Assembly (NCBI GenBank): GCA_014896295.1
Contig: JADBKR010000008.1
Location: 1 to 64,000, forward strand
Direction of reading: 5' to 3'
Length of the DNA stretch: 64,000 nucleotides
Origin: Limnochordaceae bacterium
Lineage (GTDB): Bacteria; Bacillota; Limnochordia; Limnochordales; Geochordaceae
Shown here: positions 1-64,000 of the stretch, piece by piece
Position numbering within the stretch: the stretch's first letter is position 1
Layout: the number at the start of each line of letters is the position of its first letter
Position numbers and translations under genes: made by a program
The notes under the pieces: generated by a model
What the model was told of the DNA's origin: nothing
What the model saw: only the letters and a program-made list of their open reading frames with translations
Databases searched by the model: none

Positions 1-616
1 GCCGGGCGATGACCAGGTGGTTCTCCAGAAACCAGTTGCCCGTGCGGGCAGCCTCGAGCTTTTCGTTGGTCAGGATTTCGAAGGAAAGCTGAAAACGCTG
101 GTACAGCTCGTCCTGCCACTGCTCCACCAGGTTCCCCGGGCAGACCACAAGACACCGCTGTAGATCGCCGCGCGCTATCAGCTCTCGGATGAGGAGGCCC
201 CCCATGATGGTCTTGCCGGCGCCCGAGTCGTCGGCGAGCAGGAATCGCAGCGGCTGGCGGCGGAGCATCGATTCGTAGACGGCGGTGATCTGGTGCGGGA
301 GCGGCTCGACCAGGGAGGTGTGGACGGCGAGCACCGGATCGAAGAGATGGGCCAGGCGAATGCGGTATGCCTCCGACACCAAGCGGAAAAGCGCCCCGTC
401 GCCGTCGAAGCTCCAGGGCCGGCCTTGCTCCACGATCTCCAGCCGGGGCTCGTCGTGGCGGTAGAGAAGCACGTTGCCGACCCGACCCGCCGAGTCCTTG
501 TAGGTAAGCTCCAGCGCCTCGGAGCCGTACCACTGGACGTTCACAACGGTAACCGGTCCGTCGGGCAAGACGCCTCGCACAGCCGCATGCGGTTGGAGAT
601 CCTCGAGCCGGATCAT
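1..616 (-). CDS. SNF2-type helicase, N-terminal part (cut by window edge)
   Basis: The frame is open from an ATG at 616 down to the left edge, giving about 205 residues. A Walker A motif GAGKT follows ADDS near residue 125, and downstream come VVCPGNLVEQWQDEL and an ILTNEKLEAARTGNWF segment. These are typical of large SNF2/DEAD helicase-related proteins that often sit in bacterial defence islands. The first 120 residues precede the ATPase core. A G-rich ribosome binding site (GGGGGGAGACC) lies just before the ATG. The protein would use ATP to move on nucleic acid; its substrate is unknown. Defence function is inference: the partner genes lie outside the window. It is the only intact-looking gene in the decayed stretch next to tRNA-Val. 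Confidence 0.8.
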   Translation of the reverse strand, partial: MIRLEDLQPHAAVRGVLPDGPVTVVNVQWYGSEALELTYKDSAGRVGNVLLYRHDEPRLEIVEQGRPWSFDGDGALFRLVSEAYRIRLAHLFDPVLAVHTSLVEPLPHQITAVYESMLRRQPLRFLLADDSGAGKTIMGGLLIRELIARGDLQRCLVVCPGNLVEQWQDELYQRFQLSFEILTNEKLEAARTGNWFLENHLVIAR

Positions 617-2111
617 GGTCTCCCCCCGTCGGCGTCCTTCACGGGCTGGGTAATCGACAGCTCATAAGGGACTTTAGTGTACCGGCCACCGCGCACGCCA
701 CAGAGGCCAGGGACCTCGTCTGGTTTCAGGTGGGCAAAGCGAACGCCATGTCAGGGTGGCTCTGATCGGCCCAGCCAGCAAGACCGCCAACGCCCTGGCT
801 CATGGTTTGGCCTGTTCGGGGCCCACCGGCAAGAACCGGAAGGCGCCCCTGCTGCACCTTGGGAGACGTGGTGCCGTCGCCTCGCGGGGCCAAGCGGAGC
901 ATGGCTGACGGGGTGTTGTCCCTGTCCCCCCTGCTTGTGTGCCTGCTCCATGACCTGGTTCACCTTGCCACGAAATGTGTTCGGTTTTGTTGCGGGCTCC
1001 CCTCCCATGGGCTCTCCTTCACGATGCCTCCTCCCGAGGCCACGAACGTGCCGCTGCCACCATGACGGTGCGGTGTACAGGAAGCGGCACCGGCTCGCAG
1101 TAGTTGCAGCGCCAACGGTAGCGGAGGATTGTCGCAAGTACCGCACCATCTGGATGGCGAACCAACCCGGCTCCCGGATGAACGGATGCGTCAAGTGAGC
1201 CACCGCCAAGTCCCTGGCCGGGCCACCGAAGCGCTAGGCTTACTGAGCGTATGGAAGAAGCAGCACGGGCTGAGGCTGGCAAGGCGGGCCGTCGGGAGAC
1301 CTGGCGGCCGCTCCTCCGTCGGCCTTCTGGGGGAGGCGGCATCCACGAGCCGTTCGAGCATGGCAAAGACCGCCTCGGCCAATTCGATCTCGGCCTGCTC
1401 CTGGGCGCCATCCAACGCCCCGTGAAGGCCCCATATCCCTTCCACGGCGCTGGCGGCCCCGAGGGGTCGGCTGCCGAACAAGGAGTCGACGTCGTGAATC
1501 TGCCAGGGGGCCTACCCGTCCCCCCACCTCCCTGAACTTGAGACGGCCGTGAATTAGGGGCTGTGCTCCCGGCTCAGGAAGTTGGGGGAGGCGACTCCGC
1601 CCCAGCCCCCACTCGGCACCCAGCACCACGCCCCCGCCTGCCCAAATGCAGTCCGCCCCGGCCGAAGGGGCCACGTCTGTGACGACGGCCACAGGTTTAC
1701 CGGGTTTTTCCCAAGAACCGGGGACGTGTAGATCTGGACGGCCGTGTCGTCTTGCAGGAAGCTGAGCTGGCCGGGATGGGCCATCCCCCATCCACGACCC
1801 TGGGACGTCAGGGACCCCAGCCGCTCGCGAAGCGGGAGTCGCCATCCTTGCGATGGCAACGGAACTTCCTGTCAGCGAGGAAGAAGACCCATGCCCCGGG
1901 CCCTGCCCCGAAGTGCGCCCCGGCAAATCTCACAGACCACCTTTCTCCAGAGACCCGTCGCACGATCCCTTAGGCCGCGGGGAGTGGGTGCCTTCCGGCT
2001 CCACGTGTGCCCCCAGACTCCGGTAAGGCCGCAGAAAGCTCCGCCACATGGATCGCAGCCCCCTGTGGGACAGCAAACCGCGGCTCTCGGGTCAGAACAG
2101 CCCCACACCCC
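617..2111. other. About 1.5 kb with no gene that can be supported
   Basis: Many overlapping frames are open on both strands, but none keeps a credible protein for long, and the frames interrupt one another. On the minus strand, pieces around 1200-1480 and 1550-1860 look more protein-like than the rest, but I could not assign them to a family. The simplest reading is one or more decayed genes in the tRNA-linked island. I see no repeats, RNA genes or clear promoters here. Confidence 0.4.
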
Positions 2112-2668
2112 TCAGGTGTCCACCCCGAGCAAGGCATACAAGCCGGCCCGGGCGCGTGTCCACCAGTCCCAGTCTTCGATATCGAGCAGGTCGAGGGCGC
2201 GAAGGTAGACGGATACGGCTTCATCGGTACGTCCCAGCTGGACCAGCGCTTCTGCCCACAGCACCATGGCGTGATTTCGCTGGCGGCGCAGGTCGTTGAC
2301 CAGGTCTCGTAGCGCACGAGGGTGTTAATACGGGGATAAGGAAAGGCCTTGCGATCGTCGTAGGAGGCCGAATAGAAGGGATCGAGCCCCTGCGCGATCA
2401 TGTTCGATAACCAGTTAGCCGAGCGGGCCTACCGATCGAGCGCCTCCACCGCCTCATCGTACTGGCCCTCGTCAAAGAGTTGCAGCGCTTCGGTGGACGC
2501 CTTTCGCACCGATACGAGGGTGGGGATTCTCAGTTCGGCCACCTGCCTGGCGTACGACGATACGTCCATGGGGTTCTGGTCGCTGGCCGCTCCAGCACCA
2601 CCGGTCATGACCACGACCGTGAGGATTGCCCACCACGCGGCTGCCGAAAGATGTCGTCCGCGAGCCAT
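2112..2668 (-). pseudogene. Broken secreted TPR-like protein
   Basis: A strong ribosome binding site (GGAAGGAGGG) precedes an ATG at 2668. The product begins with a signal peptide (positive MARGRH, then a hydrophobic run ending near GAGAAS) and continues into a TPR-like helix (ALQLFDEGQYDEAVEALDR). An in-frame TAG near 2426 interrupts it, the same frame then continues (ARSANWLSNMIAQGLDPF), and a frameshift near 2320 moves the coding to another frame with a second TPR-like helix (AEALVQLGRTDEAVSVYLRA), ending at TGA 2112-2114. One nonsense codon plus one frameshift argue for real decay. The intact form would be an exported tetratricopeptide-repeat protein of about 184 residues, of unknown role. 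Confidence 0.6.
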
Positions 2669-3045
2669 CCGGTTCCCTCCTTCCAAGATGACCCAGAACA
2701 AAGCCCTGGCCTATCCGCTTCCCGGTCGCCGTTCCCCTCTTTCGCCGGACTTCGGGTCTTAGGCTCGGGCACCCCTGTCGCAGCTACGGCACCACTCCGA
2801 CTTTCGGGAAAACGTGTCCGGATAGGGCCGGTTGCCGCTAACAGCATCGCTTTCCGCTGAGCACCGCATGCTGTGTGGCATCCATGCCGATGGCGGTTTA
2901 CAGGAAAGCGTGACACCTCCACTAACGACCCGGCCACTACCCTGGGCCGTCAGGTTTGACACGGGATCGGGGCCGCCATCATCTTGGTACCGGGCGAAAC
3001 AGCGCATCTTGTCACCCGAAAGGAGAGGAGTCCACGCGCGGCCCG
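2669..3045. other. Intergenic stretch, nothing recognised
   Basis: This stretch lies between the divergent broken TPR gene and the small NUMOD3-like gene. The open frames are short and overlap one another. I see no convincing hairpin, repeat or promoter apart from the likely ribosome binding sites at both ends. Confidence 0.4.
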
Positions 3046-3270
3046 GTGCCGAAGAGTGTACGTGAGAAGATCTCGCAGGCCAAACCAGGTAAACCACTGT
3101 CAGCAGAAACCCGCCGCAAGATCAGCGAAGCCCGCCGCGCTTACCTGGCCCGCCAGCAAAGCAAGCCGCCGGTCGAAAGCCCGGAGCCTGCGCTGCCCGA
3201 CGTGGAGAAGGCCCTGCGGGAGCTGGCGGATCTCTGGAAGACGGCGGGGGCTCGTCTGGCAGGAGGATGA
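3046..3270 (+). CDS. Small basic protein with a NUMOD3-like motif
   Basis: A GTG start at 3046 gives about 74 residues; AGGAGAGGAG lies about 15 bases upstream, which is a long spacing. The first half (KSVREKISQAKPGKPLSAET followed by RRKISEARRAYL) resembles the NUMOD3 repeat found in the DNA-binding part of GIY-YIG and HNH homing endonucleases, but no nuclease domain is present. The second half is an acidic helix (DVEKALRELADLWKTAGARL). It ends seven bases before the next gene, whose ribosome binding site lies inside it, so the two are probably translated together. Function unknown; DNA binding is a guess from the motif. Confidence 0.45.
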   Translation: MPKSVREKISQAKPGKPLSAETRRKISEARRAYLARQQSKPPVESPEPALPDVEKALRELADLWKTAGARLAGG

Positions 3271-3276
3271 GCCTGC

Positions 3277-4232
3277 GTGGCCGGTCGCCTGCGCAAGCTC
3301 CAGGAAGCCCAGGGTTACCTGGATGAGCGATGGCAACAGGCCATCTTGGTGGACGCCGACAACGTGGCCCGTTACATTTACGAGGAGCTGCCCCAGGACC
3401 GCTTCTTCCCGGAAGACTTCCCGGCGTGCGTGCCACCCTGGGAGATCTCGCGGGTGGAGTGGAGTGCGCCTCGCCGATCCCTTCAGCCCGATGGCCAGGC
3501 CATCGAGCTGCCCGACATGGGCGTTCGAAAGTACGGGACCTTTGCCATGTGAACCGACCTTGAGGGGCTGCAGGCGACCCGGGATGGGTATCTGGCCCTG
3601 CGGGCCGAGCTGGGAGTGGAGCCGGTTGACGATCTGCCAGAGGAGACGGCGCGGTGGCTTTTATACATCGCCCCCTACCCGGAGTGGGACGACGGCGCCA
3701 TCCCGCCAGCGGGGGCGATCCTTCACTTCCTGAACGGAGCCGGCGACCTGATCCGCTGGCCGCCTCTGGTTCGCCTGATAGGGATCGATGTGCGGGCGTT
3801 ACCGGTCGATCCGAGCAGACTGGCCAGCGCGCTGCTGGCGGCTTGTTATCCGGTACTGCTCACCGTTTCCTTTGCCAACTGCAAGAATGTCGTGATCCGG
3901 AAAGCCCCCGAGGCCCCTCGTCGAACATCTGGCAAGCGCCCAAAGGATCGGCGGATGCTCTTCACGTTCCGGGTACTGGAAATTCGTCCCGTGCGAGAAC
4001 TGCCCGAGCGCCAGGGGCGGGTGCGGACGGTGGGCATCCGGCGGGCCTTGCACATCGTGCGGGGACACTTCCGGGACTACCGCCAGGGGCCTGGGCTTTT
4101 TGGGAAGCACAACGGGTTTACTGGTTTGACCAGCATGTGCGGGGAGCCCGAGAGGTGGGTGCCGTCGGGGGCGTCGTCGGGGGTGTGGCCCCGGAAGGTC
4201 TCCCGCTCTGGAAGCCGAACCGTCCAGCCTGA
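3277..4232 (+). pseudogene. Broken gene of unknown function
   Basis: A GTG at 3277 follows an AGGAGG. The frame reads well (AGRLRKLQEAQGYLDERWQQ...) until an in-frame TGA at 3550-3552, then continues in the same frame through WLLYIAPYPEWDDGAI and RRALHIVRGHFRDYR up to about 4110. A frameshift there moves the last part (VYWFDQHVRGAREVGAV) to another frame that ends at 4232. The conserved RGHFRDY...GLFGKH...YW.DQHVRG tail belongs to a family I remember from mobile-element and plasmid proteins, but I cannot assign a function. The stop codon and the frameshift together indicate an inactive gene, as for its neighbour at 2112-2668. Confidence 0.55.
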
Positions 4233-4287
4233 TCCAAGTGATTGGCTCTAGTTTGGCTCTAATGCGGGCCGAACGATGGGTGGAGCC

Positions 4288-4331
4288 AAAAAACAGCCCG
4301 CCTGCAAACCTTGTACTGGCGGGCTTCTTTG
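4288..4331. terminator. Bidirectional intrinsic terminator
   Basis: A perfect 7-bp stem, GCCCGCC (4296-4302) with GGCGGGC (4318-4324), has TTCTTT on the plus side and, read on the minus strand, TGTTTTTT. The minus-strand U-tract is the better one and lies just after the tRNA-Val 3' end, so its main job is probably ending the tRNA transcript. It would also stop plus-strand transcription from the broken genes. Confidence 0.75.
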
Positions 4332-4332
4332 A

Positions 4333-4409
4333 TGGTGGGCAGGAAGGGACTCGAACCCCTGACCTCTACGATGTGAGCGTAGCGCTCTAACCGGCTGAGC
4401 TACCTGCCC
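4333..4409 (-). tRNA. tRNA-Val (anticodon CAC)
   Basis: On the minus strand the acceptor stem GGGCAGG pairs with CCTGCCC, followed by discriminator A and an encoded CCA. The D-arm (GCTC...GAGC), the anticodon stem CTACG/CGTAG with loop CTCACAT, and the T-loop TTCGAGT are all present. Anticodon CAC reads the valine codon GTG. The 3' end faces the decayed island at 1-4.3 kb, the usual orientation for integration at tRNA 3' ends. Confidence 0.95.
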
Positions 4410-4474
4410 ACGCTCTTGCGGTGCACCGGCGCTCGGGGCTTGGGCCCGCCGGCTCCGCCGGCCCGGCGTCTCCT

Positions 4475-4503
4475 ACTCTACCGGGCGCCGGGCCGAGTGT
4501 CAA
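4475..4503 (-). promoter_or_regulatory. Promoter of tRNA-Val
   Basis: On the minus strand a perfect -35 TTGACA (4498-4503) is followed by a 17-bp spacer and TAGAGT (4475-4480) as -10. Transcription would start near 4468, about 60 bases before the mature tRNA. Confidence 0.65.
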
Positions 4504-4584
4504 GGCAGATAGCCTCGCAGGCCGTATCGGGTGGTTACCGGAGCGACCCCCGGCCTGCTCGGGGGCTCCGGCCGGGCCGGCGGC

Positions 4585-4731
4585 TTACCGCAGCGAGCCC
4601 AGCAGCAGCTGGATGAGACCCTTGCGCAGCACCGGCGACGACGGGGCCGTCTTCTTGTTGAGGTCTGCACCGCACTTCTTGCAGTACAGGCTCCCCGCGT
4701 AGTTCTGCGTGCCGCAGTCCTTGCAAACCAT
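4585..4731 (-). CDS. 48-residue zinc-ribbon protein
   Basis: The frame runs from ATG 4731 to TAA 4585-4587, with a good ribosome binding site (AGGAGAGGGG) upstream. The N-terminus holds two CxxC knuckles (CKDC at residues 3-6 and CKKC at 17-20) separated by ten residues, the layout of the zinc-ribbon domains found in many small Bacillota proteins. The tail is basic and then hydrophobic (LIQLLLGSL), too short for a sure membrane span. It probably binds one Zn ion; its partner and role are unknown. A promoter-like pair lies upstream. Its 5' leader is only about 75 bases. Confidence 0.7.
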   Translation of the reverse strand: MVCKDCGTQNYAGSLYCKKCGADLNKKTAPSSPVLRKGLIQLLLGSLR

Positions 4732-4801
4732 CTTTGCGCTCCCCTCTCCTGTGGGCGGGGCGGTTTATGTCCCGCCTGTGTCGTTTTCGTCCCGCCTGCT
4801 T

Positions 4802-4831
4802 TATATAGACACCCGGCCCGCGAACTGTAAA
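4802..4831 (-). promoter_or_regulatory. Promoter of the zinc-ribbon gene
   Basis: On the minus strand TTTACA (4826-4831) and TATATA (4802-4807) are separated by 18 bp. This is one of the few AT-rich patches in the area and lies 70 bases upstream of the zinc-ribbon start. Confidence 0.55.
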
Positions 4832-4988
4832 GAGCGGATCCGTAAAGGAAATGTAAACACTGCGGCCCAACCGTCAACCGGACGTCCTGGCGAGTCATCG
4901 AGTGCCGGCAGGCGACAGAGGCCCGGCTACCCCTGCCTGCGGGCCGTTCGCGAGGCTCCAGCTCGGGGGTCGGGAAGCCGCTACGCCC

Positions 4989-5096
4989 TCAGCGGCCCGT
5001 CACGATGCCCAGGTTGCGGAGGACCCAAAGCACCAGGTAGGCCCCGACCAGCACGGCCAGCCTCCACAACCCGTCACGCAGCGTGGACGACCGCAA
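4989..5096 (-). CDS. Possible 35-residue membrane protein
   Basis: The frame runs from a TTG at 5096 to TGA at 4989-4991. The product has a basic N-terminus (LRSSTLRDGLWR) and one hydrophobic span (LAVLVGAYLVLWVLRNLGIV), a plausible single-pass membrane protein. The ribosome binding site is weak (GCGGGGGATGA) and the start is uncertain. It is divergent from the leucine dehydrogenase gene and shares an intergenic region with the palindrome at 5120. No family recognised. Confidence 0.25.
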   Translation of the reverse strand: MRSSTLRDGLWRLAVLVGAYLVLWVLRNLGIVTGR

Positions 5097-5414
5097 GCCG
5101 GATCATCCCCCGCAGGTCCTGTGAATCCGTTCACAGCGTGCCTCGGCTGCGTTAACGCCCCGTGAACGTTGAGTTACAGGTCTGTTGAACCCGCGGACGA
5201 GCTGCCCTTTCTTTCCCGGAGCCGAAGTGCTACAGGAACCGGTATGCCCATCTCGAATGAGTGTCGTGGGCGGCCGATGCATACAACGTACACGGCCGTA
5301 CACAGCGGCTCCCGGCGCGGAGGCGAGAGCCGAGGGTGGGACGCGGCCTGCGCCGTCCCGCCGGCCGCTGGGGACGTCCAAGGATGGCCGCAAGGCGCGG
5401 CCGGGAAAGGCGTG
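5097..5414. other. Intergenic region upstream of leucine dehydrogenase
   Basis: It holds the CRP/FNR-type palindrome at 5120-5135 and otherwise nothing I can name. The frame of the dehydrogenase stays open upstream, but that stretch looks non-coding and does not match the family, so I placed the start at 5415. Confidence 0.4.
5120..5135. promoter_or_regulatory. CRP/FNR-type palindrome
   Basis: TGTGAATCCGTTCACA is a perfect inverted repeat and fits the CRP-family consensus TGTGA-N6-TCACA exactly. It lies about 280 bp before the leucine dehydrogenase start and just upstream of the possible small membrane protein on the other strand. A CRP/FNR-family regulator is the natural candidate; none is encoded in this window. 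Confidence 0.5.
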
Positions 5415-6494
5415 ATGCGCAGCATGACGGTCTTCGAGTCGATAGCCCGTCTGGGGCCCCACGAGCAGGTCGTCTTCGCCCATGACCCACCCCGCCGCTT
5501 GCGGATGATCATCGCCGTCCACGACACCACCCTGGGCCCGGCCCTGGGAGGCTGCCGCATGTGGCCGTACCGCACCGAGGAGGAGGCGCTGGAGGACGTG
5601 CTCCGCCTCTCCCGGGCCATGACGTACAAAAACTCTATCCACGGGCTCCGCCTGGGCGGGGGCAAATCGGTCATCATCGGCGACCCCCGTACCGACAAGA
5701 CCTCGGACCTCTTCGAGGCGGCCGGCGAGGCGGTCGAGCGGCTCCAGGGTCGCTACATCACGGCAGAGGACGTCGGCACCAACGCCCAGGACATGGTCAT
5801 GATGAGAAATGCAACCGCTTACGTAGCAGGCCTCCCGCAGACGAGCGGCGACCCGTCCCCGTTCACCGCGCTCGGGGTCTTCCGAGGCATCCAGGCTTGC
5901 GCCCAGGCGCTTTGGGGCTCTTCCGACCTCGATGGGCGCCGGGTCGCCATCCAGGGGGTCGGCAGCGTCGGTTTCCATCTGGCCCGTCACCTCGTGCAGG
6001 CCGGCGCCCGGGTGACCGTGACCGACATCCGCCCGGAGAAGATCCTGAGGGCCGTCGAGCAGCTCGGCGTCGACTCCGTCGAGCCTGACGCCATCTTCGA
6101 CGTGCCGTGCGACGTCTTCTCGCCGTGCGCGCTCGGCGGGGCCATCAACGACGACACCATCCCCCGCATCAAGGCGCCGATCATCGCCGGCGCCGCCAAC
6201 AACCAGCTCGCCGAACCCCGTCACGGCGACATCCTCCAGCAGCGCGGGGTCATCTACGCCCCGGACTACGTCATCAACGGCGGCGGGGTCATCAACGTCG
6301 CCGAGGAACTGACCCCCGAGGGGTACAGTGCCGAACGCGCCAGGGCCAAGGTAGAACGCATCTTCGACCGGGTGCTCGAGGTGATCGAGCTCTCCCGGCG
6401 CCGCAATATCCCGACCTACCGCGCCGCCGACGAGATCGCCTGGCAGCGGGTGCAAGACGCCCGGGCGGCTCTCAAGGCCCACTCCCGGCGCTAG
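5415..6494 (+). CDS. Leucine dehydrogenase (Leu/Phe/Val dehydrogenase family)
   Basis: This enzyme deaminates branched-chain amino acids with NAD to 2-oxo acids and ammonia. The 359 residues match the usual length of about 360. Residues 40-48 (LGPALGGCR) and the catalytic-lysine motif GLRLGGGKSV (Lys84) form the substrate domain, with Lys72 in AMTYKNS as the second active-site lysine. The Rossmann motif is IQGVGSVGFHLA. ITAEDVGTN and INGGGVINVAEE are family signatures. The ATG at 5415 is preceded by GGGAAAGG; ATG 5424 is an alternative. In spore formers the enzyme feeds branched-chain acyl-CoA primers for iso and anteiso fatty acids. The gene stands alone. Confidence 0.92.
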   Translation: MRSMTVFESIARLGPHEQVVFAHDPPRRLRMIIAVHDTTLGPALGGCRMWPYRTEEEALEDVLRLSRAMTYKNSIHGLRLGGGKSVIIGDPRTDKTSDLFEAAGEAVERLQGRYITAEDVGTNAQDMVMMRNATAYVAGLPQTSGDPSPFTALGVFRGIQACAQALWGSSDLDGRRVAIQGVGSVGFHLARHLVQAGARVTVTDIRPEKILRAVEQLGVDSVEPDAIFDVPCDVFSPCALGGAINDDTIPRIKAPIIAGAANNQLAEPRHGDILQQRGVIYAPDYVINGGGVINVAEELTPEGYSAERARAKVERIFDRVLEVIELSRRRNIPTYRAADEIAWQRVQDARAALKAHSRR

Positions 6495-6534
6495 GCCGGC
6501 CGGGCCCCGTCGTTCTCACGTAAGATGCGGTCCA

Positions 6535-6565
6535 GCCGGAGCCGGGGGCAGCCCCCGGCTCCGGC
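6535..6565 (+). terminator. Strong hairpin after leucine dehydrogenase
   Basis: A perfect 14-bp stem (6535-6548 with 6552-6565) closes a 3-base CAG loop. No T-tract follows, so it is a likely but unproven terminator; such bare GC hairpins are common in very GC-rich genomes. Confidence 0.5.
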
Positions 6566-6724
6566 GCGCAGGCACCCGATGCCCGTACCGCCCTTGCCCG
6601 CGTGGAGGCGGTCGGGCCTGGCTCACACCCCGGCCCCGGGTCCTGCGTAGCATGGGTCTGCGGCCGGCAAGTGCGCTCGAGAAGCCATCCGGCCGACACC
6701 CCACGCTTCGAGGACGGGACGGCC

Positions 6725-8598
6725 ATGTGCGGGATTGCCGGCTGGGTCGACTGGCGACGAGACCTGACCCACGAGATGCCCACGGTGGAGGTGATGGGCA
6801 GCACGCTGGCGTGCCGGGGGCCCGACGAACGAGGCAACTGGATCTCCGCGCATGCCGCGTTCAGCCACCGGCGGCTGGCGGTCGTCGACCCGGCGGGCGG
6901 GCACCAGCCCATGGTCCGTTCCCGGGGCCGTATCGCTTCGTGCTGGTGTACAACGGAGAGCTGTACAACACCGAGGAGCTCCGCCACGAACTGTTCGCAC
7001 GGGGCCACCGGTTCGAGGGCCGCTCCGACACCGAGGTGTTGCTGCTCGCCTACGTGGAGTGGGGCCCCCGGTGCGTGGAACGCTTCAACGGCATCTTCGC
7101 GTTCGCCATCTGGGACGAGGAGAAGCAGTGGCTCTTCGCCGCCCGGGATCGCCTCGGAGTCAAGCCCTTCTTCTACGCCGAGCGCGACGGCGGGCTGCTG
7201 TTCGGCTCGGAGTTGAAGGCGCTGCTGGCACACCCCCTCGTGCCGCCGGAAGTGGACGCCGAAGGACTCGCCGAAGTGTTCGTGATGGGGCCGGCGCGCA
7301 CGCCCGGGCACGGCGTGTTCCGGGGAGTGCGAGAGCTCGAGCCCGGATGGCTGGATGATCTTCGAGCGGGATCCGTCCGCCGGGACGCCCCCGAGAGGCC
7401 GCATCCGGATGTCCCGGTACTGGTCGCTCGAAAGCCGGCCGCACGAGGACGACCTCGCTACGACCGCCGAGCGGGTGCGCTCCCTCGTCGAGGACAGCGT
7501 CTCCCGGCAGCTCGTCGCCGACGTCCCCGTATGCACCCTGCTCTCCGGAGGCATCGACTCCAGCGCGGTGACCGCGTTTGCCCAGGCCGAGTTTCGCCGC
7601 AGGGGCATGCCCCCCATTCGCACCTACTCCATCGATTACCGGGGCAACGAGCAGCACTTCCGGCCGAGCGAGTTCCAGCCTCACTCGGACGGGCCGTGGG
7701 TGCACAGAGTTTCCGAGTTCCTGGGGACCGACCACCGTCGCGTGGTCATCGACACGCCGGAGCTGGCCGAGGCGCTGCGATGGGCGGTGCGCGCCCGGGA
7801 CCTCCCCGGATGGCCGACGTCGACTCGTCGCTGCTCTTGTTCAGCCGGGCCATCAAGCAGGAGAGCACCGTGGCGCTGTCAGGCGAGTGCGCGGACGAGG
7901 TGTTCGGCGGGTATCCGTGGTTCTGGCGGGAAGAGGACCTGAGGGCGGACACGTTCCCCTGGGCGAGATGGCTGGCCGGCCGGGTGCGGCTGTTTTCCCG
8001 GGACCTGGTCGCCACCGTGCAGCCGGAGCAGTACATGCGCCGCCGCTACCAGGAGGCCCTGGACGAGGTGCCGCGGCTCGAGGGCGAGAGCCCCGAGGAG
8101 GCGCGCCTGCGGGAGATCGGGTACTTGAGCCTGACCAGGTTCATGCCGACGCTGCTCGACCGCAAGGACCGCATGAGCATGGCGGTGGGCCTGGAGGTGC
8201 GGGTGCCGTACTGCGACCATCGCCTCGTCGAGTACGTCTGGAACATCCCGTGGCGCATGAAGATGCACGAGGGCCGGGAGAAAGGCATCCTGCGGCTGGC
8301 GCTCAAGGGCGTGCTGCCGGACGACGTGGTGGCACGCCGCAAGAGCCCTTACCCCAAGACCTACGACCCGGCCTACCTGGAGGCCGTGCGCGACTGGGTG
8401 CTGGGAATCCTGGACGACCCGTCGTCGCCGCTGCGGCCGTTCGTCGACCGGGAGCTCGTGCGGCGCTTCGCCGTCGAGGAAGCCGGATCGGTGCACCTGC
8501 CGTGGTTCGGCCAACTGATGAGCGGGCCGCAGCTGCTCGCCTACCTGGCGCAGGTCGACACGTGGCTTCGCGACTATCACGTCCGCGTGCGCGCCTGA
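6725..8598 (+). CDS. asnB: Asparagine synthetase, glutamine-hydrolysing (three frameshifts)
   Basis: AsnB makes asparagine from aspartate, ATP and glutamine. The ATG at 6725 opens with MCGIAGW, so Cys2 is the glutaminase nucleophile; RGPDERG and YNGELYN follow. The synthetase domain has the PP-loop LSGGIDSS and, near the end, ALSGECADEVFGGYP and LDRKDRMSMAVGLEVRVP. Together the pieces make about 623 codons, the family length. The reading frame changes three times, near 6925, 7350 and 7805, each at or near a short G/C run, while protein similarity continues across each change. Sequencing indels explain this better than decay, because no stop or other lesion is seen. This family also includes AsnB-like enzymes that modify peptidoglycan or peptides. 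Confidence 0.85.
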
Positions 8599-8744
8599 CG
8601 CGGCCCCCGTGAGTCGACTCGCCCGCGGTGCAGGGCGCGGCAGGTGGGTCCTCCCGTGCCTCGAATTGCTCGCGGCGTACCCCATTGCCCCCATGGCGCC
8701 GGAGGGCGGCGGGAGGGCCGGGGTCCTGGGAGGCGTGGCCGGGA

Positions 8745-9812
8745 TTGGCGTTCCTCGAGGGGTGGCTGCGGCGCTTCGCGGGCACGCTGTGGCTGCTGGT
8801 CAAGGTGCTGGTGCCCGTGTACGCGGCCGTGGGGCTGCTTCAGGCTTCCGGATGGCTCGTGCCGTTCAGCGAGAAGCTGCGGGGCCCGCTCGGGAGCGTG
8901 GGCATCGTCCCCGAGGCCGTGCTGCCCCTGGTGATAGGGCTATTGACGGCCCTTTACGGCGCCATCGGTTCGATGGCCTCGGTAGGGCTGAGCCCCCAGC
9001 ATGCGCTGCCGGTCGTGCTCTTCCTCAACTTCGCACACGCGCTACCCATCGAGGTATCCGTGGCCGCCCGATGCGGGGTCAACCCCTGGAAGCTCGCCGC
9101 GGCACGCATTGGCATGGGGGTAGCGGCCGCGGCAGCTTCTCCGCTGCTCCTGCCCCTCCTGGGGGTGGGGCGGCCGGACGGTGCCGCCGTGGCAGCCGCG
9201 GGCGCCGCCGGAGCCGCCACGCCAGGCATCGGGGCAGCCGGCGGTGCCGGGACCGCAATGGCGGCTCTGAGCCCTGCCACGGTGGCCTGGGTGAACGCCG
9301 CCGCGGGCCTGCTCCGCACGGTGGGGCTGCTCGTCCTGGTGCTGGCGCCTCTCACGCTGGCCATGGAGTGGTTGGAGCGGCGCGGAATCCTCGACCGCTG
9401 GGCTGCCGGCCTCGCTCCGAGCATGGGGCGCCTGGGGTTGTCGGGGGATGCGGCGTTCGCCATACTGGCGGGCCTTTTCCTGGGGCTCGTGTACGGCGCC
9501 GGCGTCATCGTCGATCGCATGAACCGCCGGCGGCTCGACGCCCGGCAGGCATGGAGGATCTTCCTGTTCCTCGGAGCGTGCCACTCGCTGCTGGAAGATC
9601 CGTTCACCTTCAGCGTGGTAGGGGTAGGCCCGCACGTGCTCCTGCCCGTGCGGCTGGTGGCCGGGGCCGCCGTACTGGGGGCCATCGCCCTGGCCAATGC
9701 CGGGCAGCGCCGCGTCGAAGGGATTCAGCGGGAGACCCATGCAAACGGGCCCGGGCGGCGAAGACTCCGGGACCTGCTGAGGAGGGCATGGTCGGCGCAT
9801 GGAAGCCACTGA
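8745..9812 (+). CDS. GATE-domain (nucleoside recognition-type) membrane protein
   Basis: This polytopic membrane protein (about 355 residues) has spans at WLLVKVLVPVYAAVGLL, VLPLVIGLLTALYGAIGSM, a long Ala/Gly-rich central region and further spans such as LLVLVLAPLTLAM. The GAIGSMASVGLSP and YGAGVIVDRMN patterns resemble the nucleoside-recognition GATE domain of spore maturation and transporter-related proteins. I chose the TTG at 8745 because the first span follows closely and GGGAGG precedes it; the frame is open from 8628. It overlaps the following HAD gene by 14 bases, so the two are probably co-translated. Substrate unknown. Confidence 0.65.
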   Translation: MAFLEGWLRRFAGTLWLLVKVLVPVYAAVGLLQASGWLVPFSEKLRGPLGSVGIVPEAVLPLVIGLLTALYGAIGSMASVGLSPQHALPVVLFLNFAHALPIEVSVAARCGVNPWKLAAARIGMGVAAAAASPLLLPLLGVGRPDGAAVAAAGAAGAATPGIGAAGGAGTAMAALSPATVAWVNAAAGLLRTVGLLVLVLAPLTLAMEWLERRGILDRWAAGLAPSMGRLGLSGDAAFAILAGLFLGLVYGAGVIVDRMNRRRLDARQAWRIFLFLGACHSLLEDPFTFSVVGVGPHVLLPVRLVAGAAVLGAIALANAGQRRVEGIQRETHANGPGRRRLRDLLRRAWSAHGSH

Positions 9813-10566
9813 ACAGGCTCCCAGGCGCGAGCGCGACGCAAGGCTCGACGCGTTGTGCGAGCGAGTCGCGCCACAGCTGCGGGTGGTGCTGCTGGACGCC
9901 GGCAACACGCTGATTTACCCCGACTGGGAACGTGTAGCCGCATGGTGCCGCCACGAGGGCGTCCAGGTGACGGCCCGGCAGCTCGTCCAGGCCGAGTACG
10001 TGGCAAAGGCGGCCGTCGACGCGCTCGTGCAACGCCGCAGGCCCAGCATGCCGGAGGGCTACTTCGGGGTGGCGATGGAAGCGGCGGGTGTGCCGCCCGA
10101 GGTGCGCCAGCGCGTGCTGCCCCGTATCGCAGAAGCCGAGCACGCCGGGGTGATGTGGCTCGTGGTGCGGGAGGGCACGGCCGAGGCGCTGCAGCAGCTG
10201 CGCGATGCGGGGCTCCGCCTGGGCGTGGTGTCCAACGCCGACGGGCGGGTCGAAGCCTTCCTGGAGCAGGCGGAGCTGCGCCGGTGGCTGGACTTCGTGG
10301 TGGACTCTCACCGAGTCGGGGTCGAGAAGCCCGACCCGGCCATCTTCCGCATCGCGCTGGAGCGGGCCGGGGTGGAGCCGGGCGAGGCCATCCACGTCGG
10401 GGACATCTGCGCAATCGACGTGGCGGGAGCTCGGTCAGCGGGCATCGAGGCGGTGCTGATGGACCCCATGGGGCTATACGCCCGGTGCGACGTGGCCAGG
10501 ATTCACGACCTGGGAGAGCTGGCTGCCGCCATCGTGGCCCACCGGGGGCTCCGGCAGGCCGGATGA
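9799..10566 (+). CDS. HAD-family hydrolase
   Basis: A HAD phosphatase of 255 residues, probably acting on a small phosphorylated metabolite. Motif I is LLDAGNTL, a variant in which Gly-Asn replaces the usual x-Asp after the nucleophile Asp, so the general acid is changed. Motif II is VVSNADG, motif III GVEKPDPAIF and motif IV HVGDICAIDVAGA. A helical cap domain lies between motifs I and II. It starts inside the end of the GATE gene. The loss of the second Asp in motif I may slow phosphatase turnover; a dehalogenase-like role is less likely from the cap. Confidence 0.8.
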   Translation: MEATEQAPRRERDARLDALCERVAPQLRVVLLDAGNTLIYPDWERVAAWCRHEGVQVTARQLVQAEYVAKAAVDALVQRRRPSMPEGYFGVAMEAAGVPPEVRQRVLPRIAEAEHAGVMWLVVREGTAEALQQLRDAGLRLGVVSNADGRVEAFLEQAELRRWLDFVVDSHRVGVEKPDPAIFRIALERAGVEPGEAIHVGDICAIDVAGARSAGIEAVLMDPMGLYARCDVARIHDLGELAAAIVAHRGLRQAG

Positions 10567-10609
10567 GATGAGGTGGAGCCGGCGCCCTCGGGTGCTGCCG
10601 TACCGCCGT

Positions 10610-10638
10610 TTGACAGCTACCGAGGATGCCCCTATCAT
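10610..10638 (+). promoter_or_regulatory. Promoter of tRNA-Glu
   Basis: A perfect -35 TTGACA (10610-10615), a 17-bp spacer and TATCAT (10633-10638) lie 40 bases before the tRNA. This is among the best sigma-A-type promoters in the window. Confidence 0.75.
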
Positions 10639-10677
10639 GAGGATGGTGCCAGCGGGCGCGCTGGCCCTTTTCGTCGT

Positions 10678-10754
10678 GGCGCCATCGTCTAGGCGGCCCA
10701 GGACGCTGCCCTTTCAAGGCAGAAACACGGGTTCGAATCCCGTTGGCGCTACCA
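10678..10754 (+). tRNA. tRNA-Glu (anticodon TTC)
   Basis: The acceptor GGCGCCA pairs with TGGCGCT (first pair G-U), the anticodon stem is CTGCC/GGCAG with loop CTTTCAA, the T-loop is TTCGAAT, and CCA is encoded. Anticodon TTC reads GAA/GAG. The 3' end borders a decayed, mobile-type stretch. Confidence 0.93.
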
Positions 10755-10940
10755 GCTCGGCGACGTAGCTTCCTTCTTTCTCCCGGAACACCGCTGCCAG
10801 GGGATGGTACGGCGAGCGGACATCGGCCAGGAACTCCGCGATCACTCGCCGCGAGTCGGGCTCCAGTGTCGGCCTGCGCACAAAGCCACGAATGAAGGCG
10901 CGGCGTTCGCCGCGCGAAACCAGCGTTTTTTCGCGCGCCC
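10714..10940 (-). pseudogene. Remnant ORF running into tRNA-Glu, possibly a recombinase C-terminus
   Basis: A minus-strand frame reads REKTLVSRGERRAFIRGF, then a charged stretch and SPYHPLAAVFREKEGSYVAE, and then passes into the antisense of the tRNA 3' half (VAPTGFEPVFLP) before stopping at 10714. The RRAFIRGFV segment resembles the helix near the C-terminus of large serine recombinases, and such genes often read into the tRNA at their attachment site. No start or catalytic domain is left. The family call is a guess; that the frame reads through the tRNA end is plain in the sequence. Confidence 0.3.
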
Positions 10941-11159
10941 GGGTTCACGAGAGAGACGGAGCGCAAACTGACCGCGGCTATCCTGGAGATCGCGCGACGT
11001 GGCCAAGTCGTCACAGCGGTCGATTCGCCCTACGGCACGAAGTACATCGTCGAGGGGATGCTCACGGGGCCGACCGGGAGAGTAGCTTCGGTGATTACGG
11101 TATGGGTCGTCGAGCCTGACGACCCGCGCCCCCGATTTGTAACGGCGTACCCAAAGTAA
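10896..11159 (+). pseudogene. DUF6883 protein, 5'-truncated
   Basis: The frame is open after a TGA at 10893 and ends at TAA 11157-11159, but it has no usable start before the conserved part. The product (FTRETERKLTAAILEIARRG, then VDSPYGTKYIVEGMLTG, VASVITVWVVEPDDPRPRF and VTAYPK) matches the C-terminal pattern of DUF6883. The DUF4926 gene follows 28 bases later; from memory the two families are often adjacent, and a toxin-antitoxin-like pairing has been suggested from such layouts. Here the DUF6883 partner appears broken. Confidence 0.55.
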
Positions 11160-11186
11160 TGTGGAAAGGGGGGGGACACCTGAGAC

Positions 11187-11435
11187 ATGGTCCGCGAGCT
11201 GGAGATGGTCGTCCTAACCAAAGACCTACTGGGGCATGGGTTACTCCGGGGCGACGTTGGCACCGTCGTGCACGTCTATCATGGTGGCGAGGCGGCAGAA
11301 GTCGAGTTCGTAGCGGCGGATGGCCGCACTGTGGCGCTGCTCACGCTGAAAACCGACTCGATTCGTCCCATGGATCGCTCGGAAATCCTGCATGCCCGCC
11401 CGTTGTCGTTATCCCCTCAAGGAGGGGGTTATTGA
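11187..11435 (+). CDS. DUF4926 protein
   Basis: A small protein of 82 residues with the DUF4926 pattern: an N-terminal LEMVVLTKDLLGHGLLRGDV, then GTVVHVYHGGEAAEVEFV and DGRTVALLTLKTDSIRP. The fold is predicted to be a small beta barrel. ATG 11187 follows GGAAAGGGGGGG. It lies just after the truncated DUF6883 gene, its usual neighbour. Function unknown; a partner or antidote role for DUF6883 is inference from adjacency. Confidence 0.65.
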   Translation: MVRELEMVVLTKDLLGHGLLRGDVGTVVHVYHGGEAAEVEFVAADGRTVALLTLKTDSIRPMDRSEILHARPLSLSPQGGGY

Positions 11436-11487
11436 CCGCAGCATTTGTTGCACCCTTAGCACGCCGCCGGGCCCAACTGGAGCCCGG

Positions 11488-11890
11488 TCAAAGCTGGTGT
11501 CCGAGAGCTTGACTTTCCGGCTTGGCCTTGGGCTTTGCTTCACCTGTTCGTCCCGCCGGACGACCGGGCACCTTTTGGCACGAGTTGGCCCGTGTCGCGC
11601 CCCCAAACATTGCGGGTTCTGCTCCTTTTCTGCGGGTTGAGTGCGGGTTTTGCCTCTTTCGTATGACGTAGCGCATACCTCGACCGGTGGTGCCACTCTT
11701 CTGCAGGATACCCATTGTTACCAGTCTTGCCAGGTCTTCAGTAGCCGTCCGTTCCGTTCCGCCCACAAGCTCGCGATACTCTCGGTTGGTGATGGCACCT
11801 CCGTCATCCCTGGAGTGCTCGCCCAGGTTGGAGTAGCTCGTTGAAGAACACGCGCTCACAGCGCACGAAGGCGCCGCCGACAAGTTGTAT
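11488..11890 (-). pseudogene. Winged-helix C-terminal remnant (AlbA/Fic-associated type)
   Basis: The minus strand encodes a winged-helix segment (ITNREYRELVGGTERTATED, then LVTMGILQKSGTTGRGMRYV) with a basic tail ending at 11488. This DNA-binding module commonly ends AlbA-type ATP-binding regulators and Fic-family proteins. Just upstream, a different frame carries RCERVFFNELL, which would join the segment after a frameshift near 11820. The N-terminal domains are missing, so this is a remnant. Confidence 0.45.
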
Positions 11891-11997
11891 CCTACGTCGC
11901 CCGCTTCGCTGGCCTCGTCGCGCTCTGGTTCCCGGGTTACGCCTCCTGAACGAGGTCGAAGCGAAGTTTTCGTATGCACACCACGTGGGCCCGCTGT

Positions 11998-12432
11998 TCA
12001 GCTAGGGGGTCCTCCGCCGGCGAATAGCTCTACACCGGCCGCTGTCGCCGCCTTTTGCAGTGCCGCATCCTGAGTCGCCAGCGGAGCCCCCAGCGACATC
12101 GCGAGTGCCAGGTAACTCGCGTCGTACGCCGAGAGGTTGTACTCGCGAGCCGCGTCGACGAGCGAGGCCATCGAACCAAGCTCAAAGGACTCTACCTGTA
12201 CCGGCAACCGACCGATCAGCGAAAGAAATCGGGCGGTCTCTGCCGGCGTGATCCGGCCGCGTCGCTGGGCGGTGACGAGACCGTTAGAGACCTCCACGGG
12301 CCACACGGCCGGCACCACCGCCACCCCATCCACGAGCGCATCGAGCACCCGATCCGACAGGACGTCCGCCTCGTCCTCGAAGGCCCAGCTCAAGGCCACG
12401 GACGCGTCGATGACCAGGCGGCTGCTCATCAT
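11998..12432 (-). CDS. vapC: PIN-domain toxin, VapC type
   Basis: A PIN-domain ribonuclease of 144 residues. The acidic active site is complete: Asp9 in LVIDASVAL, Glu in WPVEVSNGL near residue 47, and Asp in LSAYDASYLALA and LATQDAALQKAA. VapC toxins cut tRNA or rRNA and are held inactive by the partner antitoxin. The start ATG overlaps the antitoxin stop by four bases (ATGA), so the two are translationally coupled. The pair is intact although it sits in a decayed tRNA-adjacent region, as addiction modules often do. Confidence 0.88.
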   Translation of the reverse strand: MMSSRLVIDASVALSWAFEDEADVLSDRVLDALVDGVAVVPAVWPVEVSNGLVTAQRRGRITPAETARFLSLIGRLPVQVESFELGSMASLVDAAREYNLSAYDASYLALAMSLGAPLATQDAALQKAATAAGVELFAGGGPPS

Positions 12433-12662
12433 TTGCGCCCCGCCTCGATGAGCTCGCGCAGGGACAGGTCCCCAAGGCGCCTGCCTTTTCGAAACGCGCG
12501 GAGCTCTGCGACCACCTCGGCGACGGGCTGGCTGCGGGTCACGGGAACCAGCATGGCCACGGGTACGCCCCGCCGTGTCAGCGTGATGCGCTCACCCCGG
12601 GAGACACGGGCGAGCAGTTGGGAAAGCCGCGTCTTGGCTTCGTAGGCGCCAATTTCCTCCAT
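12429..12662 (-). CDS. Phd/YefM-type antitoxin
   Basis: A 77-residue antitoxin. The N-terminus MEEIGAYEAKTRLSQLLARV is the dimerising DNA-binding fold of the Phd/YefM family, followed by GERITLTRRGVPVAMLVPV; the C-terminal helix LSLRELIEAGRK would block the PIN toxin. The first gene of the pair, it probably represses its own promoter at 12688-12726, where AGTCTA repeats overlap the -10 element. Confidence 0.85.
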   Translation of the reverse strand: MEEIGAYEAKTRLSQLLARVSRGERITLTRRGVPVAMLVPVTRSQPVAEVVAELRAFRKGRRLGDLSLRELIEAGRK

Positions 12663-12687
12663 GCTTCCCTGCGCCCCGTTTCCGACC

Positions 12688-12726
12688 AGTCTACGACTAG
12701 TCTATTCATGGCGCCTCATACGTCAA
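12688..12726 (-). promoter_or_regulatory. Promoter and likely operator of the toxin-antitoxin pair
   Basis: On the minus strand -35 TTGACG (12721-12726), a 16-bp spacer and -10 TAGACT (12699-12704) fit a promoter. TAGACT is repeated at 12688-12693, and the palindrome GACTAGTC (12695-12702) overlaps the -10. This arrangement suits repression by the antitoxin-toxin complex. Confidence 0.6.
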
Positions 12727-12803
12727 CCGCATTTCGCAGGCTCCCTCCCGGCCGTCGATTTTTGCCTGCACGGGCAGCAGGAGTTGGGACGCGAATGCCG
12801 AAA

Positions 12804-12822
12804 CGCTTAAGCGACTTAAGCG
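12804..12822. promoter_or_regulatory. GntR-family operator, perfect inverted repeat
   Basis: CGCTTAAG (12804-12811) and CTTAAGCG (12815-12822) are exact inverted repeats separated by CGA. The site lies 28 bases upstream of the GntR start, where it could block transcription of the whole operon to about 22 kb. The AT-rich core stands out in this GC-rich region. Confidence 0.7.
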
Positions 12823-12849
12823 GTTTAATACGCGCTGTGGAGGGCTTCC

Positions 12850-13620
12850 GTGGCCGTAGTCAGGCGCCGTGATCCGATCCCGCTGTACGTCCAGGTGAAA
12901 GAAGCCATCGCTGCCCGGATTCGGGCTGGGACGTACCCCGTGGGGGAGCGCTTGCCCCGGGAAGGGGAGTTGGCCCGCGAGTTCGGCGTGGGCGTGGCGA
13001 CCGTCAAGCAAGCGGTCAATTCCCTCGCCATGGAGGGCGTGGTGACCCGCCGGGCCGGCCAGGGAACGTTCGTGGCGGGCGTTGCTCCTGCATCCGGCAG
13101 CGTTCCGCTGCGGAGTTTCACGGAGGCCATGAGCGACCGCGGGGTCACGGTCAGTTCCCGTCTCCTGAGCTACGAGGTGGGACCTGCCGGAGCGCGGATC
13201 GCTTGGCACCTCGACACGTCCGACGATGCTCCGGTGCTCCACGTGCGGCGCTTGCGCCTGGCGGCCGGCGAACCCGTTGCGCTGCAGGACTTTTTCGTGC
13301 CGGCCGACCTTCTCCCCGCCGCACCGGGGTCGCCGGCACGGCCGGAGCTGCCCGACGCCTGGCTGGACGAGGAGCCCCTGTACCGGATGCTCGAGGAGCG
13401 CTACGGCCTTACCCTCATGGCGGCCGAGGAGAGCGTATGGGCGCAGGCAGCCGGCGCCGAGGAAGCGGGCCTGCTCCACGTCGCTGCAGGTACTCCCATC
13501 CTGATCGCGGAGCGTACGACCGAAGCCACCGGGCACCGGCGGGTCTCGTTTACCAGGACTCATTACCGCAGCGACCGGTTCGTGCTCAGGTTCCGTATGG
13601 CGCGCTACCGTCCAGCTTGA
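12850..13620 (+). CDS. GntR/HutC-family regulator with UTRA domain
   Basis: A transcription factor of 256 residues. An N-terminal winged helix (IPLYVQVKEAIAARIRAGTY, then REFGVGVATVKQAVNSLAME and GTFVAG) is followed by a UTRA ligand-binding domain from about residue 85 (LLSYEVGPAG, PVLHVRRLRLAAGEPVALQD, FTRTHYRSDRFVLRFRM). UTRA regulators sense small sugars, often amino-sugar phosphates. The start is GTG with GGAGGG seven bases upstream. It is the first gene of a catabolic operon and has a perfect operator just before it, so it probably represses itself and the genes after it. Confidence 0.9.
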   Translation: MAVVRRRDPIPLYVQVKEAIAARIRAGTYPVGERLPREGELAREFGVGVATVKQAVNSLAMEGVVTRRAGQGTFVAGVAPASGSVPLRSFTEAMSDRGVTVSSRLLSYEVGPAGARIAWHLDTSDDAPVLHVRRLRLAAGEPVALQDFFVPADLLPAAPGSPARPELPDAWLDEEPLYRMLEERYGLTLMAAEESVWAQAAGAEEAGLLHVAAGTPILIAERTTEATGHRRVSFTRTHYRSDRFVLRFRMARYRPA

Positions 13621-13635
13621 GAAGGATGGTGTGAC

Positions 13636-14733
13636 TTGAACACGGGAGGAGCACGGGAAGCCCCAGCGGCTCCGGGAGCGAGGGGCCACACCGTGCTGGG
13701 CATTGACAGCGGCGGCAGCAAGAGCATCGGCGTTTTGATGAACGACGAGGGGCGGATCCTGGGTATTGGGTTCGCAGGGCCGACCAATCTCTACTTCGTC
13801 TCGGAAGAGGATGCCCGGGTCGCCATTCGCACCGTGGTCAGGCAGGCTCTGGCGGGCTCGACCCACCTCGCACTGCCAGCGCGTGCCGACGGGATGGCCC
13901 CCCCGGCAGCCGGTTCCACTCCGCCCCCTGCTCGGATCGACGCGATCTGCTTCTCCTCGCCGGGGCTTACCCGCACCGTCGCCGAGTCCGCGCTGGAGGG
14001 GCTGGTTACGCCCGGACAGGTAGTTATGGAGGACGACGCCCCCTCCGCCTTCCTGGGCGCGCTGGCCGGCCAGGACGGCGTCGTCGTGCTGGCAGGCACG
14101 GGTTCCTTCGCTTACGGGCGGCGCCAGGGCACGGTCAAGGTCATCGGTGGCTGGGGGCCGCTTCTGGGCGACGAGGGCAGCGGCTACTGGATCGCGCTGG
14201 AAGCCATCCGGGCGGTCATCAGGGCGTTCGAGCGACGGGGCCCCGAGACGGGGCTTTCCGAAAAGCTTCGTTCGACCCTTCACTACGGCTTCGAGACGGA
14301 GCTGCGCCGCATCGTCTACTCCTCCACCATGACCCGCCACCGCCTGGCCGGCCTCGCCATGCTCGTCTCGGAGGCCGCCCGCGAGGGGGACGCCGTCGCG
14401 CGGGCGATTCTCCTGGAAGCCGGCCGCCAGCTTGGCGAGCTTGCGTGCTCGGTCGCCACGCTTCTGGAGTGGGAGGACGAGAGCTTTCCGGTGTCGCTCA
14501 CCGGCGGCGTCGCGCGCAGCGGTCCGGTCCTGACGGAAGCATTCGTCGAGCGCGTTAAGGCATCTTTCCCCCGAGCGCACTGGACGCCCCCGCGCTACGA
14601 GCCGTACGTGGGCGCCGCCCTGCGTGCCCTCGAAGCCCTCGGGACGGTGCCCGGCGAGGCGATGCTCAACCGGCTGGACGCCGAGGTCTCGGGTATTGCC
14701 GCACAGGTTCGAAAGGGAGGCCTGGCGTCATGA
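13636..14733 (+). CDS. BadF/BadG-type sugar kinase (N-acetylglucosamine kinase-like)
   Basis: An ASKHA-fold ATPase of 365 residues. The phosphate-1 motif is LGIDSGGSKSIGVL, the adenosine region VVLAGTGSFAYG and VIGGWGPLLGDEGSGYWIAL, and a later VSLTGGVARSGPVL binds ATP. The GDEGSG pattern is typical of N-acetylglucosamine kinase-like members of this family, so the substrate is probably an amino sugar. I chose TTG 13636, 15 bases after the regulator stop. It overlaps the SIS gene by four bases. Confidence 0.82.
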   Translation: MNTGGAREAPAAPGARGHTVLGIDSGGSKSIGVLMNDEGRILGIGFAGPTNLYFVSEEDARVAIRTVVRQALAGSTHLALPARADGMAPPAAGSTPPPARIDAICFSSPGLTRTVAESALEGLVTPGQVVMEDDAPSAFLGALAGQDGVVVLAGTGSFAYGRRQGTVKVIGGWGPLLGDEGSGYWIALEAIRAVIRAFERRGPETGLSEKLRSTLHYGFETELRRIVYSSTMTRHRLAGLAMLVSEAAREGDAVARAILLEAGRQLGELACSVATLLEWEDESFPVSLTGGVARSGPVLTEAFVERVKASFPRAHWTPPRYEPYVGAALRALEALGTVPGEAMLNRLDAEVSGIAAQVRKGGLAS

Positions 14734-15488
14734 GGCGGGCCCAGCAACTCACGGAGCGGTATTTCCAGGAGATCGAGCGCCTCCTGGCCGAGATCCGCGC
14801 CAGCCAGGCGGAGGCCATCGACAAGGCCGCCACGCTCATCACCGAGGCCGTCACCCAGGGAAAGTCCTGCCACGTCTACGACACCGGGCACATGCTAATG
14901 CACGAGATGGTGGGGCGAGCCGGAGGTCTTCTGCTCTTCACGCCCATCTTGACCACGTTCGAGGTGCATCACCCGGCACGGCCGCGCCCCGAGGCCGCGG
15001 GGAGGCCTCGGGTGCACATGGACGACCTGGACGGGCTTGCCCGGGTGATCCTGTCCCAGTCCTCCTGCGTCGAAGGCGACGTGCTCATCATCGGATCCGT
15101 CTCCGGCGTGAGCCGCCTCGCCGTCGGGCTCGCGCTGGAAGCTCGAGGCATGGGGCTCCGCTTGATCGCGCTCACGTCCACCGTTTACTCTCGGGCCCTC
15201 GAGAGCGCCCACCCAACGGGTAAGCGCCTCTTCGAACTGGCGGACGTCGTGCTCGACCACCGCACGCCGGTTGGGGATGCAACCGTGCGCGTCGACGAGC
15301 TCGACGCCTCCATCTGCCCCGTGTCGGGCATTGCCGCCGCTTATCTGATGTGGGCGCTCGCCGCCCGCGTGGTGGAGAAGATGGTCGCCGCCGGTTTTCT
15401 GCCCAGCGTTCTTACGAGTAACCACCTCCCGGGCGCCGGGGAACGCAACGCGAGAGCACGACGGCGGTTCGCCGAGCTGGGCTACTGA
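14730..15488 (+). CDS. SIS-domain sugar phosphate-binding protein
   Basis: A single-SIS-domain protein of 252 residues of the sugar isomerase or deaminase-like type. An N-terminal helix (YFQEIERLLAEIRASQAEAI) is followed by SIS-type segments VYDTGHMLMHEMVGRAGG and DVLIIGSVSGVSRLAVGLAL, which hold the phosphosugar-binding Ser/Thr loop. Its position after a sugar kinase suggests it works on the phosphorylated product, perhaps as an isomerase or etherase. It has no deaminase domain. Starts four bases inside the kinase gene. Confidence 0.75.
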   Translation: MRRAQQLTERYFQEIERLLAEIRASQAEAIDKAATLITEAVTQGKSCHVYDTGHMLMHEMVGRAGGLLLFTPILTTFEVHHPARPRPEAAGRPRVHMDDLDGLARVILSQSSCVEGDVLIIGSVSGVSRLAVGLALEARGMGLRLIALTSTVYSRALESAHPTGKRLFELADVVLDHRTPVGDATVRVDELDASICPVSGIAAAYLMWALAARVVEKMVAAGFLPSVLTSNHLPGAGERNARARRRFAELGY

Positions 15489-15534
15489 GCGGTTTTGAAC
15501 GCGCTTGCGTAGAGACCGGAGGGGGCGCAGCAAG

Positions 15535-17948
15535 ATGAGCCAGATCTCCTGCCACGCCGGCCGGCTTCGGGCAGGGTTCGACGCGGCCACCGGGCAGCTT
15601 GCGTCGCTCGAGGACACTCAGACGGGCAGGCTGGTGAAGGCGCCGCGGCCGGAAGCGGGGGCTTCGACGGTCCAGGCCCCGCTGTTCCAGATCCGGATGC
15701 TCTCCGCATCCGCCCTCCGGGGCCGTCTACCGGCCGAGGTAGACCTTACCCTGGAGCCTGGGACCCTCGTAGAGGTGACGGGCAGCGAGAGGGTGGTGCG
15801 GCTGCCGGCACCCTTTCCGGGGTCTCTGAAGGGAGCCTTTCGCTGCGTTTTGCCGACGTGGTGGACAGCACGGGGCGCCGCTGGCCCGTCCGGACGACCA
15901 TCACGGTGACGCCCGCGGCGCTCCACCCCGACCTTGGTTGCGACCCGTCCGCTTCCGTATGGAAACTGCAACTCCACAACGGCACGGGGGACATGGCCAT
16001 CGTCGAGGTGCTCTTCCCGCTGCTACGGGGGCTCCTGTGGAGCCCTCCGGCCGGCGAGGACCGGCTGGTCTACCCCCACCACGCAGGCGAGAAGTGCAGC
16101 CGCCCCGCGGACACGTACCGTAGTGAGCGCTACCAGCGCTTCTCCCGGGCAGAGACGGTGCGGGAGGCCTCGGGCCGGTATGCCCGCGAGATTACGTACT
16201 GTGGGCTTGCATCGATGATGTGGATGGACTACTTCGACGACGCCGGAGGGCTTTACCTCGCCTCCGCCGACCCGGAATTCCTGCTGACCGGGCTCCGGGT
16301 GGAAGTGCACGTTCCGGCTGAGGCTGTCCCCCTCCGGTACGACGAGCCCCCGGCCACCCTCGGCCTCGGCCTGCGCAAGTTCCGGCCCGTGGCTCCCGGC
16401 GAGTCGTGGACGACGCCGCCGGCCCTGGTAGCGTTCCACGACGGCGACTGGCATTGGGGAGCGAGGCAGTACCGGGCGTGGTTCGACCGGGCAGGCATGC
16501 CCGACCTGGAACGCCTGGGCGGCTCGCCGCGGCCGCAGGACCTGGACCGGGAGGCAGCCATGCTCCCGTTCTACGAACTGCGCCGGGAAACCGGGGTGCT
16601 TCACCGTTTCGACGAGCTTCCCGCCATCTACGACCGCATCTCGGCTCGCTATCACGCCCGGCACTTCTTCATCGCCGGGTGGAACCGCAGCGGTTTCGAC
16701 AGCCAGTACCCGGAATACCACCCTGACATGGACCTGGGAAGCCCGATGGACCTCAAGCGCGTGGTGGATCACGTGGCGGCGCGTGGCGGCTTTACCACGT
16801 TTTACATCAACAGCCGCCTGTTCGACCGCAGCTCGTTCTTCCACCCGACCCTGGGCCGGGAGTGGGCCATCCAGGACGCCGACGGCAGCACGCACCAGGA
16901 GAAGTACGGGCCGGTCGAGTTTGACGTCTGTTGCCCCGCCCACCGGGGATGGCAGAAGCACCTGCTCGACTTCGCCGAGTGGATGGTCCGGGCGTACGGG
17001 GCCCGGGGCATCTACTACGACCAGCTCGGGTCGGCCACCCCGTGGGCATGCTACCACCCCGGCCACACGCATCAGGCCCGAGGCCACCCCGATACAGTGC
17101 ACAACGGGCTCTACAACCAGGGTTACGTGGCCCTCATCGAGGAGGCGTCACGCCGGCTGCGGGCGATCCGGCCCGACAGCTTCCTCATGATCGAGAACTG
17201 CGGCGACCTCTACAGCACCCGCGTCTGGGGCAGCCTGGTCTGGAACGGCACCCTTTACGACGAGTTCTTCAATCTGTTCAAATACACATTCCCAGAGGTT
17301 GTCCTGATTCAAATGATCCAGACCCGCTCAGGGGCACCCATCGAGGAGCAGGAGGCCCTCTTCCGGCGCGACCTCGACAGCGCGTGGCTTCTGGGGAGCG
17401 TCTTCTGGTTGCACGCCCCGCGCCTCGAAGCACCCCCTGGACTAACCCCGCGGCAGGTCACGCGAACCCTGCAGCAGGTCGATGCCATCCTGCCCCTGCG
17501 CCAAACCATCGCCCCCGTCCTGGCGCGCACCCGGTTCGTCGACACGGAGGGACTTTGGCTGGCCGCAAAGGTGGACGAGCCGCACCGGTTTGCCTCGCAC
17601 TGGGTCGGGAAGGACGAACACCTGGTGCTCCTGGTCCCCCGGGGCGCCGGGCGCAACGGCAATGGGCAGCCCGCGGTGGACTCCGTGGAAGTTCAACTGC
17701 AGCCCCATGGCAGCAGCGCCCACACCGGGGACGCTTCCGGGGAGCATGGAACCGGCCGCGCCCGTTCCTGGCGGGTGCACCGATACGTCGCAAGAGTGGG
17801 CGGGGCGCTGGAGCACTATGAGCTGTCGCTGCGGGCCACCCCCCACGGCCGGCTTTGCCTTGACCTGTGGGCCCCCAAGGGCAGCGGGGGTCCGAGCGTC
17901 ACGCCCGGCGACTGGGAGGCCTGGCACATGGAAGGTCAGAGGTCGTGA
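15535..17948 (+). CDS. DUF6259-like glycoside hydrolase (one frameshift)
   Basis: A large protein of about 800 codons with a beta-rich N-terminus and a TIM-barrel-like core: YHARHFFIAGWNRSGFDSQY, GGFTTFYINSRLF, then GARGIYYDQLGSA and FLMIENCGDLYS. The YYDQ and ENCGD loops are where clan GH-D-like enzymes hold catalytic acids. No signal peptide is seen, so it acts inside the cell, probably on an imported oligosaccharide. The frame changes near 15850 (SLKGAF before, LRFADVVDSTG after), with similarity continuing. Its stop overlaps the permease start. The exact substrate is unknown. Confidence 0.65.
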
Positions 17949-18888
17949 CGGTCTTTCCTGCGATCCGCCCCGCGCCGTCCTCACGGCGGCGTGTACCGGG
18001 CCGGCACCTCGCGGTGCGCGAGGCCTGGGAGGGCTACGCTTTCATCTCGCTGTGGATCGCGGGCTTCCTGGTCTTTTACGCCGGGCCCATGCTGGCCTCT
18101 CTCGGGCTCAGCTTCACGTCGTGGAATCTCCTGGGCTCCATCCGATGGGTCGGCCTCGACAACTATGCCCGCATGATCCGCGACCCACTCTTCTGGCAGT
18201 CTCTCAAGGTCACCACCCTCTACGCGCTCTTCGCCGTGCCGCTGGACCTGGCCGCGGCGCTGCTGCTCGCCATGCTGCTCAACCAGAAGCTTCGGGGCAT
18301 CGGCTGGTACCGGACGCTTTACTACATGCCCACCATCTTCCCTGCCGTGGTCACGGCGATACTGTGGCAGTGGATCTTCAACCCCGAGGTCGGGCTGATC
18401 AACGGCGCCCTGGGCCTGATCGGCATCAGGGGCCCATGTGGCTTGCCTCGCCCCGGTGGGCGCTTCCCGCCATGATACTGATGAGCCTGTGGACCATCGG
18501 GAGCGCCATGGTCATTTTCCTGGGTGGGCTCCAGGGCGTGCCGGTTCAACTCTACGAGGCGGCCTCCCTCGACGGTGCCGGCGACTGGAAGAAGTTCTGG
18601 ACGATCACCGTCCCGATGCTCTCGCCCACCATCTTCTTCAACCTCATCATCGGGATGATCGGAGCGTTCCAGGTCTTCACGTTGCCGTACATCATGACCC
18701 GAGGCGGGCCGCGCTATGCCACCTACTTCTACGTGCTGTACTTGTACGAATCGGCGTTCACGTATCACGAGATGGGCTACGCGAGCGCCCTGGCGTGGGG
18801 GCTGTTCATCATCGTGATCACGCTGACCGTCATCCAGTTCCGCCTTTCCCGGCGGTGGGTCTTCTACGCCGGAGGCGAGCGGGGATGA
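17945..18888 (+). CDS. Sugar ABC transporter permease, MalF type (one frameshift)
   Basis: An inner-membrane permease of the CUT1 class. The first part reads through spans such as AFISLWIAGFLVFYAGPML and RTLYYMPTIFPAVVTAILW up to GLIGIRGP, where a frameshift near 18432 (a GGGGCCC run) moves the rest to another frame (MWLASPRWALPAMILMSLW). The EAA loop (YEAASLDGAGDWKKFWTITV) is intact and contacts the ATPase. GTG 17945 overlaps the previous stop (GTGA). The full length of about 314 residues fits the family. No ATPase gene is present, so a shared MsmX-like ATPase is likely. Confidence 0.85.
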
Positions 18889-19730
18889 AGCGGGTGAAGG
18901 CCGCCTGGCTCAAGCCGCTCGCCGGCCACGTGGCGCTGCTGGCAGGCTCCGTCGTGGTGCTGGCCCCGGCCGCGTGGATGCTCTCCACGTCCCTCAAGGA
19001 CGTCAATCACCTGTTCGACTTCCCGCCCCAGTGGATTCCCGATCCAGTCCGATGGGACAATTATCCGAAGGCCCTGACCGCCATGCCCTTCGGCCGGTAC
19101 TTTCTCAACACCGTTTTCGTCACCGTGATGAGCGCCATCGGTTCGATCGGCTCGTCGCTTCTTATCGCATATGGGTTCGCGAGGTTGCGCTTCCCGGGCC
19201 GGGATCAGCTCTTCTTGCTGGTGCTGGCCACCATGATGCTGCCCTCCCAGGTGACGCTCATCCCCACGTTCGTCCTGTTTCGCTACCTGGGCTGGGTCGA
19301 CACGTACCTGCCGCTCTTCGTGCCGCTGTACTTCGGGCGGCCGTTCTTCATCTTCCTGCTGCGGGAGTTTTTCCTGACCGTGCCGCGCGACCTGGACGAG
19401 GCCGCCCGCATCGACGGGTGCGGTTCGTTCGCCATCCTGACGCGGATCCTGCTTCCCCAAATCAAGCCGGCGCTGGCGGCGCTCGCTATTTTCTCGTTCA
19501 TGTGGGCGTGGGACGACTTCATGCATCCCCTCATTTACATCAACTCGGCCCGGAAGTGGACACTCACGCTCGCGCTCAACGGTTTCATGTCGCCGCTCGA
19601 ACCCGGCGAGCCGGTCACCCACCTCCTCATGGCCGCGTCCGTCGTCGTCGCGCTGCCGCCGATGGTCGTCTTCTTCATGGCGCAGCGCTACTTCATTGAA
19701 GGCGTGGTGGTATCGGGGCTGAAGGGGTAG
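18885..19730 (+). CDS. Sugar ABC transporter permease, MalG type
   Basis: The second CUT1 permease, 281 residues, with six likely spans (first LLAGSVVVLAPAAWMLSTSL). The EAA loop LDEAARIDGCGSFAILTRIL is present. It overlaps the MalF-type gene by four bases and pairs with it to form the translocation channel. Intact. Confidence 0.92.
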   Translation: MKRVKAAWLKPLAGHVALLAGSVVVLAPAAWMLSTSLKDVNHLFDFPPQWIPDPVRWDNYPKALTAMPFGRYFLNTVFVTVMSAIGSIGSSLLIAYGFARLRFPGRDQLFLLVLATMMLPSQVTLIPTFVLFRYLGWVDTYLPLFVPLYFGRPFFIFLLREFFLTVPRDLDEAARIDGCGSFAILTRILLPQIKPALAALAIFSFMWAWDDFMHPLIYINSARKWTLTLALNGFMSPLEPGEPVTHLLMAASVVVALPPMVVFFMAQRYFIEGVVVSGLKG

Positions 19731-19805
19731 CGCAGTGGGGATTCGTCGCCGGTTGAGACGTGTCGGAGTTGAGGCGCGCCCGTCGGAAAAGGAGGCGAGC
19801 TGGGA

Positions 19806-21120
19806 ATGACTTTCCAATGGACATCCCTGCCGAAGCGGTCGCTTTCGGCAGCGCTGGCACTGTCGCTGGTATTGGCGTTGGGCGTGGGGCTGGGGCTCGT
19901 GGCGACCAAGGCCGCAGGCTGCCTCGTCGCCTGTCACGATCACGTTCACCTACTGGGGCACCCCTCAGATGGACGAGGCATTCCGGAAACTGGTGGACAA
20001 CTTCGAGCGGAGCCATCCCGGTATCAAGGTAGAACTTGTCCGCATCCCCAGCAAGTACTACGACAAGCTGATGACCATGATCGCCGGCAGAACGGCTCCG
20101 GACGTGGCGATGCTGGCCTTCGACAAGGTACCGCAGTTCGTGGAGGCAGGAGCGCTCCAGCCGATCGATGAGTTCGTTGCAAAGTCGGGCTATCCGAAGC
20201 ACGACCTCTTCCCCGTGGTGGTCGAGGGCTTCTCGTACAAGGGCAAGCTTTACGGGCTTCCCCGGAGCTTCTCACCCTTCGTGATGTTCTACAACAAGAA
20301 GATTTTCCGGGAGCGGGGCCTGGTCGCATCAAGCGACTGGACGTGGTCGGAGTTCCTGGAGGTGGCGAAGAAGGCCACCACATTCAAGCCGGGCGGGCCG
20401 TGGGGGTTTGCCGGGAACACCGAAGAAGACGGCGTGTTTTATCCAGAGTGGCTCTTCCCGTTCATCTGGCAGAACGGCGGAGACGTGGTGGACGGCAAGC
20501 GCCTGGTGAGCCGGCTCATGGAGCCCGAGGCGAAGGAAGCGATGGCATTCTACGTAGACCTCTTCCAGAAGCACAAGGTGGCTCCGACCTCGGTCCAGGC
20601 GCAGACGTACGGTGGGTCGGACGCGCTGTTCCTGTCGGGCCGCGCGGCCATGATTATGGAGTCGTACGTGCTGGTGGGCTCGGCTCGCAGCCAGGCAGCG
20701 CTGGAGTTCGACGTGGTCGAGCTACCGCACCAAAGGCAGCGGGCGTCCGTCGCGTTCCCCATCGGCTACGTCATCCCGGCGGCCACCCAGCACCCGCAGG
20801 AGGCATGGGAGTTCCTGGCGTACCTCGGTGGCCCCGAGGGGCAGAAAATCGTGCCCGAGCTGGGGCTCGGCGTACCGGGTCTCATGTCAGTGGGGCAGAC
20901 GGATCTGTTCCTCCAGCCGGGCAAGCAACCGGAGCATGCGGCGGTCTTCCTGGAACAGTCGAAGACCGCGAAGCTGCTGCCGGCCCGGGTGCCGAAGTTC
21001 TCGCAGTGGTACGAGGCGTGGCGGCAGGAACTCTCCACGGTGATGTCGGGCGCCGAGAGCCTGGAGTCGGCGCTGCCGCGGATGGACGCCGCCATCAACA
21101 AGGTGCTGCAGGAGCGCTAA
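19806..21120 (+). CDS. Extracellular sugar-binding protein (one frameshift)
   Basis: The solute receptor of the ABC importer. From ATG 19806 comes a signal peptide (LPKRSLSAALALSLVLALG), then the frame shifts near 19920; the mature part continues in another frame (SSPVTITFTYWGTPQMDEAF, then VELVRIPSKYYDKLMTMIAG and PDVAMLAFDKVPQFVEAGAL) to TAA 21120. The two-lobe family 1 binding-protein layout is clear and the length, about 437 residues, is normal. If the shift is real the protein would lose its export signal; a sequence error is more likely. A Cys near the signal end is not in a good lipobox. Confidence 0.85.
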
Positions 21121-21220
21121 CCGGGCTGGTCCCTTCCTCTTCGGGCCGGCCGGGGCGACCTGGGGGCGCCGGCGAGTATCGGTCCCGGCGCCCTCCTCAT
21201 ACGGGAAGGGCATCGATAGC

Positions 21221-22024
21221 ATGGTGCGGATCGCGCTGCTCACAGACATCCACAACGGGCCCGACAGGCCGACACGGCCCGGGCGCGTCGTACCGGGCTT
21301 GCTCCGGCGCTTCGTGGACGAGATGAACGAGCGGGTGCGGCCGGATGCGGTGATCGACCTCGGCGATCGGATCGATAACGAGACCCCACAGGCGGACGCG
21401 GCGCACGCCTCCGAGGTAGCCTTGATCCTGGGAGAGCTTCGGGCCCCGGTGCTGCACGTGCGGGGCAACCACGACGTGCCGGATGGCCTGCCGGAAAACC
21501 CGCTGGCGGAAACGCAGGCCGTCGCCCCGGCGCGCCGGCCCGGGGCCGTCAAGCTGGGCGATGTGACCTTCCTCGTGCTGAACACCAGCGACCCCGCGCT
21601 GGGCGGTGTCGGCGGGTCGGTGTCGCCGGAGCAGCTCCGGACGTTCGAACGGCTCCTTGACGAATCGACAGGGCCTGTGGTCATCCTCGCCCACCATCCT
21701 CTCGACGATCACAGCATCGAAGGCAACCCGCTGTTCGCCCCCTTCCCGAGCTGGGCCTTCACCCGCGAGCGGGAAGCCCTGCGATCCGTCATCGAACGCA
21801 GCGCCCGGGTGGTGGCCGTCTTCACCGGGCACGTGCACTGGGGAAGTGTCCGCCTCGTCAACACCATCCCCTACGTGTCGGTACCCTCTTTCCTCGAACG
21901 CTGGCACGAAAGCGGCGCTGCCCCGGGGGCCTACGCGGTCGCGACGCTCGGCCCGGGGCCCAGGCTGCGCGTGGACTTCCGCTCCCTCGAGGCGGGCATG
22001 GTCGTCAGCTTCCAGCACGGTTGA
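21221..22024 (+). CDS. Calcineurin-like metallophosphoesterase
   Basis: A binuclear-metal phosphoesterase of 267 residues with all motifs: LLTDIHNG, DLGDRID, VRGNHDVPDG, ILAHHPL and TGHVHWG. No signal peptide is seen. It follows the sugar transporter operon by 100 bases and may belong to it; a substrate such as a phosphodiester released from the imported glycan is possible but unproven. Confidence 0.85.
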   Translation: MVRIALLTDIHNGPDRPTRPGRVVPGLLRRFVDEMNERVRPDAVIDLGDRIDNETPQADAAHASEVALILGELRAPVLHVRGNHDVPDGLPENPLAETQAVAPARRPGAVKLGDVTFLVLNTSDPALGGVGGSVSPEQLRTFERLLDESTGPVVILAHHPLDDHSIEGNPLFAPFPSWAFTREREALRSVIERSARVVAVFTGHVHWGSVRLVNTIPYVSVPSFLERWHESGAAPGAYAVATLGPGPRLRVDFRSLEAGMVVSFQHG

Positions 22025-22038
22025 GCGCCGTTCAAGCG

Positions 22039-23235
22039 TCATGACCGCGGCTCATCCCCGGGCATGGCAAGCTCCGGCTCGGTACCGGCGTACCGGTTGG
22101 CATCGAGATGCAGGCTCGGCCATTCCATCATGGCCCGCAGCTCTTTGCCTCGAGGCAGGCCGGCCTGGCCCGCGATACGGGCCTCGACGCGGGCCGCCTC
22201 TTCGAGGATGGCCGCCACGTCCAGTCCCAGGTAGGACGGGGCATAGCGAGCAAGGCGCTCTCGAGCCTTGCGGAGTTGGTGCAAGACTCCGGAGGGGTTG
22301 CCCCGCTGCGCGTGGACGAATGCGCTGGCATAAAGGATGAGGCCGCGGTAGAAGTCGCTACGGGTGCGGCGCCACTCCGGCTCCAGCGCCTCGTGGGCGT
22401 GCCAGTAGCGGCGGGTGTTGAAAAGGTCGACGAACGTCACGAGGGCCTCCGGCCACGCCGGGTCGACGACGAACTCCCGGGGTGACTCCCAGTCGAAGGA
22501 TCCATCGACCCCCGTGCAGCGCAGGACGACCCTCCTGGCCGCCTCGATACGGGAAGCAAGGTCCGGTGCGCCGTGGAAGGCTCTCAGGAGTTGGAGCAAC
22601 GCCGGATCGATCTCGCAGGTGCGCGTCGCGAGCTCTTTGTCTCGGGGCTCCCATCGTCCCGCGACTGCGCACCGGTAGCGCAGCGCCCCATCGACGGCTC
22701 GCGCCGCGAGTAACAGCGACGACACCGGGTCCGTACTCTGCGAGTCGATGGCGTCCTCCAGGAGGCTCGCAGCCATGTATCGCATCCTGACGGCCTCTTC
22801 GGGCCCGAGCGGCGGGGGGCCGGCATCGAGCATGGCCCTCGCCTGCTCCCGCAAAGCCCTGGCTTCTCGACCTGCCTCGACCATGGCAAATCCGGTGGCG
22901 ATCATGTGGGCCGTCGAAGGCCGCCGCCTCCTGCGCTCCTCTTCGAAGGTGCGGCGAATCTGGGACGGCGGGTTGAAGAAGATCTCGACGGGTACGCCGT
23001 TCAAGCGCACCTGCACGCGCTGGCGCCAGCGGTGGTCGTGGACGACGAAGAGGTCGAGATCGCTCAGAGGCCCCCCTTCTCCGCGTACCACACTGCCCGC
23101 CGCGTACAGCGCCAGCAGGTGCTCGATGCCGCCCACCCGCTCGAGGATCAGCCGGACTGCCGATTGGAGGGCCCCGTCGAAGGGCGGCCCGAGCGCAGGC
23201 CATTGCAGCTTCCCGGCCCTCTCGGACGATACCAT
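22039..23235 (-). CDS. Nucleotidyltransferase fused to DUF309
   Basis: A 398-residue protein with two parts. Residues about 30-110 form a minimal nucleotidyltransferase (LYAAGSVVRGEGGPLSDLDL: GS followed by DxD). The middle is helical. Residues about 265-345 match DUF309: NTRRYWHAHEALEPEWRR, then DFYRGLILYASAFVHAQRG and LHQLRKARERL. DUF309 is usually a stand-alone protein of unknown function in Bacillota and archaea. The fusion suggests that DUF309 works with nucleotide transfer or binds a target of it. ATG 23235 has a strong GGAAGGAGAGG. The gene converges with the metallophosphoesterase. Confidence 0.75.
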   Translation of the reverse strand: MVSSERAGKLQWPALGPPFDGALQSAVRLILERVGGIEHLLALYAAGSVVRGEGGPLSDLDLFVVHDHRWRQRVQVRLNGVPVEIFFNPPSQIRRTFEEERRRRRPSTAHMIATGFAMVEAGREARALREQARAMLDAGPPPLGPEEAVRMRYMAASLLEDAIDSQSTDPVSSLLLAARAVDGALRYRCAVAGRWEPRDKELATRTCEIDPALLQLLRAFHGAPDLASRIEAARRVVLRCTGVDGSFDWESPREFVVDPAWPEALVTFVDLFNTRRYWHAHEALEPEWRRTRSDFYRGLILYASAFVHAQRGNPSGVLHQLRKARERLARYAPSYLGLDVAAILEEAARVEARIAGQAGLPRGKELRAMMEWPSLHLDANRYAGTEPELAMPGDEPRS

Positions 23236-23417
23236 CCGACCTCTCCTTCCCAGAGCCTGCGACCGATCCCGGCGCCCACCACAGGAAAACCGTTAGCAGT
23301 GCGGAATATTTCGCTGTCCGGTCGGCTCCCTGCAGAACCGGCCGGCGCGCTCGGCAGTGTCCTGCGGGCGCCAGGCTCTCGAGGCTCGATTTTGAGCTCC
23401 ACACCCGGGGGTCGAGG

Positions 23418-25472
23418 ATGACCGCGATGCTGCGATCCCGGCGTGCGAACGCCACCATGGCCGTCCTGCGCCAGCCTGCGTACCGGCGGGTATGGCTCGC
23501 GCAGGTCGTCTCGCAGTTTGGAGATGCGCTCACCGAGATTGCCCTGATTTACTACGTGGCGACCCTCTCCCGAGATCCGCTGCTCATCAGCCTCGTGATC
23601 TTCGCGATGCTCCTACCCACGGCCCTGGTGGGGCCCTTCGCAGGGGTGGTCGCCGACCGCAGTTCGCAGCGGCGCATCATGATCCTGGCCGACCTCGCCC
23701 GGATGGTCGTGGTGGCCGCGATGGTCCCGGCCGCCCTGGCAGGGCATCTCCCCCTGTTGTTGGGTCTGGTCTTTCTGGAGGGGGTGGGCACGTCCTTCTT
23801 CGGGCCTGCCCGGGCCGCCATCATCCCAAAGGTGGTCGGAGCAGAGCACGTCGCCGAGGCGATCAGCGTGAGCCAGGCGACCACCGCGATCATCGGCGTG
23901 CTGGGCCCGGCCGCCGGGGGCGTGCTGCTCGGGCTGACCCAGCCGGTCTACGCCTTCGTCATCGACATGGCCACGTTCGCCGTGTCCGCGCTCCTGCTGG
24001 CCTCCGTGCAGGTGGCCCCTGTAACACTGGCCCCCACTGCAGGGGCGGGCGCCGGCTACTTCCAGGCGTTGCGCACGGGGTTGCGTACCTTGGGCCACAA
24101 CTCCCGGCTTACTTTCCTTCTGGGGATCCTCGTCTTCTTCTCGCTCATCTTCGGTGTGGTCAACACCACGTTCAACGCGGTTTTGCTCCAGGAGTTCCGC
24201 CTCGGACCGGGCGCTTTCGGAGGGATCCAGGCATCCAACGGGGTCGGTGCCGTTCTGGGCTCCGTGCTCGCCCCGCTGGCGATTCGACTGTTGGGCGGCA
24301 CGGTGATGCTGCTCTCCGGCACCGGCCTTCTCGGCCTCGTGATCGCTTCGGTGGGCCTGGTGGGGCAGATGGTGGCCGGCGGCTACGCGTGGGCAACGTA
24401 CCCCTGGGCGCTGATGCTCGGCGCCGCTACCGCAGCGGTCAGCGTCGCCTCCTCCACCCTCGTCATGACCCTGACCCCTGCGCAGGTGCTGGGCCGCATC
24501 GCAGCCCTCATGCAGGCCGGCACCAACGCGGCCAACATCGCGGGCATCCTGGCGGGAGGCGGCATTGCGGCCGCCCTGGGAAGCCTTCGCACGACCGTCG
24601 GCGCCGGCCTCGCGACGGCGGTGATGGCTCTGCTATCGCTGGCTGCCTCGGGCTTCCGCGCCCTGCGGCAGCAAGAAGCGCAACTGCGTGCCACCCAGCC
24701 CGAGGGCCAGGCGGCGGGTCACGTGGCGGAGGCCGGGGATGCGGCCACCGTGGCCGTCGCTGCCAGCCTCAGGGGCGTTCCGATGAGGGAGGCCATGGTC
24801 GTGAGGGAGGCCGTGCAGTGGCAATGGTTCGCCTCGGCATGGTCCGTGCGCGTCCTGGCGCTCCTCGAAAAACACCCGGCCACGCCGAGAGAGCTGGCCA
24901 GCCAGCTCCAGGCGCCCGAACCGGTCGTGGAACGCCATCTGGCCGGGCTGGCCCGGGCCGGGCTGGTCGCAGCGAGCGGCCCTGGAGGAGCCTACCGCCT
25001 GGTCGCCCGCGACGTCCGGGTGACCCCCGACGCGGTGGGCGGCCCGGAGGGCATGGAGCGGATGATCGCCCGGTTCGTCCAGCCGGGAGTCGACCAGCTG
25101 CGGCAGATGATGCACGCCATCCCTCCGGAGCTGAAGGGCCAGGCACTGGCCCGGTGGCTCGCCGACCACGGCTATCTGCTGCGGTTTTCCGCCCAGGTCC
25201 TGTACATGTCTCGCAAGCAGTGGGAGCGGCTCTCCGAGCAGCTGGAACGGTCGCTCGTCGAGCTTTCCCGATATGGCGGGGCAGGCGGGGACGATGCGGA
25301 AGACAAGGCTCCGAACGGCCCAGAGGAGGCGTTCGTCTTCACGCTCCTGAGCTTCCGCCTGCCCGACGAACGCCTGGCCGAGGAGGTCGCGCCGGAAGTC
25401 ACCCGGGCCCCGACCGGCCGGCCCGAACCCGATCAGGCGCACCCGAGCCAGTCGCACAGGATGCCGGCGTAA
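23418..25472 (+). CDS. MFS transporter fused to a C-terminal ArsR-like helix-turn-helix
   Basis: A 684-residue fusion. Residues 1-415 form an MFS exporter of the macrolide-efflux (MFS_3) type: WLAQVVSQFGDALTEIALIY, VGPFAGVVADRSSQRRIMIL and about 12 spans. After a linker, residues about 465-525 form a winged helix (WSVRVLALLEKHPATPRELA, VVERHLAGLARAGLVAAS), followed by an acidic helical tail (MHAIPPELKGQALARWLADH). Drug pumps are often encoded beside an ArsR or MarR regulator; here both sit in one chain, which would place a DNA-binding domain at the membrane. The stop overlaps the convergent M20 gene by 40 bases. Confidence 0.8.
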   Translation: MTAMLRSRRANATMAVLRQPAYRRVWLAQVVSQFGDALTEIALIYYVATLSRDPLLISLVIFAMLLPTALVGPFAGVVADRSSQRRIMILADLARMVVVAAMVPAALAGHLPLLLGLVFLEGVGTSFFGPARAAIIPKVVGAEHVAEAISVSQATTAIIGVLGPAAGGVLLGLTQPVYAFVIDMATFAVSALLLASVQVAPVTLAPTAGAGAGYFQALRTGLRTLGHNSRLTFLLGILVFFSLIFGVVNTTFNAVLLQEFRLGPGAFGGIQASNGVGAVLGSVLAPLAIRLLGGTVMLLSGTGLLGLVIASVGLVGQMVAGGYAWATYPWALMLGAATAAVSVASSTLVMTLTPAQVLGRIAALMQAGTNAANIAGILAGGGIAAALGSLRTTVGAGLATAVMALLSLAASGFRALRQQEAQLRATQPEGQAAGHVAEAGDAATVAVAASLRGVPMREAMVVREAVQWQWFASAWSVRVLALLEKHPATPRELASQLQAPEPVVERHLAGLARAGLVAASGPGGAYRLVARDVRVTPDAVGGPEGMERMIARFVQPGVDQLRQMMHAIPPELKGQALARWLADHGYLLRFSAQVLYMSRKQWERLSEQLERSLVELSRYGGAGGDDAEDKAPNGPEEAFVFTLLSFRLPDERLAEEVAPEVTRAPTGRPEPDQAHPSQSHRMPA

Positions 25473-26629
25473 AGCAGGGCCGCCTGCTCGAGCTCGGCGA
25501 CGGCCACCGACTCGTCGACGGTGTGGGCCTGGTCGAGCTGGCCGGGGCCGAGGATCACCGTGGGGATGCCGGCCTGGTTGACGAGGAAGCGGGCGTCCGT
25601 CGTGCCCGGCATCCCTGCGGGCGGCTCCGGCTGCAGCCCGAGAAGGGCGCGCACGCGGGCCACTGCCTGTACGATGGGCTCGTCCGGGCCTACTTCGGAC
25701 GGCGGCGCGTGGTGGAGCACCCGCACCCGGGCTCGGAAGTCGGGGTCCGACGCCTCGAGCGCCCGCAGCTCCTGCTCAATGGCGGCCAGTGCGCTCTCCG
25801 GCGACTCGCCGGGCACGAGGCGCCGGTCGAGGGTGACGGTGCAGCGGTCGGGCACCACGTTGGTCTTGCTGCCGCCTGCGATCGTGCCGACGCTCAACGT
25901 CGGCGCGCCGAGCAGCGGGTGACGGGCCGTGAATCGCAGGCCGTGCAGCCTCTGGATGACCGCCGCCATCTTCACGACGGCGTTGACCCCCAGGTGCGGC
26001 GTGGAGGCGTGGCAGCTGCGGCCGGTGGTCGTGATCTCCACCCACAAGAGGCCCCGGGCCGCGACGAACGGCCGCAGGCCGGTCGGCTCGCCGCAGATGG
26101 CCGCGTCCGCGCGCACGGGAAAGCGCTCCACGAGGTACTGGGTCCCGAAGGGGCCCAGCATCTCTTCGTCCGCGACCGCCTGGACGACGAGGCGCCCCGC
26201 CGGGCGCAGGCCGGCCCGGCGCAGGATGGCGACGGCCTCCAACATGGCCGCCACGGCCCCTTTCATGTCGGCGCTGCCCCGGCCCCACAGGCGGCCGCCG
26301 TCCACTACTCCCTCGAAGGGCGGGAAACGCCACGCCGAGGCGTCGCCGGCCGGCACGACATCGAGGTGGCCATTCCAAAGAAGGCTCCGGGTCGCCTCCC
26401 GACCGGGCGTCCCCCACTCGCCCACGACGCTCGCCCGTCCCGGATGAGGCTCGACGAGCTGCACGTCACGAAAGCCCAGCTCGAGCATGCGCTCCTGCAC
26501 CCAGCGAGCGGCCGGCGCCTCGTTGCCCGGAGGGTTGGTGGTGTCGATCCGGATGAGCGTGCGGGCCGCGTCGAGCAGCGCATCCCGGTCGAGATGGGCT
26601 TTCAGCGCCTCCACGGGGACGTCTCCCAC
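25433..26629 (-). CDS. M20 metallopeptidase, ArgE/DapE family
   Basis: A two-metal amidohydrolase of 398 residues. Metal and catalytic motifs are complete: NGHLDVVPAGD, GRGSADMKGAVA, VADEEMLGPFG (catalytic Glu), CGEPTG and the late GQLDQAHTVDES (His). A dimerisation lid lies at ITTTGRSCHASTPHLGVNAV. Likely substrates are N-acylated amino acids such as acetylornithine or succinyl-diaminopimelate, though no biosynthetic neighbour confirms this. I chose GTG 26629 because GGGGAGGAG lies nine bases upstream; the frame is open further. Confidence 0.88.
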   Translation of the reverse strand: MGDVPVEALKAHLDRDALLDAARTLIRIDTTNPPGNEAPAARWVQERMLELGFRDVQLVEPHPGRASVVGEWGTPGREATRSLLWNGHLDVVPAGDASAWRFPPFEGVVDGGRLWGRGSADMKGAVAAMLEAVAILRRAGLRPAGRLVVQAVADEEMLGPFGTQYLVERFPVRADAAICGEPTGLRPFVAARGLLWVEITTTGRSCHASTPHLGVNAVVKMAAVIQRLHGLRFTARHPLLGAPTLSVGTIAGGSKTNVVPDRCTVTLDRRLVPGESPESALAAIEQELRALEASDPDFRARVRVLHHAPPSEVGPDEPIVQAVARVRALLGLQPEPPAGMPGTTDARFLVNQAGIPTVILGPGQLDQAHTVDESVAVAELEQAALLYAGILCDWLGCA

Positions 26630-26681
26630 GCTGTGCGGCTCCTCCCCTTGGGCCGACCCCTTCCCCGTTCCGTGAGAAGGC

Positions 26682-27980
26682 TCACCGCACGGCGGCCACG
26701 AACGGATCGGCCCGCTCGACGGTCTGGGCGCTTTCCCTTCCCACTGAGACCAGGTGGACGGGCACGCCGGTGAGCGTCTCGATCCTCTCCAGGTAGCGCC
26801 GGGCGTTGGCCGGCAGCTCCTCGTAGCGACGGCACCGCCCCACCTCCTCACGCCACCCGGGAAGCGTCTCGTACTCGACCTCCGAGCGCTCGAGCATGTC
26901 CAGACGGGCCGGGAAGCGCTCGATCCGCTGCGTGCCGACGCGGTAGGCCACCCCGATCCGCACCTCGTCGAGCCCGGTCAGGACGTCCAGGAGCGTCACG
27001 GCAAGCCCCGTAAGCCCTCCGACCTCCACCGCCCACCGCACGATGACGAGGTCGAGCCACCCGCAGCGCCTGGGCCGCCCCGTGGTGGTGCCGTACTCCC
27101 GGCCCCGCTCGCGCAGGTACTGGCCGATCTCGTTGGGCTGCTCCGTCGGGAAAGGCCCGTGACCCACCCGGGTCGCGTAGGCCTTCATCACCCCTATGGA
27201 GCCCCGCACCCACCAGGGCGGGATGCCGAGCCCCCACGCCGCCCCGGCCGCCGTGGTGGCCGAAGACGTGACGAACGGATAGGTGCCGAAGTCCAGGTCG
27301 AGGAGGGTCCCCTGGGCCCCTTCCAGGAGGATCCGCCGGTCGTGAGCCACGCTTTGTCGCAGCACGGCCGCCACGTCGGCAACGTAAGGACGCAGCCGCC
27401 TGCCGTATTCGGCGTACTGCTCGACGAGCGCATCCAGCGGCAGAGGTTCGTGGCCGTAAAGCGCCTGGAGCATCCGGTTTTTCCTCGGCAGCACCTCGGC
27501 CAGCCGGCGCGCCAGCGCGTCCGGATCGACGAGCTCCGCGAGGCGGATGCCTTCCCTGGCCGCTTTGTCGGTGTAGGCTGGGCCGATGCCCAGGCCGGTC
27601 GTGCCGATGGAAGCGCGGCCCCGCACCTGCTCCTCCAGCCGATCGAGCAGATGATGGTAGGGCATCACCACGTGGGCTCGTTCGCTGAGGCGCAGCCGGT
27701 CGACGTCCACGCCCTGGGCCCGCAGCGCGTCCAGCTCCTCGAGCAGGCGCGGTGGGTCCACCACCGCGCCGTTGCCCACCAGCGGCAAGCATCCGGGGAA
27801 CAGCACGCCCGATGGCACCTGGTGCAAGCGGAACTCTCGCCCCTCGAGCACCACGGTGTGGCCTGCGTTGGCCCCGCCGCCGAACCTCGCCACCACGTCG
27901 GCCCGGGCAGCCAGGTACCCGACGATTTTGCCCTTGCCTTCGTCTCCCCACTGCGATCCGGTAACCGCCAGTACTGCCAC
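26682..27980 (-). CDS. purA: Adenylosuccinate synthetase
   Basis: PurA joins IMP and aspartate using GTP, the first committed step to AMP. The 432 residues match the family. The N-terminus VAVLAVTGSQWGDEGKGKIV holds the GDEGKGK loop with the catalytic Asp; GGGANAGHTVV (catalytic His), SIGTTGLGIGPAYTDKAARE, GAQGTLLDLDFGTYPFVTSS and TTTGRPRRCGWLDLV are present. The start is GTG 27980, as the family begins directly before the phosphate loop. Upstream frame to 28226 is not conserved. It is followed closely by the M20 gene on the same strand. Confidence 0.97.
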   Translation of the reverse strand: MAVLAVTGSQWGDEGKGKIVGYLAARADVVARFGGGANAGHTVVLEGREFRLHQVPSGVLFPGCLPLVGNGAVVDPPRLLEELDALRAQGVDVDRLRLSERAHVVMPYHHLLDRLEEQVRGRASIGTTGLGIGPAYTDKAAREGIRLAELVDPDALARRLAEVLPRKNRMLQALYGHEPLPLDALVEQYAEYGRRLRPYVADVAAVLRQSVAHDRRILLEGAQGTLLDLDFGTYPFVTSSATTAAGAAWGLGIPPWWVRGSIGVMKAYATRVGHGPFPTEQPNEIGQYLRERGREYGTTTGRPRRCGWLDLVIVRWAVEVGGLTGLAVTLLDVLTGLDEVRIGVAYRVGTQRIERFPARLDMLERSEVEYETLPGWREEVGRCRRYEELPANARRYLERIETLTGVPVHLVSVGRESAQTVERADPFVAAVR

Positions 27981-28053
27981 GGTGCATCCCGCTCTTCCAG
28001 CCAGTAGCCTGTCCGGGCCACCCCGAGCGCGTTTATTTTCCCGGGCGCGGGTC

Positions 28054-28081
28054 ATCCTAGTGGGCGAGAGACACCGGTCAA
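28054..28081 (-). promoter_or_regulatory. Probable purA promoter
   Basis: On the minus strand -35 TTGACC (28076-28081), a 16-bp spacer and -10 TAGGAT (28054-28059) lie about 75 bases before the purA start. Confidence 0.45.
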
Positions 28082-28168
28082 CGCCGAACGGACGTGACTC
28101 GCCTCGCCAGTTCGAGGCCAGCGCAGTCGCCTCGCCGGCCACAGCCGGCGACGCCCTGCGCAGGTTCA

Positions 28169-29206
28169 TCAAGAACCTGTTGCTCTCCCTTCGGCCTCTT
28201 GCCCGGTGTCTCTCCACGCCGTCCATGCCCTACAATACCGGGCCACCGGGCATCGGCTCAAGCAGGTCCCGATACTTCCTGCCCCGCACAAGGCGCGCCC
28301 CTGCGAGGAGAGGATCGTGCTGTCCCCTGCGAAGTGCCGGATCACCAGCGCTTTGAGGACGGGCGGCCTGGCTCGACCGTCGCCCATCCCCAGGTTGTGG
28401 ACCGCCCGGCGCAGGTACGGATCCGGATAGAAAGCCGCCACGTGCCGGTGGGCATCGGCCCACACCCCGAGCCGTCCCATCTCCCGGACGATCCAGGAGG
28501 CCATGCGGTCGATGCCGTCGAGGGACTGGCGCAGGAGCCGGACGGTCGCCTCGGGGCGCTGTCCTGCCTTTTCCCAGACGACCCCCGGGTCGCCGCCCCA
28601 TTCCAGGCACACCGTGGATGCGGCAACGGTGAGTCTCTGGCGTTGGTGGTCGCGGCGTACCGGGCCCCGGTACGATCGGGCGAGGACCTGATCGACCTCC
28701 TGCTGCCACGAGACCGTGGCCCGCGCCACGTCGCCGACCTCCAGGAGGCCCTTCCGGCGAAGCGCGCAGAAGGTCTCCTCCACCCGCGCCCAGGGCACCG
28801 GAGCTGCGAGCAGCACCGCGAGCGCCAGGAGCTGCCAGCGCCCCTCGGGGCCGGTCACGTCCAGGGCTTCGCCGTAGCGAGCGAGCACCCGTACCGGGGG
28901 CTGCGAGCGCCAGTACTCGGTGAGCTGCTCCGCGATGGCCTGCAGGTCACCAGGAGCCTGGGACGAGGACGGAAGATCCGGGGCCGGCAGCGGCGCACGA
29001 GAGGCACGCCAGGCCTCCCCGGTGGCCAGTTCGTCTTGGAGCAACCGGGAGAGCTCTCCCAGGCGCGACGCAGGGTGCCCCGTTGACGGGGGCAACGGGT
29101 AGCCGGACGCCCGTAGCAGGCGCCCGGCCTCCTGCCCCACCTCTGCAGCGAGCGCGAGCACGATGAGCTCCGGCGGATAGCTGCCGGACGTGGCATGACT
29201 CGACAA
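28169..29206 (-). CDS. Unknown protein with a C-terminal four-cysteine cluster
   Basis: A protein of about 345 residues that I cannot assign. It is mostly helical (LIVLALAAEVGQEAGRLLRA, LDGIDRMASWIVREMGRL, PPVLKALVIRHFAGD) and ends with ALCGAGSIGTCLSRC followed by PVARYC: Cys spaced x7, x3, x5. That spacing is close to, but not the same as, the [4Fe-4S] loop of endonuclease III (x6, x2, x5), so an iron-sulfur protein is possible. TTG 29206 has GGGAGG eight bases upstream; GTG 29236 is an alternative. It lies between purA and the CwlJ-like gene on the same strand. Confidence 0.55.
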   Translation of the reverse strand: MSSHATSGSYPPELIVLALAAEVGQEAGRLLRASGYPLPPSTGHPASRLGELSRLLQDELATGEAWRASRAPLPAPDLPSSSQAPGDLQAIAEQLTEYWRSQPPVRVLARYGEALDVTGPEGRWQLLALAVLLAAPVPWARVEETFCALRRKGLLEVGDVARATVSWQQEVDQVLARSYRGPVRRDHQRQRLTVAASTVCLEWGGDPGVVWEKAGQRPEATVRLLRQSLDGIDRMASWIVREMGRLGVWADAHRHVAAFYPDPYLRRAVHNLGMGDGRARPPVLKALVIRHFAGDSTILSSQGRALCGAGSIGTCLSRCPVARYCRAWTAWRDTGQEAEGRATGS

Positions 29207-29274
29207 TGCGGCGGCCTCCCATCGGGAAGTCCTCACCCGGGAAGCCGGCCTGGAGGGGTAGCACCGCTATCCTA

Positions 29275-29727
29275 TCACGCCTCCCGGTAAAACCGGAAGC
29301 GGTCGACGCCCGGGACCGGGACTTCCTGGAGATTGCGCGTCCAGGGCGGCGGCGCGATGCTCCTGTCATGGTACCAGTAGACCCCGGAGATGGGGTTGGC
29401 CCACGGGGGAGCCTCGAGCACGCCCCAGGCTACCTGAACGCACTGGTACCACGCCTGTTGCTCCGTGACGTGCCCCATGGGGTCGAGCAGGCGCTCGCGG
29501 TTGGGATCTCCCGGGTTCCACGCCGAGAACTGGCGGGGCCGGGTACAGACCTCGGGAATCGAGTCTCCGAACCGCTGCTTCGGATCGTCGACGCGGTTTC
29601 TGATCACCCAGGCGACGGCCCGCTGGGTCTCCTCGTTTTCGCCCCGTGCCTCTCCGAAGACGGTCTTGGCCATGTACATCCAGTCGGTGAAGGTACGGGG
29701 CGTGATGAGCTGCAGCACGTCCGCCAT
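29275..29727 (-). CDS. Cell wall hydrolase, CwlJ/SleB type
   Basis: A 150-residue Hydrolase_2 domain protein. The catalytic Glu lies in AKTVFGEARGENEETQRAVA, followed by WVIRNRVDDPKQRFGDSIPE, RQFSAWNPGDPNRERLLDP and NPISGVYWYHDRS. Such enzymes degrade spore cortex peptidoglycan in germination. Like CwlJ it lacks a signal peptide and is of similar length, so it may be placed in the spore coat rather than exported. Its presence supports a spore-forming host. GGGCGGGTGGG precedes ATG 29727. Confidence 0.88.
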   Translation of the reverse strand: MADVLQLITPRTFTDWMYMAKTVFGEARGENEETQRAVAWVIRNRVDDPKQRFGDSIPEVCTRPRQFSAWNPGDPNRERLLDPMGHVTEQQAWYQCVQVAWGVLEAPPWANPISGVYWYHDRSIAPPPWTRNLQEVPVPGVDRFRFYREA

Positions 29728-29828
29728 CCCACCCGCCCCACGCTATGCGGGCCTGTACAGAGGGGTTACGGAAGGCCGCCACGAAGGGAGTGGAGCACTA
29801 CTCTCAAGCGTGAACGGGAGCTGGGCCA

Positions 29829-31298
29829 TTGTCGCGCCGCGGGGCGGTCGTGGGCTCACTGATCGGAGGCGTGCGGGCCTATGCGGGGGCGCTGCGCGCC
29901 GCGTCGCCGGGCGCTCGCCTGTTCTTGTGGCATTCGGCCATCGGCAGCGTGGCCTACAGCATTTACGCGCTGTTGCTCAACTTGTACCTCTACAGCTTGG
30001 GATACCGGCAGGACTTCATGGGGCTCATGGCCGCGCTGCCGGCCGCCGTCACCCTCGTCCTGGGTCTGCCGGCCGGGGCGATGGCCGACCGGCACGGATA
30101 CCGGGCGTTGCTCCTGCTGGGGGCCTCCCTGGTGGTCGTCTCCGGTTTCGGGATGGCGCTCGCCACCGAGGCTCTGCCGTTGCTCCTCTCCTCGACTCTG
30201 TCCGGCATCGGCGGCACGTTGACGTGGGTGCTCGGCAACCCGTATCTCGCCCAGCAGAGCACCGAACGGGAACGCATGGAGCTGCTCGCCGTCAACTTCG
30301 CCCTCACCACGGTGGCAGGCTTCGTGGGGAGCCTGCTGGCCGGCTGGGTCCCCGAGTGGGCCGCGGCGCAGCTCGGCGTGGACGCCATGAACCCGGGCCC
30401 GCTGCGCGCCGGCATGCTGGCGGCCGCCGGGCTCGGGGTGGCGGCGCTGGTGCCCCTCCTGCGGCTCCCTCCGGATCGTCCGGCTGCCCGGCCGCACGGT
30501 CTTGCGGGGTCGTGGCGGGCCGTGCTGCCGCGAGGCGCCGAGCTCGCCCTCTTCGCCCGGATCCTCGGGCCCAGCGCTCTCATCGGCTTCGGGGCGGGGA
30601 TCATGGTCACGTTCTTCCAGATCTTCTTCCGCCTGCGCTTCGGGCTCGATCCGGGAGCGATCGGGGCCATCTTCGCCTTCACCTCGATCTTCAACGCGGC
30701 GGCATCCCTGCTGACGCCGCTGATGGCCCGGCGGCTGGGCAAGGTGCGCACGGTGGTGCTGACCCAGGGGCTCTCCATCCCGTTCCTGGTCGTGTTGACG
30801 TTCTCGTACGACTTACGGTGGGCTACGGTGGCCTATTACGCCCGCTCTGCCCTGATGAACATGGGCGCGCCGGTCGTGATGGCCTTCGCCCTCGAGATGG
30901 TGGCGCCCCACCGGCGGGCGACCCTCTCCAGCCTCGAGGCCATGCTGGGCAGCCTCGGGCGCGGCGGGCTGGGGCCGCTGGTCAGCGGGTTCTTGCAGGT
31001 GAGGGGTGGCTTCGAGCCGGCATTCAGCCTCACGACGGTCTCGTACGCGGCGGCGACCGTGATGTTCTGGCTCTTCTTCCGAGACGCCGAGCGGCAGGGC
31101 GTGCCCGCACGGGCGGCCGGGCACGTGCCCGGCGCTCAGGCCGAGGGCGAGGGATCCACGGCGATGACGTCGACCTCGACGAGCGCGCCCTTGGGGAGCT
31201 CCGCGACCGCCACCGTGGACCGCGCAGGCGGGGGGTCGGGGAAGATCTGTGCCCAAACCCGGTTGACCTCGGGGAAGTCGGCCATCGAGCGAAGGTAA
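29829..31298 (+). CDS. Major facilitator superfamily transporter
   Basis: A polytopic permease with about 12 spans. The loop 2-3 motif is LPAGAMADRHGYRALLLLG, and the second half begins after RSWRAVLPRGAELALFARIL-like sequence with TPLMARRLGKVRTVVL. Substrate unknown. The TTG start at 29829 has GGGAG eight bases upstream. The frame extends past the last span into about 70 residues of Ser/Thr/Ala-rich sequence that lies opposite ridA; this tail overlaps ridA by 163 bases and may reflect a lost stop codon or a frameshift near the true end (about 31130). Confidence 0.8.
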   Translation: MSRRGAVVGSLIGGVRAYAGALRAASPGARLFLWHSAIGSVAYSIYALLLNLYLYSLGYRQDFMGLMAALPAAVTLVLGLPAGAMADRHGYRALLLLGASLVVVSGFGMALATEALPLLLSSTLSGIGGTLTWVLGNPYLAQQSTERERMELLAVNFALTTVAGFVGSLLAGWVPEWAAAQLGVDAMNPGPLRAGMLAAAGLGVAALVPLLRLPPDRPAARPHGLAGSWRAVLPRGAELALFARILGPSALIGFGAGIMVTFFQIFFRLRFGLDPGAIGAIFAFTSIFNAAASLLTPLMARRLGKVRTVVLTQGLSIPFLVVLTFSYDLRWATVAYYARSALMNMGAPVVMAFALEMVAPHRRATLSSLEAMLGSLGRGGLGPLVSGFLQVRGGFEPAFSLTTVSYAAATVMFWLFFRDAERQGVPARAAGHVPGAQAEGEGSTAMTSTSTSAPLGSSATATVDRAGGGSGKICAQTRLTSGKSAIERR

Positions 31299-31528
31299 AT
31301 CGTGGCCTTCACCACGTGGGCCAGAGTGGCACCGCTGGCCCGAAGGACCGCCTCCACGTTGGCCAGCGCCCGCCGCACCTGCGCCTCGACGGGCCCCTGC
31401 ACCAGCTCGCCGGTTGCGGGGTCGAGAGGGATCTGGCCGGAGACGAAAATCAGCCCTCCGGTGCGGATCGCCTGGGAGTACGGCCCTACCGCCGCGGGGG
31501 CCTGGTCCGAGCTGACCGGTCGCTTCAT
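31136..31528 (-). CDS. ridA: RidA-family enamine/imine deaminase
   Basis: A 130-residue RidA (YjgF/YER057c/UK114) protein that hydrolyses reactive 2-aminoacrylate and related imines. Signatures: AAVGPYSQAIRTGGLIFVSG near the start, ALANVEAVLRASGATLAHVV, and ARSTVAVAELPKGALVEVD with the conserved Arg that binds the substrate carboxylate. ATG 31528 follows AAGGAGG. Probably cytosolic and trimeric, as is the family. It sits just after ctaB on the same strand. Confidence 0.93.
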   Translation of the reverse strand: MKRPVSSDQAPAAVGPYSQAIRTGGLIFVSGQIPLDPATGELVQGPVEAQVRRALANVEAVLRASGATLAHVVKATIYLRSMADFPEVNRVWAQIFPDPPPARSTVAVAELPKGALVEVDVIAVDPSPSA

Positions 31529-31548
31529 GGGTGCGCCAGGAGCCTCCT

Positions 31549-32466
31549 TCACGCCAGCCATCTCGCGGAGATCACCAGGGTCGTGTACACGACGCTCAAG
31601 TAAAAGAGCGAGTAGTGGAAAAGCGCCCGGTCCGCCTCCCGGCTCGCCTGGCGCCAGGCCTGCACGGCCATGGCGACGTAGATGACCCCTGCCGCGCCGG
31701 CCACGGCCAGGTACAGCGGGCCGCCCACGCCGGCCAGCGGCGGCAGCATCGCCACGGCGGCGAGCGCCACCGTATAGGCGACCACCCACCGGCGGGTGGC
31801 GGCGGCTCCCCGCACGTTGGGGAGCATCGGTACTCCGGCTCGGCGGTAGTCCTCCTCGGCCAGCAAGGCCAGCGACCAGAAATGGGGCGGCGTCCACAGG
31901 AAGATGATGGCGAACAACAACCACGGCGCCACCCCCAGCGCTTGCCCGGCGGCGGCCCAACCGATCACGGGCCCCATGGCTCCGGCCGCTCCGCCCAGCA
32001 CGATGTTTTGGGGAGTCCGCCGCTTGAGCCAGAGGCTGTATACGCCCACGTAAATCGAAAACCCTACGAAGGTGAGCGCGGCCGGCAACTTGCCCACCCA
32101 GGCCAGCAAGATGGCGAGGCCCGCGCCGGTCAGCCCCAGCCCGTACAAGAGCGCCGCACCCGGCCGGATCCGACCGGCCGGGATGGCCCTGCGCGCCGTG
32201 CGACGCATCCGGGCGTCGATGTCACGGTCGATGTAGCAGTTGAGCACTCCGCCCCCGCCGGAGACGAGGCCCACCCCGGCGAGGGTCGCCAGCAACAGCG
32301 CCGGCGGCCCGTACGGCCCCGGCGCCACGAGGAAGCCGGAAAGGGTCGTGATGAGGATGAGCGCCACGATCCTGGGTTTGGTCAGCTCGTAGTAATCCGA
32401 GACGGCCTGCCGGACCCGTTCCCAGGGACCGGAAGCAGCCCCGGCACTGAGCGCCGGAGCCCTCAC
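31549..32466 (-). CDS. ctaB: Heme o synthase (protoheme IX farnesyltransferase)
   Basis: CtaB transfers a farnesyl group to heme B to make heme O, for heme-copper oxidases such as the ba3-type enzyme at the right end of this window. Both Asp-rich prenyltransferase motifs are present: LNCYIDRDIDARMRRT and YSLWLKRRTPQNIVLGG. Eight or nine membrane spans follow. The length of about 305 residues is usual. I prefer GTG 32466 (after GGGGGG); GTG 32493 is also in frame. Divergent from the ArsR gene. Confidence 0.93.
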   Translation of the reverse strand: MRAPALSAGAASGPWERVRQAVSDYYELTKPRIVALILITTLSGFLVAPGPYGPPALLLATLAGVGLVSGGGGVLNCYIDRDIDARMRRTARRAIPAGRIRPGAALLYGLGLTGAGLAILLAWVGKLPAALTFVGFSIYVGVYSLWLKRRTPQNIVLGGAAGAMGPVIGWAAAGQALGVAPWLLFAIIFLWTPPHFWSLALLAEEDYRRAGVPMLPNVRGAAATRRWVVAYTVALAAVAMLPPLAGVGGPLYLAVAGAAGVIYVAMAVQAWRQASREADRALFHYSLFYLSVVYTTLVISARWLA

Positions 32467-32610
32467 TGCAGGGTTCCCCCCATCGCCCCACACCCCTCGC
32501 CCCAGTGAATGAAACCGCCCGGGAAGACACGCTGATAGTGCCTCCGATTACCAGAGGCAGTCTACCACAGGTGCCCGTGCCCTGTCTCACCGTCCCGTTG
32601 TGCTTTTCCC

Positions 32611-32639
32611 TTGACGCCTAGTGTGACACAGGCTAGTAT
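32611..32639 (+). promoter_or_regulatory. Promoter of the ArsR/metal ATPase operon
   Basis: TTGACG (32611-32616), a 17-bp spacer and TAGTAT (32634-32639) form a good promoter. Just after it, ATAA...TTAT around 32642-32658 is an imperfect dyad in an AT-rich patch, where an ArsR-family repressor would be expected to bind. Confidence 0.65.
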
Positions 32640-32677
32640 TGATAAGCGCATGTTTATATGTGGAGGTATGGAGGCAC

Positions 32678-33061
32678 ATGCTGGCCACTGCTGCCCGGAG
32701 CGTCCGCGAGGGCGAGGACGCTCATCGCTTTGCCCGGGGGCCGGCCTCCACTCCGGGCGTCGCCCTGGAGGCCGCCACGGCGCGGCGGATGGCCGACCTG
32801 TTCAAGGTGCTCGCCGACCCTGCCCGCCTGCGGGTCATGGCTTGCCTGGTGGGGGGCGAGGTGTGCGTGCACCGCCTCGTCGAGACGCTGGGGATGTCGC
32901 AGCCGGCCGTCTCCCACCACCTGCGCGTCTTGAGGTTCATGGGCCTGGTGAGTTACCGGCGGGAAGGGCGCCACGTCTTTTACCGGCTCGACGACCGGCA
33001 CGTGCTCGACCTCTTCCTGCAAGCACTGTCCCATGCCAGCCACTCCGGGTCGGTCACGTGA
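32678..33061 (+). CDS. ArsR/SmtB-family metal-responsive repressor
   Basis: A winged-helix repressor of 127 residues: ADLFKVLADPARLRVMACLV, then GGEVCVHRLVETLGMSQPAV, SHHLRVLRFMGLVSYRREGR and HVFYRLDDRHVLDLF. EVCVHRL is the ELCVxxL-type metal motif in helix 3, and histidines and aspartates near the C-terminus could complete an alpha-5-type site. It probably represses itself and the downstream P-type ATPase until metal builds up. ATG 32678 was chosen; two GGAGG copies precede it. Only 13 bases separate it from the ATPase start. Confidence 0.9.
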   Translation: MLATAARSVREGEDAHRFARGPASTPGVALEAATARRMADLFKVLADPARLRVMACLVGGEVCVHRLVETLGMSQPAVSHHLRVLRFMGLVSYRREGRHVFYRLDDRHVLDLFLQALSHASHSGSVT

Positions 33062-33074
33062 GGACCGGGTAGCC

Positions 33075-35477
33075 ATGACCACCCAAGAGCAGGAAGGATG
33101 TGCCGCCGCCGTGCAACCGTCGCTGCTGACGTTTCCCCTGTCCGACGTGCTGCCCGGCGTCCCCGACCAGGACGCTTGCGTCGATCGGTTGCTCGAGGCC
33201 GCCCGGCGCATCCCCGGTGTGCGCTCGGCCCGGCGGACCGCCAGCGGGCCGGCCGCAGAGATCCTCCTGGAGATCGACGGCGAAGCCGCCGGCGCCCTCA
33301 CGGTCGGGTCGGAGATCCGCGCGCACGCTCGCCGCATCCTGAGCCAGTATCGCCATGACCGGGTCAAGCTCAACGGCCTGGACTGCCAGGAATGCGCCCG
33401 GGCCGTCGAGCACGTGATGTCGCGCGTCAGCGGCGTCCACGCGGTGGCCGTCAGCTTCGACGAGTCTACGATGGCCATCGAGTACGAGGCGGGCCGGCTG
33501 CGCCGTCCGGATATCGTCCGAAGGGTGGAAGCGCTGGGCTACGAGGTCGAAGACGCCCGCTCCGTCCGGCAATGGGTCCGCCGGCACCACCCCCTGGTGA
33601 GGGCGCTGGCAGCCGGTGTGGCAGGCCTCGTCGCCTGGCTGGTCGCTCGGCTCTCCGCCTCTCCCCCACCGGCGCTGGTCGTTCACTCGCCCGACCTCGC
33701 GCTCGCCTCGGGGCTCTTGTTCGCCGCCGCCTACGTCCTGGCGGGATGGGAGACGGCTCGCCACGCACTACGGGCCCTGGCCCGAGGTCACGTCGACGTG
33801 GACCTGTTGATGCTGCTCGCGGCCGCCGGCGCCGCAGTCATCGGCCAGCTCGCGGAGGGCACGGTGCTGCTGGTGCTGTTCGCCATCGGGCACGCCCTGG
33901 AGCGCGAGGCCACCGGGCGAGCTCGCTCCGCCATCCAGAGCCTTTCGCGCCTTGCCCCTCGTACGGCCCGCCTCGTTCGGGACGGGACGGCCGTGGAGGT
34001 GGCCGTGCATGCTCTGGCCCGGGGCGATCGCGTCCAGATCCGCCCGGGGGAGCGTATCCCCGTGGACGGCACCGTCGTGGCCGGCAGGGGAGCCGTCGAC
34101 CAGGCCACGATTACCGGGGAGAGCGTTCCGGTGCCCAAGGCACCGGGGGATGCGGTCTACGCGGGGACGCTCAACACCGACGGGATGCTCGAGGTCGAGG
34201 TGACCCGGCTCTCGTCCGAGTCCACGCTGGCCCGCATGGCCCGCCTCGTGGACCAGGCGCGCCGGGAGAACTCCCCGGCAGAGCGCCTTTCCCAGCGCAT
34301 GGCCCGCATCCTGGTGCCGGCCGTGCTGGTGGCCGACGTGCTGGTGGCAGCCGTGCCCCCCCTGGCCGGCTGGCTGCCCTGGCACGAGGCGGTGTACCGG
34401 GCGATGGCTTTGCTCGTGGCCGCCTCTCCTTGCGCCCTGGCCGTCGGCGTCCCCATCGCCGGAGTCGCCGCCCTGGCCCGGGCTGCCCGCCAGGGCCTGT
34501 TGGTCAAAGGTCCGGCGTACCTGGAAGCGCTGGGCGCGGTCAAAGCGGTCGCGTTCGACAAGACCGGCACCCTGACCCTCGGGCGTCCGGCCGTCGAGGC
34601 CGTCGAGCCTGTGCCGGGAGTGAGCGCCGAGACCTTGTTGGCGATGGCAGCCGCCGCCGAAGCCCCTTCGACGCACCCCCTGGCCCGGGCCATCGTGGAG
34701 GCGGCCCGCGCCCGTCACCTGCAGTGGCCCCAGGCAACGGACGTTCACCAGGTGCCGGGCCAGGGTATCGAGGTCACGGTCGAGGGGCGACGGATCCGGG
34801 CCGGGAGCGCCGCTTTCGTCCTGGGGGAGGCCGGCCTCTCGGGCGCAGCCCCCTGGCCCGCGCCGCCCGCATCGAGCGCGGTCCACGTGGCCTGCGACGG
34901 GAAAGTCGTCGGGGTGGTGCGCCTCACCGATCCCGTGCGCGAGGAGGCGGCCGAAGCCGTGCGCGCGATGCGGCTGCGGGGGGTCCGCCACGTCTCGCTC
35001 ATCAGCGGGGACCGGGCCGAACTCGCCCGACACGTGGCGGAGCAGGTCGGCGCCGACGAGGCACTGGCACCTCTGCTACCCGAGGAGAAACTGCAGGCCG
35101 TGCGCGCTCTGGTCGGCCGGTTCGGGGCCGTCGCCATGGTCGGCGACGGGGTCAACGACGGACCCGCCCTGGCCGCAGCCACCGTCGGCGTCGCCATGGG
35201 CGCCGCCGGTTCGGACGTCGCCCTCGAAGCTGCGCCGGTAGCCTTGATGGGCAGCGATCTGCGCATGCTGTCCGACGCCATGGACCTCGGGCGCGCCACG
35301 CGGCGCGTCATCGTCCAAAACCTCGCGATAGCCCTGGGGGTCATCGGGGCGCTGGCCTTCGCCGCGGTCACCGGCGCCGTCGGCATCGGGGCCACCGTGG
35401 CCCTCCACGAGACCAGCACGCTGGCGGTCGCCCTCAACGGCCTGCGGCTGCTGCGCTGGCGCCCCACGCGCACGTGA
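33075..35477 (+). CDS. P1B-type metal-exporting ATPase (P1B-4-like)
   Basis: A membrane pump of 800 residues that exports a divalent transition metal. An N-terminal HMA-like domain has GLDCQECA (Cys104 and Cys107). The core has TGESVPVP, DKTGTLT (phosphorylated Asp), THPLARAI and VGDGVNDGPALAAA. The membrane metal motif is SPC (AASPCALAVG) and the last span reads HETSTLAVALNGLRLL, both near the P1B-4 pattern (SPC; HEGGT), so cobalt, ferrous iron or zinc are the likely cargo rather than copper. P1B-4 pumps usually lack an N-terminal CxxC domain, so this one is unusual. Paired with the ArsR gene. Confidence 0.9.
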   Translation: MTTQEQEGCAAAVQPSLLTFPLSDVLPGVPDQDACVDRLLEAARRIPGVRSARRTASGPAAEILLEIDGEAAGALTVGSEIRAHARRILSQYRHDRVKLNGLDCQECARAVEHVMSRVSGVHAVAVSFDESTMAIEYEAGRLRRPDIVRRVEALGYEVEDARSVRQWVRRHHPLVRALAAGVAGLVAWLVARLSASPPPALVVHSPDLALASGLLFAAAYVLAGWETARHALRALARGHVDVDLLMLLAAAGAAVIGQLAEGTVLLVLFAIGHALEREATGRARSAIQSLSRLAPRTARLVRDGTAVEVAVHALARGDRVQIRPGERIPVDGTVVAGRGAVDQATITGESVPVPKAPGDAVYAGTLNTDGMLEVEVTRLSSESTLARMARLVDQARRENSPAERLSQRMARILVPAVLVADVLVAAVPPLAGWLPWHEAVYRAMALLVAASPCALAVGVPIAGVAALARAARQGLLVKGPAYLEALGAVKAVAFDKTGTLTLGRPAVEAVEPVPGVSAETLLAMAAAAEAPSTHPLARAIVEAARARHLQWPQATDVHQVPGQGIEVTVEGRRIRAGSAAFVLGEAGLSGAAPWPAPPASSAVHVACDGKVVGVVRLTDPVREEAAEAVRAMRLRGVRHVSLISGDRAELARHVAEQVGADEALAPLLPEEKLQAVRALVGRFGAVAMVGDGVNDGPALAAATVGVAMGAAGSDVALEAAPVALMGSDLRMLSDAMDLGRATRRVIVQNLAIALGVIGALAFAAVTGAVGIGATVALHETSTLAVALNGLRLLRWRPTRT

Positions 35478-35490
35478 CGCCGGGGCATCC

Positions 35491-36469
35491 TCAGCGCATC
35501 CACGGGGCGATGGTGTCGAGGATGTGCCGGGCACGGTGGCGGTACGAGTGCTTGCTGCACGCCTCGAGCTGGCCTGCCCGGGCGATGCGCGCTCGCTCCT
35601 CGGGGTGGTCCAGGTAGTAGCGGGCAAGCTCCAGCGTCTGAACTGGGGAGTCCGATACCACGAGGTGCTCGCCCGGCCGGAAGAGGTGAAGGTGCGCCGG
35701 CGTCTTGTGGGTCAGGTAGAACGCCCCGCACCCCAGCGCCTCGAAGGTACGCATCGCCGTCTGCGTCGACGAGCTGGCGTCGCTGTGGATCCCGAGCACG
35801 ATGCGGGCCGATGAGAAGACGACGGGCAGCTCCTCGTACGGGAGCAACCCCTTGAGCGCCCGGCCGAAGCGCCGGGGATCGACCGGGCTGCCCGGAGCGT
35901 CCCAGCCCTGCCCGTAGACGTGGACGTCCAGGCCCGCCTCCAGCAGCGGGAGCAGGATCGTCCGCACTCCCTCGCGCCGCGTGGGAAACTGCCCGTACCA
36001 GTTGGCCACCAGCACGGCATCGCACACCCTGGCCGGGTCGGGCTCGACCTTGCGGTGCAAGCCGGGCCAGCACGCAAAAGGCAGCACCTCCGCTCGCAGG
36101 CCCAAGGCCCGGTAGCGGGGCACCGCCTCGGCGGCCGTCGTAAACGTGAAGTCGCACCGCTCAGCCACCCGCCGGGAGAGGTCCCACAGGGGCGGGTCCT
36201 CGATGGCCCAGTAGACGTGGAACACCTTCTCGCGGCGCAGCACGTCGCACACGAGCCCCAGATCGACCCCCGGGAACCCCTCGGTGACGGCCAGGTCCGG
36301 CCGCCACCCCCGGACGATGTCGACCAGCCGCCGGCGCTGCACGTCGGGCGGCATGCCGAAGAGCCGGTGCTCGCCCTCGTGCACGAAGACCTCGTGGCCG
36401 AGGTCCGCGAAGCCCTCGGGCGAGCCCGTACTTGATGACCGGCGCGCAGTTGGTGAACAGCACCCGCAT
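35491..36469 (-). CDS. CgeB-like glycosyltransferase 1 (one frameshift)
   Basis: A GT-B fold glycosyltransferase of about 326 codons in the CgeB group. From ATG 36469 it reads MRVLFTNCAPVIKYGLARG, and then a one-base excess in a GGG run near 36425 moves the frame to FADLGHEVFVHEGEHRLFG. The C-terminal donor-binding domain has VVFSSARIVLGIHSDASSS, RTFEALGCGAFYLT and FRPGEHLVVSDSP, then HSYRHRARHIL. CgeB of Bacillus subtilis is needed for glycosylation of the outer spore layer. No signal peptide. It is divergent from the next glycosyltransferase and starts the glycosylation island. Confidence 0.8.
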
Positions 36470-36536
36470 GCCCGAACCGCTGCCTCGGGGCCAGGGTATG
36501 CCTCCCGGCATATACCGGAACACCGGAGGACCTGCC

Positions 36537-37328
36537 TTGCGGCACACATCGTCAGCTCGAACGGCCGGGGACGGCCCGAAGGCACCCGTCGACGTGGACC
36601 TGGTGATCGTCAGCTACGGGCGCCACGACCTGCTCGAAGCGTGCGTGGCCAGCTTCACCCGTCACACGGCCGGCTACCGGTACCGGCTCATCGTGGTGGA
36701 CAACACAGGCCCTGGCCCCATGGCCGCCCATCTCGACCGGCTCGAGCGGCAGGGAGCCCTGGTCATTCGCAACGCGGCCAACGCGGGCTACGCCCGCGCT
36801 TGCAACCAGGGCATCGCAGCGGGCAACGGGAGGTACGTGGTCCTGCTCAACAACGACGTGCAGGCGACGCCGGGGTGGCTGCCGCCCCTGGTGCGCTGCA
36901 TGGAGGAAGACCCGTCGGTGGCCGTGGCCGGCCCCCTCCTGGTGACGCCGGACGGCTACGTGGTCGGCGTACCCGTCACGGGCACCGACCTGGACCCTCA
37001 CCAGCCAGGGCTGTGGCAGCACGAGAGTGCCTGGCCCCTTCCTCGCCGCCCGGTGGCGTGCCTGACCGTGAGCGGGGCCGCCTACATGATCCGGCGCGCC
37101 TGCCTGGCGCACGTCGGGCTCATGGACGAGGGGTTTTTCCTCTACTTCGAGGACGCCGACTTCAGCCTGCGGGCCCGGCAGGCCGGCTACCGGGTCGTCT
37201 GGTGCCCCGGCAGCCGGTTGGTCCACCTCGTCTCCGCCACCGGGCGCGACCACCCGGCGCGCGACCGGGTGTACCAGGAGAGCGCCCGGCGCTTCTGGCG
37301 CAAGTGGGGAGGTTTGCCGGCCCGGTGA
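36537..37328 (+). CDS. Family 2 glycosyltransferase
   Basis: A GT-A enzyme of 263 residues. VDVDLVIVSYGRHDLLEACV opens the nucleotide-binding fold, LLNNDVQATPGWLPPLV holds the DxD-equivalent, and ACLTVSGAAYMIRR and FEDADFSLRARQAGYRV follow. This is the rhamnosyl- or related sugar-transferase type. TTG 36537 was chosen because GGAGG lies seven bases upstream. Its stop overlaps the next glycosyltransferase start (GTGA), so the two are co-translated. Confidence 0.85.
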   Translation: MRHTSSARTAGDGPKAPVDVDLVIVSYGRHDLLEACVASFTRHTAGYRYRLIVVDNTGPGPMAAHLDRLERQGALVIRNAANAGYARACNQGIAAGNGRYVVLLNNDVQATPGWLPPLVRCMEEDPSVAVAGPLLVTPDGYVVGVPVTGTDLDPHQPGLWQHESAWPLPRRPVACLTVSGAAYMIRRACLAHVGLMDEGFFLYFEDADFSLRARQAGYRVVWCPGSRLVHLVSATGRDHPARDRVYQESARRFWRKWGGLPAR

Positions 37329-38398
37329 CGCAGCTCAGGCTCACGGTCGTCTATCCCCCGACGCTGGACTGGGGGTGGATGACCCAGCGCCCCCAGCAGA
37401 TATCCTTGCGCCTCGCCCGGCGGGGCATCGGCGTCGTCTACTGCAACCTCACCCAGCGCCCCGGACGGCCTCTCGAGCCCATTTCGCCCAATTTGTGGAT
37501 CTGCCACGACTTCGAAGCGCTCAAGCGCCAGCCCGTCCCGGGTGCGGTCGTCTGGGCCAGCTGGGGCCGGCACTGGCCTCTGTTCGGCCGGTGGAACGCC
37601 CTGCTCAACGTCTTCGACAACCTCGACGACTTCGAGAGCTGGGAGAGGGACGACCGGGAAGCCGCCGCGCGGGCGGACCTGGTGCTCGCGACCTCTCGCC
37701 TGTTGTTCCAGCGCTGGGCGGCGCGCCGCCCGCACGTCTACCTGGTTCCCAACGGGTGCGACTTCGAGCACTTCCACCGCGCCGCCGTCTCTCCGCCGCT
37801 TCCGGAGCCGCCCGATCTCGCCGGTATCCCCCGCCCGCGGGTGCTCTACATGGGGGCGCTCGCCCCCTGGCTCGACGCCGCCGCCATCGAGGCCCTGGTG
37901 GCGACCTACCCCGGCACCGCCTTCGTCTTCATCGGCGCTTCCATGGGCTACGAGCCCCCCCGGCGCTCCAACGTCCACGTGCTGGGGCTCAAGCCGTACG
38001 AGGCCCTGCCTTCGTACCTGGCCCACTGTGACGCAGGGCTCATCCCTTTCCGGCCCGAACGGGTCACGAAGGCCGCCAACCCGGTGAAGCTGTACGAGTA
38101 CCTGGCTGCCGGCCTGCCTGTCCTCGCCTCCCGCCTCCCCGAGCTGGAGCCGTACGCGGGTGTCGTCCACCTGGCGGGCCAACCGCCGGAATGGGCCGCT
38201 CTTCTCCCCGCTGCGCTGGCAGACACCTCCGCGGCACGCCGTGAGCAGCGCGCCGCCGTAGCCCGGGCCAACACGTGGGACGACCGGGTGGACCAGATCG
38301 TCTCGCTGCTGCACAAAGCGATCGCCGTCAAGCAAGCCCGCGAGTCGGCCTCCGCGGTATTGCGGGTGCGCCCGCAGCCGTACGTGAAGCGCATGTAG
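37325..38398 (+). CDS. Family 1/4 glycosyltransferase
   Basis: A GT-B enzyme of 357 residues. The N-terminal half includes TQRPQQISLRLARRGIGVVY and VFDNLDDFESW; the C-terminal half has VLYMGALAPWLDAAAIEALV, VHVLGLKPYEALPSYLAHCD and NPVKLYEYLAAGLPVLAS, with the acidic donor-binding site before KLYEY. It probably adds a sugar to a surface glycan. The TQRPQ...NLDDFESW pattern is common in bacterial surface polysaccharide loci. Starts four bases within the previous gene. Confidence 0.85.
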   Translation: MTQLRLTVVYPPTLDWGWMTQRPQQISLRLARRGIGVVYCNLTQRPGRPLEPISPNLWICHDFEALKRQPVPGAVVWASWGRHWPLFGRWNALLNVFDNLDDFESWERDDREAAARADLVLATSRLLFQRWAARRPHVYLVPNGCDFEHFHRAAVSPPLPEPPDLAGIPRPRVLYMGALAPWLDAAAIEALVATYPGTAFVFIGASMGYEPPRRSNVHVLGLKPYEALPSYLAHCDAGLIPFRPERVTKAANPVKLYEYLAAGLPVLASRLPELEPYAGVVHLAGQPPEWAALLPAALADTSAARREQRAAVARANTWDDRVDQIVSLLHKAIAVKQARESASAVLRVRPQPYVKRM

Positions 38399-38446
38399 GC
38401 GCGGCTTCATAGGATGGCAAGCAGAGCAGGCGAGGAGGCGCGTGCG

Positions 38447-40756
38447 ATGGCCGTCTCCCGGGCCGCGAGTCCGCAGGGCGGGGGTCCGGCGACCAAAGTC
38501 AAGGAGATCCGGGCAGAGGCCCTCGTCCGGGAAGCCCTCGTGGTGCCCAATGCCGTAGTGGTGCAGGGGTCCGTGCACAAGCAGATCTTCTGGGTCGGCG
38601 TGGACGGCACGGTCCACCACACGCCCGAGACGCTCCCGTTCACCCAGATGATCCCCGTGCCGGGCGCCCGCCCGGGGATGCTGGCCCAGGTGCAGAGCGC
38701 GGTCGAGCACGTGGCCTTCGTGCTCTCGCCCGACGGCACCACCGTCTTCGAGAAAGTGTTGGTGCGTTCGTCGGCGGTGGCAGCCGAGCTGCAAACCATC
38801 AGCATCCGGACGGGGACCGGCCCCCTGGTCCGGGTCGACGAGTTCATCGGACAGGCGAGCGCCCAGCGGACGGTGGCCAGCCAGCACGCCCTGGCAAGCC
38901 CCGCCGTCAAGCTGACCGAGGTCCGGGCCACCCTGGAGGCGGTGACCCCTTCCGCCGGCACCGACACGGTCACCGTGACGGGACTGCTCCACTACCAGAT
39001 CTTCTACGTCGGCACCGACGGCCGCCAGCACCATCAGAGCGCCCAGGCGCCCTTCGAAGTCGTGGCCACCGTCCCCGGCTCACGGCCCGGCGATCACGCC
39101 ACCGTCTCGCTCGCCATCGTCAACCTCGAGCCTACCCTGGTCGACCCCACGACGGTGGACGTCGCCTCCTTGCTGGGCGGCACCGTGGTCGTGAGCCGCG
39201 CCCGCGACGTCAGCGTCGTGGCCGGCGAGGGGCCCGTCCTCAAACTCGCCCAGCTGGTCGGGGAAGCCCCGGTCACCGCCGGCGACACCTCCGACCTGGT
39301 ACTCAGCCGCCAGCCGGCCGCCGTCACCGGGGTCGTCACCACCATCGGCTCGGTGACCGCCCGGGTCCATCTCGGCCAGGTCTTCATCAGCGGCACCCTC
39401 GTCTACCGGGTCGACTACGTCGACGCCGGGACGGGCGAGATGCGGTCCGAGAGCTTCACGGAACCCTTTTCCGTGGCCGTGGACGTGCCGGGCGCGGCCG
39501 CCGGCATGGATGCCTCGGTCCAGCTCGACGTGACGGCCACCGTCTTCGAGCTCGTCGCGCCCAGCACCGTGCGCGTCACCGGCACCCTCTCGGGAAGCGT
39601 GGTGGTGACCCAGCTCATCTTGCTTCCCATCGAGCCGGGCACGGATCTGACCATCCTGGCCGAGGTCGTGGTCGGCACGGGCACGAGCCAGGTCCTCGTC
39701 GAGCGCCCCGTGCCCATCGTGCCCGTCGCCCCGGAGGTGCTCGAGCGGGTCATCCGGGTCGAGGAACTGGTCCCGGTGCGGGCGCAAAGCCTGGTCGAGG
39801 CTCTGGTGCCGCTGCCTCAGCCCGCCGTCAAGATCAAGGACGTGCGCGGGGAGGCCCGGTTGCTCGGCGTGGAACAGTTCGGCCCGCGGGCGCTCGGCGT
39901 GCGCGGGGTGCTCCACCTCGAGGTGTTCGTCGTCGGCACGGACGACATCGTGCACCACGTGGCGTTCGACCAGCCGTTCCAGATCCTGGTCTCCGTGCCG
40001 GGGCCCGTCGGCCCCGACTTCCGGCTCGAGCTCAGCATCGAGAAGATCCTGCCGCGCCTCGCTCAGGACGGGCGCGCCGTGAGCGTGGTCGCCGTCGTCC
40101 GGGTCTCGGGCGGGACCGCCTCGTCCCGCCAGGTGCCCGTGGTGCTCGACATCCTCGGCGCCGACGTGACCATCGACCGGATCCGGGCCAGGGCCGATCT
40201 CGTCCAGGGCGAGGCCAGCCTGCAGCACGAGGTGCGAGGCACGGTCACGCTCTCGCCCCCGGCCGCCCCCTCGGTCCCCGTGCAAGTCGAGGCCCAGCCT
40301 ACGGGCTTCAGCGTCCAGGTCGGCAACGGGCAGGCGCTGGTCCTGGGAACGGTGCGAGCCGCCCTGACCTACTCGGCGGCCGACGGTACTCTCCACCGGG
40401 CCACCGCCGAACTCCCCGTCGAGCTGGCGGTGGCGCTGCCCGGCGTCCGGCCGGGCATGACGCCCTACCTGACCGTGACGGTGACCGGGGCCCGGGCGAC
40501 GCCGGCGCCGGGCGGCGCGAGCGCCGAGGTCGCCGTCCAGCTCTCCCTGCTGGTCAAGGTCACGGAGCGGGTGGTGCTGGACCTCATCACCGACGTGCGC
40601 GGGCCCGCCGTGGTCAGCGTGGAGCGCCAGACCGTCCTGCTCGACGTGGTCGACGACGGCGTCCCCTACCCTGTGCCGGTGACCATCGTGACCCACGTCA
40701 CGCTCGCCTCGGATCCCCTCGCCGTACCGCCCGCCGCGGCCGCCGGCCCGAGGTAG
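38447..40756 (+). CDS. Five-repeat SPOCS (DUF3794) protein
   Basis: A 769-residue protein with no signal peptide or membrane span. Five SPOCS domains are visible by their core: VHKQIFWVGVDGTVHHTPE, LHYQIFYVGTDGRQHHQSA, LVYRVDYVDAGTGEMRSES, LHLEVFVVGTDDIVHHVAF and VRAALTYSAADGTLHRATA, each followed by a PF...VPG stretch. SPOCS domains build the spore coat basement (SpoVID, SipL) and similar sheaths. Between repeats are Thr/Val-rich beta strands (TVTVTGLLHYQIF). No SpoIVA-binding or LysM part is seen. ATG 38447 follows GAGGAGG. It lies among glycosyltransferases and could be their target or a coat scaffold. Confidence 0.85.
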   Translation: MAVSRAASPQGGGPATKVKEIRAEALVREALVVPNAVVVQGSVHKQIFWVGVDGTVHHTPETLPFTQMIPVPGARPGMLAQVQSAVEHVAFVLSPDGTTVFEKVLVRSSAVAAELQTISIRTGTGPLVRVDEFIGQASAQRTVASQHALASPAVKLTEVRATLEAVTPSAGTDTVTVTGLLHYQIFYVGTDGRQHHQSAQAPFEVVATVPGSRPGDHATVSLAIVNLEPTLVDPTTVDVASLLGGTVVVSRARDVSVVAGEGPVLKLAQLVGEAPVTAGDTSDLVLSRQPAAVTGVVTTIGSVTARVHLGQVFISGTLVYRVDYVDAGTGEMRSESFTEPFSVAVDVPGAAAGMDASVQLDVTATVFELVAPSTVRVTGTLSGSVVVTQLILLPIEPGTDLTILAEVVVGTGTSQVLVERPVPIVPVAPEVLERVIRVEELVPVRAQSLVEALVPLPQPAVKIKDVRGEARLLGVEQFGPRALGVRGVLHLEVFVVGTDDIVHHVAFDQPFQILVSVPGPVGPDFRLELSIEKILPRLAQDGRAVSVVAVVRVSGGTASSRQVPVVLDILGADVTIDRIRARADLVQGEASLQHEVRGTVTLSPPAAPSVPVQVEAQPTGFSVQVGNGQALVLGTVRAALTYSAADGTLHRATAELPVELAVALPGVRPGMTPYLTVTVTGARATPAPGGASAEVAVQLSLLVKVTERVVLDLITDVRGPAVVSVERQTVLLDVVDDGVPYPVPVTIVTHVTLASDPLAVPPAAAAGPR

Positions 40757-40906
40757 CAGTTAGGATTGGCGTCCTGTTTCCCACACCACCGTACCCCCAT
40801 AGCCTGGGCACCGAGCGGCGCATGTCCGGCAGGCCGCGCCGGGTCTCACCCCGGCAGGCGGCGATGAGCGCCAGGGGCGCAGCGGAAAGGGGGATGACGA
40901 AGAGCC

Positions 40907-42739
40907 GTGGCCCAGGAACATACCCTCTACGCCATGGCCGCGCTCTTGCTGATCGTGCTGGTCGCAGGAGTGTGGTGGATCAGCTCGAGGCACCACGCCA
41001 GGCCCCGCGGCACGAGGCCACCGGTCCTGCCCGGATCCGGCAAGACCAGCCGGCGGATAGGCATTTCGCCGGCTGCATCGACGACGGCAGGAGAGGTGCT
41101 GGCGGCAACGTTACCACTCGAGGCCGCTTTGCTCGTTCAGCAACAGGAAGAGGAGGTGGAAGAGAGTCCCGCCGGCCAGACGGAGGTAGCACCGCCGGTG
41201 GCGCCTGTGGACGAGACGAGCACGGATGAGCCCGAAGCGGGCGCGCCGGCACCCGTGGAAACCGTCGCCGGCGAGGTTGCCGGCGACGCCGAGGCTACCA
41301 CGGCACCGGATCCGATGGGAGACGGCACCCCTGGTGACGCGGAGCCGCCGGAGTGGGAGCCCGATGCACCACCCCCGGCGTCCTCCACCGGAAGAGAGCC
41401 GCCAATCCGGTACGAAGGAGCGATGCTCACCGTGGGTGTCGACCCGTTGGTCAAAGCGGAGGTCGTGGTCGCAGAGAACAGCCGCCAGGTGCTGCAGGAG
41501 TGGCGTACTCCCCTGCCGGCCGGGACCATCAAAGTCCGGGACATCACCCACCGGATCGTGGACGTACGCTGTGAGCTCCTGGACGACAAAGTCATCGTCC
41601 AGCTGGTCCTTGAAAAGCAGGTCTTCTACGTGGGGCCCGACAACCTGGTGCACCACCTGGGCGAGCGGGTGCCCGTGAGCACGTTCGTGGACGTGCCGGG
41701 TACCCGTCCGGGCATGCACTGCCAGCCCACCGTCACGGTGGAGCGCATCCTCTTCCATCTCGAGGACTGCGTGCTGGTGCAAAAGATCATGCTCGACGTC
41801 TTCGTGAAGGTGACGCAGCGCGAGCACGTCAACCTGGTGGAGCAGCCCGGTGGACTCCCGATCAAGGCGCTCGAGGTGGTGGCCGACGTCACCGGCCAGA
41901 TGGTGGAGGAGATCCCGGTCACGCTCAGCGTGCCCGCGATCAAGGTCGTCGAGGTGCGGGTCTCGATCCCGCCGGAGTTCCTGACCATCGAACCGATCAA
42001 CGACAAGGTGATCATCCAGGGGCTGCTCCACAAGCAGATCTTCTTCGTCGACGAGGCCAACGTCGAACGCCACCAGGCCGTCGACGTGCCCTTCAGCCAC
42101 TTCGTCGAGGCTCCCGGCACCCGGCCGGAGCACGTCGTCATCGTCGAGCCGGTGGTCGTCTTCACGGCGTTCGATCTCCTCTTCCCGGACGGCGCCAGCG
42201 CCACCACGCAGATGCTCGAGAAGGTCGTCGTCGACTTCCTGGTCAACGTGGCCCGCTTGCGCATCATGAGCGTGGTCGAAAACCCGGCAGGCGTGCTCAT
42301 CAAGGCCGAGGTGGTGCTCGGGCAGGGCACCAACCAGATCATGCTGGAGCGGGACGTCACGCTCAGCGTCGGAGCGCTCAAGATCAGCGACGTGCTGGCC
42401 CGGGTCGAGAACCTGCGCGCCATCTCCCTCCCCGGCAAAGTGCTGATCCAGGGCACCGTGCACAAGCAGCTCTTCTTCGTCGGCCTCGACGACGGGCTCG
42501 AACATCACCAGGCCGAGACGATCCCGTTCAGCGCCGTGGTCGAGGTGGTCGGCTCGGCGCCCGATCTCCTCGTCCAGGTCACCCCGACCATCGAGCACAT
42601 CCAGACGGAGCTTCTGTCCCCCACGCTGGTGCATCAAAAGGTCATCCTGCGCTTCGACGTGGTCGTAGGGGAGGAGCGCCAGGTGAGGCTGCAGACGGCG
42701 CCCTATCCCTACCCGCTACCGGTCGTACCGGGCGCATAA
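40907..42739 (+). CDS. Membrane-anchored three-repeat SPOCS (DUF3794) protein
   Basis: A 610-residue protein. A single N-terminal span (YAMAALLLIVLVAGVWWI) is followed by a basic stretch and an acidic, Pro/Ala/Glu-rich linker of about 110 residues, then three SPOCS domains: LEKQVFYVGPDNLVHHLGE, LHKQIFFVDEANVERHQAV and VHKQLFFVGLDDGLEHHQA. Conserved IKVVEVRV/IKISDV strands separate them. The layout (anchor, disordered stalk, beta domains) suggests it tethers the SPOCS layer to a membrane, perhaps the outer forespore membrane. GTG 40907 was chosen. A strong hairpin follows its end. Confidence 0.85.
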   Translation: MAQEHTLYAMAALLLIVLVAGVWWISSRHHARPRGTRPPVLPGSGKTSRRIGISPAASTTAGEVLAATLPLEAALLVQQQEEEVEESPAGQTEVAPPVAPVDETSTDEPEAGAPAPVETVAGEVAGDAEATTAPDPMGDGTPGDAEPPEWEPDAPPPASSTGREPPIRYEGAMLTVGVDPLVKAEVVVAENSRQVLQEWRTPLPAGTIKVRDITHRIVDVRCELLDDKVIVQLVLEKQVFYVGPDNLVHHLGERVPVSTFVDVPGTRPGMHCQPTVTVERILFHLEDCVLVQKIMLDVFVKVTQREHVNLVEQPGGLPIKALEVVADVTGQMVEEIPVTLSVPAIKVVEVRVSIPPEFLTIEPINDKVIIQGLLHKQIFFVDEANVERHQAVDVPFSHFVEAPGTRPEHVVIVEPVVVFTAFDLLFPDGASATTQMLEKVVVDFLVNVARLRIMSVVENPAGVLIKAEVVLGQGTNQIMLERDVTLSVGALKISDVLARVENLRAISLPGKVLIQGTVHKQLFFVGLDDGLEHHQAETIPFSAVVEVVGSAPDLLVQVTPTIEHIQTELLSPTLVHQKVILRFDVVVGEERQVRLQTAPYPYPLPVVPGA

Positions 42740-42764
42740 GGCGTACCGGAGCGCCTGGCCCATT

Positions 42765-42813
42765 CCGGCAGCGCCGGTGCCTGCCGCCTCACGGCGGGTG
42801 CCGGCGCTGCCGG
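42765..42813 (+). terminator. Long hairpin after the SPOCS pair
   Basis: CCGGCAGCGCCGG (42765-42777) pairs perfectly with CCGGCGCTGCCGG (42801-42813), and the inner arms (TGCCGCC/GGCGGG) extend the stem. No T-tract follows. It probably ends or attenuates SPOCS transcription. Confidence 0.55.
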
Positions 42814-42822
42814 TGTCATGGA

Positions 42823-43542
42823 ATGGCGAGGTGTGTCTTGCGGTCCATGGGAAACAAGCTAACGGCGGTCATGATCGCCCATAACGAGGCCGACCGCTAT
42901 CTGGGCATGGTCCTCGAGGACCTGGTCAGCTACTGCGACGAGGTCGTGGTGCTCGACAGCGGTTCGACGGATGGGACGGCGTCCCTCGCCCGGTCGTTTC
43001 CCCGGGTACGGGTCTACCGCAACGAGCGGGATCTGTTCTGGGAAGACGAGTCGGCGCTGCGCCAGCAAGCCTGGGAACTGGCCCTCGCCACCCGTCCGGA
43101 GTGGATCCTGGCCATCGACGCCGACGAGATGCTCGAGCGAAAGTTCAAGAAGATGCGCTTCCAGCTCTTGAGCCAGAAGGGGTATCACCTGCTGGGGTTC
43201 CAGAGGTTCCACATGTGGAACGGCATGAACACCTACCGCGTCGACAAGGGATGGGACAATCGCTGGGTCTACACGCCCATGATCGCCCGGGTGTTCCCGG
43301 GCAAGACGTACCGGTTCCGCCCCCAGAAGCTCCACGGAGGCAGGCTCCCCGAAAACGTGGACGGGCCGATGCTGGCGACGGGCCTGCGCTATCGCGACTT
43401 CGGGTACGTGCGCAAGGAGGACCAGGTCCGCAAGTACCACGAGTACATGGCGCACGACCCCACCGGATGCGGAGGTGTCCTGCTTGACCACTACCGGAGC
43501 ATCCTCGACCCCAACCCGGTTCTCCTTCCCTGGACGGAGTAG
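42823..43542 (+). CDS. Family 2 glycosyltransferase, SunS/WaaE type
   Basis: A GT-A enzyme of about 239 residues: TAVMIAHNEADRYLGMVLED, then VVVLDSGSTDGTASLARSF, RVYRNERDLFWEDESALRQQ and WILAIDADEMLERKFKKM, where DAD is the metal-binding DxD. A basic C-terminus (RPQKLHGGRLPENVDG) follows. Members of this group add the first sugars to proteins or lipid A cores. The start is uncertain: ATG 42823, TTG 42838 and ATG 42847 are all possible, and GAGGTG best suits the later ones. Confidence 0.85.
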   Translation: MARCVLRSMGNKLTAVMIAHNEADRYLGMVLEDLVSYCDEVVVLDSGSTDGTASLARSFPRVRVYRNERDLFWEDESALRQQAWELALATRPEWILAIDADEMLERKFKKMRFQLLSQKGYHLLGFQRFHMWNGMNTYRVDKGWDNRWVYTPMIARVFPGKTYRFRPQKLHGGRLPENVDGPMLATGLRYRDFGYVRKEDQVRKYHEYMAHDPTGCGGVLLDHYRSILDPNPVLLPWTE

Positions 43543-43602
43543 GCCTGCGGCCGCGGCACCCTCCCAGGTTACGGCCGGCCTCGCGCGGGGGTCGCGGACA
43601 TC

Positions 43603-44340
43603 GTGGTGGTGAGCTATGAGGAACTGGAGCACCTGCAGGCGTGTGTCGAGAGCATCCGGCGGCACACGCCCGGTCCCCATACCCTGACCGTGGTCGACAA
43701 CGGCAGCGGGGAGCCGATCCGGGCCTACCTGCGCTCGCTCCAGGACGCCCGGGTGCTGTGGAACGAGAGCAACCGTGGATATGCCTCGGCGTGCAACCAG
43801 GGAGCGCAGGCGGGCAACGGCGAGTACGTCGTGTTCCTCAACAACGACGTGGAAGTGACGGCCGGGTGGCTGGACGCCCTGGTGCGGGGGATGGGGTCGG
43901 ACCCGCGGATCGCCGTCATCGGGCCCAAACTGCTCACCCCCGACGGGCACATCGCCTTCGCGGGGGCCGGGGTGATGGGGACCAACCGCCACCACGTGGC
44001 GCGAGGCACGGGCCTGCCCGACGGCCCCGACGTCTTCGCACAGCCCGTCGACTGCCTCGGGCTCGTCGGCGCTTGCTTCATGATCCGGCGCAGCCTCGTG
44101 CCGGTGCTGGGGTGGTTCGACGAAGGCTACTTCTTCTACTGGGAGGACATGGACTACTGCCTCAATGCCCGGCTTCACGGCTACCGGGTCGTATACTGGC
44201 CCGAAAGCCGCGTCGTCCACCACAGCTCGGTCAGCACGGCCAGGGTAGGCTCCGCTTCGGCGACCTGGTTCCAACTCGGCCGCCAGCGGTTCGAGTCGAA
44301 GTGGCAGCACGTGCTGGACGACCCCACCGAGTACCGCTGA
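43603..44340 (+). CDS. Family 2 glycosyltransferase
   Basis: A GT-A enzyme of 245 residues closely like the one at 36537: VVSYEELEHLQACVESIRRH, LTVVDNGSGEPIRAYLRSL, VFLNNDVEVTAGWLDALV (DxD-equivalent) and FYWEDMDYCLNARLHGYRV. GTG 43603 was chosen because the frame upstream has no other start before the previous stop; ADI before it looks native, so the true start may use a rarer codon. A hairpin follows immediately. Confidence 0.83.
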   Translation: MVVSYEELEHLQACVESIRRHTPGPHTLTVVDNGSGEPIRAYLRSLQDARVLWNESNRGYASACNQGAQAGNGEYVVFLNNDVEVTAGWLDALVRGMGSDPRIAVIGPKLLTPDGHIAFAGAGVMGTNRHHVARGTGLPDGPDVFAQPVDCLGLVGACFMIRRSLVPVLGWFDEGYFFYWEDMDYCLNARLHGYRVVYWPESRVVHHSSVSTARVGSASATWFQLGRQRFESKWQHVLDDPTEYR

Positions 44341-44360
44341 ACGCCGGAGGCCTCCGGCGT
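44341..44360 (+). terminator. Palindromic hairpin directly after a stop codon
   Basis: ACGCCGGAGGCCTCCGGCGT is a perfect palindrome (8-bp stem, GGCC loop) starting at the base after the glycosyltransferase stop. No T-tract follows. Confidence 0.45.
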
Positions 44361-44434
44361 CGTGCTCGGGCCACGCAAATGCCCCGCCCGTCCCATGGCG
44401 GAGAGCGTCGTCGGCCCATAGTCTGGATTCCGCC

Positions 44435-45199
44435 ATGGTTCCAGTCGTCATCTTGTGCGGTGGGCGCGGCCTGCGCATGGCCTCGCGGTCGGGGAGCAGG
44501 CCCAAGCCCCTGGTGCCCATCGGGGGCCGGCCGATCCTGTGGCACCTGATGCAGCACTTCGCCACGTACGGCCATCGTGACTTCGTCCTGGCGCTGGGGT
44601 ACGGGGCGGCGGCCATCAAGCGGTACTTCTTCGAACAGCTCTACCTGGCAGGCAGCCTGACCCTTCGCATGGACGACCAGCTCATCCGGCGCCACGGCGC
44701 CCGCCCTCCATGGCACGTCACGATGGTGGAGACCGGGCTCGACACCCCCACCGGGGAGAGGTTGTTACTCCTGGCCCCCTACCTCGACGCTCCCACCTTC
44801 TTCGTCACCTACGCCGACGGCCTCGCCGACCTCGACCTCGGCGCGCTGCTGGCCTACCACCGGCGCATGGGGCTGCTTGCCACCGTGACGGCCGTCCGGC
44901 GAGCGGTGCCCTTCGGCGTCCTGGAGGTGGAGGAGGGCAAGGCCCGCAGCTTCCAGGAGAAGCCGCGGCTCGACGTATGGGTCAACGGGGGGTACTTCGT
45001 CTTCGAGCGCCGGGTGCTCGACGTCCTCGCGCCGGGCGAGATGCTCGAACAAGGGCCGCTCCAGCGCCTGGCGGCGCAGGGGGAGCTGGCGGTCTTCCAT
45101 CACCACGGTTTTTGGGCGTGCATGGATACCCCCAAGGATGCGGCCGCGCTCAACCGCGCGTGGAGGCAGGGTGCACCGTGGAAAGTCTGGACGGATTGA
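44435..45199 (+). CDS. rfbF: Glucose-1-phosphate cytidylyltransferase-like protein
   Basis: A sugar nucleotidyltransferase of 254 residues. VVILCGGRGLRMASRSGSRP begins the nucleotide loop (family GGxGTRL), then KPLVPIGGRPILWHLMQHFA with the catalytic-region Lys, GHRDFVLALGY and FVTYADGLADLDLGALL with the metal Asp. The GGRPILWH and YGHRDFVLALGY segments are most like RfbF, which makes CDP-glucose for 3,6-dideoxyhexoses. The GLRM in place of GTRL is unusual. The next gene is a matching dehydratase. Confidence 0.78.
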   Translation: MVPVVILCGGRGLRMASRSGSRPKPLVPIGGRPILWHLMQHFATYGHRDFVLALGYGAAAIKRYFFEQLYLAGSLTLRMDDQLIRRHGARPPWHVTMVETGLDTPTGERLLLLAPYLDAPTFFVTYADGLADLDLGALLAYHRRMGLLATVTAVRRAVPFGVLEVEEGKARSFQEKPRLDVWVNGGYFVFERRVLDVLAPGEMLEQGPLQRLAAQGELAVFHHHGFWACMDTPKDAAALNRAWRQGAPWKVWTD

Positions 45200-46200
45200 G
45201 CGTCCCGGCCGGCCCACCGTGGGCCGGCCGGCCCGTCATGGTGACGGGCGCTTCGGGGTTCGTCGGCGGGTGGCTCGCAAAGGCGCTGGCGGAGCGCGGC
45301 GCGCCGGTGGTCGCACTCGTGCGCGACGAGACGCGGCTGCTCCGGTACTGGCGCGGCGTCTGGCCCGACCTCGTGAGCGAGGTCAGGGCGGACGTCACCG
45401 ACCTGGCCGCCGTGGAACGGGTGCTGGCCGAGTACGCGGTGGAAGTCGTCTTCCATCTGGCCGCCCAATCCCAGGTCACCGTGGGCCGGTCGGGCCCCGT
45501 GGCCACGCTCGAGACCAACGTCCGGGGCACCTGGATCGTGCTGGAGGCCGCCCGCCGCACCCCCACGGTCAAGGGCGTGGTGGTCGCCTCTTCCGACAAG
45601 GCGTACGGCGACTCCACCGACCTCCCGTACCGGGAGGAGGCCCCGATGGCCGGCCGCTACCCCTACGACGTCTCCAAGAGCTGCGCGGACCTCGTGGCCC
45701 GCAGCTACTTCCACACTTTCGGCCTGCCCGTCTACGTCGCCCGCTGCGCCAACATCTTCGGCGGAGCCGACCTCAACCTGGGCCGGCTGGTGCCCCACGT
45801 CGCCGTCTCGGCCCTGCAGGGCATCCCGCCCCGCCTGCGGGGCACGGGCGAGGAGAAGCGAGACTGGCTGTACGTGGAGGATGCTTGCAGCGCTTACCTC
45901 GCCCTCGGAGAACGCGCGCTCGACGGGAAGCTCGCGGGTGAGGCGTTCAACTTCGGCAGCGGGCGGCCGTACCGGGTGCTGGACGTGGTCCACGCCATCC
46001 TGGAGCTGGCAGGGCGGCCCGATCTCAGACCGCACGTCCTGGGCCACGCCAGGGCCGAGATCCGGGAGCAGTGGCTCGATCCGGGCAAAGCCCAGAAGCT
46101 GCTCGGCTGGTCGGCGCGGTGGGAGCTGCGAGCGGCCCTGGAGGCCACTATGGGCTGGTATCGCCGCTGGCTCGAGTCGGGCCGCTCGCCGGCTGCATGA
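45178..46200 (+). CDS. NAD-dependent dehydratase/epimerase (CDP-glucose 4,6-dehydratase-like)
   Basis: An extended short-chain dehydrogenase of 340 residues. The Rossmann loop is VMVTGASGFVGGWLAKALAE; the catalytic region reads VVASSDKAYG and RYPYDVSKSCADLVARSY (YxxxK), with VFHLAAQSQV and RCANIFGGADLNLGRLVPHV. SSDKAYG and YDVSKSCADL resemble RfbG (CDP-glucose 4,6-dehydratase). Together with the cytidylyltransferase it would make an activated 6-deoxy sugar for the glycosyltransferases. GTG 45178 overlaps the previous gene by 22 bases. It converges with the CgeB-like gene. Confidence 0.8.
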   Translation: MESLDGLSVPAGPPWAGRPVMVTGASGFVGGWLAKALAERGAPVVALVRDETRLLRYWRGVWPDLVSEVRADVTDLAAVERVLAEYAVEVVFHLAAQSQVTVGRSGPVATLETNVRGTWIVLEAARRTPTVKGVVVASSDKAYGDSTDLPYREEAPMAGRYPYDVSKSCADLVARSYFHTFGLPVYVARCANIFGGADLNLGRLVPHVAVSALQGIPPRLRGTGEEKRDWLYVEDACSAYLALGERALDGKLAGEAFNFGSGRPYRVLDVVHAILELAGRPDLRPHVLGHARAEIREQWLDPGKAQKLLGWSARWELRAALEATMGWYRRWLESGRSPAA

Positions 46201-47170
46201 GCGAGCGCACGATCACCGCCAGGCGGTGGCGGAACGTATGCTCCCAGAGCGTCCTGCGGCGGGCAGCCTCGGCGATCCTCCGGCGCTCGTCGGGGTGGGC
46301 GAGGTAATACTCGATCTTCTCGGCCAGGTCTCGGGCGTCGTGGAACAGCACGACCTCCTCGCCCTCCCGGTAGAGCCGCCGGATGTCCGGCCGGGAATCG
46401 TCCACCAGCTGGAACGCTCCGCACGCCGCGATGTCGAACAGCCGGTTGTTGGGGCTCCTGGCCGGCACCCGGCGGCTGTTGCGGTTGTTGGGCATGGTCT
46501 CCGGCATGGGGTCCCGGTGGATGTTGAGGTTGATGGCCGCTCCGCAGAAGTAGCGCGCCACTTCCCCTGCGTCGTAGACCCCGGGGCGTACGAAGCGCTT
46601 GAGCCGCGGGGCCAGGGCGTCGCCCCAGCCGGTCCAGTCGCCGATCAGTTTGACGTGGAGCCGCTCGAGCGCCGGGGCTATGGCGTTGAGCAGCGCCATG
46701 CGGTTGGGGAATCCCTGCCCCACCAGGCAGACGTCGCTCCGGTAGTCGGTCGACACCGAGGACGGGCGGTAGACGCGCGGGTTGGTGCACCAGGGCAGGT
46801 AGGTCACGTTGCGGACGGCCTCCCGGTAGACCTCCACCGACGCGCTGTCGTTGGTGAAGACGTGATCCCACGGCTCGAGCCACCGCGGCGTGTGGAGATC
46901 GATCTCGTAGGGAGCCTCCGTGATCCAAACGGCGGTCCGCATACCGCGCCGCTTCGCCCGCCAGACCAGGTCCGGGTCGACGGAGCCGCCGTGCAGGGCG
47001 AGCATGAACGCCCACCGGCCCGACTCGACCAGCTCCGCGGTCAGCTGGGAGGGGAGCACCTGCGTCACACGGGCGGCGAAGCCGGCTTCCAGGGCCTCGC
47101 GGATGTGAGAGGCGAGCTCTGGGAAGCCGAACGCCGGCACGTGCGCCACCAGCAGGAACTCCGGGGTCAT
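46148..47170 (-). CDS. CgeB-like glycosyltransferase 2
   Basis: A GT-B enzyme of 340 residues. FMLALHGGSVDPDLVWRAKR, then RTAVWITEAPYEIDLHTPRW, YLPWCTNPRVYRPS, DVCLVGQGFPNRMALLNAI and RSPNNRLFDIAACGAFQLVD place it in the CgeB spore-maturation group (Glyco_trans_1_2). It overlaps the upstream glycosyltransferase by four bases (ATGA) and its 3' end overlaps the convergent dehydratase by 53 bases. Last gene of a four-gene minus-strand operon. Confidence 0.87.
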   Translation of the reverse strand: MTPEFLLVAHVPAFGFPELASHIREALEAGFAARVTQVLPSQLTAELVESGRWAFMLALHGGSVDPDLVWRAKRRGMRTAVWITEAPYEIDLHTPRWLEPWDHVFTNDSASVEVYREAVRNVTYLPWCTNPRVYRPSSVSTDYRSDVCLVGQGFPNRMALLNAIAPALERLHVKLIGDWTGWGDALAPRLKRFVRPGVYDAGEVARYFCGAAINLNIHRDPMPETMPNNRNSRRVPARSPNNRLFDIAACGAFQLVDDSRPDIRRLYREGEEVVLFHDARDLAEKIEYYLAHPDERRRIAEAARRRTLWEHTFRHRLAVIVRSLMQPASGPTRASGDTSP

Positions 47171-47995
47171 GGCCGGGCCGGCCGGTGAACGATGCGGCGA
47201 TATCGCGGCCGGTCCAGTTCCACCTCGTCTTCGAACAGGCGCGGCCAGCCGATCTGGCCGACGAGCGTTGCCCAGCGCTCGGTGAAGCGTTGCCACGAGA
47301 GCTGTTCCCATTCGGAGGCCAGGGCGCCCGCCTGCCGGGTCGACGTGCCCTTGCGGTGTTCCACGAAGACGTCCTCGGCCACGAGGAGGTCGAAGCCGGC
47401 CAGCCTGGCCCGCAGGCTCCAGTCGAAGTCGTCCGCCCCCAGGAGCATGCTCGCGTCGAGGCCCCCCACCGCCGAGCGCGCCGCCGGCGTGATCAACAGG
47501 CAGCACCCGATGAGGAACTTGACCGTGCGAAAATGCCCCCGGCAGGCTCTGGTAAAGCCGCTCGACGAACTGGTCGAGCTCCTGGGTGCCCTGCGGGGAG
47601 GCAAAGGGCGCGGCCCCGTAGAGGCCGTACTCCTGGGGGCCCCCGATGAGGGAGCCAAGGGGGCCGACCGCCCCCACCTGCTCCGTATCGGCCATGTGGG
47701 CCGCCAGCCGCACGTCCCAGTGCGGGCCCACCAGCACGTCCGGGTTGAGCAGGATCGCCGGCGCGTCCGCCGGCACCTGCGCGAGCGCCTGGTTGGCGGC
47801 CTCCGAGTAGCCCCGGTTGGTGGCATTGACGATGAGCTCGATGCGGTGCGCGGCCGAGGCCCGGATCCGCTCGAGGTGCCGGCCGGTGCCGTCGGTCGAG
47901 CCGTTGTCCACCACGACCATGGCGGTGTCCGGAGCGCAGTGGCGGTCGAGCCGTTCGAGCACCGCGGGGAGCGTGGCCATGCTGTTGTACGTCAC
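47167..47995 (-). CDS. Family 2 glycosyltransferase (one frameshift)
   Basis: A GT-A enzyme. The first frame gives VTYNSMATLPAVLERLDRHC, AMVVVDNGSTDGTGRHLERI and ILLNPDVLVGPHWDVRL; the second, after a shift near 47540 at a C-rich run, gives VKFLIGCCLLITPAARSAVG, GADDFDWSLRARLAGFDLLV and VEDVFVEHRKG-like sequence. Similarity continues across the shift, so a sequence error is likely. The start is doubtful: GIYVCL precedes GTG 47995 in frame and looks native, so a CTG start near 48025 is possible. Confidence 0.78.
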
Positions 47996-48026
47996 CAGGC
48001 AGACGTAGATGCCGGACCGGCTCAGC

Positions 48027-48698
48027 TCAGCTTCCCTCCCCGTCCGCCACGGGGTAAGCCACCACGTAGTAGACCCAGTGGGTGGCCTCGTCCCGCACCC
48101 GATCCGCGTCGAACCCCGCCGAGCGCAGCCCTTCCAGGATCACGGCGGGGACCTCCCCGCAGATCGGGCTTACCATCGGAGCCATCTGCTGGATGCGATA
48201 CCCGCTCGATTCGAACAGCCGCACGATCCCGCGCCGGGTGAAGAAACGCAGGTGCGTGGCGTCCAGCAGCCCCTGCGGCTGGTAGACCCAGTCGCCCTCG
48301 AGCAACCCCTTGAGGACGCACCAGTGAGCGACGTTGGGTACGCTCGCCACGACGTACCCCCCATGGGCCAGGCAACGGCGCAGCGCCCGCAGCACCCGCC
48401 AGGGGTCCCGCAAGTGCTCCAGGACGTCCGCCGCCAGGATGCAATCGTAGGCGCGGGCCGGCAGGGCGTCCACCAGCTGCTCGATGTCGCCGGCGATCAC
48501 CTCGTCGATGCGCCGGCGGGCCTCCTCGGCCGCCTCCCGGTTGATCTCCACGCCCGTGACCCGGCACGGCCGGGACCGTTTCAATGCTTCTCCGACCAGC
48601 CCCGGGCCGCATCCCAGGTCCAGGATGGTACGGCAGCTATCGCGGACGAGCCCTCGCACGTCCGGCCGGTCCGTGTAGTAGCTCCAGTCGATCGGCAT
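48027..48698 (-). CDS. SAM-dependent methyltransferase
   Basis: A class I methyltransferase of 223 residues: ILDLGCGPGLVGEALKRSRP binds SAM, VTGVEINREAAEEARRRIDE holds the acidic residue, and YDCILAADVLEHLRDPWRVL and GYVVASVPNVAHW follow. The C-terminus HLRFFTRRGIVRLFESSGYR is typical of methyltransferases in surface glycan loci, which methylate sugars. It overlaps the CgeB-like gene 3 by 62 bases. Confidence 0.88.
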   Translation of the reverse strand: MPIDWSYYTDRPDVRGLVRDSCRTILDLGCGPGLVGEALKRSRPCRVTGVEINREAAEEARRRIDEVIAGDIEQLVDALPARAYDCILAADVLEHLRDPWRVLRALRRCLAHGGYVVASVPNVAHWCVLKGLLEGDWVYQPQGLLDATHLRFFTRRGIVRLFESSGYRIQQMAPMVSPICGEVPAVILEGLRSAGFDADRVRDEATHWVYYVVAYPVADGEGS

Positions 48699-49722
48699 GC
48701 TCCGCCCCCTCCCTTCCCCGCGCCCCGAGGGAGGCGACGATGCGCAGCATCCGGCGGATGCGGTGGTCGTACGTGTGCTCGGCGAGGACGCGCCGGCGGG
48801 CGCGCTGGGCCATGGCGCGGCGCAGTTGGGGGCGGCCCAGGTAATGGCGGAGCTTGGCAGCGAGATCCTCGGGGCCACGGAAGACCTCAATCTCTTCCCC
48901 CGGGCGGAAGTAGCATGGAAGGTCGGCCCGGGTATCGTCCACGAGCTGGAAGCCGCCGCACGCCGCCACGTCGAAGGTGCGGTTGTTGGGGGAAACCGCC
49001 CCCACGTGGGAGGCGTTGAGGTTCTCGGGCAGGTCGTGAGGGCCGGGCAGGCGGTGCACGTTGAGGGTAATGGCGGCCCTCGAGTAGAGGCGAGCTTCCG
49101 CCTCGGGCCGGCCCGTGGGCGGCCGCACGAACCTTCGAAGGCGCGGATCCAGCGGCACGTCCCACCGGTCCCACGGGCCCACGAGCTCGACCCGTAAAGT
49201 CGCGAGCAGGTCCGCCACCCCGTTGAGCAGCCGTACCCGGTGCGGAAAGCCGCTTCCCACGAAGACCACGTCCAGCTCCTCGGGAGGGCCGACCCGCTCG
49301 GGGCGGTAGGTCTGCGGGTCGGTACACCACGGCAGGTGAACGCCCCGGCCCGGCCCGTAGCGATCGACCGCCATTCTCTCGTTGGTGAAGACCACGTCGA
49401 ACGCACCGGCCCACGCCTCGGGGCGCCGGTCGATGGTGTACGGGTCCTCCGTCACCCAGGCCGCCACGACCCGCCCCAGCCGGCGCAGGGAGCGGGCCGT
49501 GGCGGCGTCGAGCCGTTCGCCGCCCAGCACCAGCACCAGATCCCAGGGAGCCGGCGCGTCCCACCCATCTCGAGCCGCAAGGCCGTCGAGCAGGATCGCC
49601 GTCGAGGTGCGGGCAGTCATCACGCCCGCCCGGCGCAGTGCCGCCAGCACGGCCCGCTCGAACCCGGCAAACCAGCCGCCGAATCCCGTTCCGATGACGA
49701 GCGCGCGGGGAATGGTTGTCAC
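48637..49722 (-). CDS. CgeB-like glycosyltransferase 3
   Basis: A GT-B enzyme of about 361 residues: RALVIGTGFGGWFAGFERAV, AAWVTEDPYTIDRR, VHLPWCTDPQTYRPERV, DVVFVGSGFPHRVRLLNGV and VSPNNRTFDVAACGGFQLVD. It is the closest relative of CgeB-like 2 in this window and probably arose by duplication. GTG 49722 was chosen; the frame stays open to 49893. First gene of the minus-strand operon and divergent from the CAP gene. Confidence 0.85.
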   Translation of the reverse strand: MTTIPRALVIGTGFGGWFAGFERAVLAALRRAGVMTARTSTAILLDGLAARDGWDAPAPWDLVLVLGGERLDAATARSLRRLGRVVAAWVTEDPYTIDRRPEAWAGAFDVVFTNERMAVDRYGPGRGVHLPWCTDPQTYRPERVGPPEELDVVFVGSGFPHRVRLLNGVADLLATLRVELVGPWDRWDVPLDPRLRRFVRPPTGRPEAEARLYSRAAITLNVHRLPGPHDLPENLNASHVGAVSPNNRTFDVAACGGFQLVDDTRADLPCYFRPGEEIEVFRGPEDLAAKLRHYLGRPQLRRAMAQRARRRVLAEHTYDHRIRRMLRIVASLGARGREGAEHADRLELLHGPAGRARARPR

Positions 49723-49925
49723 CCCGTGCAGGATACGGGGAAGCCGCCGGAGGGGTGCCAGCACCGGAGGGCTGCCCCACGGGAGGCCGGCCGGCGGGTG
49801 CACTGCCAGCGATCTACCCCTGCCATCACACTGGAGGACCGGGATAATCGAACGAGGAACGGGACGTTTCCAATCCGATACCACCCGGCCCACGGGAGGG
49901 GCAACGGAAAGGGGCCCTTCCCGTC

Positions 49926-50657
49926 ATGCGCATGCGCCTTCCCGTGGCGCTCGGCCGGCCGCCGGGCGTCCTCTCGCTGGCAGCCGCCGTATGCCTCGTG
50001 CTCACGGCTCCGGCGCTCGCCGCTACGTGGTCGTCCTCGGGTTCCGGCACGTGGCGTTCCGCGCCCGTGACCTCCTGGCAGCCGTGGAGCTCGTGGTCGT
50101 CGAGCCCTTCCGGCACCTACACGTGGCGGCCCGGCACCGGCTCCGGCTGGTGGACGAGCCGGCCCGGCACCCCCAATCCGGGGACCTGGTATCCCGCTCC
50201 GCAGCCCCCTTCGACCCAGCCGCAGCCCCCTCAGCCGCAACCGCCCCGGCCTCCTGAGTCGTCTCCGGTCGTCGACCCGGCATCGGAAGAGACCCTCGCG
50301 AGCCTGGTCAACCAGGCCCGAGCTGCGAGCGGCCTGGCCCCACTGTCGGTGGATCCCACCCTGCGGGAGCTGGCACGGCGCAAGAGCCTCGACATGATCC
50401 AGCGCAACTACTTCGGCCACGACTCCCCCACCTGGGGCGGGCTCGCGCAGCTGCTCGCCATGGGTAACGTCCACTACATCTACGCAGGCGAGAACCTGGC
50501 CGGAGCGCCCAGCGCCCAGTCGGCTCACCAGAGCCTCATGAACAGCCCCGCCCACCGGGCCAACATCCTCAACGTCCACTACACCCACATGGGCATCGGG
50601 GTCGTCCGTGGAGGCCCGTACGGGCTGATGGTGACCGAACTGTTCGTCGGTCGCTGA
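49926..50657 (+). CDS. Secreted CAP-domain protein (YkwD/SafA-associated type)
   Basis: A 243-residue protein. A signal peptide (LSLAAAVCLVLTAPALAATW) is followed by a Trp/Ser-rich and then a Pro/Gln-rich stretch, then a CAP domain from about residue 115: LVNQARAASGLAPLSVDPTL, NYFGHDSPTWGG, IYAGENLAG and MNSPAHRANILNVHYTHMGI. The CAP His and Glu are present. In Bacillota these proteins are exported, often in sporulation or on the cell surface. GGAAAGGGG precedes ATG 49926. Confidence 0.9.
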   Translation: MRMRLPVALGRPPGVLSLAAAVCLVLTAPALAATWSSSGSGTWRSAPVTSWQPWSSWSSSPSGTYTWRPGTGSGWWTSRPGTPNPGTWYPAPQPPSTQPQPPQPQPPRPPESSPVVDPASEETLASLVNQARAASGLAPLSVDPTLRELARRKSLDMIQRNYFGHDSPTWGGLAQLLAMGNVHYIYAGENLAGAPSAQSAHQSLMNSPAHRANILNVHYTHMGIGVVRGGPYGLMVTELFVGR

Positions 50658-50757
50658 ACAGACGCCGGTCCAACGAACGGTCGAGAAGCCGGCCGCTGCC
50701 CGGTGGAGGAGTCGGTCGGCGCCAGGGAGAACCAACGGCACCGGGGCGGATGACATC

Positions 50758-51657
50758 ATGAACAGGATGCAGGCCCCGGTCGCCACCTTCTCCATCGTGG
50801 CCGCGGATCCCGGGACGGGCAGCCTGGGGGTCGCAGTGGCCTCCAAGTTCCTGGCCGTGGGGGCCGTGGTGCCATGGGCCAAAGCGGGGGTAGGGGCCAT
50901 CGCCACCCAGGCGTGGGCCAATACCAGCTACGGGCCGGCGGGGCTCGAGCTCCTCGCCGCGGGTCACGACGTGGCCTCGGTCGCCCGGCAGTTGACGGCG
51001 AGCGACGACGGCCGCGAGCACCGGCAGTTCGGGATCGTGGACGCCCAGGGCCACGCCTTCGCGTACACGGGGGCGCAGTGCCTGGAGTGGGCAGGCGACG
51101 TGACGGGCCCCTACTTCTCCTGCCAGGGTAACATCCTGGCCGGGCCGCAGGTGGTCGAGGCCATGGCCGAGGCGTTCCAGTCGTCGGGTGGCCGGGACCT
51201 GGCCGCCCGGCTGGTGGCGGCGCTTTCGGCAGGGCAGCGGGCCGGGGGCGACCGGCGGGGCCGCCAGTCGGCCGCCATCCTCGTGGTGCGGGAGAAGGGC
51301 GGGTACGGCGGCTACACCGACCGGTACATGGACCTCCGGGTCGACGACCACCCGGATCCGGTCGCGGAGCTCGAGCGGCTCGTCCGCCTCTTCCGTCTCT
51401 ACTTCGAGAAGGAAGAGAGGCCGCAGCACGTGGCGCTGGAGGGGGCCGTGCTCCTGGAGGCGCAGCAGGCCCTGGTGCAACTCGGGTGGCTCGGCCAGGC
51501 CACCGGTCGGCTCGACGACGCCACCCGGGAGGCGCTGCGGCAGTTCCACGCGGTGGAAAACTTCGAGGAGCGCGAGGCGCCGCCAGGGCTCATCGACCGG
51601 GTGGTATTGGAGTTCTTGAAGGAGAAGGCCGCAACGGCTCGCGCCGGGCAAGCCTGA
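50758..51657 (+). CDS. DUF1028 protein with a peptidoglycan-binding-like tail
   Basis: A DUF1028 protein of 299 residues: ATFSIVAADPGTGSLGVAVA, VPWAKAGVGAIATQAWANTS, YGPAGLELLAAGHDV and SCQGNILAGPQVVEAMAEAF. DUF1028 resembles Ntn hydrolases, with an N-terminal Ser/Thr as a possible nucleophile. The tail (QLGWLGQATGRLDDATREAL, RQFHAVENFEE) matches a peptidoglycan-binding type 1 helix pair. No signal peptide is seen. Function unknown. Confidence 0.85.
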   Translation: MNRMQAPVATFSIVAADPGTGSLGVAVASKFLAVGAVVPWAKAGVGAIATQAWANTSYGPAGLELLAAGHDVASVARQLTASDDGREHRQFGIVDAQGHAFAYTGAQCLEWAGDVTGPYFSCQGNILAGPQVVEAMAEAFQSSGGRDLAARLVAALSAGQRAGGDRRGRQSAAILVVREKGGYGGYTDRYMDLRVDDHPDPVAELERLVRLFRLYFEKEERPQHVALEGAVLLEAQQALVQLGWLGQATGRLDDATREALRQFHAVENFEEREAPPGLIDRVVLEFLKEKAATARAGQA

Positions 51658-51681
51658 AGCCCCGATGCTCCGCAGGCGGTC

Positions 51682-54192
51682 TCAGCTCGCTTGCACGGCC
51701 TGCGCCGGGAAGGCGGGATCTCCTTCACCTTCACCGGGCTGGCCTGCGCGCAGCAGCAGTACCTGCACGCAAGCCCCGGCCGGAGACGAGAGCATGGCAA
51801 GTTGACCCGCTTGCTCGACGGCCACGCGGTGGACCTCTTCGGGAGTCCTTTCGGGCTCGACCAGGACCAGGGGCAGCCACGTGGCGCCTTGCGGGGCGAG
51901 ACGCACGGCCACCCGGGCCACCGCCAGCGCCGCCGCCAGGCGGCGGCACGAAGCAGTGTCGCGCCAGGCAGGAGGGAAACGCTCCGCGATGCGGCGGATC
52001 TCGTCCGCCGTCATCGACCGGACGCTCCGGCTCAGCCCGCCGGCTGCCCTCTGGAGCCAGTCGACCGCCAGGCGGTGAGCCTCGGTCTCCCGGCTCAACC
52101 CCGTCAGGCGGTCCCGCAAGAAGGCGGCCTCTTCCATGGCCCCGGCCACGCTCCAGACGGGTGACCCGGGCTCGCGCAGGGCGGCCGCCTGCTGGAGGGC
52201 CTGGCGGCGCAGCCGCCAGCGGCGGGCCGACCGCCGTGCCGCATCCCAAAAGCGCGGCCCGGCGGTCTCGAGCCAGCGGGCGAGGCTGGCCGGATCCTGG
52301 GCCTGCTGCACGGACAGGGGTACCGGGCTCAGAGGAGCCGCGGCGAGCACCCACTCCACGAGCTCGTCGGCGACCACGAGCCGGCGTCGCTGCTCCTCCA
52401 GCACGGGCTCGAGGCGTTGGAGCCGGTCGCGGCAGGCGCGCCAGCGGCGGTAAGCTCTGGGCACCTCCTCGTCGTCCATCGACTCCAGCACCGGCGCCAG
52501 CCGGCCGCGAAGCACCGCGAGCTCCTCGTCCACGGCCTGCAGTTCCTGCCGGAGAGCGTCCAGATGGCCGGCGGTGATCCCCTCCGACTCCAGCGCGGCG
52601 CGCTGGCCCTCCAGGCGCTCGAAGGTGGCCAGACCGGCGCGAGCCTCGCCGTAGAGCGTCGAAAGGGCTTGCTCGTCGAGGGTCGGGAGAAGCGCCCGGG
52701 CGGCATCCTCCAGTTCCTGGATTTCCTGCCGCAGGGATTGGGCATGTACCCGCTCCCGGCGAAGCCTGCGCTGCAAGGCCCGGCGCTTCGTCCAGGCCAC
52801 TCCCGCCAGAGCGAGAGGCGCGACCGGCGCGAGGAGCGCCGGCGGGCCCGTCCAACCCGCCGGCCCCAGCCCGGCCAGGGTCGCGGCCCCCGCCAGAGCG
52901 AGCCCGCCCGAAAAGGAGAGCAGCCCGGCCCAGGCTGTCGAGATCCACCGTATCCGGCGCACCAGGCGGGCGCACGACAGCTCCTGCTCGGCCAGCTCCC
53001 GCACGAGGCCCGAGCGGCGTCGTGCCCGTTGCAGGTGCTCGGCCAGCCGCCCTGCGACCTGCCCCAGATCCAGCAGGCGCCACGCGCGCTGCAGCTCCAG
53101 CACCCGCCGGTATCGCTCCTGTGCCTGCCGGAGCTGCTCGACGTACCGGGCCATCCGCAACGCAGCCGGTTGCCAGCGGGCCAGCACCGCCTCGCGGCGG
53201 CGCAACAGGCGCTCGCGAAGCTCGCCCCACTGCGCTGCCAGGTGCTGTTCCGAGGGGCCCAGGGCTTCGAAGGCGGCGAACCGGCCGGTCAGGGTCTCGG
53301 CCAGCCGGCGGACAGCCGCTTCGAGCGCGGCCAGTCGCCGATAGCGCTCCACGAGGCGCCGGCTTTCTTGCAGGAGGCGTTCCACCGCCGCTTCGGGATC
53401 GGCTTTCCAGGGAGTCCAGTCCACCTCGGGCAGAGGGGGCGTCGCTGCCTCGTCGGCCGCCAGCTGTTCCCGCAGGGCGGCCTCGACGGACTCTTGCTCC
53501 CGGACGAGCCGCAGCCGCTCTTCGATCGCGGCAAGCCGCCGCGACAGCTGGTACTGCCGGGTATCCAGCTCTTTCAACCGATCCGAGAGGCGCGCGGCCG
53601 CCTCCAGAAGCCCGTGCCGCCCGGCCCACTGCTGGAGAGCGCGCAGGACGGAGGCCGGGGGGCGAACGTCGCCGCCTTCCCAGGAGGAAAGGGCGGCCAT
53701 CAAGCGCCACCACGCTTCGGGCACGCGTACCCCGAGATAGCGCTCCGCGAGCTGCGCCGGCCGCGGGCTCCCTGCCCGCCCGCCTGTGCCCTCGTGACCG
53801 GCAAACACCCACTCCCAGCCGTCATCGCCTTTGCGGGGGCGCGCCCGGGGCGGCCACGGCGGGAAATCGAGCCATTGCACCGGAGGATCGGGGATCTGGG
53901 GCCGCCGCCGGAGGGCCACCGTGCCGCGGGAGAGCTCCCGGTACACCTGGTAGCACCACGAGCCGCTCTCGACCAGCAACAGCGCGGCCGGAGCCGGCCC
54001 CCCGCTCGGGGGCCGTCGTGCACCGGGAACGGGCACCGGGCCGGCCAGGGCCGACGCCACCCCTTCGGCGATGGCGTGGGCCGTCCGGGCCGACGCGCAG
54101 GCCACCACGTTGAGGCCCGCTTCGAGAGCCAGGCGTACGTCGTCCAGCGGACCGAAGCCGCGCAGCCGGAGCGCGCGCACGCAGAGGGTCAT
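51682..54192 (-). CDS. YhaN/SbcC-like coiled-coil protein with degenerate ATPase motifs
   Basis: An 836-residue protein with the layout of YhaN: an N-terminal ATPase half (ALRLRGFGPLDDVRLALEAG), long coiled coils (about 200-400 and 500-650), two central membrane spans (STAWAGLLSFSGGLALAGAA and PALLAPVAPLALAGVAW) and a C-terminal ATPase half. The Walker A loop reads LNVVACASARTAHAIAEG instead of GxxxxGKS/T; the signature LSGG is absent (DTASCRRLAAALAVA) and Walker B reads LPLVLVEPERT rather than LLxDDP. So it probably does not hydrolyse ATP. It overlaps the YhaO-like gene by four bases. Confidence 0.8.
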   Translation of the reverse strand: MTLCVRALRLRGFGPLDDVRLALEAGLNVVACASARTAHAIAEGVASALAGPVPVPGARRPPSGGPAPAALLLVESGSWCYQVYRELSRGTVALRRRPQIPDPPVQWLDFPPWPPRARPRKGDDGWEWVFAGHEGTGGRAGSPRPAQLAERYLGVRVPEAWWRLMAALSSWEGGDVRPPASVLRALQQWAGRHGLLEAAARLSDRLKELDTRQYQLSRRLAAIEERLRLVREQESVEAALREQLAADEAATPPLPEVDWTPWKADPEAAVERLLQESRRLVERYRRLAALEAAVRRLAETLTGRFAAFEALGPSEQHLAAQWGELRERLLRRREAVLARWQPAALRMARYVEQLRQAQERYRRVLELQRAWRLLDLGQVAGRLAEHLQRARRRSGLVRELAEQELSCARLVRRIRWISTAWAGLLSFSGGLALAGAATLAGLGPAGWTGPPALLAPVAPLALAGVAWTKRRALQRRLRRERVHAQSLRQEIQELEDAARALLPTLDEQALSTLYGEARAGLATFERLEGQRAALESEGITAGHLDALRQELQAVDEELAVLRGRLAPVLESMDDEEVPRAYRRWRACRDRLQRLEPVLEEQRRRLVVADELVEWVLAAAPLSPVPLSVQQAQDPASLARWLETAGPRFWDAARRSARRWRLRRQALQQAAALREPGSPVWSVAGAMEEAAFLRDRLTGLSRETEAHRLAVDWLQRAAGGLSRSVRSMTADEIRRIAERFPPAWRDTASCRRLAAALAVARVAVRLAPQGATWLPLVLVEPERTPEEVHRVAVEQAGQLAMLSSPAGACVQVLLLRAGQPGEGEGDPAFPAQAVQAS

Positions 54193-55367
54193 GGGAGTGC
54201 GTCTTCCAGTGCGCCTGCGGCCAGGCGCCAGGCGTCCTGTAGGACGGGGAGGCGATCGGCCGACCCCTTCTCTCGCCACGTCTCCAGGGCGGACGCCGCC
54301 AGCCGTCCCAAGGCGTCCTCCCGGGCGGCGAGCGACGCGAGCCGGCGCTCGTCGACCGGGCAGGTACGATCCTCGATCTCGAGGTAAAAGCAGGCGGGAG
54401 CCAGGAGGGCCTTCAGCTCGCCGGCGTCCAGCGCGGCGCCACCCTCTCCGTCCCCCGTCAGCACGAGGCGCAACACCGGGCGCACGGCTCCGAGCCGGGC
54501 CTGCAGGTGGCTTGCGATGGTTCGTGCAGACGAAAGACCCGGCGCCCCTGCCCGGATCGAGACGGAGAGGAGCGGGCGAACGGGGACCGCTTCGCGGCGA
54601 AGCCGCGGGGGCTCGCCCTCCTGGAGGTCGACGACGACGTAGTGCCCGGTGCCGGGATCGTCGAACGACCGGCCGTCGACCGGGCCCGGGTAGACGGCGA
54701 GCGTGCGCCCGAGGGAGATGGCGAGGTACCGGTGTACGCAGCCCAGGGCGACGTAATCGTAGCCTGCGCCGGCCAGCGCGGCCCCGTCGATCCACAGAGC
54801 GCGGTCTGAGGCCGGCCCTGCCTCGGGCATGCCCGCCGAAAGGCCGGTGAGCCGTGCGTGGAAGAGCCCCACGTGGATCCCTCCTCTGGCCGAGCGGGGC
54901 GGAAGTTGGGTAATCGGCCGGGATGCGGGCCGCCAGCCTCCCGTGAACGCGGCGCCGTACAGGTACACCTTCTCGCCGCCGACCAGCAGCGGGCCGAAGG
55001 CCGAAGGGTCCGGCTCACGGATCAGGAGCCCGGGCCACTCGCAGCCGTAGCGTCGATACACGCTCGAAGGGTCGGTCCACTCGTCGTGGCCCCCGGAAAC
55101 GGTCACCACCGCGAGCCCGGCGTCGACGAGGCGACGCAAAGCCGCCATCGTGCGCCACGCCAGGGCCGGCTCGGGATCGGGGCGGTCGAACAGGTCTCCC
55201 GCCACCACTACGAGGTCCGGACGGCGGGGCTGCTGCAAGGCCCAGTCGACCGTGTGCTCGAGCCTCCGGTCGCGCTCCTCCCGCCAGGCCCCCGCCAGGG
55301 AAGCCGGCAGGAAAGGCGCCGCGTAGCCGAGATGGAGGTCCGCCAGATGCAGCATCCGCACGGGCAT
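54189..55367 (-). CDS. YhaO/SbcD-like phosphoesterase with altered metal motifs
   Basis: A 392-residue protein of the Mre11/SbcD/YhaO type. Motif I (RMLHLADLHLGY) and motif II (VVVAGDLFDRPD) are normal. Motif III reads VSGGHDEWTD instead of GNHD, replacing the metal-binding Asn; motif IV (VGLFHARLTG) is present; motif V reads ALGCVHRYL instead of GHxH, replacing one metal His with Cys. These changes suggest weak or no nuclease activity. VYPGPVDGRSFDD is the family's domain-end signature. ATG 55367 has GGAG six bases upstream. Confidence 0.85.
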   Translation of the reverse strand: MPVRMLHLADLHLGYAAPFLPASLAGAWREERDRRLEHTVDWALQQPRRPDLVVVAGDLFDRPDPEPALAWRTMAALRRLVDAGLAVVTVSGGHDEWTDPSSVYRRYGCEWPGLLIREPDPSAFGPLLVGGEKVYLYGAAFTGGWRPASRPITQLPPRSARGGIHVGLFHARLTGLSAGMPEAGPASDRALWIDGAALAGAGYDYVALGCVHRYLAISLGRTLAVYPGPVDGRSFDDPGTGHYVVVDLQEGEPPRLRREAVPVRPLLSVSIRAGAPGLSSARTIASHLQARLGAVRPVLRLVLTGDGEGGAALDAGELKALLAPACFYLEIEDRTCPVDERRLASLAAREDALGRLAASALETWREKGSADRLPVLQDAWRLAAGALEDALP

Positions 55368-55541
55368 GGCGCTCCACGCCCTTCTCCGGGCGCTTTGCCG
55401 GGCAGCAGCGTAATTGCGCGCGACGGCGGAGATTCCTCCCGGACGCTGTATAATGCGGCAGCAAACCCCACGGCGGGTAGACCATTCGGGGGCTCGGGAC
55501 CCATGCCGGGCGCCGGCGGACGGCGGCAAGGCTCGAACGAG

Positions 55542-56192
55542 ATGGCCGCGAGATTGCTCGTGCTCGCGCTCACGGGCACGATATGGCTGCTTGCCGGTCC
55601 CGGTGCCCGAGCGGCCGCGGCCTCAGCAGACGGGAATGCCCTGGCTGGGCGGCCGGCCGATCCGCCACCCTCCCTGGAAGCCATCATGGACCAGGTGCGC
55701 CGGACCACCCGCCTCATCGACGCACCTACCCGCGTCCGCCAGCTGTACCGGGCCCAAGCCTTCGGCCGGACATGGGATTTCGAGGCCCTCGTCACCAAGG
55801 AATCCGACCGCGTGGTCGTGCAGAGCGAGGATGCTCCCTGGTTCCTGCCGCGCCGCCTCCAGCTGGACGTCGTCCAGGTCGTGGACCTCCTCGACGGGTA
55901 TCACTTGCGGCTGGTCCCCGAGCAACCGGTATCCGGCAGCACGGACCGGTGGGTCATCGAGGGGGTGCCCGCGGCAGGCCGCTCCGGGGCACGGTACGTG
56001 CGCTTCTGGGTGGAACGGGCGACCGGCCTGGTCACCCACCTGGAACTCGCCTACTGGTGGGGTCGAGTCCTCATCGACCAGGGGTACCAGCGAGTCGGAG
56101 CGTACACGGTGCTCGATTGGCAGAACGTACGGATCGAGCCGCTGCATGTGCAGGTGCACGTGCGCTACCGGGAGTACCGGTTCGGCTCCTGA
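55542..56192 (+). CDS. Secreted protein with a LolA/RseB-like fold
   Basis: A 216-residue protein beginning with a signal peptide (LLVLALTGTIWLLAGPGARA). The mature part has the run of an incomplete beta-barrel: TRVRQLYRAQAFGRTWDFEA, RRLQLDVVQVVDLLDGYHLR, DRWVIEGVPAAG and VERATGLVTHLELAYWWGRV. This resembles the LolA/LppX/RseB superfamily, which binds lipid-like ligands outside the membrane; the assignment is tentative. TATAAT at 55449-55454 may be part of its promoter. Divergent from the YhaO-like gene. Confidence 0.65.
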   Translation: MAARLLVLALTGTIWLLAGPGARAAAASADGNALAGRPADPPPSLEAIMDQVRRTTRLIDAPTRVRQLYRAQAFGRTWDFEALVTKESDRVVVQSEDAPWFLPRRLQLDVVQVVDLLDGYHLRLVPEQPVSGSTDRWVIEGVPAAGRSGARYVRFWVERATGLVTHLELAYWWGRVLIDQGYQRVGAYTVLDWQNVRIEPLHVQVHVRYREYRFGS

Positions 56193-56291
56193 GACAGGCG
56201 ATGGCGACGCTCTCCTGCAGGGCGCGGTGGCAACCTCGTTGAAACCCCTTTCGTGGGTACGGGCCGGCAGGCCGGAAAGGGGTCTATCGGG

Positions 56292-57275
56292 ATGAGCAGG
56301 CGGATCGGTGTCGTCGTCGGCGGAGGCGAGTCGAGCGGAGTGCACCCGTTCCTGTGGGGGCTCGCTCTCCACCTGCGTGGCTTGGGGGACCAACTCTGGG
56401 GAGTCGACGGGGGCTGGGAGGGCCTGGCGGAGGGCGCGCTGCGTCCCCTGTCCGAGGAAGAGATGGCTCCCCGCCTTTTCCAGGGAGGCTCCATGCTCCG
56501 TTCCGGCCGCGCCGCGCCGGTCCCGGAGGCGGTGCTCGACCAGGGTCTGCGTCGCCTCGACGAAGCGCGCATCGACGCGCTCGTGGTCGCGGGAGACCAT
56601 GCCAGCATGGCGGCGGCCTCCAGGATGGCCCGCATGGGGATCCGCGTCGTCGGCGTACCCCAGACCATCGCCAACGATGTGCCGGGCTCCGAGTCCTCGA
56701 TCGGCTACCCCAGCGCCGTCCAGCGTGGCGTGGAGGTCGCCGGGCCCCTGGCGCTCGAGGCGTGGAGCGAGGGCCGCACCGTCGTCATCGGCACGCCGGC
56801 GGTGTCGACCGGATGGCTACCCTTGGCCATCGCGCTGGACACCTTTGCCGATGCCGTCGTCATCCCCGAGGCGCCCGTCGACCTCGACGTCCTGGCCGCC
56901 GCCATGAAAAGGCGCGCCCCGTCCAGGGGGCGGGGCGTGACGGTGGTGGCGGCGGAAGGAGCGGTGCCCGGTGGGGTGCGGAGGCTGGCCCAGGGTCTCG
57001 AGGAGCGCCTCGGGCGGAAAACCGCCGTCCACGTCCTGGACGATGACCTGATGCAAGCGGCCCCCTCGGAACGCGAGTTGATGCACGCGCATCTCATGGC
57101 CAGGCGTACCGCCGAGGTCATCGGGGCCGGACGGTGCGGTGTCGTGGTGGGCTTGCTGGGGGGCCGGCTCGTGGAGGTTCCCCTGGAGCGGGCAGCCCGG
57201 GCGCCGCGGGCCGTCACGCCGGAGTGGCTCCAATTCGCCACGGAGAGCGGGCTCGTCCTTCCGCAGGCAGCCTGA
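56292..57275 (+). CDS. Phosphofructokinase homologue lacking the catalytic Asp
   Basis: A 327-residue protein of the ATP/PPi-dependent phosphofructokinase family. The N-terminal GGGESSGVHPFLWG replaces GGDAPGMN; AGDHASMAAA corresponds to GGDGSxxGA and keeps its Asp; VPQTIANDVPGSESSIGYPS replaces VPxTIDNDL, so the catalytic base Asp is Ala. TI and the second Asp are kept. Later AAEGAVPGGV and GGRLVEVPLE match the substrate end. With these changes normal phosphofructokinase activity is doubtful; a regulatory or changed-substrate role is possible. ATG 56292 chosen. Confidence 0.72.
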   Translation: MSRRIGVVVGGGESSGVHPFLWGLALHLRGLGDQLWGVDGGWEGLAEGALRPLSEEEMAPRLFQGGSMLRSGRAAPVPEAVLDQGLRRLDEARIDALVVAGDHASMAAASRMARMGIRVVGVPQTIANDVPGSESSIGYPSAVQRGVEVAGPLALEAWSEGRTVVIGTPAVSTGWLPLAIALDTFADAVVIPEAPVDLDVLAAAMKRRAPSRGRGVTVVAAEGAVPGGVRRLAQGLEERLGRKTAVHVLDDDLMQAAPSERELMHAHLMARRTAEVIGAGRCGVVVGLLGGRLVEVPLERAARAPRAVTPEWLQFATESGLVLPQAA

Positions 57276-57335
57276 GCGCGCCCCGCAGGAATGGCCGGTC
57301 ACCGTGCGAAGTAGCTCCGGCGGGGAGATGCCGTC

Positions 57336-58193
57336 GTGCCGTCGCAGCCATCTGTGCCGGGGCCCGTGGAGGCCATCATCTTCGACATCGGAGACACGCT
57401 GTTGGGGTTTCCCGTGGCGTCCTGGGACGAGGTCGACCGTGCGAGCATCGACGCCCTGCGATCGGCCATGGAGCAGAGCCCCCAGCGCGCCGGGGCGATC
57501 GGAGCCGCGCGGGATGGCGTACCCCCGGGTGAAACGCTGCTCGCCCTCTATCGCGAAGTCGTGGAGGCGCTCAACCGGACAGCCCTGCCGGAGCTCAAGG
57601 AGGTGCCGGCTCGCCGCGTTCTGGAGCAGATGCTGCGCCGCCTCGGGATCACGGCGGGCGACGCCGAGCTCGATCGCCTGGAGCGGGCATGGGCCGCTCC
57701 ACGGCTGGCCATCCGGCGGCTTTACCCGGAGGTGCCCCGGGTGCTCGCGGGGCTGCGCCGGCACGGGGTCCGCCTCGGCGTCATCTCCAACATCTGGCTG
57801 AGCGGCGGCATCGTCCGCGAGCACCTGGACTCCTTGGGGCTGATGGAACCTTTCGAGACGGTGGTGCTCTCTTCGGAGGTCGGCTACGTCAAGCCCCATC
57901 CCGTGCTTTTCTCCATGGCGCTGGAGCAGATGGGCGTGAAGCCGGCTGCCAGCTGGTACGTGGGGGATAACCCCCACGCAGACGTGGCCGGGGCCAAAGC
58001 GGCCGGTATGCGCGCGGCCCTGGTAGAGCGACCGCCGCAACTCCGTTTCCACCCGTCGCCCCCGCCCGACGACCGTCCCTACACCGGGCCTCCGCCGGAC
58101 CTGGTTCTTTCGGATCTCACCGGGCTGCTCTCGCTCGTCGAGGGAAGCCGGCCCCTTTCCGAGCGGGCGCCGGGCGTACCGCACGCCGGCTGA
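57336..58193 (+). CDS. HAD-family hydrolase
   Basis: A HAD phosphatase of 285 residues: AIIFDIGDTLLGF (motif I with both Asp), LGVISNIWLSGG (II), GYVKPHPVLF (III) and WYVGDNPHADVAGAKA (IV), with a helical cap. All catalytic residues are present, unlike the HAD protein at 9799. Small phosphorylated metabolite substrate likely. GTG 57336 has GGGGAG nine bases upstream. Confidence 0.88.
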   Translation: MPSQPSVPGPVEAIIFDIGDTLLGFPVASWDEVDRASIDALRSAMEQSPQRAGAIGAARDGVPPGETLLALYREVVEALNRTALPELKEVPARRVLEQMLRRLGITAGDAELDRLERAWAAPRLAIRRLYPEVPRVLAGLRRHGVRLGVISNIWLSGGIVREHLDSLGLMEPFETVVLSSEVGYVKPHPVLFSMALEQMGVKPAASWYVGDNPHADVAGAKAAGMRAALVERPPQLRFHPSPPPDDRPYTGPPPDLVLSDLTGLLSLVEGSRPLSERAPGVPHAG

Positions 58194-58204
58194 CGCCGCG
58201 GTCC

Positions 58205-58246
58205 GTTGACCCCCGGAGGCCGCGGGTTGACCCCCGGAGGCCGCGG
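58205..58246 (+). repeat. Two tandem 21-bp repeats
   Basis: Two identical, adjacent 21-bp units (58205-58225 and 58226-58246), each opening with GTTGACCCCCGG and ending with GCCGCGG. Each contains a TTGACC -35-like element; the second makes a promoter with TTAAAT at 58251. Confidence 0.8.
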
Positions 58247-58256
58247 CCGGTTAAAT
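58227..58256 (+). promoter_or_regulatory. Probable promoter of the sensor kinase
   Basis: TTGACC (58227-58232) in the second repeat, an 18-bp spacer and TTAAAT (58251-58256) lie 70 bases before the kinase start. The upstream repeat may be a second -35 or a regulator site. Confidence 0.5.
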
Positions 58257-58327
58257 GAAGATGGGGCCGCGGGCTTCGCGAGTAACGCGGCCCGGTCCTC
58301 CAGCAGACCGCGGGGAGCATCGGTCGG

Positions 58328-60282
58328 TTGGCAAGAGCGGGGGCGACGCTCACCGCAAGCGAAGTGGCGTCCAGGCAGGGCCAGCGGACGCATCGAGCGG
58401 AACCGGTGGTGGACCGGCTCCAGCGACAGCTTCGCGACTTCTTCTGGGCGCTTCCCCTGGTCGTGACGGGCCTGGCGGCGCTGCACCAGGCGTGGCTGTA
58501 CGCGGTGCTGCGGAGCCTCGCACCCCGCTGGCATCCCTGGGCCCAGCTCGCCATCTATGGTCTCACCGGAGTGGTGGTCGCCTGGGTCGGGATGCGTTGG
58601 CTGGTCGACGCCGTGGAGCGGCGCGACCGGGCAGAGGCTGAACTGCGCCGGGCGTACGCCGATCTGCAGGTGACACACCGGCAGCTGCTGGCCTTGCACG
58701 AGCTCGGCAAGCGCACCGCGTCGGCGGTCGACGTCCAGGAAGTCCTGACCCTGGCGGCGCGCGTGCCGGTAGAAACCCTGGATGCCAGGGGAACGGCCGT
58801 CGTCTACTTCGACCCGGCCCAGTCCCGAGCCAATCTGGAAGTCACATGGAACTTGAGCGACGCCGCTTCGGCCCGCCTGCGCCGGGTCGTCGACGCCGGG
58901 CTCGCGTCGGAGGCCTGCCGGCAGTGCCAGGCGCTCACCGCCAACATCAACGACCGCTGCCCGTTGCTCGAGCCCTTGCGTCCCATCGCGGCCGAGGAAG
59001 ACATCGGAGGGTCATCTGCCTGCCCCTGAGCGTCGGCCAGGATCGGGTCGGAGTGCTGGCGACTTATCTCCGGGCAGGGGAGGCGCCGGACGTCGACAGG
59101 GTCCGGATGCTCAACATCCTGGCCACCGAACTGGCTCCGGCGCTGGAGGGGGCGCGCCTGCGGTCGCGCCTGGTCGCCTCGGTCAACTCGGCGCGCCAGA
59201 CCGCCGATACGCCCCAGGACCTCTACGGCGTGTTGGATCGGGCCCTGAGCATCATGATGGAGGGGTGGAACGCGGACGCCGGCGCCATCCTCTTGAGCGC
59301 CGGAGAGCCGCCGGCGTGGGATGCTCGCACCCAGCGCAACTTCGGGGACCTGGGGGGTGAGCGCTTCGCCCTGGCTTTGCGCCTGGCCGGCCTCGCCCGG
59401 GAGCGCCGGGCTCCCGTGGTCATCCCCCGCATGCGGGCACCGCATGGACTGCGCTCCATCGCCGCCATTCCCCTGGAGGCCGAGGGCCAGGTGCTCGGAG
59501 TCGCCGTGATGGCCTCCGAGGTGGATGGGCAGTTCGCGCTCCACCAGACCGACGTGCTGGAGGCGCTGGGCGCCAACCTGGCGCTCGTCATCCGCAACGC
59601 GCAGCTCTACCACCGGTTGAGGGAGATGGCGGTGCTCGAGGAGCGGTATCGGATTTCCCGGGAAATCCACGACGGGCTCGCCCAGACGTTGGGCTACCTC
59701 GGGCTCCAGGTGGACCGGGTCCGCAGCTTGCTGCAGCGGGGCCAGTACCACGACGCCGCCCAGGAGGTGGGCGCACTCCACGAGGTGATCCGCGAGGCGT
59801 ACCTGGACGTGAGGGAGACGATCGATCACCTCCGGGTCAGCGCCGAGGGCGAAGGAGGCATCGTGGGAGCTCTGGAGCGCCTGGCCCGGGACTTCACCCA
59901 ACGCTCCGGCATCACGGTGCGGACCCGGCTGGAGGCCCGAGACGCCTCCCTTGCTCCCGAGGTCGAGCTGCACCTGCTGCGGATCGCCCAGGAGGCCCTC
60001 ACCAACGTCCGTAAGCACTCAGGGGCACGGCACGTCGAGATGGGCCTCACCCGCGACGAGCGCTTCGTCGAGCTCAGCATCGCCGACGCAGGCCGCGGCT
60101 TCGACCCGGCGGCCCTGCCTCCTTCTCACCATCACGGCCTTGCTTCCATGCGAGAGCGCGCGGCCATCTGCGGGGGGCAGCTCAGCATCGTGACCGGACC
60201 CGGCAAGGGGACGCGCGTCGTCGTCCGCATGCCGACGATGGGAGGCCACAGCGATGGCAGTACGCGTGCTCGTCGCGGATGA
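58328..60282 (+). CDS. NarL-type sensor histidine kinase with GAF domains (one frameshift)
   Basis: A sensor kinase of about 650 codons. Two membrane spans (FFWALPLVVTGLAALHQAWL and WAQLAIYGLTGVVVAWVGM) are followed by a coiled linker, a GAF-like domain with a CQ.C...C cysteine group near residue 200 (EACRQCQALTANINDRC), a second GAF domain (GVLDRALSIMMEGWNADAGA) and HisKA_3 (RYRISREIHDGLAQTLGYLG, phosphorylated His). The ATPase has EALTNVRKHSGA and DAGRGFDP. A frameshift near 59010 at GGG splits the frames. The cysteines could hold metal or a redox centre. Overlaps the regulator gene by 29 bases. Confidence 0.87.
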
Positions 60283-60922
60283 CCATGCCCTTTTCCGCGA
60301 GGGCCTGCGCCGCATCCTGGCGAGCTACCCCGATATCGAGGTCGTAGCCACCGCCGCCAACGGCCGCGAGGCGGTGGAGATGGCAGGCCGCTTGCGCCCG
60401 GACGTCGTGTTGATGGACGTCCGCATGCCAGAGATGGGCGGGGTCCAGGCCACCGCCTCGATCCGGACGGCGCTGCCGGACAGCCAGGTGATCGTCCTCA
60501 CCGTCTCCGACCAGGATGAGGACCTGTTCGGCGCCATCCGTGCGGGGGCTCGAGGGTATCTGCTGAAGAACGTGGGGGAAGAGGAACTGGTCGAGGCGAT
60601 CCGCCGCGTGAGCCAGGGAGAGGCGATGCTCTCCCCCTCCCTGGCGGTCCGCCTCCTGGACGAGATGGCAGGGCGCAGGGAATCCGGCCCTGAAGACGCG
60701 CAAGGGCTCACGCAGCGGGAGTCCGAGATCCTCTCCCTGGCCAGTCAAGGGCTCACCAACCGGGAGATCGCCGATCGCCTCCACCTTTCCATCCACACCG
60801 TGAAGACCCACGTCCGTCACATTCTGGACAAGCTCCACGTGCGCAACCGCGCCCAGGCCGCCGCCCTCGCATCCGGCGGAGCCCCGCCTTCGCGTCCCGA
60901 CAGGCGTAATCCCTCCGGGTGA
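60254..60922 (+). CDS. NarL/FixJ-family response regulator
   Basis: The partner regulator, 222 residues. The receiver domain has VLVADDHALFREGLRRILAS, VVLMDVRMPEMGG (phosphorylated Asp near residue 55) and YLLKNVGEEELVEAI; the DNA-binding domain has LTQRESEILSLASQGLTNRE and LHLSIHTVKTHVRHILDKLH. It starts inside the kinase gene, so the two are translated together. The oxidase operon begins only 120 bases downstream and is a plausible target. Confidence 0.95.
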   Translation: MAVRVLVADDHALFREGLRRILASYPDIEVVATAANGREAVEMAGRLRPDVVLMDVRMPEMGGVQATASIRTALPDSQVIVLTVSDQDEDLFGAIRAGARGYLLKNVGEEELVEAIRRVSQGEAMLSPSLAVRLLDEMAGRRESGPEDAQGLTQRESEILSLASQGLTNREIADRLHLSIHTVKTHVRHILDKLHVRNRAQAAALASGGAPPSRPDRRNPSG

Positions 60923-61044
60923 TGCCGGCCCGCTCGCCCGCTCTCTTGACGCTCGCCCCTCCGTATGAGCCTGGCGGATGGCCAAATGGCCCGAACGCGT
61001 GATGGCGCCTCGGGTCGATGCGCTGCTTTAATCGGTAGTAGGCA

Positions 61045-61743
61045 ATGGGAGCGATTACGAGCAGCGTCGCCAGGCGAGGACGGCACGTGCCGTGGTATGC
61101 GTGGCCCGCCGGCTTGGTACTGGTGGGGCTGGCCTGGTTCGCGCTGGCCCGGCCGTTGACGGTGGCGCCCCGGCTGGGGGTGGCGCCCGTGTTCGAGCTG
61201 ATCGACCAGCAGGGCCGTACGGTCACCCACCAGGCTTTCGCGGGCCGGCCGGTGCTCTACTCCTTCTTCCCCGCCTCGACGGAAGACGCCACGGCCGTCA
61301 CGATGGCGAGGCAACTGCAGGCCCTGCAGCGCCGGCTCTCGCAGGACGCGGATCGGCAGGAGCGGCTCCGCCTGGTCACGGTGAGCGTGCGTCCGGAGCA
61401 CGACGACCCGGCCAGGCTTGCCGCGTTCGCCCGGCGGCTCGATGCGGATCCGTCCATCTGGCAGTTCCTGACCGGCCCGGGCCTGGCGGTCAAGCTCATG
61501 GTCGGCACGGGATTCGGGGTTTACTACGACGCCCGCGCGCAGGCGCCCGCCGGGGTGGTCTACGACCCGCGCTACGTCCTGGTCGACGGGCAGGGGCTCA
61601 TCCGCGGTATCTACTCCGGGCCCCGGCTCGACGCCGAGAGGCTCCTGCGCGACCTCGACCTGGTGCTGCAAGAGGCTCGGGCGGAGGGAGCAGCCCGGTT
61701 CGCATACGAGGCTGCCCACCTCTTCCTCTGCTACCCGCGCTGA
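61045..61743 (+). CDS. SCO-like thioredoxin-fold protein without the copper cysteines
   Basis: A 232-residue membrane-anchored protein (span WYAWPAGLVLVGLAWFALA) with the SCO1/SenC fold: FELIDQQGRTVTHQAFAGRP, then VLYSFFPASTEDATAVTMAR, LVTVSVRPEHDDPARLAAFA and IWQFLTGPGLAVKLMVGTGF. SCO proteins use CxxxC plus a His to deliver copper to the CuA centre; here the CxxxC position reads PASTEDA with no Cys, and the late His is not evident. The oxidase-operon position still suggests an assembly role. Confidence 0.75.
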   Translation: MGAITSSVARRGRHVPWYAWPAGLVLVGLAWFALARPLTVAPRLGVAPVFELIDQQGRTVTHQAFAGRPVLYSFFPASTEDATAVTMARQLQALQRRLSQDADRQERLRLVTVSVRPEHDDPARLAAFARRLDADPSIWQFLTGPGLAVKLMVGTGFGVYYDARAQAPAGVVYDPRYVLVDGQGLIRGIYSGPRLDAERLLRDLDLVLQEARAEGAARFAYEAAHLFLCYPR

Positions 61744-61803
61744 TGGCGGGGCGCACGCCCGGTGAGCCCCGGTGTGCGACAACTGAAGGGGGGCGAACGC
61801 ACG

Positions 61804-62004
61804 ATGGCAACGACAAACCCGAAGCACGACGCCGCCCAAGAACTGGCCACTGCTGCGGCGACCGAGGTAAGGCAGCGGCCGGCGGCGCCGGAGGAGGTCG
61901 TCGAGGAACACCCCAGGGGAGCCATGTTGGCCACCCTCCTTTACCTGCTGGCAATCGTGGGTGCCTGGGCGTACATGTACGCGAATCTGCTGAGCCGGGG
62001 GTGA
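61804..62004 (+). CDS. cbaD: Cytochrome c oxidase subunit IIa-like protein
   Basis: A 66-residue protein with an acidic, flexible N-terminal half and one C-terminal span (MLATLLYLLAIVGAWAYMYA) ending LLSRG. The HPRGAMLATLLYLL...LSRG pattern matches the IIa subunit of ba3-type oxidases, which supplies the helix missing from their short subunit II. GGGGGG and a 12-base gap precede ATG 61804. The gene lies just before subunit II. Confidence 0.7.
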   Translation: MATTNPKHDAAQELATAAATEVRQRPAAPEEVVEEHPRGAMLATLLYLLAIVGAWAYMYANLLSRG

Positions 62005-62013
62005 AAGCAGGCC

Positions 62014-62481
62014 ATGTACATCGAGCTGTACGAGAAGCGCTGGATGGTCCTGACGGGGGTCGCGCTGGCCGTCATGTTCCTGGCCATCGTAGGATCGGTT
62101 TTCGGGGCGGGCATCCAGGTGCCCGGCGTTTACGGCCAGGTCAACCCTGCCCAGCTTCCCAACACCCCTCCCTTCGATCAGCCGGGCGTGCGCCAGCTCG
62201 GCCCGGGACGCTACGAAGCCACCGTCATCGCGCACATCTGGGCTTACTCCCCCAATGAGATCCGGGTACCCGCCGGTGCCACGGTCACCTTCAACCTGAC
62301 GAGCCGGGACGTCATCCACGGCTTCCGCATCGAGGGCACCAACGTCAATACCATGGTGATCCCCGGCCAGATCGCCCGGGTGACCCATACTTTCAAGAAG
62401 CCCGGGACGTACCTCTTCTTGTGCCACGAGTACTGCGGCGTCGGGCACCAGAACATGTTCGGGCGGGTCATCGTCGAGTGA
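62014..62481 (+). CDS. cbaB: Cytochrome c oxidase subunit II, ba3 type
   Basis: A 155-residue subunit II with one N-terminal span (VLTGVALAVMFLAIVGSVFG) and a cupredoxin domain that carries the dinuclear CuA centre: His102 in DVIHGFRIEG, Cys137-x3-Cys141 in LCHEYCGVGHQNM, His145 and Met148. The single span and short length are typical of the ba3 (B-type) oxidases. Electrons enter here from cytochrome c. Confidence 0.93.
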   Translation: MYIELYEKRWMVLTGVALAVMFLAIVGSVFGAGIQVPGVYGQVNPAQLPNTPPFDQPGVRQLGPGRYEATVIAHIWAYSPNEIRVPAGATVTFNLTSRDVIHGFRIEGTNVNTMVIPGQIARVTHTFKKPGTYLFLCHEYCGVGHQNMFGRVIVE

Positions 62482-62540
62482 GAGGGTTTGGTACAGAGAC
62501 GGGCAGAGCGCTTGCTGCCCGGGAACGGAGGTCGACGGTC

Positions 62541-64000
62541 GTGTCACAACCGGAGCGCCGCCTCGTGGCCTGGTTCCTGTACGTGGCCATGCTGGCGCTG
62601 TCCATCGGAGCCACGCTGGGGCCCTTCCAGGCGCTCGAGCACGCGGGCATCAACCTGTACCCGTACATCGCCCCCTTCATCCGCTCCTACTACCAGGGGC
62701 TGAGCATCCACGGGGTCTTCAACGTGCTCGTCTGGACCACGTTCTTCATCAGCGGCTTCCTCACGTTCGCCACGATGAGCGGCCTCAAGCACCCCCTTTA
62801 CAGCCTCAAGCTGGGTTGGATCACGTTCTGGATCATGATCGCCGGCATCGGCCTCACCGGGTGGGCCCTTTTCAGCGATAACGCGACGGTCATGTTCACG
62901 AGCTACCCGCCTCTCAAAGCCCACCCTGCCTACTACCTCGGGTTGACGCTGGTCGTCGTGGGCACGTGGCTGGTCTCGGCCAACATCTTCCTCACCTACC
63001 GGGCCTGGCGCCGTGATCACCCCACGGAGCGCACGCCGCTTGCGACCTTCGGAGCCCTCGCCACGTTCGTCATGTGGGACATCGCGAGCCTCGGGATCGC
63101 AGCCGAGTTCCTGACGCTGCTCATCCCCGCCTCCTTCGGGATCACGCAAGGTACCGACCCGCTCCTGGCACGGGCCTTTTTCTGGTTCACCGGGCACCCC
63201 ATCGTCTACTTCTGGCTCCTGCCGGCCTACGTCTCCTGGTACGCCATGGTGCCCAAGCAGGCAGGCGGTAAGCTGTTCAGCGATCCGCTGGCCAGGCTGG
63301 CGCTGGTCTTGTTCATCCCCTTCTCCATACCGGTGGGGCTGCATCACCAGTTCACCGACCCCGGCATCTCCGAGGCCTGGAAGATGGTACACGCGGCCCT
63401 GACCTTCGTGGTCTTCTTCCCGAGCGCCCTCACCGCGTTCACCCTGCTGGCCTCCCTCGAAAACGCCGGCCGCGCCCGGGGCGGGCGAGGCTGGTTCGGG
63501 TGGTTTCTCAAGCTGCGCTGGGACGACCCGGCAGTGGCGGCGCAGGTGCTGGCCATGCTGCTGTTCGCCGCAGGGGGCGTGAGCGGGATCATCAACGCCT
63601 CCTACGACCTCAACCTGATGGTGCACAACACGGCGTGGGTGCCCGGGCACTTCCACCTGACGGTGGGATCGGGCGTCACCCTTACGTTCATGGGGATCTC
63701 CTACTGGCTCATCCCGTATCTCACCGGCCGCAAGCTGTGGAGCCGGCGGGTGGCGCTGTGGCAGGCCTGGACGTGGTTCGCCGGGATGCTCTTGTTGGGG
63801 CGAGGGCTCCACTGGCTGGGCCTGCTCGGGGCGCCCCGGCGGACCATGCTGGGGGCCGCGGCCTATCGGGCGCTCAACCCCGAGTGGGGGCTGCCGTCGC
63901 TGCTGGTGGGCATCGGCGGCGGCATCCTGGCGGTGAGCCTCTACCTCTATCTGGTCGAGATGGCGGCCACGATCTGGTTCTCCAGGGAGCCGGCCGACGT
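62541..64000 (+). CDS. cbaA: Cytochrome c oxidase subunit I, ba3 type (cut by window edge)
   Basis: The frame is open from GTG 62541 (GGAGG nine bases upstream) to the right edge, about 486 residues, so the C-terminus is missing. Heme and copper ligands are visible: SIHGVFNVLVWTTFF (low-spin heme His), FFWFTGHPIVYFWLLPAYV (CuB His with the HxxxY crosslink Tyr), PVGLHHQFTDPG (two CuB His) and WVPGHFHLTVG (high- and low-spin heme His). It reduces O2 to water and pumps protons. Last gene of the SCO-like, IIa, II, I series. Confidence 0.95.
   Translation, partial: MSQPERRLVAWFLYVAMLALSIGATLGPFQALEHAGINLYPYIAPFIRSYYQGLSIHGVFNVLVWTTFFISGFLTFATMSGLKHPLYSLKLGWITFWIMIAGIGLTGWALFSDNATVMFTSYPPLKAHPAYYLGLTLVVVGTWLVSANIFLTYRAWRRDHPTERTPLATFGALATFVMWDIASLGIAAEFLTLLIPASFGITQGTDPLLARAFFWFTGHPIVYFWLLPAYVSWYAMVPKQAGGKLFSDPLARLALVLFIPFSIPVGLHHQFTDPGISEAWKMVHAALTFVVFFPSALTAFTLLASLENAGRARGGRGWFGWFLKLRWDDPAVAAQVLAMLLFAAGGVSGIINASYDLNLMVHNTAWVPGHFHLTVGSGVTLTFMGISYWLIPYLTGRKLWSRRVALWQAWTWFAGMLLLGRGLHWLGLLGAPRRTMLGAAAYRALNPEWGLPSLLVGIGGGILAVSLYLYLVEMAATIWFSREPAD

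Follow-up and report, generated by a model that had tools for sequence, protein, structure and literature searches.

Recurrent linkage of multi-SPOCS proteins to glycosyltransferases in Bacillota points to a candidate glycosylated spore layer

Genes encoding multi-SPOCS proteins are repeatedly linked to glycosyltransferase (GT) genes in dozens of distant relatives across Bacillota, as exemplified by a spore-coat/GT island spanning 35491-49893 of the 64,000-nucleotide stretch of DNA analysed here (the window), which comes from a deep-branching, spore-forming Limnochordaceae bacterium. Since this pairing recurs and is accompanied by a sporulation-type switch, it most likely reflects an undescribed sugar-coated outer layer of the spore.

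All gene types named beforehand in a sequence-only reading of the window were located at their coordinates (Table 1), including two large multi-SPOCS proteins (Pfam SipL, E=1.2e-36 and 3.6e-34), three CgeB-like GTs that all carry PF13524, a methyltransferase and an adjacent CAP protein. The GTs amount to eight: besides the three CgeB-type enzymes, there are four of family 2 and one of GT4 type. The family 2 and family 1/4 assignments of that reading hold, whereas its SunS-type GT does not: GT2b scored 32/350 bits against the SunS peptide S-glycosyltransferase profile TIGR04195, via the N-terminal GT2 region alone. The whole island is kept in the sister strain G072 (98% identical), and two GT genes, cgeB1 and GT2d, are frameshifted in the present assembly. 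The cgeB1 reading frame carrying PF13524 (35491-36585, minus strand) is broken near 36412, which affects the N-terminus in the present sequence, and is intact in G072. A 615-aa GT2-CgeB "fusion" (46148-47995) reflects a frameshift in the present sequence, as G072 encodes a 275-aa GT2 and a separate CgeB.

Table 1. Genes and predicted promoter elements of the island and its flank (window coordinates)
Feature	Position	Strand	Remarks
cgeB1, CgeB-type GT	35491..36469	-	PF13524 + partial DUF3880; 325 aa when intact (G072)
-10 element, sigma-E/K-type	36493..36500	-	CATACCCT; ~31 bp upstream of G072-type cgeB1 start
GT2a, family 2 GT	36594..37328	+	Pfam; opens plus-strand run
GT4-type GT	~37301..38398	+	PF13692, weakly TuaH-like
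SPOCS-A	38414..40756	+	780 aa, at least 4 SPOCS domains
-10 element, sigma-E/K-type	40798..40805	+	CATAGCCT; 109 bp upstream of SPOCS-B; also in G072
SPOCS-B	40907..42739	+	610 aa, 3 SPOCS domains
GT2b, family 2 GT	42823..43542	+	Pfam
GT2c, family 2 GT	43603..44340	+	Pfam
-10 element, sigma-E/K-type	44417..44424	+	CATAGTCT; 18 bp upstream of RfbF-like gene
RfbF-like sugar-1-phosphate nucleotidylyltransferase	44435..45199	+	NTP-transferase; TIGR02623 244 bits
RfbG-like NDP-sugar 4,6-dehydratase	45196..46200	+	epimerase/dehydratase; TIGR02622 187 bits
cgeB2, CgeB-type GT	46148..47170	-	~340 aa, start MTPEFLLVAH; PF13524 + partial DUF3880
GT2d, family 2 GT	47167..47995	-	frameshifted here; G072 copy intact, 275 aa
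Class I SAM methyltransferase	48027..48698	-	Methyltransf_23
cgeB3, CgeB-type GT	48637..~49893	-	PF13524
CAP protein, secreted, YkwD-like	49926..50657	+	profile match

The three cgeB genes match PF13524 with 113-120 bits and, at 117-123 bits in a genome-wide comparison, are the only strong PF13524 genes of the genome, the next scoring 42 bits; their C-terminal PF13524 domain identifies the products as predicted CgeB-type GTs. CgeB-type GTs form a broad family that is used outside spores too, and PF13524 was found in 14/14 control genomes. The proposed cytidylyltransferase/dehydratase pair is represented by the RfbF-like and RfbG-like genes, both of which fall under the equivalog cut-offs for these CDP-glucose pathway enzymes (300.25 and 278.45, respectively). 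Because these profiles are nevertheless their best matches by far, the two are assigned as sugar-nucleotide enzymes in a general sense. The closest profile of the CAP protein is TIGR02909 spore_YkwD, with a score of 137 against the 171 required.

Against PF12673 (Pfam gathering score 23.6), SPOCS-A and SPOCS-B score 125 bits over four stretches and 117 bits over three, respectively. SPOCS-A is predicted to be soluble, and SPOCS-B consists of an N-terminal membrane helix (residues 2-30), a disordered linker and three SPOCS domains, which have a pLDDT of ~93 or more in the AlphaFold model. The N-terminal anchor recurs in many SPOCS-B-type proteins, often with positive charge just after it. Pfam detected no LysM in either protein, and the genome has its own LysM-bearing SipL outside the island (L043:6799-8565), so the pair is not a SipL duplicate. 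Comparison of the SPOCS-B model with PDB folds gave no match at E<=0.001, nor did a PDB sequence search with SPOCS-B alone, and a search with the alignment profile gave two weak matches only (E 0.025 and 0.036). Altogether, the multi-SPOCS fold has no convincing counterpart among solved structures. Sorting the two members of each SPOCS pair into first and second according to their resemblance to the two L038 proteins was uninformative, because the repeats cross-match.

The sequence-only reading had named an absence of SPOCS-GT linkage in relatives as the finding that would speak against it; linkage was present instead. GTs account for 117 of the 999 genes flanking multi-SPOCS proteins in Bacillota, compared to 1/314 in regions picked at random from the same genomes. 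The GT odds at homologous SPOCS loci are ~40 times those of such random regions. None of the 271 genes beside SipL is a GT (p ~1e-13 for the multi-SPOCS excess), whereas the pair in the window is surrounded by them. The GT share decreases from 21% within 2 kb of multi-SPOCS genes to 1.5% at 6-8 kb, the excess fading past 4 kb. After collapsing related loci at 70% identity, the linkage is seen in 10/30 groups versus 1/37 (p=9e-4), and at 60% identity it reaches p=0.017 only; 37 of the 81 multi-SPOCS loci lack a GT gene within 3 kb.

The GT families near SPOCS genes vary by lineage. Homologues of the GT4-type enzyme, whose gene adjoins the pair, are found at L038, L086, L087, L094 and L102, and the GT2b family in Fervidicola, Thermovorax and Tepidanaerobacter. 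Moreover, GT4 arrays with SDR/NTP-transferase genes occur at L108, L120, L121, L128 and L178, and CgeB at L079, L085, L102 and L189. We gave no weight to the GT2 assignments in L135, L136, L139 and L141, which are borderline at 58-122 bits and lie more than 3 kb away.

A mother-cell promoter of the sigma-K type, AC-N16/17-CATANNNT, precedes 29 of 94 deduplicated SPOCS genes versus 4 of 146 controls (p=7e-10), mostly 25-60 bp from the start and with the logo gCATAtaaTa; the predicted sigma-K-type start sequence for SPOCS genes was CATANNNTA. In the window, 803 bp of intergenic sequence contain three -10 elements, compared to 0.11 expected (P=1e-4). All three are without "AC" at the consensus spacing, such that only the -10 half of the promoter is present there. 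In addition to SipL, the host genome carries Spo0A and SpoIVA. The earlier reading of the island as a spore-surface glycosylation locus is consistent with both the linkage and this sporulation context.

Known systems resemble the island in part. SipL of C. difficile (CD3567) has three SPOCS (DUF3794) domains and a C-terminal LysM required for SpoIVA binding (PMC6436350). SPOCS arrays are common to SipL/SpoVID and the window pair, but the pair lacks the C-terminal LysM of SipL, and SPOCS-B has an N-terminal membrane helix. CsxC of C. sporogenes, found in purified exosporium, has 273 residues and 14 Cys (PMC4942563), compared to 780 residues and no Cys in SPOCS-A, and 610 residues and three Cys in SPOCS-B. 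Both window proteins match the SPOCS region of CsxC weakly (NF045794, E ~3e-4), with 20.6 and 21.0 bits against a cut-off of 135. The crust loci of B. subtilis (cgeAB-cgeCDE, spsA-L, yfnHGFED and ytdA-ytcABC) combine GT and sugar-nucleotide genes as the window does, and their mother-cell-made glycans are covalently linked to crust proteins, with CgeA as a glycoprotein anchor (PMC7439481, PMC11708026). The crust scaffold is composed of CotV/W/X/Y/Z and CgeA, whereas the candidate scaffold in the window is the SPOCS proteins. We know of no SPOCS array in the crust operons. SgtA of C. difficile glycosylates the spore-surface protein BclA3 (PMC7157674), a single GT with a BclA-type protein, compared to a SPOCS pair with eight GTs. 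We found no described SPOCS-GT system in the accessible literature, which mostly excludes subscription journals; to that extent the sequence-only reading, which knew of no described tandem-SPOCS sugar locus, stands, but the arrangement is not unique, occurring in dozens of relatives.

We propose that the island is probably a mother-cell, sporulation-specific locus for building and glycosylating a proteinaceous spore layer on a membrane-anchored SPOCS scaffold. The N-terminal helix of SPOCS-B would insert into a membrane that faces the cytosol of the mother cell and is most likely the outer membrane of the forespore, and SPOCS-A and SPOCS-B would polymerise or tile via their SPOCS arrays. RfbF/RfbG would supply an activated deoxysugar that the methyltransferase may cap, and the eight cytosolic GTs would attach the sugars to proteins of the coat layer within that compartment. 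An exporter would not be needed, because coat assembly takes place in the mother-cell cytosol.

Alternatively, the island might be a spore-surface polysaccharide locus whose SPOCS proteins are unglycosylated and bind or anchor a separate glycan or another glycoprotein (CAP, or a structural protein elsewhere), to which we assign an appreciable, though minority, probability. Consistent with this, SPOCS-A and SPOCS-B are not rich in Ser/Thr (14% and 10%, versus 18% in CAP), CAP genes occur at 28 of the 81 multi-SPOCS loci, and a ~150-aa protein lies between the SPOCS and GT genes in the Tepidanaerobacter group and L102. However, the latter family is absent from the window and most multi-SPOCS loci, the upstream regions of CAP genes at these loci have no sigma-K-type enrichment and appear vegetative, and the sole constant partner of the GTs is the SPOCS proteins.

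We consider it unlikely that the island is a vegetative locus for cell-surface polysaccharide or S-layer glycosylation, with SPOCS-domain proteins present incidentally. O-antigen/S-layer glycan loci typically contain RfbF/RfbG, GT2 and GT4 enzymes and methyltransferases, and CgeB-type GTs also occur in them; in addition, an O-antigen-ligase-like gene lies near the L038 locus. Nevertheless, the island proteins include no initiating phosphoglycosyltransferase, flippase, polymerase, ABC exporter or multi-pass membrane protein, a single hydrophobic segment being found in SPOCS-B and CAP only; moreover, sigma-K-type promoters precede SPOCS genes, and to our knowledge SPOCS domains are characterised only from spore morphogenetic proteins.

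Among 73 genomes of the class, the SPOCS pair occurs in one other family only and is therefore dispensable for sporulation. It is absent from the same-family genomes G001 and G002, and no island was found beside the DUF1028 genes of G001; an empty-site search via DUF1028 and CAP in G001 and G004 was uninformative, as the flanks were not syntenic. The absence of pair and island would suit a mobile GT cluster lying beside functionally unlinked SPOCS genes, but the varied GT families in many lineages, the distance decay, the null controls and the strict conservation in G072 largely refute such chance adjacency, leaving it very improbable.

Most of what is understood about spore-surface glycan layers comes from Bacillus and C. 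difficile, and the CotX/Y/Z, CgeA and BclA scaffolds are not known to be shared by distant spore formers. The linkage hints at a role for multi-SPOCS proteins. With nearly even chances, non-LysM, membrane-anchored multi-SPOCS pairs may be the scaffold of a widespread, undescribed spore glycoprotein layer in deep-branching Bacillota. It would be the equivalent of the Bacillus crust, assembled from unrelated components, and every lineage would employ its own cytosolic GTs on the same scaffold. Cultured isolates with the arrangement, such as Fervidicola ferrireducens, Thermovorax subterraneus and Fuchsiella alkaliacetigena, offer a way to study spore construction and sugar-coating in distant spore formers.

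The genome (2.89 Mb, 97% complete) carries the 13 genes of the island on a 773-kb contig, between a heavy-metal ATPase and a secreted YkwD-like CAP protein. The plus-strand series consists of the family 2 glycosyltransferase GT2a, a GT4-type enzyme, the multi-SPOCS proteins SPOCS-A and SPOCS-B, GT2b, GT2c, and RfbF-like and RfbG-like genes, whereas a convergent minus-strand series comprises cgeB3, a methyltransferase, GT2d and cgeB2; cgeB1 is divergent at the left end. Genome-wide, PF13524 scores highest in three genes (117-123 bits), all of them inside the island; the next best has 42 bits. The gene types named in the sequence-only reading are right, except that its SunS label fails (32 of the 350 bits needed) and the RfbF-like and RfbG-like genes score under equivalog thresholds.

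The whole island is present at about 98% identity in G072, a strain of the same species assembled as a single 3.3-Mb contig. Relative to G072, the window is frameshifted in two glycosyltransferase genes. As one frameshift falls within a 615-aa open frame, and G072 encodes GT2d (275 aa) separately from cgeB2 (about 340 aa), we rejected this frame as a real fusion protein. The second frameshift of the window is in cgeB1, which is intact in G072.

Features of the window discussed in the text
Feature	Position	Remark
MFS transporter joined to ArsR/HTH-type domain	23418-25472	one 684-aa frame
SleB-like cell-wall hydrolase (PF07486)	29275-29727	AC-N16/17-CATAGCGT ahead, element at 29747(-)
Heavy-metal ATPase	33033-35477	left flank
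Frameshift against G072	~36412	glycosyltransferase gene
615-aa open frame	46148-47995	contains the other frameshift
CAP protein	49926-50657	right flank

The proposed linkage between SPOCS proteins and glycosyltransferases holds in relatives. With glycosyltransferases called by iterated profiles on pooled proteins and non-SPOCS genes counted, they make up 117/999 genes near multi-SPOCS proteins, compared to 1/314 in regions picked at random from those genomes and 0/271 beside SipL, the LysM-bearing SPOCS coat morphogen (Fisher p about 1e-13). Their share is 20.8% within 2 kb, and falls to 12%, 3.7% and 1.5% with distance. Because loci are related, we collapsed them by identity, scoring a group if most members have glycosyltransferases, against 37 control regions (1/37 positive). 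The excess persists at 90% (27/55 groups, p=5e-7), 70% (10/30, p=9e-4) and 60% identity (5/20, p=0.017); thus the linkage is real, though not universal, with a glycosyltransferase within 3 kb at 44 of 81 multi-SPOCS loci.

Among 84,980 prokaryote genomes scanned, 73 loci were recovered; they come from Hydrogenispora-type MAGs, Halanaerobiales, Frackibacter, Fuchsiella, Thermovorax, Fervidicola, Tepidanaerobacter, Symbiobacterium and Thermaerobacter; in the phylum sample, 122 of 398 genomes have matches. Clustering of all neighbours without prior labels placed a GT4 glycosyltransferase first (32 loci) and the CAP protein second (24 loci). Named isolates of the Tepidanaerobacter group carry the GT2b family of the window and a GT4 enzyme between SPOCS genes, and six loci (L108, L120, L121, L125, L128 and L178) have 3-6 glycosyltransferases within 4 kb of tandem SPOCS genes, plus sugar-nucleotide-type enzymes. 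The eight glycosyltransferases of the window are the richest set among the loci seen.

Several other proteins recur at these loci. In Frackibacter and Fuchsiella (L098, L100), several SPOCS-domain genes of varied lengths stand in tandem, with CAP genes upstream. At about 20 loci (L070-L093; c16/c22/c83; e.g. L070:11887-13896), a 500-720-aa protein lies between the SPOCS pair and GT4; it has no family match, apart from a very weak SPOCS match in c83, and is possibly a diverged third SPOCS protein. A ~140-aa protein of unknown family adjoins SPOCS genes across lineages, usually on the opposite strand (L072:1919-2341, L038:7664-8068 and about 13 other loci). In addition, a ~150-aa unnamed protein lies between SPOCS and glycosyltransferase genes (L102:15917-17751, with three copies in L102; L104-L106, L113, L117); it is a candidate glycosylated structural protein, and has a weak BsaA/SipW-type match below cut-off.

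Sporulation proteins encoded by the genome include SpoIVA (E=1e-110), Spo0A-type proteins and, near C8:539-540.6 kb, a SipL that has both SPOCS and LysM domains. The island SPOCS proteins have no LysM domain, and are therefore not SipL. In most genomes of the class, the SPOCS proteins seen are all of SipL type, about 550 aa long; within the class, the multi-SPOCS pair was found only in G000, G072 and G015, the last from another family. Near its pair, G015 has two GT4-type genes and a CAP orthologue, and spoVAC and spoVAD directly adjoin the pair (L038:15990-17501).

A sigma-K-type (mother-cell) element, AC-N16/17-CATANNNT, is found upstream of 29/94 deduplicated SPOCS genes versus 4/146 controls (p=7e-10). 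The aligned sites read gCATAtaaTa, mostly 25-60 bp from the start, with an A/C-rich -35 about 17-20 bases earlier. Although the window is GC-rich, three CATANNNT elements occur in the 803 bp between island genes, where 0.11 would be expected (P=1e-4). They precede cgeB1, SPOCS-B and rfbF in the sense orientation; all three lack a -35 'AC' at consensus spacing. Outside the island, 1/33 upstream regions has the element, before the SleB-like hydrolase, which is probably a spore gene. CAP upstream regions have TATAAT instead, so the CAP gene may accompany these loci as a conserved neighbour without itself belonging to sporulation.

AlphaFold models SPOCS-B as three confident β domains (pLDDT block means 93-97) preceded by an N-terminal helix (residues 2-30) and a disordered linker of ~140 residues; a search of solved structures gave no match at E<=0.001. 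In other lineages, about two dozen SPOCS proteins, mostly the second of a pair, have a hydrophobic segment at the N-terminus. Since positive charges often follow it, the SPOCS array would, by the positive-inside rule, be in the cytosol, the compartment in which the mother cell assembles the coat. The island glycosyltransferases lack membrane segments, and the island lacks a flippase, polymerase and exporter; an exported polysaccharide fits this gene content less well than does glycosylation of proteins in the cytosol of the mother cell.

Spore-surface glycosylation is known from the cge, sps and yfn loci of B. subtilis (PMC7439481, PMC11708026) and SgtA-BclA3 of C. difficile (PMC7157674), and a morphogenetic role in the spore is known for SPOCS proteins (PMC6436350); the papers searchable here do not describe a systematic pairing of the two. 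An alternative, in which the SPOCS proteins bind or anchor a separately made glycan or another glycoprotein, overlaps with mother-cell glycosylation of the spore surface, so that our confidences in the two do not sum to one. Altogether, we consider it likely that the island is a sporulation glycosylation locus.
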